Assembly (NCBI RefSeq): GCF_000377945.1
Contig: NZ_KB898952.1
Location: forward strand, 1 to 34,708
DNA length: 34,708 nucleotides
Direction of reading: 5' to 3'
Origin: Thioalkalivibrio sulfidiphilus
GTDB lineage: Bacteria; Pseudomonadota; Gammaproteobacteria; Ectothiorhodospirales; Ectothiorhodospiraceae
A program made the position numbers and the translations under genes. The notes beneath the pieces are model-generated. The model was not told where the DNA came from. It saw nothing but the letters and a program-made list of their open reading frames with translations, and did not search any database. Positions 1 through 34,708 of this stretch are shown here, in pieces. Numbering within the stretch: the first letter of the stretch is position 1; every line of letters begins with the position of its first letter.

Positions 1-29
1 ACCGCTTCGATCTGCCTTGGGTTTTCATC

Positions 30-89
30 GTAGGAGCCCCGACCCCGGGGCGAATGGTGGAATATTCGCCCCGGGGTCGGGGCTCCTAC
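30..89. repeat. Inverted pair of REP-like palindromes
   Basis: Two 26-bp arms, 30-55 and 64-89, are perfect reverse complements around an 8-nt spacer. Each arm starts (or, inverted, ends) with GTAG and holds its own small GC palindrome (GCCCCG, spacer, CGGGGC). A GTAG head before a palindrome is typical of REP sequences mobilised by RAYT (IS200-like) transposases, so this looks like a BIME-type unit. No RAYT gene is in the window. As RNA it would form a very stable hairpin. Confidence 0.75.
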
Positions 90-193
90 AAAACCATGCA
101 AAACAACCCAGGGTAAGGGGGTTGCTGCCTTTGACATTCCCCCCGTTTTTCTCGCCGAGCACGGGGGTGTTCCGGGGTTAAAGCCCGCCAGGG

Positions 194-348
194 GCGCCGC
201 AAGGATGCGGCGCGTCGGCTGTCAGGCCATGGATGGCCTGTCAGCCGACCTCCCCGGAACGGCCCCGCGCGCAGGGCACCCCGCAGGGGCGAGAAAGTCG
301 GGTGTCCTTTCTTTGGTTACTTTCTTTGGACAAGCAAAGAAAGTAACC
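194..348. repeat. Multi-hairpin intergenic element
   Basis: Three hairpins follow one another. Stem 194-200/207-213 has loop AAGGAT. Stem 214-230/233-249 (one mismatch) has apical loop ATGGAT. Stem 315-328/335-348 has loop GACAAG. A short CCCC-GCA-GGGG hairpin lies at 279-289. Small reading frames cross it on both strands, but the sequence is dominated by base-paired structure, so I do not call a protein. From memory, the last hairpin (GGTTACTTTCTTTG and its complement) resembles a dispersed repeat of many gammaproteobacteria that is often mis-annotated as short hypothetical proteins. The rest of 1-586 holds nothing else I can name. Confidence 0.6.
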
Positions 349-586
349 CGAGCCGGCTGCAAGCCGGATCGGAAGCCTTTGACTTGGGTTTTGCCTTTAC
401 CAGAGAACCAATAAGCTGGAGTGCCCGCCCATGATGTCCCGCTCGCTTGACCCTCATTATGGAGACCCCCCCCGGAATTCATGCAACCTTCACCCCATTC
501 ACCCGGTCACACAGATACAAAGCCCACACCCTCAACATAGAAAAATAGGGGTCAGAGAATCCCACCCAACAGAGGAGTCCAACATT

Positions 587-1099
587 ATGAACCCCCAATC
601 CACCTTTATCCGCCTGTTGCTCGCCCTGGGCGCCCTCTGGCTGCTGGCAGCCCCCGCCGCGGCGGAGGCCCCCAAAGGTTATAACTTCGTTAGCTATGAC
701 GAGGGCCTGCGCCTGGCCGCCGAGCAGGACCGGCCGGTGTTCCTGTATTTCGGTCGCTACGGCTGCGGTTGGTGCGACAAGACCAACAGGGAGAGCTTCT
801 CCGACCTGGACCTCAAGGCCCTGTACGAGGAGAACTACGTGCTGGTGTACGTGGACGCCGAGAGCGGGCGGCGCATGACCCTGCCGAGTGGCGAGCGCAT
901 CACCGAGATGGAGCTGGGGGCGCGCATGAACGTGTTCGCCACGCCGGTGTTCGGCTTCCTGGAGGCCGACGGCAACACCATCTTCACGGTGCCCGGCTAC
1001 AAGACCGCTGACGAATTCCGGGACTTCCACCGCTTCGTCTCCGGTGGTCATTACCGGGATCAGCGCCTGTTCGAGTTTCTCGCGGAACAGGCCCGATGA
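587..1099 (+). CDS. Exported thioredoxin-fold protein (CGWC)
   Basis: A 170-residue protein with an N-terminal signal peptide (hydrophobic residues 8-22, AAPAAA cleavage region near 26) and a thioredoxin-type CxxC site, C60-G-W-C63. A conserved ATP-V segment later in the chain supplies the cis-proline next to the active site. It therefore probably acts in the periplasm as a disulfide reductase or isomerase, or as a single-domain Trx-like protein such as those near sulfur-oxidation genes; the partner is unknown. The ATG at 587 is chosen over an upstream in-frame ATG at 431 because AGAGGAG lies 9 nt before it and the signal peptide starts there. It overlaps the next gene by 4 nt (ATGA), so the two are translationally coupled. 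Confidence 0.85.
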   Translation: MNPQSTFIRLLLALGALWLLAAPAAAEAPKGYNFVSYDEGLRLAAEQDRPVFLYFGRYGCGWCDKTNRESFSDLDLKALYEENYVLVYVDAESGRRMTLPSGERITEMELGARMNVFATPVFGFLEADGNTIFTVPGYKTADEFRDFHRFVSGGHYRDQRLFEFLAEQAR

Positions 1100-2295
1100 G
1101 GGGCGGGTGGCTGGCCGGGGCCCTGTTGCTGGCATCCCCGGCGCTGGCCGAATGGCAGTTCGGCCCGGATCTCACTGTCGGCGAGGCGCCCCGGGCAGGG
1201 CTGTTCCACCAGCTGGAAGGCACCGCCCGCCAGCACCTGGCGGTGAACGACGCGGGCACGGTGGCGGCCGTCTGGGCGGACAATGCCGACGGCAGCTACC
1301 AGGTCCGGGCGGCCTTTCGCACCCAGGACACGCCGGAGTTCGGTGCGGCGCAGGCCCTGAGCACGGGCCGCGAGGCCTATCAGCCGGTGGTGGTGGCCGT
1401 GGGCGGTTCCTTTCTGTTCGCCTGGGAGCAGGACGGTCATGTGTGGATGCGCAGCGCCGGCCCCGCCGGGATGGGGCCGGCGACCCGCATCGAGGCCATG
1501 GAATCCACGGAGCCCGCCCTGGCGGCCCACCCGGCGCATGGGGTCGTGGCGGCCTGGGCGCGCCGGGAGTCCGGGGTGATGCGCATCGTCAGCGCGCCGA
1601 TCTCCCTGGACGGGAACGGTGGCGTGCGTCTGGGCGAGGTGCGGCCTGTGGATGCCGAGCCGGCGACGCGGGATCAGCTCTACCCCACCGTGGCGGTGAC
1701 CGATGCCGGCGTGCTGGTGGGCTGGGAGGATCGGCGCCATGGCCATACCCGGCTCTACACTGCGTTTCGGGGCCATGAAGGCGCCTTCAGTGCCCCCCGC
1801 CTGCTCAATGACCTGCCTACGGGGCCGCGCACGGTGGAGTTTGGCGCCGGCTCCGGCGTGACCCGGCTGGCCCTGGTGGCCCGGGGCGACCGGGTGGCGG
1901 CGGTGTGGCTGGACAAGCGGGACTACCGTTCAGGCTATGACGTGTTCGCGGCACTCAGCGAGGACGGGGGCGCGAGCTTCGGGCCCAACGAGATGGTGCA
2001 GGACATGTTCGGTGCCAACATCCCCCAATGGCGGGCTGCCGTGGCCTTGGACCCCGAGGGTCTGCCGCTGGCGGTCTGGGACGACACCCGGGACGACACC
2101 CCGGACCTGTGGATGTCCTGGCGGGAGGACGGCGAGTGGAGTGACGACCAGGCCGTGGCGCCCGGCTATGGACCCGGCGCCCACACCAGCCCGTCGGCGG
2201 CATTCGGCCCTGACGGTCGCCTGCACCTGCTCTGGACCAGCCGCACGGCGCAGGGCCTGAGCCACCTGCGCTACACTTGGGCAGAAAGGCACTAG
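1096..2295 (+). CDS. Exported BNR/Asp-box beta-propeller protein
   Basis: A 399-residue protein with a short signal peptide ending near ASPALA (residue 18). It then carries repeated segments of the form AVWxD, VGWEDRR, VWLDKRD and VWDDTRD, each followed by a strand, which is the pattern of a sialidase-like propeller. A clear Asp-box (SEDGGASFG) is present. No catalytic sialidase residues can be assigned, so I do not call an enzyme; a periplasmic binding or scaffolding role is equally possible. Its start overlaps the stop of the thioredoxin-like gene by 4 nt, so both proteins probably act in the same periplasmic process. A heptamer repeat begins 4 nt after its stop codon and a terminator follows at 2389. 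Confidence 0.75.
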   Translation: MRGGWLAGALLLASPALAEWQFGPDLTVGEAPRAGLFHQLEGTARQHLAVNDAGTVAAVWADNADGSYQVRAAFRTQDTPEFGAAQALSTGREAYQPVVVAVGGSFLFAWEQDGHVWMRSAGPAGMGPATRIEAMESTEPALAAHPAHGVVAAWARRESGVMRIVSAPISLDGNGGVRLGEVRPVDAEPATRDQLYPTVAVTDAGVLVGWEDRRHGHTRLYTAFRGHEGAFSAPRLLNDLPTGPRTVEFGAGSGVTRLALVARGDRVAAVWLDKRDYRSGYDVFAALSEDGGASFGPNEMVQDMFGANIPQWRAAVALDPEGLPLAVWDDTRDDTPDLWMSWREDGEWSDDQAVAPGYGPGAHTSPSAAFGPDGRLHLLWTSRTAQGLSHLRYTWAERH

Positions 2296-2299
2296 AAGC

Positions 2300-2325
2300 A
2301 AGAGACAAGAGACAAGAGACAAGAG
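2300..2325 (+). repeat. Heptamer tandem repeat (AAGAGAC)n
   Basis: Three full AAGAGAC units (2300-2306, 2307-2313, 2314-2320) and a partial fourth start four bases after the TAG of the BNR-type gene. The unit is purine-rich on the coding strand, like the arrays after other stop codons in this window. Confidence 0.85.
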
Positions 2326-2388
2326 GGTTGCATTCCGGGCGCGGCGGCCCAAGCTTGTCCTCTAGGGCCTTATGTCCTGTCTACCCCC

Positions 2389-2415
2389 GGGGCGCCTGAA
2401 GGCGCCCCAGGTTTT
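2389..2415 (+). terminator. Intrinsic terminator after the exported-protein pair
   Basis: An 8-bp stem GGGGCGCC/GGCGCCCC at 2389-2396 and 2401-2408 closes a TGAA loop and is followed by AGGTTTT. The T-run is short (four), so termination may be partial. It lies between the BNR-type gene and fxsA. Confidence 0.6.
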
Positions 2416-2416
2416 C

Positions 2417-2451
2417 ATTCATCCTTCCACCTTCAGCCTTCATCCTTGCCC
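2417..2451. repeat. Pyrimidine-rich heptamer array before fxsA
   Basis: Five consecutive 7-nt units can be read: ATTCATC, CTTCCAC, CTTCAGC, CTTCATC, CTTGCCC. On the other strand the units are GAAGNNN-like. The array ends six bases before the fxsA ATG and occupies the place where a ribosome binding site would be expected. Confidence 0.65.
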
Positions 2452-2457
2452 CCCCCC

Positions 2458-2934
2458 ATGCCTATTTTCCCTATCCTGGCGTTCCTGTTCCTGGCCGTGC
2501 CCCTGCTGGAGATCTTCCTGTTCATCCAGGTGGGCGGCTGGATCGGGGTCTGGCCCACCATCGGGCTGGTGATCCTCACCGCCATCGCCGGCGCCTTCCT
2601 GCTGCGCTGGCAGGGGCTGGCCACCCTGACCCGGGTGCGCCGGGCCCTGGACCAGGGGCAGATACCGGCGCTCGAGATGCTGGAGGGGGTGCTGCTGGTG
2701 TTCGGTGGCGCCCTGCTGCTGACCCCGGGATTCTTCACCGACGCCATCGGCTTTGCCTGCCTGCTGCCGCTCACCCGCCACCTCATGGCCCGCTGGCTGT
2801 TCATCAAGGGGATATTCGTGGCCCGCGGTCCCCGTCCCGGCGGCTCCCAGGGACCCGCGGGGCCTGGCGAGTCCGGTCCTCGCCCGGGTGGTGGGCGGAC
2901 CCTCGAAGGCGAATACAGGAAGGATGACCCCTAG
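2458..2934 (+). CDS. fxsA: FxsA family membrane protein
   Basis: A 158-residue protein that starts with two hydrophobic segments (about residues 4-24 and 30-50) around the family signature LEIFLFIQVGGWIG, continues with a segment ending LLRWQG, and has a third hydrophobic stretch (about 75-100). The tail is hydrophilic and rich in Gly and Pro. FxsA is an inner-membrane protein named for suppressing F-plasmid exclusion of phage T7; its cellular role is unclear. Its position directly before groES-groEL is a common gammaproteobacterial arrangement. The ATG at 2458 is preferred over a TTG at 2446, which would only add three prolines. No good ribosome binding site is visible, because a heptamer array occupies that stretch. 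Confidence 0.88.
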   Translation: MPIFPILAFLFLAVPLLEIFLFIQVGGWIGVWPTIGLVILTAIAGAFLLRWQGLATLTRVRRALDQGQIPALEMLEGVLLVFGGALLLTPGFFTDAIGFACLLPLTRHLMARWLFIKGIFVARGPRPGGSQGPAGPGESGPRPGGGRTLEGEYRKDDP

Positions 2935-2996
2935 CGAAGTGCGAAGGGTGAACTGGGAAGTGAAAGTCCATTTCGTACTTCCCAATTCCCACTTCG
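2935..2996. repeat. GAAGTGC heptamer palindrome after fxsA
   Basis: One base after the TAG of fxsA come GAAGTGC, GAAGGGT, GAACTGG, GAAGTGA in strict 7-nt register. An inverted copy (ACTTCCC, AATTCCC, ACTTCGG) follows at about 2977-2996. The same family recurs at 13489-13597 and 15347-15453. Confidence 0.75.
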
Positions 2997-3011
2997 GCCT
3001 TCCCGCGGGCC

Positions 3012-3039
3012 TTGACTTCCCTCCCTTGGTCACTATTAT
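3012..3039 (+). promoter_or_regulatory. Sigma70 promoter of groESL
   Basis: TTGACT at 3012-3017 and TATTAT at 3034-3039 are separated by 16 bp. The predicted start of transcription falls inside the CIRCE element that begins at 3039, which suits repression by HrcA. Confidence 0.7.
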
Positions 3040-3065
3040 TGGCACTCACCAGGGATGAGTGCTAA
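3039..3065. promoter_or_regulatory. CIRCE operator (HrcA binding site)
   Basis: TTGGCACTC (3039-3047), a 9-nt spacer, and GAGTGCTAA (3057-3065) match the CIRCE consensus TTAGCACTC-N9-GAGTGCTAA with a single deviation. CIRCE is bound by the heat-shock repressor HrcA, whose activity depends on GroE. E. coli lacks this system, but other gammaproteobacteria have it. No hrcA gene lies in the window. Confidence 0.95.
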
Positions 3066-3128
3066 CAGTCCTCGCCCGACACCGTCACGACAACCACTAC
3101 TCTCACTCTATTGAAGGAGCTGACACCC

Positions 3129-3419
3129 ATGAATATCCGTCCGTTGCATGATCGCGTGATCATCAAGCGCATGGAGGAAGAGCGCACCACCGCCGGTGGC
3201 ATCGTGATCCCCGATTCCGCCACCGAGAAGCCGGTCCGCGGCGAAGTCATTGCCGTCGGCAAGGGCAAGATCCTGGAGAACGGCGAAGTCCGTGCCCTGG
3301 ACGTGAAGGTGGGCGACAAGGTGCTGTTCGGCAAGTACTCCGGCACCGAGATCAAGGTGGACGGCCAGGAAGTGCTCGTGATGCGCGAAGAAGACATCAT
3401 GGGCGTCCTCGAGGGCTGA
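3129..3419 (+). CDS. groES: Co-chaperonin GroES
   Basis: A 96-residue protein of the standard GroES length. It begins [14 protein letters not shown], contains the mobile-loop region around [14 protein letters not shown] (about residues 18-31), and ends with the usual [10 protein letters not shown]. It forms the heptameric lid of the GroEL folding chamber in the cytoplasm. The ATG at 3129 is preceded by AAGGAG at 3114-3119 with a 9-nt spacing; an in-frame TTG at 3111 would overlap that site and is rejected. It is the first gene of the groESL operon, with an 83-nt gap before groEL and control by CIRCE/HrcA. Confidence 0.98.
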
Positions 3420-3487
3420 TCCCCGAACCCCGCAATTTCCTGACGGACCGGGTCTTTGAGCCGGTCCATGACAGCATCGAACTCTAG

Positions 3488-5140
<1,653 letters not shown>

Positions 5141-5177
5141 GCCCGGGCTTCCCTCCAAGCCTTGAGCAGTAAACCTG

Positions 5178-5207
5178 GCCCCGTGCGCAAGCACGGGGCT
5201 TTTTTTT
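5178..5207 (+). terminator. Intrinsic terminator of groESL
   Basis: A 9-bp perfect stem GCCCCGTGC/GCACGGGGC (5178-5186, 5191-5199) with a GCAA tetraloop is followed by eight T residues (5200-5207). Confidence 0.95.
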
Positions 5208-5211
5208 GGTC

Positions 5212-5298
5212 TAAGGCCTTCAACGCAAAGACGCAGAGAACGCAAAGAAGATCTTGTTAGAAAAGCCTTTGAGACCCTGGCGTCTTTGCGTTGAGGCT
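5212..5298. repeat. Octamer palindrome, ACGCAAAG family, copy 1
   Basis: The left arm holds TCAACGCAAAGACGC (5220-5234) and the right arm its exact complement (5280-5294). Between them are further CGCAAAG units and an AGATCTT core. Related copies lie at 9377-9466 and 12046-12148. All three keep the order: CAACGCA arm, CGCAAAG-like units, AGATCTT core, inverted arm. Confidence 0.8.
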
Positions 5299-5475
5299 TT
5301 GATCCACCCGCATATCTCACCGGGATCGCGGGAGCAGGCGAAGACGAGCCTGAACCGCGAAAGGACACCGGCGGGAACAGACTGTCATGCTGAGTTCGCC
5401 GACCCTTTCGACATATTTGACCGATGTGTCAACCTGTTGCGCGCCAGCCGGTGTCCGACCGGTGAAATATGCGGG
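5299..5475. other. Intergenic stretch without recognised content
   Basis: This lies between the groESL-side repeat and the 3' end of metR. I see no gene and no clear terminator, only a weak 5-bp hairpin (CCGGT/ACCGG) near 5450-5465 that could mark the metR transcript end. Confidence 0.4.
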
Positions 5476-6372
5476 TTAACGGTGCGCAACGCCGGGTTGG
5501 CGTGCCAGTTCGATGAAGGCGTCCAGGTAGGCAGTCCCCGCATCCGCTTCCCGGGTGCCCAGAAAGATCTGCTTGAACAGACCGTCTCGACCCAGCTGGG
5601 CGGTGAGCAGTTCCAAGCGGGCGGCGTGCGCTTCCACCAGCCAACGGGGCAAGGCCGCTACACCGCGGCCGCTGGCGACCATCTGCAGCAGGATGTCGGT
5701 GGTCTCGATGCGCTTGTGACGTCTGGGACTTATGCCCGCGGGGGTCAGAAATTGCTTGAAGATGTCCAGCCGGTCGTTTTCGACCGGATAAGTGATCAGC
5801 ACCTCGCAACTCAAGTGTTCCGGCGTGATCCAGGGCCGAGTGGCCAGGCGGTGTTGGCGGCTCATGGCCAGGACCATCTCGTAGTCGAAGACAGGCACAA
5901 AGCGCAGGCCGGGTTTGTAAAGTGGGTCGGGTGTCACCAGCAGATCGATCTCGTGATCGAACAGCGCACCGATGCCTCCGAACTGGAATTTCTGCTTGAC
6001 GTCCACGTCCACGTCGGGCCACTCGGCCAGATAGGGGGAGACCACCTGGAGCAGCCATTCATAGCAGGGATGGCACTCCATGCCGATGCGCAGCGTGCCC
6101 CGTTCGCCCTGAGCGTACTGGCGCATGCGTCGCTCCGCTTCCTCTAGCTGGGGCAGGATGCGGCGGGCTACGCCGAGCAGGTGATGCCCCGCCTGGGTCA
6201 GCCGCAGGCGGCGTCCATCCCGCTGCCAGATCGGGGTGCCCAGGTATTGTTCGAGTTTCTTGATGGCGTGGCTCAGAGCTGACTGGGTCAGGCACAACAC
6301 GTCCGCGGCGGCGGTCAGTGATCCCTGACGCTCCACTTCGAGAATCATGCGCAGATGGGTTCTTTCAAGCAT
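5476..6372 (-). CDS. metR: LysR-type regulator MetR
   Basis: A 298-residue LysR-family regulator. The N-terminal winged helix-turn-helix reads LTAAADVLCLTQSALSHAIKKLE (about residues 19-41; quoted here only to locate it), with the usual substrate-binding domain from about residue 90 (TLRIGMECHPCYEWL onward). The ECHPCYEWL segment and the divergent placement beside metE identify it as MetR, which binds homocysteine as co-inducer and activates metE in other gammaproteobacteria. The ATG at 6372 is the natural start, with the HTH at its usual distance. Its promoter region is shared with metE (6373-6484). No convincing terminator follows. Confidence 0.93.
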   Translation of the reverse strand: MLERTHLRMILEVERQGSLTAAADVLCLTQSALSHAIKKLEQYLGTPIWQRDGRRLRLTQAGHHLLGVARRILPQLEEAERRMRQYAQGERGTLRIGMECHPCYEWLLQVVSPYLAEWPDVDVDVKQKFQFGGIGALFDHEIDLLVTPDPLYKPGLRFVPVFDYEMVLAMSRQHRLATRPWITPEHLSCEVLITYPVENDRLDIFKQFLTPAGISPRRHKRIETTDILLQMVASGRGVAALPRWLVEAHAARLELLTAQLGRDGLFKQIFLGTREADAGTAYLDAFIELARQPGVAHR

Positions 6373-6484
6373 GATAATTCATGAGCAAAATTCATGGTCT
6401 GTTTGAATAATATCATTTTAATTCAACATAAACCCTCTCTACCATGCCCGTGATCCATCAACTTGCGACACACGAGGCATGTCC
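6373..6484. promoter_or_regulatory. metR-metE divergent control region
   Basis: This 112-bp AT-rich region holds two direct ATTCATG repeats 12 bp apart (6378-6384 and 6390-6396) and an inverted TTGAAT/ATTCAA pair (6403-6408, 6421-6426) with a 12-bp spacer. The known enterobacterial MetR site is TGAA-N5-TTCA. No exact match is present, but these TGAA/TTCA-containing elements are the best candidates. GAGG at 6474-6477 is the probable metE ribosome binding site. Confidence 0.5.
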
Positions 6485-8824
6485 ATGGTCACGACACACA
6501 ATCTGGGTTTTCCACGCATTGGTGCGAAGCGGGAACTGAAGTTCGCCCTGGAGGCTTACTGGAAGGGGACGTCCTCGCAGGAGGCCTTACTCGCCCTGGG
6601 CGCGCAGCTGCGAGAGCGCCACTGGGCGCAGCAGGCTGATCTGGACTGGGTACCGGTGGGGGATTTTTCCCTCTATGACCAAGTGCTCGACATGAGTTTC
6701 ACCCTGGGAAATTTGCCCGCTCGGGTTCGCGATTTGGGCGGCGACGAACTGGACAACTACTTCCGTGTGGCGCGGGGCCGCTCGGCACCCCGGCAAGGCA
6801 ATGCTGTGGGGGTGCAGGCCGGCGAGATGACCAAGTGGTTCAACACCAACTATCACTACATCGTTCCTGAGTTCGACGCGGATACGGTGTTCTCGCTCAA
6901 TGCCGGACGGCTGCTGGCGCAGGTGCAAGAGGCGAAGGCACTTGGGGGCAGCGCGAAGCCGGTGCTGATCGGTCCAGTCACCTATCTGTGGCTGGGGAAG
7001 GCCCTGGACGGATCCGAGAAGTTGGATCTGCTGGAGTGTCTGCTGCCGGTGTACCGGGCGTTGTTGAACCGGTTGGCCGAGGAGGGCGTGGAATGGGTGC
7101 AAATGGACGAGCCGGTGCTGGTCACGGAAATGGACAGCCAGTGGCGTCATGCGCTGAACCTGGCCTACCACGACCTCAAGTCATGTCCGGTGAAGTTGCT
7201 GCTGGCTACCTACTTCGACCGCTTGCAGGAGAACCTGCACCTGGCGGGCACGCTGCCGGTGGCCGGTCTGCACCTGGACGCCATCAATGCCCGCGATGAG
7301 GTGTTTCCCCTGCTCGGCCTGCTGCCTTCGCACAAGGTCCTGTCCCTGGGCGTGGTCGACGGGCGCAACGTATGGAAGACGGATCTCAACGCCACGCTGG
7401 ATTGGCTGGAGCCCGTGCATGATCAATTGGGCAAGCGTCTGTGGGTCGCACCCTCGTGCTCGCTGCTGCACGTGCCGGTCGATCTGAGCAACGAACACCG
7501 GCTTGATCCTGAGGTTCGGGACTGGATGGCGTTCGCGGTACAGAAACTGGAAGAAGTGCGTGTCCTGGCCAAGGCGCTCAATGAAGGCCGTCATGCCGTA
7601 CGGGATGAGCTCGACGATAATCAGGCCGCGATCACGGCTCGACGGACATCACCGCGCGTGAACAATCCCCGAGTCAAGGCGGCATTGGCCGGTATGGACG
7701 AGCGTCTCGGCCGGCGGCAGAGCCCGCATGCCCAGCGCGTCGTGAAGCAGGCGGCGGTCCTCGATCTGCCCGTGTTTCCCACTACCACCATCGGATCGTT
7801 CCCCCAGACAGCTGAGATCCGCCAGGCACGCGCCCAGTTCAAACGCGGTGAGTTGGACGCCGAGGCCTACAAGCGTGCTATGCGCCTGGAGATCGAGCGC
7901 TGCGTGCGCGAGCAGGAGGCCCTGGGGCTCGATGTGCTGGTACATGGTGAGGCGGAGCGCAATGACATGGTCGAGTACTTCGGCGAACAGCTGCATGGCT
8001 ATGCCATCAGTCAGTCCGGCTGGGTGCAGTCCTATGGGTCGCGCTGTGTCAAGCCACCCATTCTGTTTGGTGATGTCAGCCGGCCAAGGGCCATGACCCT
8101 GGAGTGGATCGGCTATGCACAGTCTCTGACACCCAAACCCATGAAAGGCATGCTCACCGGTCCGGTCACGATGCTCAACTGGTCGTTCGTGCGCGACGAT
8201 CAGCCTCGTTCGCTGACCTGCAGGCAACTGGCCTTGGCGATTCGGGAAGAGGTTCTGGACCTGGAAAAGGCCGGTATAAGGATCATTCAGATCGATGAGG
8301 CGGCATTGCGCGAGGGCCTGCCCCTACGCAAGTCTGAATGGGCGGCGTATCTGGACTGGGCGGTCGAGGCCTTCCGGGTCAGTGCCAACAGTGTACGCGA
8401 CGAGACCCAGATCCATACCCATATGTGCTATTCGGAGTTCAACGACATCATCGAGTCCATCGCGGACATGGATGCCGACGTGATCACGATAGAAACCTCG
8501 CGTTCAAACATGGAGTTGCTTGAGGCCTTCGAAGATTTCAAATACCCCAATGACATAGGGCCAGGTGTGTACGACATCCATTCGCCCAACATCCCGACCC
8601 AGGAGGCCATCGAGCAGTTGATGCAACGGGCGCAGCAGCGCATACCTACGGACCGGCTTTGGGTCAACCCGGACTGCGGCCTCAAGACCCGGCAATGGTA
8701 CGAGGTCATTCCGGCACTGCGCAACATGGTGGCCGCAGCCAGATCGCTGCGTGAGCGCCTGCTGGAGAAATCACTTGCCGGCCCGGCTGGTGTCGCGCCC
8801 AACTGCAGCCAATACGGTGTTTGA
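6485..8824 (+). CDS. metE: Cobalamin-independent methionine synthase MetE
   Basis: A 779-residue enzyme that transfers the methyl group from 5-methyltetrahydropteroyl-tri-L-glutamate to homocysteine in the cytoplasm. The N-terminal half begins with the signature [13 protein letters not shown]. The C-terminal catalytic half contains [10 protein letters not shown], the zinc ligands His646 and Cys648 in HTHMCYSEF, and Cys731 in NPDCGLKTR. Length fits the family (about 750-780). The ATG at 6485 is chosen because GAGG at 6474-6477 sits 7 nt before it; an in-frame ATG at 6479 is only 1 nt from that GAGG. It is divergent from metR and most likely activated by MetR. Confidence 0.97.
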
Positions 8825-8857
8825 AGCGGCATCCACTCACCATGTGACGCTGATACA

Positions 8858-9346
8858 ATGCTGGCCATGAGCGTGCGATGGTTGGGTGTTGCGTTATCAG
8901 CTGTGATGACCCTGGCAGCCTGTGGGGACGGTGCCCAGGAGCACGAGGCTCAGGTGCGCCAGCCGGATACCGGGCGCTGGTACACGGAGGCCCAGGTGCA
9001 GAAGGGCGCGCGGGTGTTCGCGGCCAACTGTGCCGTGTGCCACGGCGACCGGGCCCAGGCGGAGGACACCTGGCGCCAGCGCCTGCCCGACGGCAAGTTC
9101 CCGCCCCCGCCGCTCAACGGCACCGCCCACGCCTGGCACCATCCCCTGTTCGAACTGCGGGAGATCATCAAGGACGGCTCCGACCCCGCCCTGGGCAACA
9201 TGCCCGCCTGGGGACACATCCTGTCAGACGCCGAGATCGACGCCGCCATCGCCTGGTTCCAGTCCCTCTGGCCCCACGAGGTCTACGAGGCCTGGCGCGA
9301 GATCGACGCCCGCCGCCAGGACGAGCGGCAGCATCATCGGCGTTAG
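8858..9346 (+). CDS. Monoheme cytochrome c lipoprotein
   Basis: A 162-residue protein with a lipoprotein signal (hydrophobic stretch, then LAAC with Cys22 as lipidation site) and one heme site C58-A-V-C61-H62 in a class I cytochrome c domain. The likely axial methionine is Met115 in GNMPAWG. The C-terminus is charged and His-rich (RRQDERQHHRR). It would be tethered to the outer face of the inner membrane, or to the outer membrane, and carry electrons in the periplasm. An in-frame ATG at 8867 is an alternative start; neither has a clear ribosome binding site. It lies between metE and the copper genes with no overlap. The partner oxidase or reductase is not evident. Confidence 0.85.
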   Translation: MLAMSVRWLGVALSAVMTLAACGDGAQEHEAQVRQPDTGRWYTEAQVQKGARVFAANCAVCHGDRAQAEDTWRQRLPDGKFPPPPLNGTAHAWHHPLFELREIIKDGSDPALGNMPAWGHILSDAEIDAAIAWFQSLWPHEVYEAWREIDARRQDERQHHRR

Positions 9347-9376
9347 TGCCCGGGTCGAAAGCGCTCATGAGGCGAA

Positions 9377-9466
9377 GGCTTTCAACGCAAAGACGCAAAG
9401 ACGCCAAGGTCGCAAAGGTTTTTTCACAAGATCTTCTTTGCGTTCTCTGCGTCTTTGCGTTGAATG
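9377..9466. repeat. Octamer palindrome, ACGCAAAG family, copy 2
   Basis: TTCAACGCAAAGACGCA at 9381-9397 is matched by its complement at 9448-9464. In between, ACGCAAAG, ACGCCAAG, GTCGCAAAG run in about 8-nt register, followed by the shared AGATCTT core (9429-9435). It lies between the cytochrome c gene and the copA promoter. Confidence 0.8.
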
Positions 9467-9491
9467 CTCTTAAACGAACACCCCCCAACCC

Positions 9492-9522
9492 TTGACCTTC
9501 CAATGATGGGAAGGTCTATGCT
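9492..9522 (+). promoter_or_regulatory. CueR-type promoter and operator of copA
   Basis: The -35 TTGACC (9492-9497) and -10 TATGCT (9517-9522) are 19 bp apart, the over-long spacer used by MerR-family activators. The spacer contains the dyad GACCTTCC (9494-9501)/GGAAGGTC (9509-9516), the same form as the E. coli copA operator bound by CueR. Confidence 0.95.
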
Positions 9523-9557
9523 TTTCCCATGATCCATCCGGATCGTGGAGAAGCACC

Positions 9558-12035
9558 ATGGACACATCCGTTTCCGGCAAGACATCGACCGAACACCTGG
9601 ATCTCGCCGTGGGCGGGATGAGCTGCGCCTCCTGCGTGGGGCGGGTGGAGGACGCCATCCTCAAGGTGCCCGGTGTGGTGGGGGTGAACGTGAATCTCGC
9701 CACCGGCCGGGCCAGCGTGGATCTTAAGGACGGCGATCCCATGGCGGTGGTGGGCGCCGTCGAGGCGGCCGGCTACGAGACCGTGGCCGAGGAGACCACC
9801 CTGCGGGTGGAGGGCATGAGCTGCGCCTCCTGCGTCGGACGGGTGGAACTGGCGCTGAAGGACCTGCCCGGCGTGCTGGAGGCCTCGGTGAACCTGGCCA
9901 CCGAGACGGCCCGGGTGCGTCACCTGCCGGACCTGGCGGATGCACAGGCACTGGTGCGCGCCGTGGCGCAGGCCGGCTACGGCGCCTCCCTGCCCGAGCC
10001 CGGCGTGGACCGGGCCGACCGGGAGCGCGAGGCCCGGGCGGCGGAGATGCGCGGCCTCAGGCGCAGCCTCGCCTGGGCCGCGGCCTTCACCCTGCCGATC
10101 TTCATCCTCGACATGGGCGGGCACCTGATCCCGCCCTTCCACCACGCGGTGCACGGTGCCATCGGCACCCAGAACCTCTACGTGCTGTTCTTCGTGCTGG
10201 CGAGCCTAGTGCAGTTCGGGCCGGGCCTGCGCTTCTACCGCAAGGGCTGGCCGGCGCTCATGCGCGGCGCGCCGGACATGAACTCCCTGGTGATGCTCGG
10301 CACCTCCGCCGCCTACGGCTATTCGGTGGTCGCCACCTTCCTGCCCGGACTGTTGCCGGCTGAGACGGTGCACGTGTACTTCGAGGCCTCCACGGTGATC
10401 ATCACCCTGATCCTGCTGGGCCGTTTCCTGGAGGCCCGCGCCAAGGGGGCCACCTCCGAGGCCATCCGTACCCTCATGGGGCTGCGTCCGCGCACGGCGC
10501 GGGTGCTGCGTGACGGGGAGAGCGTGGAGATCGACGTGGACCAAGTGGCCGTGGGCGACCGGGTGCTGGTGCGCCCGGGCGAGCGCCTGCCCGTGGATGG
10601 CGAGGTGGTCGATGGCGACTCCTGGGTGGACGAGTCCATGATCACCGGCGAACCGGTGCCGGTGCACAAGGACGCCGGCGCGCGCGTGGTGGGCGGTACC
10701 GTAAACGGTCAGGGCAGTCTCACGGTGCGCGCCACCCAGGTGGGCGCCGACACGGTGCTGGCCCAGATCATCCGCATGGTGGAGGCGGCCCAGGGCTCCA
10801 AGCTGCCCATCCAGGCCCTGGTGGATCAGGTGACCCGCTACTTCGTGCCGGTGGTGATCGGCATCGCGCTGCTGACCTTTATCGTCTGGATGCTGTTCGG
10901 CCCCGCACCGGCCCTGACGCTCGCCCTGGTCAATGCGGTGGCGGTGCTGATCATCGCCTGTCCCTGCGCCATGGGTCTGGCCACGCCCACCTCCATCATG
11001 GTGGGCACCGGCAAGGGGGCCGAGATGGGCGTGCTGTTCCGGGGCGGCGATGCGCTTCAGGCCCTGCGGGACACGGACGTGGTGGCCCTGGACAAGACCG
11101 GCACCCTGACCCGGGGGCGTCCGGAGTTGACCGATCTCGTCGTGGCCGAGGGGGCTTCGGAGGATGAGTTGCTGGCGATGGCCGCCGTGCTCGAGCGCCA
11201 TTCGGAACATCCCGTTGCCCAGGCCATCGTGCGTGCTGCCGAGGCGCGTGGCCTGGGACTCGGCGAGGCCAGCGGTTTTCGCGCCGTGGCCGGCATGGGT
11301 GCAACGGGCACTGTGGATGGCAGAGCGGTGCTCGTCGGTGCCGATCGTTACATGAAGGCGCACGGCATCCACATCGAGGCATTTGCCCACAAGGCCAGCG
11401 CCCTGGCCGATGCCGGGCGCACACCGCTTTACCTGGCGGTGGACGGCCAGGCCATGGCGTTGCTCGGGGTGTCGGATCCGGTCAAGCCGGGCGCCAAAGA
11501 CACCGTGGTGCGACTGCGGGCGCTGGGTCTGCAGGTGGCCATGATCACCGGCGACAACCGTCGCACCGCCGAGGCCATCGCCCGGGAACTGGGCATCGAA
11601 CAGGTGGTGGCCGAGGTGCTGCCCGAGGGCAAGGTGGAGGCGGTGAAATCCCTGCAGCAGGGCGGCAGGAAGGTGGCCTTCGTGGGTGACGGCATCAACG
11701 ATGCGCCCGCGCTCGCCCAGGCGCAGGTGGGCATCGCCATCGGCTCGGGCACCGACGTGGCCATGGAGAGCGCCGACGTGGTGCTCATGTCCGACAATCT
11801 CAACAACGTGCCCAACGCCATCGCCCTGTCCCGGGCGACCATCCGCAACATCAAGCAGAACCTGTTCTGGGCCTTCGTCTACAACGCCACCCTGCTGCCG
11901 GTGGCGGCGGGCGTGCTGTATCCCTTCGTCGGCCTGCTGCTGTCGCCGGTGTTCGCCGCCTTCGCCATGGCGTTTTCCAGCGTCAGCGTGCTCACCAACG
12001 CGCTCAGGCTGAAGCGTTTTCGTGCGGTTGTCTGA
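9558..12035 (+). CDS. copA: Copper-exporting P1B-type ATPase CopA
   Basis: An 825-residue inner-membrane ATPase exporting Cu(I) to the periplasm. Two N-terminal heavy-metal domains carry GMSCASC (Cys23/Cys26 and Cys89/Cys92). The membrane part includes the CPC ion-binding motif (Cys468-Pro-Cys470). The catalytic domain has DKTGTLT with phosphorylated Asp512, the SEHP histidine motif, and [10 protein letters not shown]. The length is typical of two-HMA CopA proteins. The ATG at 9558 follows GTGGAG with a suitable spacing. A CueR promoter precedes it and the cueR gene follows 141 bp downstream, so copper-responsive control is very likely. Confidence 0.97.
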
Positions 12036-12045
12036 TGGAAGGTCA

Positions 12046-12148
12046 AAGGCCTTCAACGCAGAGGCGCAAAGGCGCAAAGGACGCGAAGAAGATCTTTTGA
12101 TAAAAAATCTTTGCGACCCTCTGCGTCTTTGCGCCTTTGCGTCGAAGT
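12046..12148. repeat. Octamer palindrome, ACGCAAAG family, copy 3
   Basis: It starts about ten bases after the copA stop codon. The arm CTTCAACGCAGAGGCGCAAAG (here at 12051-12071) pairs, with two mismatches, with the segment ending at 12146. GGCGCAAA units repeat every 8 nt, and the AGATCTT core lies between the arms. It fills most of the copA-cueR gap. Confidence 0.8.
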
Positions 12149-12176
12149 TTTTTCGTCTGATCCCGAAGGAGTATCC

Positions 12177-12575
12177 ATGAACATCGGTGAAGCGGCCAGC
12201 GCATCCGGGGTGTCGGCGAAGATGATCCGCTACTACGAGCAGATCGGGCTGTTGCCCGAGGCGAGGCGCGGTGCCAACGGTTACCGGCACTACGCCGACA
12301 CGGATGTGCACATGCTGCGCTTCATCCGCCGTGCCCGGGACCTGGGCTTCTCCCTGGAACAGGTGGAGCAGCTGGTGGCCCTGTGGCGGGACCAGCACCG
12401 GGCCAGCGCGGAGGTGAGGGCCATTGCCCAGGCACACCTGCGCGAACTGGAGGAGAAGATCGCTGACCTGGAATCCATGCGCCGCACCCTGCAGCACCTG
12501 ATCCAAGAATGCCAGGGCGATCAGCGGGCATCCTGCCCGATCCTCGATGACCTGGCGGGGGCATCCGGCAGGTAG
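12177..12575 (+). CDS. cueR: Copper-responsive MerR-family regulator CueR
   Basis: A 132-residue MerR-family activator. The N-terminal HTH reads MNIGEAASASGVSAKMIRYY, followed by the wing and a long dimerisation helix (about residues 75-108). The metal-binding loop near the C-terminus is C-QGDQRAS-C followed by PILDDLAG, the two-cysteine Cu(I) site characteristic of CueR. The ATG at 12177 has GAAGGAG just before it; an upstream in-frame ATG at 12111 would only translate the repeat. The protein should bind the 19-bp-spacer promoter at 9492 and switch on copA when Cu(I) is present. Confidence 0.95.
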   Translation: MNIGEAASASGVSAKMIRYYEQIGLLPEARRGANGYRHYADTDVHMLRFIRRARDLGFSLEQVEQLVALWRDQHRASAEVRAIAQAHLRELEEKIADLESMRRTLQHLIQECQGDQRASCPILDDLAGASGR

Positions 12576-12587
12576 GTCAACGGCCTT

Positions 12588-12670
12588 TCTCTCACGGAGA
12601 CACGGGGCCACGGGGAATGCACTTCACATAATCTTGTCTTCCCTCAGTGGCTCCGTGTCTCCGTGAGAGG
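12588..12670. repeat. Octamer palindrome, CACGGAGA family, copy 1
   Basis: It begins 12 bases after the cueR stop. CTCTCACGGAGACACGG at the left is mirrored by CCGTGTCTCCGTGAGAG at the right; inside, CACGGAGA, CACGGGGC, CACGGGGA run in 8-nt register. Other copies lie at 18308-18386 and 34311-34403. Confidence 0.8.
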
Positions 12671-12800
12671 ACGGGACTTGGTCATTTGAGGATGAGTTGC
12701 CTGGCTTGGCGCTGTGTTGAGAGGGTCGTGCCAGGCACCCAAGGAACCTGCAACTTCGCCTGTTAGAATTACGGGTCGATCCGCTGCCTGCCCGACCCGC

Positions 12801-13490
12801 ATGCGTCCCTTCCTGTTTGCTCTGCTGATCTCCGTCCTGGTGCATCTGTTGCTCCTGTGGGGCGACTGGGCATCTCCTGTGCTGCAGCGGGATGCCTATC
12901 GGGAGGCTTCGCGAACCCTCGATGTGGCACTGGCGCCCCGGGACGACGCGGAGGCTTCCCCAGAAGCAATTGATACTGCCGAACCCGAACCCGAACCCGA
13001 ACCCGAACCTGAGCCCGAACCTGAGCCTGAGCCGGAACCTGCCGTAGCGCCGGAGCCACAACCGCAACCTGCGCCGGCAACACCGGCGGCGCCCGTTCCA
13101 CGGGAATCGCCCCCCGACGATCAGCGCCAGCGCCCGAAGGCAGTGATGCCGCTGGTGGAACCTGCGACACCGCAGGACGCGCCGTCAGAGACGCTGGACG
13201 CCACCGTCATGGCCGATTACCAGGACCGACTGCGCGCGGCCATCGATCGTGAGAAGCGCTACCCCAGGCTGGCGGTTCGACAGCAACTGCAAGGCATCGC
13301 CCTGGTGGGCTTCAGGGTCCTGGGTGATGGCCGCATCGAAGCGATTCGTCTGATCGAATCCTCGGGGCACAACCTGCTGGACGAGGCGGCGCTCGCGGCG
13401 GTGCGTCAGGTGGGGCGTGCGGAAGCTCTGCCGGCGGGGGCGGGGCCGTTTCGGGATTTCGAGATCGCTTTGGAGTTCAAGCTCTTTTGA
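12801..13490 (+). CDS. TonB-like energy transducer with (Glu-Pro)10 spacer
   Basis: A 229-residue protein with one N-terminal membrane anchor (about residues 4-20), a periplasm-spanning Pro-rich region that includes ten consecutive Glu-Pro pairs (residues 61-80), and a C-terminal TonB domain (about 140-229, with YPRLAVRQQLQGIALVGFRV and AALAAVRQV). TonB proteins pass inner-membrane proton-motive force to outer-membrane receptors. No exbB, exbD or receptor gene is adjacent, and the N-terminus lacks the SHLS-type motif of canonical TonB, so the partner is uncertain. The DNA of the EP tract is a 6-nt tandem repeat. The ATG at 12801 is preferred over ORF extension upstream because the membrane anchor starts there. 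Confidence 0.82.
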   Translation: MRPFLFALLISVLVHLLLLWGDWASPVLQRDAYREASRTLDVALAPRDDAEASPEAIDTAEPEPEPEPEPEPEPEPEPEPAVAPEPQPQPAPATPAAPVPRESPPDDQRQRPKAVMPLVEPATPQDAPSETLDATVMADYQDRLRAAIDREKRYPRLAVRQQLQGIALVGFRVLGDGRIEAIRLIESSGHNLLDEAALAAVRQVGRAEALPAGAGPFRDFEIALEFKLF

Positions 13491-13597
13491 AGTACGAAGT
13501 GAGAATTGGGAAGTGGGAATTAAAGACCTTCACTTCGCACTTCCAAATTCTCACTTCGTACTTGATCCCTACTTCCCAATTCTCGCTTCGTACTTCA
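13489..13597. repeat. GAAGTAC heptamer palindrome between convergent genes
   Basis: Starting inside the TGA of the TonB-like gene, GAAGTAC, GAAGTGA, GAATTGG, GAAGTGG, GAATTAA run in 7-nt register. Inverted units CACTTCG, CACTTCC, AAATTCT, CACTTCG follow, and then a second inverted block TACTTCC, CAATTCT, CGCTTCG, TACTTCA. Read on the other strand, this last block begins about 11 nt after the stop of the convergent Na/Pi cotransporter gene. Each of the two gene ends thus has its own purine-rich array. Confidence 0.8.
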
Positions 13598-13607
13598 GTT
13601 CCCCCTA

Positions 13608-15287
13608 TTACGGTGGCGGGGCCGTCGCGGGTTCCTGATCCGGCTTCGTCTGCCCCACCTGTGATTCCAGGTGATCCCCGTAGCGCCGTGCCTTGTCCGC
13701 CTGGGTCACCAGCCGTCGGGCCATGCTGATGATGCGCAGCTGGCGTTCCATCTCGGGGATGGGGATGTTGCCTGAGGTGCCTTCCCGCAGCAGGGCCTGC
13801 TTGAGCCGGGCGTATTCGCTTTCGACCTGGGCCACGGCCTCGGCGGCATCGCCACGTTGCGGGTCGTCCGGCTCAAGGCGCGCAAGGTCCAGGGCGCGCA
13901 CGGCGAGGTTCTGCCACTGGCGGCGCTGTTCAGTGATCGCGGGAAGGTCGTGACGTTCCCGGAGCCTGCGCAGGGCGGCGATGTCGTGGGCTAGCGTCGC
14001 CACGTCCCGGTGATAGCGGGCCACGCGCAGCGCCTCGGTGACGCCATCGGCGATCTTTTCCGGCAGGTGCCCCCGGGACACCTTGGCCGCGAAATCGCCG
14101 ATGGCCGTCAGCAGGCGTTCCACCACCGATCGCTGGGCCTCCAGGGCGTCCGCGCTGGAAGGTTGGTCGGACAGGGCATCACGGGCCATGCGATAGCTCA
14201 TGTCGCCCAGGCGATCGATCTCGAGGATCAGGGCCTGCAGACCGAGGTCCGGTACCCCGGCACTGCTGTCGTCCAGATAGCGGGGGCGTGCAGCATCTTC
14301 CTCGGCAGAGCGGAACCGACCCTGCAGCCAGCGGATCATGGGCGGCGCGACGGGGATCATCAGGGCCACGCCCAGCAGGTTGAAGCCGGTGTGGAACAGG
14401 GCCAGCAGCATGGCGGGCGCGGGGGCCTCGCCGGTGCTGCCCCAGACCCAGGCGATGAAGGCCAGGAACCAGGGCAGGATGAGCAGTGCCACGAGGGCGG
14501 TAAGGCCGTTGAAGATCACGTGGGCGGCGGCCACGCGCTTGGCATTGGCGGTGGCGCCGATCACCACCAGCATGGCCTTGACCGTGGTGCCCAGGTTCGC
14601 GCCGATCACCGCGGCGGCGGAGGCCTCCAGGGGCACGGCGCCGCTCATGGCGGCGGTGAGCGCCATGGCCATGGAGGCGGAGGAGCTCTGCATCAGTACC
14701 GTGAGCAGGGCACCGATACCCACCATGATGATGAGACCGAGGAAACCGGGGCGGGCCAGTGCGCCCAGGTCCACGGCGGCGCTCAGGCCCATGAAGGCGT
14801 TCTTCAGCACGTCGATGCCCAGGAACAGCAGGCCGAAGCCGGCCAGTGCCATGCCCAGGTGTTTGATGCGCGTGCTGCGGGCGAACAGGTAGATCAGGGC
14901 GCCGATGCCAATGGCGGGTAGAGAGAAGGCCTCGATGCGGATGTTGAAGCCGAGCAGGGCCACCAGCCAGCCGGTCATGGTGGTGCCCACGTTGGAGCCG
15001 AAGATGACCCACACCGCCTGGCCCAGGGTGAGCAGGCCGGCGTTGGCGAAACCGATGGTGGCCACGGTCACGGCACTGGAGGACTGCACCAGGGCGGTGA
15101 CCCCCATGCCCGAGGCCAGCGCCCGGGTGCGGGTGCGGGTCCAGGTGCCGAGGATGTGCTGCAGGGCCTTGCCGCCGGCCAGCTTCAGGCCGTCGGTCAT
15201 GAGCGTCATGCCGAGCAGGAACAGGCCCAGGCCGCCGAGGAATCCGGCGACCAGGGTGTAGACGGCGATGTCGGGGGTCTCGGTCAT
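13608..15287 (-). CDS. Na/Pi cotransporter family protein with PhoU-like domain
   Basis: A 559-residue membrane protein of the type II Na/phosphate cotransporter family (NptA/YjbB-like). The N-terminal part has about 8-9 hydrophobic segments and two copies of the QSSSA signature (ALVQSSSAVTVA and VLMQSSSASMAM), each associated with a GSNVGTT or GANLGTT motif. The C-terminal third (about residue 340 on) is helical and PhoU-like. It may export or import phosphate with sodium. The ATG at 15287 gives MTETPDIAVY; a TTG at 15323 would add 12 residues encoded by a GCGC-rich palindrome and is less likely. It converges on the TonB-like gene and lies downstream of the MCP gene on the same strand. Confidence 0.88.
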   Translation of the reverse strand: MTETPDIAVYTLVAGFLGGLGLFLLGMTLMTDGLKLAGGKALQHILGTWTRTRTRALASGMGVTALVQSSSAVTVATIGFANAGLLTLGQAVWVIFGSNVGTTMTGWLVALLGFNIRIEAFSLPAIGIGALIYLFARSTRIKHLGMALAGFGLLFLGIDVLKNAFMGLSAAVDLGALARPGFLGLIIMVGIGALLTVLMQSSSASMAMALTAAMSGAVPLEASAAAVIGANLGTTVKAMLVVIGATANAKRVAAAHVIFNGLTALVALLILPWFLAFIAWVWGSTGEAPAPAMLLALFHTGFNLLGVALMIPVAPPMIRWLQGRFRSAEEDAARPRYLDDSSAGVPDLGLQALILEIDRLGDMSYRMARDALSDQPSSADALEAQRSVVERLLTAIGDFAAKVSRGHLPEKIADGVTEALRVARYHRDVATLAHDIAALRRLRERHDLPAITEQRRQWQNLAVRALDLARLEPDDPQRGDAAEAVAQVESEYARLKQALLREGTSGNIPIPEMERQLRIISMARRLVTQADKARRYGDHLESQVGQTKPDQEPATAPPP

Positions 15288-15346
15288 GGGCACGAAGGCG
15301 GCGCGCGCGAGTATCGCGCGCAATCACCTTCAGTGTAACGCGGAAG

Positions 15347-15453
15347 GAAGTACGAAGTGGGAATTGGGAAGTGCGAAGTGAAGGCCTTTCAATGCCTACT
15401 TCCCAATTCCCACTTCCAACTTCATTCGCACTTCCCAATTCCCACTTCGAACT
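15347..15453. repeat. GAAGTTC heptamer palindrome after the MCP gene
   Basis: On the coding strand of the MCP gene the stop TGA runs straight into GAAGTTC, GAAGTGG, GAATTGG, GAAGTGC, then GAAGTTG, GAAGTGG, GAATTGG, GAAGTAG, and finally an inverted copy ending with CACTTCGTACTTC. It is the same family as 13489-13597 and again begins at the stop codon. Confidence 0.8.
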
Positions 15454-16641
15454 TCAATGGAGTTTGAACCGCCCCACGATCTCCCGGAGCTGGCCGGCCA
15501 CCTCATTGAGTTCGCCAGTGGATTCCTGGGCCTGGTGCATGGACTGCACGCCGCGCTCGGCGGCGTCGTTGATCTGGATGATGTTGCGGTTGATGTCCTC
15601 GGCCACGGCGGTCTGCTGTTCAGCGGCGGTGGCGATCTGGATGTTCATCTGCTCAATGGACTTGATGGCGCCGGCGATCTCGCCCAGGGCCATGGCGGAT
15701 TCCTCCACCTTCTCCTCGCTCTCGGCGGCCTTGGCATTGGCCTGGCCCATGACGTCCACGGCGGCCTTCACCTGGTCGTTGAGGCGGGAGAGCATGTCCT
15801 GGATCTCCCGGGCGGAGTCCTGGGTGCGCCGGGCCAGGTTGCGCACCTCGTCGGCCACCACGGCAAAGCCGCGGCCCTGTTCGCCGGCGCGGGCCGCCTC
15901 GATGGCGGCGTTCAGCGCCAGCAGGTTGGTCTGTTCGCTGATGCCCTGGATCACGTCCAGCACCGAGCGGATGCGGTCGTTCTCCGCGCGCACCTTGTCG
16001 ATGACCCCCACGGCCCGCTGGATGCCGGCGTTGAGGTTGCCGATGGCCCCCAGGGCCTCGGTGGCGGTCAGCGCGCCGTTCTGGGCCTCGCCGGCGGCGG
16101 TGGAGGCCGCCTCGGCGGCGCCCTGGGTGTTGGCGGCCACCTCGCGCACCGTGGCCGCCATTTGGTTCATGGCCGTGGCGACCAGGGTGGTGGCGTCACG
16201 CTGATGGCCCTGATCGCGGCCGGTCTCGCCGATGATGCTCACCAACCGGTTGGCGGAGCCGGCCAGCTGCTCGCTGTTGGCGCTGATCAGGCGGATCATG
16301 CCGCGCAGGTTTTCGGCCATGCGGTTGAAGCTGTCGATCAGCTCGCCGATCAGGTCATGGCTCTGCATGGTGCAGTTCAGGGAGATGTCGTTCTCGCTGA
16401 TGGCGTGGGTCACCTCAGCGATGCGCCGCAGGCGCGCCAGGAGGATCACCCGGACCAGCAGGTAGTTGACCCCGCCCATGACCAGACCGGCCGCGATGCA
16501 GGACGCGACGAACAGTCCGTACATGCCCGGCTTCCACTCCACGAACAGGCCCGCGAAGAACGGGAACAGCAAGCCCATGGCCAGGCCGAAGCCGAGAAAA
16601 GCCAGGAGCAGGTTGCGCAGGATGCTGGGTTTGCGAAACAT
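15454..16641 (-). CDS. Methyl-accepting chemotaxis protein
   Basis: A 395-residue chemoreceptor-type protein. Two membrane segments (about residues 11-33 and 41-64) are separated by only about seven residues, so there is essentially no periplasmic sensor domain. A HAMP-like region follows (about 65-118), then a long coiled-coil signalling domain with the highly conserved hairpin tip [20 protein letters not shown] (from residue 236) and [15 protein letters not shown]. The tip binds CheA/CheW. Without a ligand domain it may sense the membrane or cytoplasm, or respond to an interacting protein. No che genes are nearby. Its stop codon overlaps the heptamer repeat. Confidence 0.93.
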
Positions 16642-16736
16642 GGGCGGACGCCCCTCCTAAAGGTGCTGATTATTGGTGTTTTGCGTTCTTTTCTTTGGTT
16701 ATCGGCTTGTGTGGCCGATTCTTAAGGTGGGGATGA

Positions 16737-16828
16737 TTCAGAATTCAAAATTCAAAATTCAAGATTCAAAGGGAACCCCGTCATCTTTGAATTTTGAATC
16801 TTGAATCTTGAATCTTGAATCTTGAATT
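16737..16828. repeat. RATTCAA heptamer palindrome
   Basis: On the minus strand, three bases after the TAG of the beta-CASP gene, AATTCAA is followed by four GATTCAA units and another AATTCAA, all 7 nt long. After a GC-rich gap (about 16770-16780) an inverted set of the same units (TTCAAAA/TTCAAGA on the plus strand) reaches back to 16737. Confidence 0.85.
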
Positions 16829-16831
16829 GCC

Positions 16832-18232
16832 CTAAATCTCCACGCTGTCCCCGTGCCCGGGGATGCTGGCCTCGATGCCGTGCTGCCGTTTCAGGGCCTC
16901 GGCCAGGGCCTGCTGTGCCTCGGGCTCGCCGTGCACCAGGTGGAAGACGGGCCGGTCCCGGAAGGCGCTGGCCCAGTCCAGCAACTGGGCCTGGCCGGCA
17001 TGGGCGGAGAAGCCGCCCAGGGTGTGGATCCTGGCCTTCACCGCCACCTCGGAGCCCAGCAGCTTCACCTTCTCCGCGCCATCCACCAGCCGCCGCCCAA
17101 GGGTGCCCGCAGCCTGAAAGCCCACGATGATGACATGGGCGTCCTGGCGCCAGAGGTTGTATTTCAGGTGATGGCGGATGCGTCCGCCGTTGCACATGCC
17201 GGAGCCGGCAATGATGATGGCGCCGCCGTGGATGCGGTTGATGGCCATGGAGTCCTCCACGCTGCGGGAGAACTGCAGCGGTGGCAGGGCCTCGGAAAAT
17301 TCGCCGTTTCCGTTCTGCTCCAGTCTCTCAAGGTCCTTGGGGTCCAGGGCCTTGCGCCGGCGGGCGTAGAGTTCGGTGACTTCGATGGCCATGGGGCTGT
17401 CCAGGAACACCCTCTGGTGTTTCAGGCGCCCGGCCTGGTAGAGCATGCTCAGGTGGTAGAGCACCTCCTGGGTGCGTCCCACCGCGAAGGCGGGGATCAG
17501 TACGTTGCCGCCGTCGGCATGGGCCTGTTCCAGGATCCCGGCCAGTTCCTCGATGGTGTCTTCCATGGGCCGGTGGTTGCGATTCCCGTAGGTGCTCTCC
17601 ATGAGCACCCGATCGGCGTGTTCCAGCCGCGACGGATCGTGCATCAGCACCGAGTCCGGATTGCCCAGGTCGCCGGAGAACACCAGGCGCCGTTCGCGCC
17701 CGCCGGATGGCACGGTCAGCTCCACGATGGCGGAACCCAGGATGTGGCCGGCGTCGTGGTACATGAGGCCGACGCCGCCCTTGATCTGCTCCAGGCGCCT
17801 GTAGGGGATCGCCTCGCAGAGGTCCAGGGCCCGTTCCACGTCCTCGTCTTCGTAGATGGGGTCCAGCAGGCGCTTGTCGGCGCGCCGGCGCCACTTGTTC
17901 TCCCACTCGATGTCCTTGCCCATGACCACGGCGGCGTCCCGCCACATGATCTTCAGCAGGTCCAGGGTGCCGGGGGTGCAGTAGATGGGACCCCGGTAGC
18001 CGTCGCGCACCAGCTTGGGCACCAGGCCCGAGTGGTCCAGGTGGCCGTGGGAGAGGATGACTGCGTCGACCCGGCGGGCCAGCTTCACTAGGGAGGCCTG
18101 GTTGGCACGGTCAGCCTGTGCGCCGCCCTGGTGCAGTCCGCATTCCAGCAGCAGGGTGGCCCTGTCGGTCTCGATGAGATAGCGCGAACCGGTGACTTCG
18201 CCGACGGCGCCGAGAAAGGTGAGTTTAGCCAT
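16832..18232 (-). CDS. Metallo-beta-lactamase fold, beta-CASP RNA nuclease-like protein
   Basis: A 466-residue protein of the beta-CASP branch (COG1236, Ysh1/CPSF-73-like). The zinc motif SHGHLDHSG places His62, His64, Asp66 and His67; further ligands lie in HDAGHILGSA. The beta-CASP insertion contains PAFAVGRTQEVLYHL, and the C-terminal part GSGMCNGGRIRHHL and GGFSAHAGQ. The family acts as RNA endo- or exonuclease in the cytoplasm; this bacterial branch is poorly characterised. The ATG at 18232 starts with MAKLTFLGAVGEVTGS, as in relatives. It is preceded by a CACGGAGA palindrome and followed by the RATTCAA repeat. Confidence 0.9.
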   Translation of the reverse strand: MAKLTFLGAVGEVTGSRYLIETDRATLLLECGLHQGGAQADRANQASLVKLARRVDAVILSHGHLDHSGLVPKLVRDGYRGPIYCTPGTLDLLKIMWRDAAVVMGKDIEWENKWRRRADKRLLDPIYEDEDVERALDLCEAIPYRRLEQIKGGVGLMYHDAGHILGSAIVELTVPSGGRERRLVFSGDLGNPDSVLMHDPSRLEHADRVLMESTYGNRNHRPMEDTIEELAGILEQAHADGGNVLIPAFAVGRTQEVLYHLSMLYQAGRLKHQRVFLDSPMAIEVTELYARRRKALDPKDLERLEQNGNGEFSEALPPLQFSRSVEDSMAINRIHGGAIIIAGSGMCNGGRIRHHLKYNLWRQDAHVIIVGFQAAGTLGRRLVDGAEKVKLLGSEVAVKARIHTLGGFSAHAGQAQLLDWASAFRDRPVFHLVHGEPEAQQALAEALKRQHGIEASIPGHGDSVEI

Positions 18233-18307
18233 GGGTGCAGTCTAGCGTTTTTCGTTGTTGATGGCTTCGAGGTGGGGCGTGGATGCAAGATCTGAAAGAA
18301 CGTTTGT

Positions 18308-18386
18308 TCTCACGGAGACACGGAGCCACGGGGAAGGTTTTTTAACGTAAATCGATTTCCCTGTGGCTCCGTGTCTCCGTGAGAGG
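18308..18386. repeat. Octamer palindrome, CACGGAGA family, copy 2
   Basis: TCTCACGGAGACACGGAGCCAC at the left (from 18308) pairs almost perfectly with the right arm ending GTGAGAGG at 18386. The segment lies 15 bases after the tamB stop codon on the minus strand and before the beta-CASP gene. Confidence 0.85.
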
Positions 18387-18401
18387 ACGGGGTTGATAGC
18401 C

Positions 18402-21400
18402 TCAGCGTTCCCGACGGTAGATCAGGTCCATGCTCTGGGCCTCGCCGCTGGTGGTGGTCTCCAGGCTCAGGCTGCGGGTGAGGGTGTAGCGCAGCATGAG
18501 GCTGGAGGCCCGCTCGAAGAGGCCCACGCTGTAGCGCACGTACAGCCGGGCGGTGAGGTACTTGCCCATCATCAGGGCGCTCTGGTCCAGGTCGCCCTCG
18601 GCGTCCACGGTGAATTCGTCCAGGCCCACGGCCTGGCCGATCTGCTGGGTCATCATGCCGCCCTGTTCCAGGCCGAAACTGGTGATGGCGGCGGCGAGCA
18701 CGTTGGCATCCGACTCCGAGGCCCCGGACAGGGGGCGGCCGGTGAGCAGGAAGGACATGGCCTCGCTGTCCTCCATGGCCGGGGTGGAGAATACCCGCGA
18801 GCGCGGGTCCTGCAGGGTGCCGCCGATGGCGAGGCCCGCGGTGACGTCGTGGGCGGGCACCCGGCGCACGGCGCGGATGTCCAGGCCCGGATTGTCCGCC
18901 GGCCCCTGGAACACCAGCACGCCCCGCTCCACGATCAGGTTCTGGCCATAGGCCCGGTAGCGCCCGTCCAGGATACGGATCTCGCCTTCCACCCGGGTGG
19001 GCCGGGCGGGGCTGTCCTCCACGTCCAGCTGCCCTTCCAGGCGGGCGCTCAGGCCGAAGCCGCTCAGGCTCACCTGCTCACCCAGGGTGACGCTGACCCG
19101 GCTGTGGATCTCCAGGGGCGGCTCGGCGGGCGCGTCCGCATCCACGATCACCTCGTCCCGACTCACGGAGACCGCCTGCTCGGGCAGCTCGCGCAGTTCG
19201 ATGCTGGCCTCGGGGACCGCCAGGCTCCCGGTGAGGTGGATCTCCCTGCCGGCCAGGGCCATGGCCAGATCCGGGGAGATGAACACCTGCGCTTCCGGCA
19301 GGCGCAGGGCCTGGAAGCGCTCACCGGCCAGGGTCAGGTTGGCCCAGGGTTCACCGGTCTCGGCGAGCCCCAGCTCACCGCCGAGCCGCAGTTCACCGGG
19401 GCCGGAGCGCACCCGTCCGTCGAGTCGCAGCCGGTCCAGTCCGTCGGCGGCGGCCTGAAGGCTCAGGTCCGTGAGTTCCAGCCCGGCGTCGGGGATGAGC
19501 ATTCGGCCCTCGCTCAGGCTCACGCGGCCGCGGAACTCGGGGTCGGCCAGGGTGCCCGCCAGGGCCAGGTCTGCCTGCAGCCGGCCCCGGGGGTCGCGCA
19601 CCTGGGGGGCGAAGATCTCCAGCCAGCGCAGTTCGGTCAGATCCGCCCGGGCCTGCCCGTCGAGCCGGTGGGTGTTGCCCTCGGGGATGGCCACGAGCCG
19701 GGCGCTGGCCTGGCCCGCATCCAGGAAAGCGAGGGTGGTGCGGGCCTCCAGCCGGCCGTCGTTCAGGCTGGCCGACAGGTTCAGGTCCCGGAACGGGATG
19801 GTCTCGCGATCGCCGTCCGGGAGCAGGACATGCATGAGGGTCTGTGGGGCGCCGGCCTGCAGTTCCACCGAGAGGCTGTCCAGGAGCGCCAGCCGGGCGC
19901 TGGCTTCGATCCGGCCCTCCAGTTCCAGGTTCTCGGGCAGCACGTCGGCGAGCCAGGCCAGGGACAGGTCGTCCAGGTCGAGCCGGGCCTGGAGGCCGGT
20001 TGCCGGTGTGCGTTCCCCCTCGAGACACAGGCGGGCGGCCTCCTGGGTCAGGCACAGGGGCGCGAGTCGGGCGCGCTCGGCATCGGCCTCAAGCGCGGGA
20101 CGGCCGTCCAGGGTCCAGGTGCCCAGGCGGGTCTCGCTCAGGTTGAGCCGGGTGATCCTTCCCGCCCAGCCGGGGGCCTCGGTGAGGCGTCCGCGCAGGC
20201 CCAGGCCCAGGTCCCCCTCGCGGGTGCGCGCGCTCAGATTCAGCTCGTGGGACTCGGCGTGGCCCCGGCCGCTCAGCAGCAGGTTCTCCACCAGGGTGTC
20301 GTCGTCAAGCGAGATGTCGTTGATCACCAGGTTGAGGACCAGGGGTCGTTGCGGCTCGAGTCCGCCCCGGGCCTCCAGGGCCAGGCGCTCCAGTGACCAG
20401 GTCTCGAAGCCCAGTTCCGCCCCTTCCAGCGTCAGGTTCAGATCCGGTCGCTGCCAGTGGCCTGCCAGCCGGCCTTGCCCCGTCAGCCGACCGCGCAGCC
20501 CGGGCCACAGGGCCGATAGCTCCGGGGCGTCCAGGCGGTAGTGCAGGTCGGCGGCGTCCAGGGCCGCCTCGCCGCGCAGCTCCAGGCGGTTGGCGCCCAG
20601 GCGCGCCTCCAGGCCCGGGGTGGTGAGCCGCCGGCCCTCGCTCAGCCGGGCGCTGCCCCGGGCGGACACCGGGTAGTCCCGCAGGCGCCCGTCCAGCCGC
20701 TCCAGCTCAAGACTGGCGGCCGCGCCGGTCTCCGCGTCCAGGCGACCCTCGGTGGCGGCGCGCAGGTTGAGTCGGCCGGCCAGCCGGGGCTCGATCAGGC
20801 CGGGGTCCAGGTCGTCTCCCGTGATGCGCAGGTTCCAGCGCAACTCCGGGGCCCAATGGGCCTCGCCGGTGACCGACAGGCGCGCGGCATCGACTTCCAG
20901 GTGCAGGCCGGGGGTGCTGAGCCCGTGGCCCTGAAGCGCTGCCTCGCCCCGGCCGCTGACGCGGTGGCCGGCCAGCTGGCCCTGCAGGCGGGTCAGGCGC
21001 ACCTCGCCGTGCACGGCGAGATCCGCCTCCAGGCGGCCGGCGGTGCTCAGGTCCAGGTCCAGCCGACCGGGCCAGTCCTCGAGCCAGGGACCCGGGTCCA
21101 GGTCGCGGGCGGCGAGGCGCAGGTCCCAGTGGGGCTGCGGTGCCCAGCCGCCGATGCCCTCCAGGGTGAGGCGCCCGCCATCCACGCTCAGGGTGAGGCC
21201 GGGGGTGCTGAGTTCGGTGTCCCTCAATCGGGCCTCGCCGGTCAGGCGCAGGCTCTCGCCGCGCAGCACGCCGGACAGATCCAGGTCCTGCAGGTCGAGG
21301 CTCAGCAGGCCATCCGCATCCAGTGCGCCGGACACCCGGGTGTCGAGATCCAGGCGCCCGGGCAGTTCGGGGCTGGCCAGGGCCGGGTCCAGATCCCGGC

Positions 21401-22460
21401 CGCTGACCGTCATGTCCCAGGCGGGCAGGGGCAGCCAGCGGGCGCTGCCGGCGATGCCCAGGCGACCCGCCTCACCGCTGATCGCCAGGGACAGTTCGGC
21501 CAGGTGCTCCGCATCGCCCCGGCCGGTGAGTTCGATGCGCTGGGCGGGATAGTCCAGGGGGGTGACGGTGGTGTGCAGTTCCAGGCGATGGTCGTCCAGG
21601 TTGCCGGCGCTCAAAAGACGGCCGGCCTCCACGGCGATGGGCCCCTGCTCCGGGATCTGCCAGGTGAAGGCCTCCCAGCGGTGCTGCAGGTCCCAGGCGG
21701 GGGTGTCCAGGAGGGTCCGAAACTCGCCCTCGCCGCTCAGGCGCAGGGGGGCCTCGATGCCGTGACTCAGGGTCAGGCGCTCCAGGTCCCCCTCGATGCG
21801 GACCCGGCCATGGGCCTCTTCGGCATCGAGTCCGAGCGCCGCCGGCTCGGGCAGGCGCACCCGCCAAGCCAGGTCGGCCTGCATCGGGTAGGGCAGGGCG
21901 AGACCGGCGCTGGCGCTCAGGTCGAGATCGAAGTCGGCGGCGTCCACGGTCAGGGTGCGGATGCGCGCCGCGTCCCGGTCCGCGCTGGCGGCCAGACGGA
22001 TCTCGTGGATCACCAGGGGCTCGGCGTCGCCGAAGCTGAGGCGCAGGTCCGTGAAGCGGGCCGGTGACAGGTCGATGGCCAGGGGCAGGCGGATGGCCTC
22101 GGGGATCTGGAAAGGTTCGGCGGGCGCGGGGTCCGGGTCGGGGCGGGTCTGCAGGTCCAGGCCATGCAGTTCCAGGCGGGTGATGGCGAGCCGGGCGACA
22201 AACAGGGCGTTGGCGTTGACCCGCAGATCCAGGCGCTCAAGGCTCGCGCTCGCGGAGGCATCCTCGAAACGGATACCCTGCAGGGTCACGCCGCGCAGCA
22301 GGGTGCCCTCCACCTGCTCGATACGCAATTCGCCGGGGGCCAGCGCCGACCCCTGCTGGATGACCCAGCGGGTGCCGGGCTCGGTGCCCAGCAGCACCGT
22401 GAGCAGGGTGGCCAGCATGATGAAGGCGACCAGGGCGCCGAACAGGACGCGGCGGAGCAT
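18402..22460 (-). CDS. tamB: Translocation and assembly module subunit TamB
   Basis: A 1352-residue AsmA/TamB-type protein. An N-terminal signal anchor (about residues 5-24) is followed by a long series of repetitive beta-strand segments (LDLDLSTAGRLE, LRLAARDLDPG, SVSGRGEA and the like), consistent with a hydrophobic beta-taco groove crossing the periplasm. The C-terminal DUF490/TamB domain (about 1000-1352) ends with a strand pattern like that of an outer-membrane contact. It works with TamA in outer-membrane protein and phospholipid transport. Its ATG overlaps the tamA stop by 1 nt (TAATG on the minus strand). The length is typical. Internal Leu/Arg/Gly-rich repeats give long spurious frames on the other strand. 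Confidence 0.93.
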   Translation of the reverse strand: MLRRVLFGALVAFIMLATLLTVLLGTEPGTRWVIQQGSALAPGELRIEQVEGTLLRGVTLQGIRFEDASASASLERLDLRVNANALFVARLAITRLELHGLDLQTRPDPDPAPAEPFQIPEAIRLPLAIDLSPARFTDLRLSFGDAEPLVIHEIRLAASADRDAARIRTLTVDAADFDLDLSASAGLALPYPMQADLAWRVRLPEPAALGLDAEEAHGRVRIEGDLERLTLSHGIEAPLRLSGEGEFRTLLDTPAWDLQHRWEAFTWQIPEQGPIAVEAGRLLSAGNLDDHRLELHTTVTPLDYPAQRIELTGRGDAEHLAELSLAISGEAGRLGIAGSARWLPLPAWDMTVSGRDLDPALASPELPGRLDLDTRVSGALDADGLLSLDLQDLDLSGVLRGESLRLTGEARLRDTELSTPGLTLSVDGGRLTLEGIGGWAPQPHWDLRLAARDLDPGPWLEDWPGRLDLDLSTAGRLEADLAVHGEVRLTRLQGQLAGHRVSGRGEAALQGHGLSTPGLHLEVDAARLSVTGEAHWAPELRWNLRITGDDLDPGLIEPRLAGRLNLRAATEGRLDAETGAAASLELERLDGRLRDYPVSARGSARLSEGRRLTTPGLEARLGANRLELRGEAALDAADLHYRLDAPELSALWPGLRGRLTGQGRLAGHWQRPDLNLTLEGAELGFETWSLERLALEARGGLEPQRPLVLNLVINDISLDDDTLVENLLLSGRGHAESHELNLSARTREGDLGLGLRGRLTEAPGWAGRITRLNLSETRLGTWTLDGRPALEADAERARLAPLCLTQEAARLCLEGERTPATGLQARLDLDDLSLAWLADVLPENLELEGRIEASARLALLDSLSVELQAGAPQTLMHVLLPDGDRETIPFRDLNLSASLNDGRLEARTTLAFLDAGQASARLVAIPEGNTHRLDGQARADLTELRWLEIFAPQVRDPRGRLQADLALAGTLADPEFRGRVSLSEGRMLIPDAGLELTDLSLQAAADGLDRLRLDGRVRSGPGELRLGGELGLAETGEPWANLTLAGERFQALRLPEAQVFISPDLAMALAGREIHLTGSLAVPEASIELRELPEQAVSVSRDEVIVDADAPAEPPLEIHSRVSVTLGEQVSLSGFGLSARLEGQLDVEDSPARPTRVEGEIRILDGRYRAYGQNLIVERGVLVFQGPADNPGLDIRAVRRVPAHDVTAGLAIGGTLQDPRSRVFSTPAMEDSEAMSFLLTGRPLSGASESDANVLAAAITSFGLEQGGMMTQQIGQAVGLDEFTVDAEGDLDQSALMMGKYLTARLYVRYSVGLFERASSLMLRYTLTRSLSLETTTSGEAQSMDLIYRRER

Positions 22461-24193
22461 TACAGGTCCGCCCCCATGGTCAGGTGCAGGCGGAAGTTCT
22501 CGTCGCCGTCCACGGGGTGGGCGATGTCCACCCGGATGGGGCCGATGGGCGAGCGCCAGCGAATCCCTAAGCCCACGCCGGTCTTGGGATCGAAGTCATC
22601 GATGCGGTCATAGGCGTTGCCGCTGTCCACGAAGGCGGCCGCGCTCCATTTGCCGAACAGGGGGATCTCGTATTCCACGCTGCCGGTGAGCAGGTGGCGG
22701 CCACCGATGACCTCGCCGTCGGCGTTGGTGGGGCCCAGGCGCTGGTAGCCGTAGCCGCGCACGCTGTTGTCGCCGCCGGCGAAGAAGCGCACCGAGGAGG
22801 GCAGTTCCGTGACCAGGTCCGCCTGGGTGGCGCCGCCCTCGCCGCGGGTGATGAGCCGGCCGGGGCCGAAGGGGGTGATGAGCTTCGCCCGGCCATGGAC
22901 TTGGGCAAAGCTCACCGAGGAGCCCAGGTCCTCATGGGCGCCGCGCACGCCGCCGTACAGGCGCCAGCCCCGTCGCGGGAACACCGGATGATCGGCGCGC
23001 ACCCGGGAGAAGGACAGGCCCGGCATCAGCAGGTCGCTGCGGTCGGTGATGCCGGCCACGGTGTAGTCCTCGCGCTCGTAGACCAGGGAGCGGGTCTCCA
23101 GCCAGCCGGAGTCATGCTGGCGGGTATGGCTCACGCCCAGACCGTAGAGATCGGAGCGCACCGTGTCGGTGTCCTCGGTCTGGTAACGCGCCATGAGGTT
23201 GAGGCGCTCACGGGCCGGTTCCTGCAGGGGGATCTCGTAGTTGAAGCCCACCCCGGAGCGCACCGGAGAGAACTCCATATCGGCGTTGTAGCGGTGCCCG
23301 GATCGGTTGGCATAGCGGTGCTCGTAGCCGAGACGCAGGCGCGGGCCGATGTCCGTGGAGGCGCCGATACCGGCGAGATACGCGTGGCGCGGGCGGGGCG
23401 TAAGCTCCACCCGGATGGGCACGGCACCGTCGGCACGGGCCTCGGTCTCGGTGCGCACGCGAACGTCGCTGAAGTAGTTCCCGTCCACCAGGGCCTGCTG
23501 CAGGTCGATGAGGCGAACGCTGTCGTAGGGCTCTCCTTCCTCGAAGGGCAGGAACTTGTCCACGAACTCGGGCTTGAGGATGTCCTGCTCGATGGTGATG
23601 ATGCCGAAGCGGTAGCGGACGCCGCTGTCCATGTGAATCACCGCGTCGGCCACGCCTTCCCCGGCGTGCACGCGCAGTTCACGGGTGATGATGCGGTTGT
23701 CCAGGTAGCCCCGGTCGGCGGCCAGGCGGGTCAGGCTGTTGCGCAGCTGTTCGTAGCGGTCGTGGCGCAACACGTCGCCGGGTTTCATGGGCGCGTCGGC
23801 CAGCAGTGTCCGGAAGGCGGGATCGTCTCCGGCCTCGCCGTCCAGGGTGACCTCCACCGCGCGCACGCGCACCGGCTCTCCCGGTTGGACGCGGACCTCC
23901 AGGGTCCAGCAGTCCTCGGTGCGGCGGAAGTCCATCTCAAGCTCCGGGCGATAGTAGCCCAGGGCACGCAGGGCCTCGCGGCTCTCATCGTTCGCCCGGC
24001 GCAGCAGCGGGCGCTCCCGCCACGCGGGCAGCTCGCAATCCTCGCGGGCGATGCTCAGGTGAACGCGGATATTGTCCTCGAGCTCAGACCCGACGCCGGT
24101 GATGTTGAGGCGTGGCGACTGTGCCTGGGCCGTGCCGAGCGGCAGGCACGCCAGCAGCATGACCGCCGCGGCAAGGCGGCGCACGGTGCGCAT
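22460..24193 (-). CDS. tamA: Translocation and assembly module subunit TamA
   Basis: A 577-residue Omp85-family outer-membrane protein. A signal peptide (MRTVRRLAAAVMLLACLPLG, cut near AQA at 22-24) is followed by three POTRA domains (about residues 30-270) and a 16-stranded barrel. The barrel carries the family segment RFFAGGDNSVRGYGYQRLGP and the C-terminal GVGLGIRWRSPIGPIRVDIA, and ends in a short strand. The ATG at 24193 is chosen because the signal peptide begins there; a GTG at 24223 would add ten residues, and neither start has a strong ribosome binding site. It is translationally coupled to tamB. Confidence 0.93.
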   Translation of the reverse strand: MRTVRRLAAAVMLLACLPLGTAQAQSPRLNITGVGSELEDNIRVHLSIAREDCELPAWRERPLLRRANDESREALRALGYYRPELEMDFRRTEDCWTLEVRVQPGEPVRVRAVEVTLDGEAGDDPAFRTLLADAPMKPGDVLRHDRYEQLRNSLTRLAADRGYLDNRIITRELRVHAGEGVADAVIHMDSGVRYRFGIITIEQDILKPEFVDKFLPFEEGEPYDSVRLIDLQQALVDGNYFSDVRVRTETEARADGAVPIRVELTPRPRHAYLAGIGASTDIGPRLRLGYEHRYANRSGHRYNADMEFSPVRSGVGFNYEIPLQEPARERLNLMARYQTEDTDTVRSDLYGLGVSHTRQHDSGWLETRSLVYEREDYTVAGITDRSDLLMPGLSFSRVRADHPVFPRRGWRLYGGVRGAHEDLGSSVSFAQVHGRAKLITPFGPGRLITRGEGGATQADLVTELPSSVRFFAGGDNSVRGYGYQRLGPTNADGEVIGGRHLLTGSVEYEIPLFGKWSAAAFVDSGNAYDRIDDFDPKTGVGLGIRWRSPIGPIRVDIAHPVDGDENFRLHLTMGADL

Positions 24194-24316
24194 CTGGTGG
24201 ACAAGATAAAGGGCAAGCGACACTTGGTCTGTATCCAGGGGTGGTCAGGGACTTAGTCAAAGAGTAACAGTTCGCCACTATTTGTCCCCCCCAGGTATCA
24301 GGGGTTCAGATCATCC

Positions 24317-24358
24317 TTGCCACTTGCCACTTGCCACTTGCCACTTGCCACTTGCCAC
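24317..24358. repeat. (GTGGCAA)6 heptamer array at the rimK stop codon
   Basis: Six perfect TTGCCAC units on the plus strand (24317-24358), i.e. GTGGCAA on the rimK strand, start at the very base after the rimK TAA. There is no inverted copy. With perfect units, this is the array most likely to vary in length between strains. Confidence 0.95.
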
Positions 24359-25264
24359 TTACCCCTTCCCCCGGGTCTGGGTGCGGTGGGGCCGGGCGTT
24401 CTGTTCGATGAAGCTCACGATGCGCCCGGCCACGTCCACGCCGGAGGCGGTCTCGATGCCTTCCAGTCCCGGTGAGGCATTGACCTCGATGACCACCGGG
24501 CCATGGCTGGAGCGCAGGATGTCCACGCCGCAGACGTTCAACCCGATCACCTTGGCGGCCTTGACCGCCGTGGCGCGCTCCTGGGGGGTGAGCTTCACCG
24601 GCTCGGCGCTGCCGCCCCGGTGCAGGTTGGAGCGGAACTCCCCTTCCTTGGCGCGCCGCTGCATGGCGGCCACCACCTTGCCGCCGATCACGAAGCAGCG
24701 CAGGTCGGTGCCGCCCGCCTCCTTGACGAACTCCTGTACCAGGATGTTCTGGCGCAGTCCCATGAAGGCCTGGATGACGCTCTCCGCCGCCTTGCGGGTC
24801 TCGGCCAGCACCACACCCACGCCCTGGGTGCCTTCCAGGAGTTTCACCACCAGGGGCGCGCCCTGTACCTCGGCCAGCAGGTCGTCGATGTCGTCCGGGG
24901 AATGGGCGAATCCGGTCACCGGCAGGCCCACGCCCTTACGCGAGAGCAGCTGGAGGCTGCGCAGCTTGTCCCGGGCGCGGGAGATGGCCACCGACTCGTT
25001 CACCGGGAACACGCCCATCATCTCGAACTGGCGCAGCACCGCCGTGCCGTAGAAGGTGATGGACGCACCGATGCGCGGGATCACCGCGTCGAAGCCGGTC
25101 AGTTCCTTGCCCTTGTAGTGGATGGTGGGCTTGGCCGAGGTGATGTTCATGTAACAGCGCAGCGGGTCGAGCACCTGCACCTCGTGGTCATTGGCGCGGG
25201 CGGCCTCCATGAGACGGCGGGTGGAATAGAGCTTGGCGTCGCGGGAGAGGATGGCGATTTTCAT
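24359..25264 (-). CDS. rimK: ATP-grasp ligase RimK (ribosomal protein S6 modification)
   Basis: A 301-residue ATP-grasp enzyme. The N-terminal domain starts [22 protein letters not shown], and the ATP-grasp core contains [20 protein letters not shown] (glycine-rich loop), [15 protein letters not shown], and the Mg-binding [12 protein letters not shown]. RimK adds glutamate residues to the C-terminus of ribosomal protein S6 in E. coli; relatives use other peptides. The ATG at 25264 matches the family start, so an upstream in-frame extension is rejected. It stands alone, with tamA downstream on the same strand after a heptamer array that touches its stop codon. Confidence 0.94.
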
Positions 25265-25357
25265 GGATGGAAAGTCCCAGGGACAGGATCGGCGCAAAGC
25301 TTGGGGCTTCCACGGGGTGAGCGCAACTCTTGACCTTTTTTGATCTGCGCGGAACCA

Positions 25358-25383
25358 GCAGGGCGGCCTTTCGGCCGCCCTGT
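25358..25383 (-). terminator. Hairpin after the beta-propeller gene, possible terminator
   Basis: A 9-bp perfect GC-rich stem (AGGGCGGCC 25360-25368 with GGCCGCCCT 25373-25381) closes a 4-nt loop, 29 bases beyond the propeller stop on the minus strand. No T-run follows directly, so it may end transcription poorly or only stabilise the 3' end. Confidence 0.45.
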
Positions 25384-25411
25384 GGAGATCAAGGATGATG
25401 GTGGGGAACGG

Positions 25412-26710
25412 TCAGCCGAGGTGTGGATTCACCACCCGCTCGAAGACGTTGTAGTAACGGTTCACCAACTGGCCCTGGGCCTGGCCCGAGGGCGCCGTGG
25501 CGATGCGCCGCGTGATGCGCTGACCGGGGAGGTCCACCACCAGCACCTCGTCGGCGCGACGGTTGGAGACGAAGGCCTTGCGGGAGTCGGCGCTGAAGGT
25601 GGCGTGGCCCATGTGTCCGCCGGTGCCGGCATTCAGGGTGTTGACGATGCGCATCTCGCGCAGGTCCAGGATCGGCAGGCGGGTGTCGCCGTACTGGGTG
25701 AGCAGGGCATAACGGCCGTCAGGCGAGACGTAGGCATGGCCTGCCCCGTTGGCCGTGGAGATCACATGCTTCTCGATGCGCCGGTTCGCGCGGTCGATCA
25801 CCGTGACACTGGTGCCTTCGAAGGGCGAGCCGCCCCGGTTGCAGACCAGGAACTTCGCGCCGTCGTTGCTGAACGAGCCATGGTGGCCCTCCACCCGGGC
25901 CGGGTTTTCCGCTTCACCGTGACTGCATGGCATGCGGATCACCTGGGCACGGGCGCCGGCGGCGGGTCGACGCATGTCGAAGACATGGATTTCGCAGCGG
26001 CTCTCCGCCCCCTTGGGTTCGCCGAATTCCACGGTGACCCACATCTCCCGTCCGTACCAGTCGAAGTAGTGGGGGTTGCCGGTGACGTTCAAAGGTGTGA
26101 CCCGGTAGCCGTCACCGGTGTCGATCACGAACACCCGGTTGTCGGCATAGCTGCCGATGGCAAACAGCCGGCCGTCCGGACTGAAGGAGCCGTGCATGCT
26201 GAAATCGCCGGTGTGAGCGGTATTCTCCACTGGCAGTTCGGCCGTGTGGGCCACCCGGTTGTCGGCGGTGTTGATGAAGGCCACCCGGAAGGCCCGACCA
26301 TCCAGGCCGGAGTGGTTGACCGCCACCAGCCGCCCGTCCGGGGTCACCACCGGATGCTTGGGCCGGTTGCCGGTCTCGACGTTGGTGATGTGGCGCAGGG
26401 AGCGGGCGTCGATCACGCTCACGGCGCGCTGGTCGGCGGCGTTGTTGGCCACGAAGAGCTTGTCGCCGCTCGGCGTCAGCGATCCCAGGGTGCCGCCGCG
26501 ACCGCCGGTCTCGATGGTCGCGGAGACCGCTTCTCTTGCCTCGTCGATGGCCACTACACGGCCATCGCCGCGGCAGGCAAAGGTGATGCCGCCGTGGCCG
26601 GCCGCGCCCGCGCGGCTGCCGATCAGGATCTGGGGGCCCAGGGTCAGGGCGACGGCGCCGAAGCCTGCCGCCCTGAGGAACCTGCGCCTGGATAGGCTGG
26701 TGTCGCTCAT
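25412..26710 (-). CDS. Tat-exported YVTN-type beta-propeller with His-lined blades (candidate metalloprotein)
   Basis: A 432-residue protein with a twin-arginine signal (SRRRFLRAAGFGAVALTLG, residues 7-25) and about seven propeller blades. Five blades share H-x-x-[VF]-[ST]-x-D-[GS]: His119, His173, His277, His325 and His369. A sixth, His214 in NPHYFDWYG, is degenerate, and the first blade has Leu75 at that place. A His at the start of the innermost strand of each blade points into the central channel. This recalls the His ring that holds copper in nitrous oxide reductase and thiocyanate dehydrogenase, but I cannot assign it to either. The start at 26710 has GGAGGAGT before it and overlaps the GTPase stop by 4 nt. 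A cytochrome d1-like domain without heme is another possibility. Confidence 0.8.
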   Translation of the reverse strand: MSDTSLSRRRFLRAAGFGAVALTLGPQILIGSRAGAAGHGGITFACRGDGRVVAIDEAREAVSATIETGGRGGTLGSLTPSGDKLFVANNAADQRAVSVIDARSLRHITNVETGNRPKHPVVTPDGRLVAVNHSGLDGRAFRVAFINTADNRVAHTAELPVENTAHTGDFSMHGSFSPDGRLFAIGSYADNRVFVIDTGDGYRVTPLNVTGNPHYFDWYGREMWVTVEFGEPKGAESRCEIHVFDMRRPAAGARAQVIRMPCSHGEAENPARVEGHHGSFSNDGAKFLVCNRGGSPFEGTSVTVIDRANRRIEKHVISTANGAGHAYVSPDGRYALLTQYGDTRLPILDLREMRIVNTLNAGTGGHMGHATFSADSRKAFVSNRRADEVLVVDLPGQRITRRIATAPSGQAQGQLVNRYYNVFERVVNPHLG

Positions 26711-28176
26711 GGGTACTCCTCCTCTGTCGCAATGGATGGTTCCCGGACGATCGCCCGAGAACCCGTGGTGGTGGGGTGGGCCAGGGTGTCCAGGCAATGC
26801 AGCAGTGTCTGGACCCGCGTCGCATCCATGCCCCGCATGGAGACCGTCGCTCTGGGGATGGCCCAGTGCTCGCACAGGGCGATGACGGGGTGTTCGGCCA
26901 GTTGCGTGAGCAGCAGGTCCACGACCGCCGCGGGTATACCCAGGGTGACCACGGTCGCCTGCGGGCCTGTGGCCAGTTCCCGGGCGAGTGCCATCAGGTG
27001 CCGGTAGCGGTAATCCTCAACCCCCATCACCCTGTTCAGGCCATGGGGGCGCAGATGGGCCAGAGACGGGCACGGGAATCCGGCATCACGCAGAAAGATG
27101 ATCCGCCGTTCCCTGTTCAGCCGGGTGATGACCGCCTCGGCGGCCGCGATCTCGGAGACGGCCTTGCCTTCGATGAAGGCGGCACCCTCGCGCGCGTCAC
27201 CGCCCCCCTCGGGCAACATCTCGGCATCGCCGGCCGGGGCTCGGTCCGGCGGGAGGCAGGATGGCGGCTCCAGATCCACGAGCGGCGCCTGTTCGCCCAT
27301 GGCCACGAGGAAGGCTTCCCGTTCATCGTCAACGGGGTGCAACGTCCATTGTCCGAAGGCGTAATTGACGGCCACAGGCCTGGGGCTCTCGGCCAGCTCG
27401 CAGATGCCCTTGACGCGGAATACCTCCGCCGGCAGCTTGCCGAGGAATTCCAGCAGGTCCCGGCGTCTCCAGAACCCTGCGGGTTTGAAACAGCGTTGGC
27501 CCAGCTTGCGTCCCGAGCCCGGGACATCGGCCTTGCGCGCCGCTGGGAGCTGGTTCGAAAGCAGGTGCAGGAAGCCTTCATCCACCTGCCCCTCACGGCC
27601 CAGGAACACGGGCACACCACTGCGCACATGATTCTCCAGCCAGGTACGGGCGGCGCGCAGGATCTCGGGTTCGACGTCATCGCCGCGGCTCATGACCACG
27701 ATCTGGCTTGCGCGCAGTTGCTCATGGAACACCGGGTCGCGGGCGTTGTGGTCCAGGTGTCGGGGCTCCACCAGCCCGACGATGCCCTCCAGGGCATAAG
27801 CTCCGGTCTCCAGCGCCTCCAGGACCGGGCGGGGGTCCGCGATCCCCGAGCCTTCGATGATCAGCACCCCCGGATCCTGGGTGGCGCGGATGGCCGCCAG
27901 GGCCTCGATCAGCCGGCCGCCGGCACTGCAGCACAGGCAGCCCCCCGCCACCTCCCGCACCGGCAATCCGAGACTGTCCAGGTAGCGGGCGTCGAAGCCC
28001 ACCTCTCCGAAATCGTTGACCAGCAGCATCGGCTGGCGGTCCCTGAGCAGGGGCAGCAGGGTGTTGAGGATGAACGAGGTCTTGCCGCTGCCCAGAAAGC
28101 CAGTCACCAGAATGGCAGGCGTGGGCGGCCGGTCCAGGGGCCTCAGGATGCGGGGCGTGGTGTTGTACTCGGCCAT
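26707..28176 (-). CDS. CobW/COG0523 family GTPase with long C-terminal extension
   Basis: A 489-residue G3E-family GTPase. The P-loop is GFLGSGKT (residues 26-33) and the metal-binding CxCC motif is GCLCC (Cys80, Cys82, Cys83). The usual NKxD guanine motif is replaced by SRGD (MSRGDD, about 169-174). A CobW C-terminal domain (FRVKGICELAESPRPVAVNYAFGQWTLHPV region; quoted only to place it, about 255-284) follows. The remaining 150 or so residues are an extension not seen in most family members (usual length 320-400). The family comprises metallochaperones and metal-insertion factors. The 4-nt overlap with the Tat-exported propeller suggests it loads metal into that protein in the cytoplasm before export. 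A sigma54 promoter at 28206 drives it. Confidence 0.88.
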   Translation of the reverse strand: MAEYNTTPRILRPLDRPPTPAILVTGFLGSGKTSFILNTLLPLLRDRQPMLLVNDFGEVGFDARYLDSLGLPVREVAGGCLCCSAGGRLIEALAAIRATQDPGVLIIEGSGIADPRPVLEALETGAYALEGIVGLVEPRHLDHNARDPVFHEQLRASQIVVMSRGDDVEPEILRAARTWLENHVRSGVPVFLGREGQVDEGFLHLLSNQLPAARKADVPGSGRKLGQRCFKPAGFWRRRDLLEFLGKLPAEVFRVKGICELAESPRPVAVNYAFGQWTLHPVDDEREAFLVAMGEQAPLVDLEPPSCLPPDRAPAGDAEMLPEGGGDAREGAAFIEGKAVSEIAAAEAVITRLNRERRIIFLRDAGFPCPSLAHLRPHGLNRVMGVEDYRYRHLMALARELATGPQATVVTLGIPAAVVDLLLTQLAEHPVIALCEHWAIPRATVSMRGMDATRVQTLLHCLDTLAHPTTTGSRAIVREPSIATEEEYP

Positions 28177-28205
28177 GGAACCTCCGTTGTCTGCAGGGTT
28201 CTGCG

Positions 28206-28221
28206 TGCAGGATGTGTTCCG
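28206..28221 (-). promoter_or_regulatory. Sigma54 promoter of the GTPase-propeller unit
   Basis: On the minus strand CGGAACACATCCTGCA has GG and GC separated by 10 nt and agrees with the -24/-12 consensus TGGCACG-N4-TTGCA at most of its fixed positions. Transcription would start near 28195, about 20 nt before the GTPase ATG, with ACGGAGGT as ribosome binding site. Confidence 0.7.
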
Positions 28222-28260
28222 GCCACGGCAATCGGTGAATCAAGGGCTTGGCGCAGGCAT

Positions 28261-28311
28261 AGGGGCAAAATGCCCCAGGATGCCTCATTGGGCATGGGGT
28301 GAAATGCCCCA
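28261..28311. promoter_or_regulatory. Paired activator sites upstream of the GTPase promoter
   Basis: Site A is GGGGCA-AAA-TGCCCC (28262-28276, perfect palindrome, centre 28269). Site B is GGGGTG-AAA-TGCCCC (28296-28310, one arm degenerate, centre 28303). The centres are 34 bp apart. They lie about 73 and 107 bp upstream of the predicted start, the usual distance for a sigma54 activator such as the response regulator at 30136. Confidence 0.7.
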
Positions 28312-28330
28312 GTGCCCGCATGCGGGCACT
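28311..28330. promoter_or_regulatory. Perfect 20-bp palindrome between soxA and the GTPase promoter
   Basis: AGTGCCCGCA and its exact complement abut with no spacer. The palindrome lies between the soxA terminator and activator site B. Its role is unknown: it could be an operator for another regulator, or part of a compound terminator. Confidence 0.5.
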
Positions 28331-28340
28331 GGGTGTTGTG

Positions 28341-28375
28341 AAAAAAAGCGGGGCGGGATCGTTCGATCCCGCCCC
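28341..28375 (-). terminator. Intrinsic terminator of soxXA
   Basis: On the minus strand an 11-bp stem (GGGGCGGGATC with GATCCCGCCCC, 28350-28360 and 28365-28375) is followed after GC by seven T residues (28347-28341). It lies 45 bases beyond the soxA stop and separates soxXA from the GTPase-propeller unit. Confidence 0.95.
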
Positions 28376-28420
28376 GAGCAGACCCTCGCTGGCGGAGGGG
28401 GTTGGTTGAGGGGTCTGGCT

Positions 28421-29329
28421 TCAGTCCCGGGCGCTGGGCACGGCCACCGGATAGTCATTGGACAGGGCGGTGAGGAACACCTCGATGTCCACGTAGGGCT
28501 GCGCGCCGGGTTTGAGCGGCTGGGTGCCGCCATTGCGGTTGCACTCGGTGAAGCGCACGTGCAGGGACTGCAGCTCGTCCTTGGTCCGGTAGGTGGGCCA
28601 ATGGGCCACGTCGCCGTAGTGGGTGGTGAGCGCCTGGCCGCGCAGCCGCTCGCCCACCAGGGTCACATGGCAGGTGCCGCAGGCCATGTTCATGCGGCCG
28701 GTGCGCAGGTGGAAACGCTCCTGGCCGCGCTCGAAGGCGGCCTTGAGCTCTCCCTGGGTCACGTCGATGCGAATGGGCATGCCGTTGCTGTGACTGGCCA
28801 CGTACACGGACAGTGCGCTGTTGTCATAGCTGCCATGGGCGAGGGTCGCGCCCTGCTGCGCGGCGCAGTGCTCGATCATCATCTCCAGGTTCACCACCTT
28901 GCCCAGTTCGGTATTGAAGTGGGGGTAGTGGTTGGCACGCAGGCCCTTGAGGTTGCCGTCCGAGGCGCCGAGACACCGGGCAAAGCGGTTGTCAGACCCG
29001 TTGAGTTCGGCGAACAGCTCCGCGCCCCGGTCCAGGGCCAGGTGGCCGCCGTGCAGCGAATCGTCGAAGGGCGGGTCCATGAACTTCCAGTTGGTGGTCC
29101 ACTGCAGCGCCTCCGAGGCCACCCGTTCCGGATCGAGTGCGGCGCGATCCTTCCAGTGGGGGTAGGTCTTGGTGTGGTCCTGAGAGACGTGGGGGTTGCT
29201 GCTGTAGCCGCCCTCGGGTTTGGGCGCGTACTGGCGGTAGGGCTGGTCGGCCAGGGCGCTGCCGCACAGGGCAACGGCGAGCCCGGAACCGAGGATCAGG
29301 GTGGTGAGACGGGTGATGCGGGATCTCAT
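28421..29329 (-). CDS. soxA: SoxA, c-type cytochrome subunit of SoxXA
   Basis: A 302-residue periplasmic cytochrome with a signal peptide (residues 7-27, cut after ALA). SoxA with SoxX joins thiosulfate to the carrier SoxYZ. There is one heme site, Cys217-G-T-Cys220-His221. The first heme site of diheme forms is lost; Cys119 and Cys155 remain and probably form a disulfide, as in monoheme SoxA types. Cys263 in TECNRNGG is the likely active-site cysteine that ligates heme through a modified sulfur. The start has AAGGAGTC at a good distance. It follows soxX after a 32-nt gap in the same unit. SoxYZ and SoxB are not in this window. Confidence 0.94.
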   Translation of the reverse strand: MRSRITRLTTLILGSGLAVALCGSALADQPYRQYAPKPEGGYSSNPHVSQDHTKTYPHWKDRAALDPERVASEALQWTTNWKFMDPPFDDSLHGGHLALDRGAELFAELNGSDNRFARCLGASDGNLKGLRANHYPHFNTELGKVVNLEMMIEHCAAQQGATLAHGSYDNSALSVYVASHSNGMPIRIDVTQGELKAAFERGQERFHLRTGRMNMACGTCHVTLVGERLRGQALTTHYGDVAHWPTYRTKDELQSLHVRFTECNRNGGTQPLKPGAQPYVDIEVFLTALSNDYPVAVPSARD

Positions 29330-29361
29330 GTGGGGACTCCTTATGATGTGGCGGCGGTCTG

Positions 29362-29901
29362 TCAGCGCAGGGTATTGATGAATGCCATGACGTCGCGGAT
29401 CTCCTGCTCGGTCAGGTTGTTCAGAGCCCCGAAAGGTGGCATCACGGTCTCGGGGAACAGCACCCGGGGATCGTGGATCATCTGATAGACGTAGCTCTCG
29501 GGCATGCCCTTGGCCCCGTAGCCGGCGAGGCTGGGTCCGGCGCTGCCGGTCTGGTTGGCGCCGGGAATGGTGTGGCAGGCCACACAGTTGCCCTGACGCA
29601 CGTTGGTGGCGATCTCACGGCCCCGCTCGGCGTTGCCGTTGAGGGGGCCCTGGAAGGTCACGGCGGTGGGCTGGGGAATGCCGCGCTTGTCCTCGTAGCT
29701 CAGGGTGATCCACTGGGTCAGATCACGCCCATGGGCCCGCCACTCGATCTCGCCACTGTTCTGTTTCGGATAGGGCCAGGCGGTCTTCACCTCGAACGAG
29801 GGATTGACCAGGACATCGGCGGGCAGGCCTGGGTCCGCGCTGAGCATCGGGGGCGCGGTGAGGATGGACGCCGCGAGGGCGCACAGCAGGGTCTTGCGCA
29901 T
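29362..29901 (-). CDS. soxX: SoxX, monoheme cytochrome c subunit of SoxXA
   Basis: A 179-residue periplasmic cytochrome c. A signal peptide covers about residues 3-22, and the single heme site is Cys106-V-A-Cys109-His110 in GNCVACHTIPGANQTGSAGP, a segment typical of SoxX. Met154 in ETVMPPFG is the probable axial ligand. It accepts electrons from the SoxA-centred reaction. GGAGGAGATCCC stands directly before the ATG at 29901; the longer frame starting at 30108 would run across the promoter and is rejected. It is the first gene of the soxX-soxA unit and is driven by a near-consensus sigma54 promoter at 29976. Confidence 0.94.
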   Translation of the reverse strand: MRKTLLCALAASILTAPPMLSADPGLPADVLVNPSFEVKTAWPYPKQNSGEIEWRAHGRDLTQWITLSYEDKRGIPQPTAVTFQGPLNGNAERGREIATNVRQGNCVACHTIPGANQTGSAGPSLAGYGAKGMPESYVYQMIHDPRVLFPETVMPPFGALNNLTEQEIRDVMAFINTLR

Positions 29902-29975
29902 GGGATCTCCTCCGGGAGTGCTGTGGTTGTTGTTCGAATCTTCACGTCGTGACGAGCGACGCTGACGTGACGTAA

Positions 29976-29991
29976 TGCACTGGCCGTGCCA
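29976..29991 (-). promoter_or_regulatory. Sigma54 promoter of soxXA
   Basis: On the minus strand TGGCACGGCCAGTGCA differs from TGGCACG-N4-TTGCA at a single fixed position and keeps the invariant GG-N10-GC. Transcription would start near 29965, leaving a leader of about 64 nt before soxX. Confidence 0.88.
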
Positions 29992-30066
29992 GCGGGTCCG
30001 GACGACGCTGTGGCGGCGTTTTTCGCGGAGGAGGGAGGCCCTGACGGCTGGGATGAGGGCCCGGGA

Positions 30067-30117
30067 TGGGGTGTGATGCCCGATCGGGTCACGGTGCCGC
30101 TGGGGCATTTTGCCCCA
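30067..30117. promoter_or_regulatory. Paired activator sites upstream of soxX
   Basis: Site C is TGGGGCA-TTT-TGCCCCA (30101-30117, perfect, centre 30109). Site D is TGGGGTG-TGA-TGCCCGA (30067-30083, degenerate, centre 30075). The centres are 34 bp apart, exactly as in the pair at 28261-28311. They lie about 110 and 144 bp upstream of the predicted start, 18 bases past the response-regulator stop codon. Confidence 0.75.
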
Positions 30118-30135
30118 CTGCCAGGAGCCGGCGGA

Positions 30136-31485
30136 TTACTGCCAGGCGCTCAGCTTGCGCAGCAGGGTCTTGTAGTCGATGCCCAGGGTACGGGCCGCCT
30201 GGGCCTTGTTGCCGTCGGCGGCCTTGAGCACGCTGAGGATGTAGTGACGTTCCACCTCGGCCAGGGTGCCGCCGGTGCTGGGGGCCGCGTGCGCCGTGTC
30301 GCCCAGCCAGCCCTGGCCCCCCAGGTTGTGGGGGAAGACCTCCAGGGGCAGGGTGGCGCTGTCCGCGTCGCAGAGGATCACCGCCTGCTCGATGACGTTT
30401 TCCAGTTCGCGCACATTGCCTGGCCAGCCATGGCCCATGAGCGCGCCCACCACCTCCGGGGCGAGGCGCCGCACCCGTGCGCCATGGGCCCGGGCGTAGT
30501 GCTGCAGGAAGTGTTCGGCAAGCTCCGGGATGTCCTCGGCACGTTCGCGCAGCGGCGGCAGGTGCACGTGCAGGACGTTCAGGCGATGGTAGAGGTCGCG
30601 CCGGAAGGTCCCCTGTTCCACGCATCCCTCCAGGGGCTGGTTGCTGGCCGCCAGCAGACGGAAGCTGACCTTGCGTTCCCGGGTGTCGCCCACGGGTCGC
30701 ACCGAACGTTCCTGGAGCACGCGCAACAGCTTGGCCTGCAGCCCCGGGGACATGGCGTTGACCTCATCCAGGAACAGCGCCCCGCCCGAGGCCTCCACCA
30801 GCAGGCCGGGATAGTCCCGGGCCGCGCCGGTGAAGGCGCCGCGCCGGTAGCCGAACAGTTCCGCCTCGGCCAGTTCCTCGGGGATGGCCGCCATGTTCAG
30901 GGCCACGAACGGACCGCGCCCGCCGTGGATGGCCCGCGCCACCAGTTCCTTGCCCGTGCCCGACTCCCCCTCGATGAGCACGTTGGCCTCGGTGTTGCGC
31001 ACCTTGAGCACCCAGGCGCGCAGGCGCTGCATGAGCGCGCCCTGCCCGCGCAGCGCACCCAGGTACGGGTCGGCGGCCTCGGCCCGGCGCGCCGCCTCGG
31101 CGGCCCGGGCGCGCAGCCCGTGGTCACGGGTCAGCTTGGCCAGCATCAGCTCCACCGTCTCCGGGCGGAAGGGTTTGGCCAGGAAGTCGAAGGCGCCGGT
31201 CTTCACCGCCTCCACGGCGTTCTCCAGGCTCGCGTAGGCGCTGACCACGACCACCGGCAGGTCCGGGTCCACCGCCTTGACCCGGCGGATTACCTCGAAG
31301 CCGTCCATGGCGGGCATCATCAGGTCGGTGAGGATCAGGTCGGGCGGTTGGTCGCTCAGCGCGGCGTCGAGTTCGTTGGGGTCCAGGCTGATGCGAACAC
31401 GGAAGTCCCCGGCCGCCTCGATGACCTGGCCGAGCATGCGCGCCACGTCCGGTTCATCCTCGATGATCAATACCTGGGTTGCCAT
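30136..31485 (-). CDS. NtrC-family sigma54-dependent response regulator
   Basis: A 449-residue activator with a receiver domain (residues 1-118; phosphoacceptor Asp54, Lys104 in FLAKPF), an AAA+ domain with Walker A GESGTGKE (173-180), the sigma54-contacting GAFTGA loop (216-221), Walker B ALFLDEV, and a Fis-type HTH (about 424-446, GNKAQAARTLGIDYKTLLRKL). The start at 31485 fits the family; an upstream ATG at 31527 would add 14 residues. No strong ribosome binding site is visible. The kinase at 32497 is the probable partner, and the paired palindromes upstream of soxX and the GTPase gene are the probable targets. From memory, a sigma54 two-component system (TspS-TspR) controls sox genes in Acidithiobacillus caldus, so the role has a precedent. 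Confidence 0.95.
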   Translation of the reverse strand: MATQVLIIEDEPDVARMLGQVIEAAGDFRVRISLDPNELDAALSDQPPDLILTDLMMPAMDGFEVIRRVKAVDPDLPVVVVSAYASLENAVEAVKTGAFDFLAKPFRPETVELMLAKLTRDHGLRARAAEAARRAEAADPYLGALRGQGALMQRLRAWVLKVRNTEANVLIEGESGTGKELVARAIHGGRGPFVALNMAAIPEELAEAELFGYRRGAFTGAARDYPGLLVEASGGALFLDEVNAMSPGLQAKLLRVLQERSVRPVGDTRERKVSFRLLAASNQPLEGCVEQGTFRRDLYHRLNVLHVHLPPLRERAEDIPELAEHFLQHYARAHGARVRRLAPEVVGALMGHGWPGNVRELENVIEQAVILCDADSATLPLEVFPHNLGGQGWLGDTAHAAPSTGGTLAEVERHYILSVLKAADGNKAQAARTLGIDYKTLLRKLSAWQ

Positions 31486-31561
31486 GGGTGACAAGATACT
31501 CGCTGGGGCATCGGAGTTGAAAACCATTTTACCCGCGTCCCATTCCTTGTATCTTCAGGCC

Positions 31562-32524
31562 ATGCAGCGCAGAGACTTTCTCAAGACCTTCGGGGCCCTG
31601 TTGGGGCTGGGTGTCGGCGGCTATGCCTTGGGTGCCAGCCTGCGTCCCGGCGCGCCCGACTGGCGTGCGGCCCTGGACAGCGGCGGCTGCGTGACGCCGG
31701 GCACGGATCTGTCCGCCCTGCGCCGTGTCGCGGCCCAGCGGGCCTCCGGGGCACTGGCCTACCAGGGTACCCATATCCTGACCTACGGCGCCTTCCGCGA
31801 GCTGTCCACCCACTACTCCCGGGACACGGGTGCCGAGTTCATCGTCCACGGCGGCGGCTGCGACGACGGTATCGCAGCCCTTCGTCTGCGCAGTGCCGAT
31901 CTGGGCGGGCTGTGCTGTCCGGTGGAGGGTTCCCGCGCAGAAGGCATGCGTTGGCTGTCCGTGGCAAAGGACATGAAGGTGGTGATCACCCACCCCTCGG
32001 TGGACATCCCGGACGTCTCCCTCGACGCCCTGCGCGATCTGGCCCGGGGCCGGGTGAGCCGATGGGGTGAGCTGGGCGGCGAGGACCGGGCCATCGCGCT
32101 GATCTACCGCGAGCACTGTCCCGATCTGTTCGAGCCGGTGCGTGACATCCTGCTGGCGAATCGTCCGGACTGGTCGCCGCGGGGCATCAGCGTGGACACG
32201 GATCAGCAACTGGTGGATCTGGTGGCCCGTTTCCCCGGTGCGGTGTGCGTGGTGAGCTGGGTGTTCGCCGAGCCGCTGGTGGCGCAAGGTCGCGTCCGGC
32301 TCCTGTCCGTGGACGGGGTGAGTCCGACGCTGGAGGAGGCGGCGGCCGGCCGCTATCCGCTCATGGGTCCGCTGAACGTGGTCCTCGGTGAATGGCGCGC
32401 CGAGGTGATGGAACCCTTCTTCGATTACCTGTACGGCCCCCGGGGTCGCGAGGTCGTGGGCCGGCTGCTGGTACCCGTGAGCGCCGAGGAAGCGGGCTAT
32501 CGCGCCGCAGCCCGCTCGATCTGA
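31562..32524 (+). CDS. Tat-exported PstS-like periplasmic binding protein
   Basis: A 320-residue protein with a twin-arginine signal (MQRRDFLKTFGALLGLGVGG). The remainder resembles the type II periplasmic binding fold of PstS/phosphate-binding proteins: ILTYGAFRELSTHYSRDTG, a ligand-loop region GGGCDDGIAALRLRSADLGG in place of the usual GSGxG, and SRWGEL like the RWND segment. No ABC permease or ATPase is adjacent, so it is more likely a sensor accessory than a transporter part. The ATG at 31562 starts the Tat signal. It diverges from the response regulator gene and its last 28 bases overlap the end of the kinase gene tail to tail. The ligand is unknown; an oxyanion is plausible. Confidence 0.8.
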   Translation: MQRRDFLKTFGALLGLGVGGYALGASLRPGAPDWRAALDSGGCVTPGTDLSALRRVAAQRASGALAYQGTHILTYGAFRELSTHYSRDTGAEFIVHGGGCDDGIAALRLRSADLGGLCCPVEGSRAEGMRWLSVAKDMKVVITHPSVDIPDVSLDALRDLARGRVSRWGELGGEDRAIALIYREHCPDLFEPVRDILLANRPDWSPRGISVDTDQQLVDLVARFPGAVCVVSWVFAEPLVAQGRVRLLSVDGVSPTLEEAAAGRYPLMGPLNVVLGEWRAEVMEPFFDYLYGPRGREVVGRLLVPVSAEEAGYRAAARSI

Positions 32525-34203
32525 TCCACACCGGCACCGCCGACGCCTGGCAGCCACACCCGAACCCGGCCACCTTCACCTGCAGGGATCTCCACCTCGC
32601 CGCCGTGGGCGCGGGCGATGGTCAGGCAACTGGCCAGCCCCAGTCCCGTGCCGCCATGCTTGGTGGTGAAGAAGGGTTCGAATAGGTGGCTGCGTGCCTC
32701 CGGCGTGAAGCCCGGCCCGCGGTCCTGCAGCTCCAGCCAGACCTTGTCCTGTGCTGTCCCCAGGGTCAGGGTGATGGTCTCGCCGGGCGCGGCCTGGGCG
32801 GCGTTGTCGAGCAGGTTGTCCAGCATCTGTTCCAGCAGAAAGGGATCGGCGCTCACCGTCAGCGCCTCCTCAGGTTGGTGGCAGTCGAGGCGCGTGCCGT
32901 CCTCGCGGCGGCGCTGCCAGCGTTGCGCGATCTCCCGGCAGGCTCGGCGCAGGTCCAGGACCTGTAGCCTGGGTTTGACGGGCCGGCCGTATTCCAGCAG
33001 GTTCTCCACCGTGCGCATGCAGCGCTCGCAGTGATGCTCGATCAGGTCCAGGTACTCGTTGGACTCGGGGGCGGCGCGTCGCTTGAGCATGGCGGCGGCG
33101 CTATGGATGACGCTTAGGGGGTTGTTGATGTCGTGGGCCACCCGGGCGGCGACCCGCCCGATGGCCGAGAGCTGTTCTTCATGGCGCAGGCGGCGTTCCA
33201 TGTCACGCAGGCGGGACAGGCCTTCCACCATGCGATTGAAGTCGCGCACCAGCAGGCCCAGTTCGCCTCGCCCGGCCGAGCTCGGCAGGCGTCGCGTGAA
33301 GTCGCCGCTGCCCACGGCGGTGATGGCCGTGGACAGGGCCATCACCGGACGCATCTGCCAGCGCAGCACCAGGGCCAGGACCGCCGCCAGCAGCACGGCG
33401 GAGACGGCCAGGATCACGGCCAGCAGGCGCTTGACCTCCCGCAGGGCGTGGGCCACGGAGTCGGGCACGATCACGTCCAGCGCAGGCAGGGCGTCGCCGC
33501 CCGAGCCGGGCAGTGTCAGGCGCAGGTGTCCTTCCGCAACCGCCCCGGGAAGCGCGGTGCGGATCTGTGCGGGGTAGGTCTGCTCCAGTCCCCGCAGCAG
33601 TTGTTCCAGGGGCTCGGCGATCACCAGCCAGGCGAGCAGGTTCGAGTTGTGTTCCAGGGGGGCCTGTGCGATCAGCCAGAGGGTGTCCCCCACCCGGCGC
33701 AGCTCGGTCTCCGCTGGCCGCAGCCCACCCGCCGGATCGCTGGGACGCAGGATTCCGGCCTGGTCTTCCCGGGTCGAGACGATGGCAGCGCCCTCGGCTG
33801 ACCACAGGGCGATGGCCTCGGTCTGGAAGGCGCGGGACATGCGCGTGATGGCCGCATGGGGGTGGTCGCGTTCTCCTTCCAGGTACAGATGGTAGTAGGT
33901 ACTGGCGTTGAGGTCCGCATCGTTGACCAGCAGGGCGGCCAGGTTGCCCAACCGGGTACGCTCGCGCTCGATGCCCTGGCGCACCTGCGCGGCGATGCGT
34001 TCCACGCGCTCCTGATGCAGGGCCTCGAACTGGCGGCTGACCTGGTGATCGATGCCCACGAACAGGGCGACGCTGATCAGGGTGGTGCTCAACAGTACGC
34101 CCAGGATCATGCGAAACAACAGGGAGTGCACCCAGGGGACCGGTGCACGGCGTTCGCCGCTGTGATGAATGGGGGACAGGGACTCCGAAGCAAGCGTGTT
34201 CAT
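32497..34203 (-). CDS. Membrane sensor histidine kinase (NtrB-type)
   Basis: A 568-residue kinase. TM1 (about 28-50) and TM2 (about 259-281) enclose a 200-residue periplasmic sensor region, probably a double-CACHE fold. A HAMP domain (about 282-335) is followed by the dimerisation helix with phosphoacceptor His357 in ARVAHDINNPLSVIHS and the ATP-binding domain (N-box DNLLDNAAQA, G boxes DRGPGF and GGTGLGL). HDINNPL and the overall layout match kinases that pair with NtrC-type regulators. The ATG at 34203 is chosen over a TTG at 34236. Its 3' end overlaps the binding-protein gene by 28 bp, and the regulator gene follows beyond that on the same strand. Confidence 0.93.
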   Translation of the reverse strand: MNTLASESLSPIHHSGERRAPVPWVHSLLFRMILGVLLSTTLISVALFVGIDHQVSRQFEALHQERVERIAAQVRQGIERERTRLGNLAALLVNDADLNASTYYHLYLEGERDHPHAAITRMSRAFQTEAIALWSAEGAAIVSTREDQAGILRPSDPAGGLRPAETELRRVGDTLWLIAQAPLEHNSNLLAWLVIAEPLEQLLRGLEQTYPAQIRTALPGAVAEGHLRLTLPGSGGDALPALDVIVPDSVAHALREVKRLLAVILAVSAVLLAAVLALVLRWQMRPVMALSTAITAVGSGDFTRRLPSSAGRGELGLLVRDFNRMVEGLSRLRDMERRLRHEEQLSAIGRVAARVAHDINNPLSVIHSAAAMLKRRAAPESNEYLDLIEHHCERCMRTVENLLEYGRPVKPRLQVLDLRRACREIAQRWQRRREDGTRLDCHQPEEALTVSADPFLLEQMLDNLLDNAAQAAPGETITLTLGTAQDKVWLELQDRGPGFTPEARSHLFEPFFTTKHGGTGLGLASCLTIARAHGGEVEIPAGEGGRVRVWLPGVGGAGVDQIERAAAR

Positions 34204-34310
34204 GACGAGGCGTCCGGCTTGAATGTCTCCAGCCAAGGTATGCCTTGATACGCCGCCGGGGCAAGGGTGAAGTGATAAGTGGCTTTACACAGCTAGTGGC
34301 TAGGGAAAAG

Positions 34311-34403
34311 GCAATCCTCTCACGGAGCCACGGAGACACGGAGACACGGAGAAAACGTTTGATTTCAAAACCCCGTGTCTCCGTGGCTCCGTGAGAGGAT
34401 TGC
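34311..34403. repeat. Octamer palindrome, CACGGAGA family, copy 3
   Basis: Two perfectly complementary 31-bp arms (34311-34341 and 34373-34403) enclose further GACACGGA units. It lies 5' of the kinase gene rather than after a stop codon, and 250 bp before the transposase start. Confidence 0.9.
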
Positions 34404-34654
34404 TTCTATGGGGATGGGTGTAAGGAAAGTATTCCCGACAGTTGCATAAATCCGGCACGGTTTTACAAGAAAACGGCTTATATACGGTACGACCTGCCTG
34501 TTGCACGGCTGTTGCTGGACCTCACCAAATGTGAAGTCCAGAAAACGGCCTAAATCGGTGCGAGAAGATGGCTTGCACGCATAAAAAAACGGTCTCGAAG
34601 TTGGTAGAATTGGTGGCACCACACCGTCCAACAAAACCAACGGAGACCGTCTGG
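34404..34654. other. Probable left end of an insertion sequence
   Basis: This AT-richer stretch (34430-34650) contrasts with its GC-rich surroundings and contains no credible gene. It precedes the transposase start, with CGGAGA at 34641-34646 as ribosome binding site. I cannot fix the terminal inverted repeat without the other end of the element. Confidence 0.4.
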
Positions 34655-34708
34655 ATGAAGTGTAGCAGAGCCGCCGTTCATCGCAAGACCCATCGCATTC
34701 CCGATATC
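34655..34708 (+). CDS. IS1380-like transposase, N-terminal fragment cut by the window edge
   Basis: Only 18 codons are present (MKCSRAAVHRKTHRIPDI), open at the window end. The start resembles IS1380-family transposases, which begin with a short basic segment followed by a DIRFED-like motif; the visible DI at the edge would be its start. CGGAGA lies 8 nt before the ATG. The call rests on this short match and on the change in base composition. Confidence 0.5.
   Translation, partial: MKCSRAAVHRKTHRIPDI

Follow-up and report, generated by a model that had tools for sequence, protein, structure and literature searches.

What does a histidine-lined, apparently exported propeller do beside the thiosulfate-oxidation genes soxXA, and why does its gene overlap that of a COG0523 NTPase? 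We addressed this question in a window of 34,708 nucleotides of Thioalkalivibrio sulfidiphilus, the window being the whole stretch of DNA that was analysed. A sequence-only reading of this stretch had proposed that a ring of histidines holds a metal in the propeller channel. The gene pair consists of the following features:

25412..26710, minus strand: gene for a Tat-type eight-bladed beta-propeller of 432 aa (branch B), with channel histidines 119, 173, 214, 276, 277, 325 and 369
26707..26710, minus strand: ATGA overlap of 4 bp between the NTPase stop and the propeller start
26707..28176, minus strand: gene for a COG0523 (G3E) NTPase of 489 aa, with P-loop GFLGSGKT, a CLCC motif and a CobW_C domain

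The fold model of the propeller (pLDDT 89) has eight blades: seven have four strands each, and the C-terminal strand closes the eighth. Counted from the ATG at 26710, the histidines that the sequence-only reading had listed (119, 173, 214, 277, 325, 369) are correctly placed, and its claim that they occupy equivalent blade positions agrees with the model, in which each of the six lies at or beside the start of a blade's first strand. The two remaining first-strand places are taken by L75 and the closing strand. With 17 histidines in 432 residues, the chance of finding six at these eight places is about 1e-7.

Relatives of the propeller came from an alignment-based scan of genome contigs; a single-sequence scan of the same kind of contigs returned none, nor did either viral scan. 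H119, H173, H214, H276, H277, H325 and H369 are invariant in all 45 aligned relatives, so the loss of histidines among homologues that would have spoken against the metal site is not seen, and the blade of H214, which had been called degenerate, keeps its histidine throughout. H133 is kept in 44/45, while the other histidines of the window protein (107, 155, 166, 242, 264, 315 and 430) are variable. Since the scan that yielded most relatives used patterns with H119 and H276/H277 built in, conservation is free of bias only for H173, H214, H325, H369 and H133. The invariant first-strand histidines support a metal site in the channel as predicted from sequence, as does the alignment of H119 and H173 with H124 and H167 of the zinc chaperone AztD (by forced global profile alignment and MAFFT).

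The partner was likewise identified correctly as a COG0523 protein, scoring above the Pfam cut-offs for cobW (PF02492, 104.5 bits) and CobW_C. Its cobW G domain carries the P-loop and the CxCC motif that place it in the COG0523 G3E group. Guanine specificity is marked by the motif [NT]KxD, which is absent in the window protein; the motif there is degenerate and reads SRGD, and TKxD or SKxD occurs in 5 of 18 partner NTPases. A fold search, which mainly spans the G domain, gave UreG and HypB as top matches. About 190 aa at the C-terminal end lie beyond these domains and have no Pfam match.

The propeller is rare in the class (2/369 genomes, counting the window's own), and a tblastn search of plasmids returned 12 records, the best at 29% identity. 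The relatives split into two branches, A and B, and the window protein belongs to branch B, a clade with support 99/97 that spans three phyla (an assembly labelled Acidobacteria being placed in the Aquificota set for this count). The gene pair is real: a COG0523 gene is adjacent in all 19 branch-B loci where this could be judged; it lies downstream in 18 of them, and the window alone has it upstream. No COG0523 neighbour was found at E 1e-5 in 39 branch-A loci, many of them on short contigs. Branch-B NTPases fall on one side of a branch from four other COG0523 rows (99/97) in a tree that left out a HypB-like ORF and untrimmed frames; a tree including them gave no single clade. The distance matrices of propeller and NTPase correlate (r 0.96, 18 pairs, 0/20000 permutations), and by this sequence measure the two have diverged in parallel. 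Residue 366 of the propeller is His in 15/15 branch-B rows and Arg in 30/30 branch-A rows.

Branch A has other neighbours. DUF3299/Zrg metal-system genes lie near 9 of its 39 loci, with DUF3299 within about 1 kb in eight and ZrgA in three. The slot between soxXA and rimK illustrates both arrangements: in the window it is occupied by the genes for the NTPase and its branch-B propeller, and in Thioalkalivibrio denitrificans by the gene for a branch-A propeller together with those for DUF3299, ZrgA and ABC proteins.

The branches were also compared for export. Tat signals carry a (S/T)RRxFLK-like motif ahead of a hydrophobic stretch. The window propeller begins with SRRRFLRAAGF (SRRRFLRAAGFGAVALTLGP), which matches such a signal by eye, its scores lying below both cut-offs (TIGR01409, 14.6 against 16.7 bits; PF10518, 9.9 against 22.7). 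Counts were made by eye because the automatic count had gaps and errors: of 38 branch-A loci it judged 19, it wrongly accepted L027, whose motif precedes the start, and in branch B it missed L063. All 20 readable branch-B propellers have Tat-like N-termini, which supports the Tat export proposed earlier. In branch A these are found in 4/34, all from Thermus or Meiothermus and all without an NTPase neighbour; most others appear to be Sec substrates or lipoproteins, and two (L026, L043) have the RR without the other motif residues.

Upstream of the pair, the following sites and genes bear on its link with soxXA:

28206..28221, minus strand: sigma-54-like promoter of the NTPase–propeller unit (CGGAACACATCCTGCA, GG-N10-GC)
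28262..28276, minus strand: palindromic upstream site of the NTPase–propeller unit, exact (GGGGCATTTTGCCCC)
28296-28310: second copy of the palindrome, with two mismatches
28349..28376, minus strand: terminator-like hairpin between soxA and the NTPase gene (12 pairs, T run)
28421..29329, minus strand: soxA (TIGR04484 above cut-off)
29362..29901, minus strand: soxX (TIGR04485 above cut-off)
29976..29991, minus strand: sigma-54-like promoter of soxX (TGGCACGGCCAGTGCA, GG-N10-GC)
30102..30116, minus strand: palindromic upstream site of soxX, exact (GGGGCATTTTGCCCC)
30136..31527, minus strand: sigma-54-activating response regulator
31562..32524, plus strand: PstS-like periplasmic binding protein, with a Tat-like start by eye
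32497..34236, minus strand: sensor histidine kinase of the same set as the response regulator

The regulatory sites said to be common to the pair and soxXA are borne out, as the same exact palindrome and the same type of putative promoter precede both units. The promoter of the pair fits sigma-54 less well (12/16 positions, four of them free) than that of soxX (15/16). The response regulator encoded at 30136..31527 probably binds the palindromes. Because the hairpin separates soxA from the NTPase gene, the pair probably has a transcript of its own; terminator-like sites in the scanned stretch numbered two, against 2.2 expected from shuffles. In the window's family five genomes carry the propeller, and in all of them the exact palindrome lies upstream of it; it is absent from seven other branch-A upstream regions, one of which (L053) was misplaced by a frameshift. 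Allowing any spacer, the exact pattern is present five times in the window's genome, twice at this locus. Copies with up to two mismatches number 13 in the whole window against 8.6 expected, with 10 of 100 shuffles as high, so only exact copies and their positions are informative.

At the level of genomes, the association of the propeller with Sox is supported. SoxB scored above cut-off in 53 of the 59 genomes that carry the propeller and in 135/339 of a class sample (Fisher p 2e-13, uncorrected for kinship). It had no match in one branch-B carrier (a Caldimicrobium MAG) and three branch-A carriers. In gene neighbourhoods, soxXA was found near the pair in only 2/21 branch-B loci, a count in which several contigs are short and divergent SoxXA could be missed. 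Since 2/369 class genomes carry the propeller and 135/339 have SoxB, the propeller is dispensable for Sox in general.

The invariant channel histidines, together with an adjacent metal-loading gene in branch B, suggest custom metal delivery for the propeller. We favour, tentatively and as a reading about evenly poised between being right and being wrong, a dedicated metal-loading pair in which the COG0523 NTPase loads a divalent metal into the His-ring propeller before Tat export, for use beside Sox. The NTPase would bind the metal at its CxCC motif, use its extra C-terminal region to contact the propeller as this folds in the cytoplasm, and supply the His ring with the metal. Once loaded, the propeller would exit by Tat and, as a periplasmic metalloprotein, may assist Sox-type thiosulfate oxidation. 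The branch-A propeller would do the same job after loading in the periplasm, in several lineages via the Zrg (DUF3299-ZrgA-MacB-like) system. A bolder version, which we consider unlikely but worth stating, is that one His-ring family uses two metallation routes. Branch B would fold and receive its metal from its own COG0523 NTPase before leaving the cytoplasm by Tat, and branch A would mostly cross unfolded by Sec for periplasmic loading, partly by Zrg. On this view the NTPase would be a COG0523 enzyme whose client is defined and exported, the two branches would form a natural experiment on how the compartment of folding determines the metal, residue 366 (His in B, Arg in A) might mark the switch, and thiosulfate oxidation would gain a new metalloenzyme.

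The alternative that survives best, possible though we lean against it, is zinc trafficking without sulfur chemistry: the propeller, distantly like AztD, would buffer or chaperone zinc in the periplasm, with the COG0523 NTPase and Zrg/Znu as companion zinc-limitation genes, and sulfur oxidisers would need it because sulfide takes zinc out of solution. AztD is an eight-bladed propeller zinc chaperone with a channel site of His124, His167 and His218, and CobW genes often lie near its gene (PMC6689063). It is thus a precedent for a COG0523-linked His-channel propeller that acts as a zinc chaperone and not as a client. Foldseek matched the window propeller to AztD (6n01, E 3e-12), at rank 40 among many propellers, and beyond the two aligned histidines, H214 lies on the next blade in order, like AztD H218. 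Zinc genes are also found nearby: ZnuB and ZnuA adjoin one Aquificota pair and lie within about 2 kb of another, ZnuA lies 8 kb from a third, and the DUF3299 and ZrgA neighbours of branch A point the same way.

Against zinc trafficking, the AztD model NF038015 had no match at E 0.01 in the window's genome, and its matches in 2/9 searched genomes were weak and far under the cut-off. The model was also not among the propeller's own matches at E 1, and across the class it matched 2/185 genomes, none above cut-off. The AztD transfer site (H99, H102, D104, H408) has no counterpart: the first three align with no propeller residue, and H408 aligns with N428. The window propeller has six or seven channel histidines and AztD three. 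A default local profile comparison (hhalign) covered 72 columns and no ligand; because the histidines are placed by the forced global alignment and MAFFT alone, homology to AztD is only suggestive. AztD was not among the 50 matches listed in the VIA fold comparison, an absence that proves nothing. The identification of the propeller as AztD itself was rejected, NF038015 being unmatched and the transfer site missing. The control sites common to the pair and soxXA also speak against pure zinc trafficking, and a Zur-box-like pattern was not found in the window.

The metal itself is a separate matter. Given the AztD precedent and the zinc-system genes that lie near a minority of loci, zinc, or else a divalent metal such as cobalt, appears more likely than the copper centre first suggested for this site. 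It is improbable that the propeller is a copper enzyme like thiocyanate dehydrogenase or nitrous oxide reductase, oxidising a sulfur compound at a polynuclear copper centre in its channel. Thiocyanate dehydrogenase (TcDH) holds a three-copper centre in a propeller channel (PMC9456337); it also carries a Tat signal, and a sigma-54 regulator is encoded close by (PMC6504805). Weak partial sequence matches to TcDH chains (E 2e-4) were found, the clade III N2O reductase model NF052460 was weakly matched (best family member tested, 70 bits against a cut-off of 700), and more distant propellers with some histidines at the same places occur in plasmid copper-resistance clusters. TcDH has seven blades, however, against eight in our model, and with its weak partial match the window propeller was not assigned to that family; as a clade III lactonase-type N2O reductase it was rejected at 37.6 bits against 700. 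No copper gene was found among eight genes scanned around the pair, and a copper-ATPase query in the neighbour tally matched one locus (L067) besides the window's own; copper was probed less widely than zinc, since the tally held zinc genes but this one copper query. For COG0523 proteins, a review names zinc, iron and cobalt as the metals known so far (PMC9164220).

That the propeller binds a tetrapyrrole, as cytochrome cd1, NirF and NirN do, is very improbable: these eight-bladed proteins were among the best fold matches (Z 33 to 35) and gave weak partial sequence matches, but unrelated WD40 proteins match at equal Z, Pfam Cytochrom_D1 scores above cut-off yet covers only stretches, no heme-d1 gene was found among the eight genes scanned and heme d1 sites are not known to show a ring of six histidines at one level.

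The gene pair is a conserved unit in branch B, but the arrangement is not wholly new: COG0523 genes near propeller genes had already been noted for AztD (PMC6689063) and for COG0523 subfamily 5 with WD40 proteins (PMC2770081). Searches on sox and propeller, on COG0523 with Tat, propeller or nitrile hydratase, and on Thioalkalivibrio with soxXA, mostly of open-access literature, did not return the pair itself. In the part available of a Thioalkalivibrio sulfur-gene paper (PMC6382920), propeller, YncE, zinc and cobW are not mentioned. For many COG0523 NTPases no client is known, and the pair supplies a client prediction with strong genomic support. It also brings a candidate metal protein into the setting of Sox-type sulfur oxidation, and with the NTPase-less sister branch A, metal loading in the cytoplasm could be compared directly with loading in the periplasm. 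Gene-cluster analysis has been proposed as a way to predict COG0523 clients (PMC9164220).

Among known systems, the pair resembles Fe-type nitrile hydratase with Nha3 in having a COG0523 NTPase devoted to one metal-enzyme client. That client is cytoplasmic, has an unrelated fold and uses iron. Cytochrome cd1, NirF and NirN share the eight-bladed fold modelled for the window propeller and bind heme d1, for which no gene was found among the eight scanned. TcDH is a Tat-exported propeller enzyme of sulfur oxidisers, with a channel metal and a sigma-54 regulator nearby, but with seven blades, three coppers and only weak, partial sequence similarity. COG0523 subfamily 5 also clusters with propeller genes and zinc transport, namely WD40-repeat genes and znuABC (Haas 2009, PMC2770081, in the part available, where Tat and a His channel are not mentioned and thiosulfate is absent from the text). 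The window-type NTPases are separate in the tree from the two ZigA proteins tested. AztD (NF038015; PDB 6n01) is likewise an exported eight-bladed propeller, with two zinc ligands that align with H119 and H173 and CobW/COG0523 genes often nearby, and the window propeller differs from it by its linkage to Sox and its six to seven channel histidines.

The propeller and the COG0523 NTPase are encoded by overlapping genes in the window. Upstream of the pair lie soxA and soxX, together with the genes for a sigma-54-type response regulator, a PstS-like binding protein and a histidine kinase, and its downstream neighbour is rimK.

25412-26710, minus strand: propeller, 432 aa counted from the ATG at 26710, with a Tat-like signal at the N-terminus
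26707-28176: COG0523 NTPase, overlapping the propeller gene by 4 bp
30136-31527, minus strand: sigma-54-type response regulator
31562-32524: PstS-like binding protein whose N-terminus looks Tat-like, adjoining the histidine kinase
32497-34236, minus strand: histidine kinase

Elsewhere in the window we noticed by eye adjoining 1352-aa and 587-aa ORFs that resemble a TamB/TamA pair (18402-24223) and, 13 kb from the propeller pair, an ORF resembling a copper-type P-type ATPase, with a small MerR-like ORF after it (9558-12575). An ATPase related to this one lies ~6 kb from the pair of another locus, L067.

A pattern and alignment scan for relatives recovered 54 loci in two branches. Branch B, which includes the window protein, contributed 17 (L060-L075 and L077; 46 to 55% identity to the window protein), and its sister, branch A, 37 (about 32 to 39%). 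Whole-genome searches added three branch-B loci from Aquificota, in which 7 of 136 genomes carry a branch-B propeller, and two branch-A loci (genomes G380 and G663). Branch B formed a clade with support of 99/97 in a tree with long-branched outgroups; its hosts are Aquificota, Thermodesulfobacteriota and Pseudomonadota, one assembly labelled Acidobacteria falling within the Aquificota set. The record L025, a MAG of ~1.7 Mb labelled Bordetella parapertussis, was placed by the propeller tree alongside Sulfuricella and Hydrogenophilaceae, and its label is probably wrong.

An NTPase gene adjoined the propeller gene in all 15 scan-derived branch-B loci whose contig extends beyond the propeller, and in 3/3 Aquificota loci from the whole-genome search. 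It lies downstream of the propeller in all those loci and upstream in the window only; the adjacency has therefore outlasted a change in gene order. The remaining neighbours vary from phylum to phylum. None of the 39 branch-A loci gave a match to the branch-B NTPases at E 1e-5, in fetched stretches of which several were short. Divergence is much greater among the NTPases than among the propellers (median identity 28% versus 52%), yet the distances of the two proteins show a matrix correlation of 0.96 over 18 pairs (0/20000 permutations as high), a figure to which common descent inside lineages contributes. In their own tree the NTPases occupied one side of a branch supported at 99/97, set against only four outgroup rows: two ZigA proteins, a Thermus GTPase and another COG0523 protein of the same genome. 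All 13 aligned NTPases carry 143 to 190 extra residues at the C-terminus (~190 aa in the window); this region had no Pfam match in the four examined and is possibly a client-docking domain. The guanine-specificity motif of the window NTPase is degenerate (SRGD); TKxD or SKxD is kept by 5 of 18 aligned partners. Two earlier papers already note COG0523 genes near propeller genes (PMC6689063; PMC2770081).

Cytochrom_D1, YNCE and Lactonase of Pfam scored above the cut-off on the propeller, matching in stretches as in a generic propeller, and the short YVTN repeat was the sole NCBIfam model to do so. An AlphaFold2 model built with 45 aligned relatives (mean pLDDT 89.3) forms eight blades. Its top structural matches were cytochrome cd1, NirF, NirN, a designed eight-bladed protein and several WD40 propellers; because their Z scores are similar (32 to 36), the fold by itself tells little about function. 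In the predicted model, H119, H173, H214, H277, H325 and H369 each sit where the first strand of a blade starts, or right beside that point. These six and H276 were invariant in 45/45 sequences (15 from branch B, 30 from branch A), although conservation of H119, H276 and H277 is inflated by their inclusion in the search patterns. H133 was kept in 44 of 45, and seven other histidines of the window protein vary. The remote relative L018 (23% identity) has H173, H214, H276, H277, H325 and H369, without H119. By eye, a Tat-like twin-arginine motif is present in all 20 readable branch-B N-termini, including that of the window, and in 4/34 from branch A, all from Thermus and Meiothermus, the others there resembling Sec or lipoprotein signals. 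The sequence-only reading, which had described a His-lined, Tat-exported propeller with its own COG0523 GTPase, was right about the anatomy of the unit, and its core idea of a metal site with a dedicated loader is well supported by comparison. Its suggestions of copper as the metal and of an enzyme activity were guesses.

Two plasmid propellers annotated as 'cytochrome D1 domain-containing protein' (L095, 7920-8966; L118, 4920-5963) sit in copper-resistance clusters and have histidines at some of the same places; His-lined propellers may form a wider metal-linked group. A Candidatus Manganitrophus plasmid bears a related propeller (L096, 5857-7086) near porin and cobalamin-synthesis genes.

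We tentatively favour, at just short of even confidence, the propeller as a client metalloprotein of Sox metabolism. SoxB exceeded the cut-off in 15/17 branch-B genomes (any match, 16/17) and in 38/42 further carrier genomes (any match, 39/42), or 53/59 propeller carriers against 135/339 genomes sampled from the window's class (Fisher p 2e-13, ignoring kinship; the background is a single class and counts the window's own genome). A branch-A propeller lies ~5.5 kb from soxXA in two Meiothermus loci, set among genes that resemble additional sox genes by eye. Five of the 47 genomes of the window's family carry the propeller, and in all five an exact GGGGCANNNTGCCCC palindrome lies upstream of the propeller or NTPase gene, where ~0.0007 per 1500 bases would be expected by chance at window composition. 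Among three soxX upstream regions examined, the exact palindrome occurs in the window and in locus L034, and a variant in L041 (Thioalkalivibrio denitrificans). Upstream of the propeller in seven other branch-A loci the exact palindrome was absent. GG-N10-GC sigma-54-like sequences sit between palindromes and genes, the one before the window pair fitting less well than the one before soxX, and a hairpin with a T run lies between soxA and the pair, at 28349-28376. We infer that the sigma-54-type regulator binds the palindromes. With the binding protein and the histidine kinase it may form a sulfur-oxyanion sensor; another six branch-A loci have the set of three close to their propeller, and L041 has the regulator only, at the contig end. 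In L041 the slot between soxXA and rimK is taken by a branch-A propeller, after which come DUF3299, ZrgA (placed by Pfam in the ZrgA family of zinc uptake proteins), an ABC ATPase and a MacB/FtsX permease. We favour the client reading because the same slot swaps this propeller-plus-Zrg set for NTPase-plus-propeller, and because the control sites are shared with soxXA.

That slot also bears on the less probable alternative that the propeller is itself a zinc-trafficking protein, and the two readings stay close. Of the 39 branch-A loci, eight have DUF3299 within ~1 kb of the propeller and a ninth has it at 2.1 kb; ZrgA is nearby in three and ZnuA in one. ZnuB and ZnuA adjoin one Aquificota pair and lie within ~2 kb of another, and ZnuA is 8 kb from a third. 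Most branch-B loci have none of DUF3299, ZrgA, ZnuA and ZnuB in the neighbourhood. The evidence favours zinc or another divalent metal over copper, for which neighbours were sought less widely.

AztD is an eight-bladed zinc chaperone with channel ligands His124, His167 and His218 and with CobW genes often close by (PMC6689063). H119 and H173 align with His124 and His167 in a forced global alignment and in MAFFT; a default local profile comparison did not align them to the AztD ligands, and AztD ranked 40 in the propeller's Foldseek list. We do not class the propeller as an AztD, since it lacks the AztD transfer site and the AztD model gives no match in the window genome at E 0.01. A Thermus brockianus plasmid (L100, 3902-6594) encodes AztD-like, DsrE-family and GTP-binding proteins near a metal ABC binding protein, a further neighbourhood joining a sulfur protein and a metal protein.

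The genes of the L041 slot resemble the Zur-regulated PA4063-PA4066 operon of Pseudomonas aeruginosa, in which PA4066 is presumably the DUF3299 member. This operon was earlier annotated as zinc uptake, and a newer interpretation has it exporting a complex of cobalt and a metallophore (PMC11481552).
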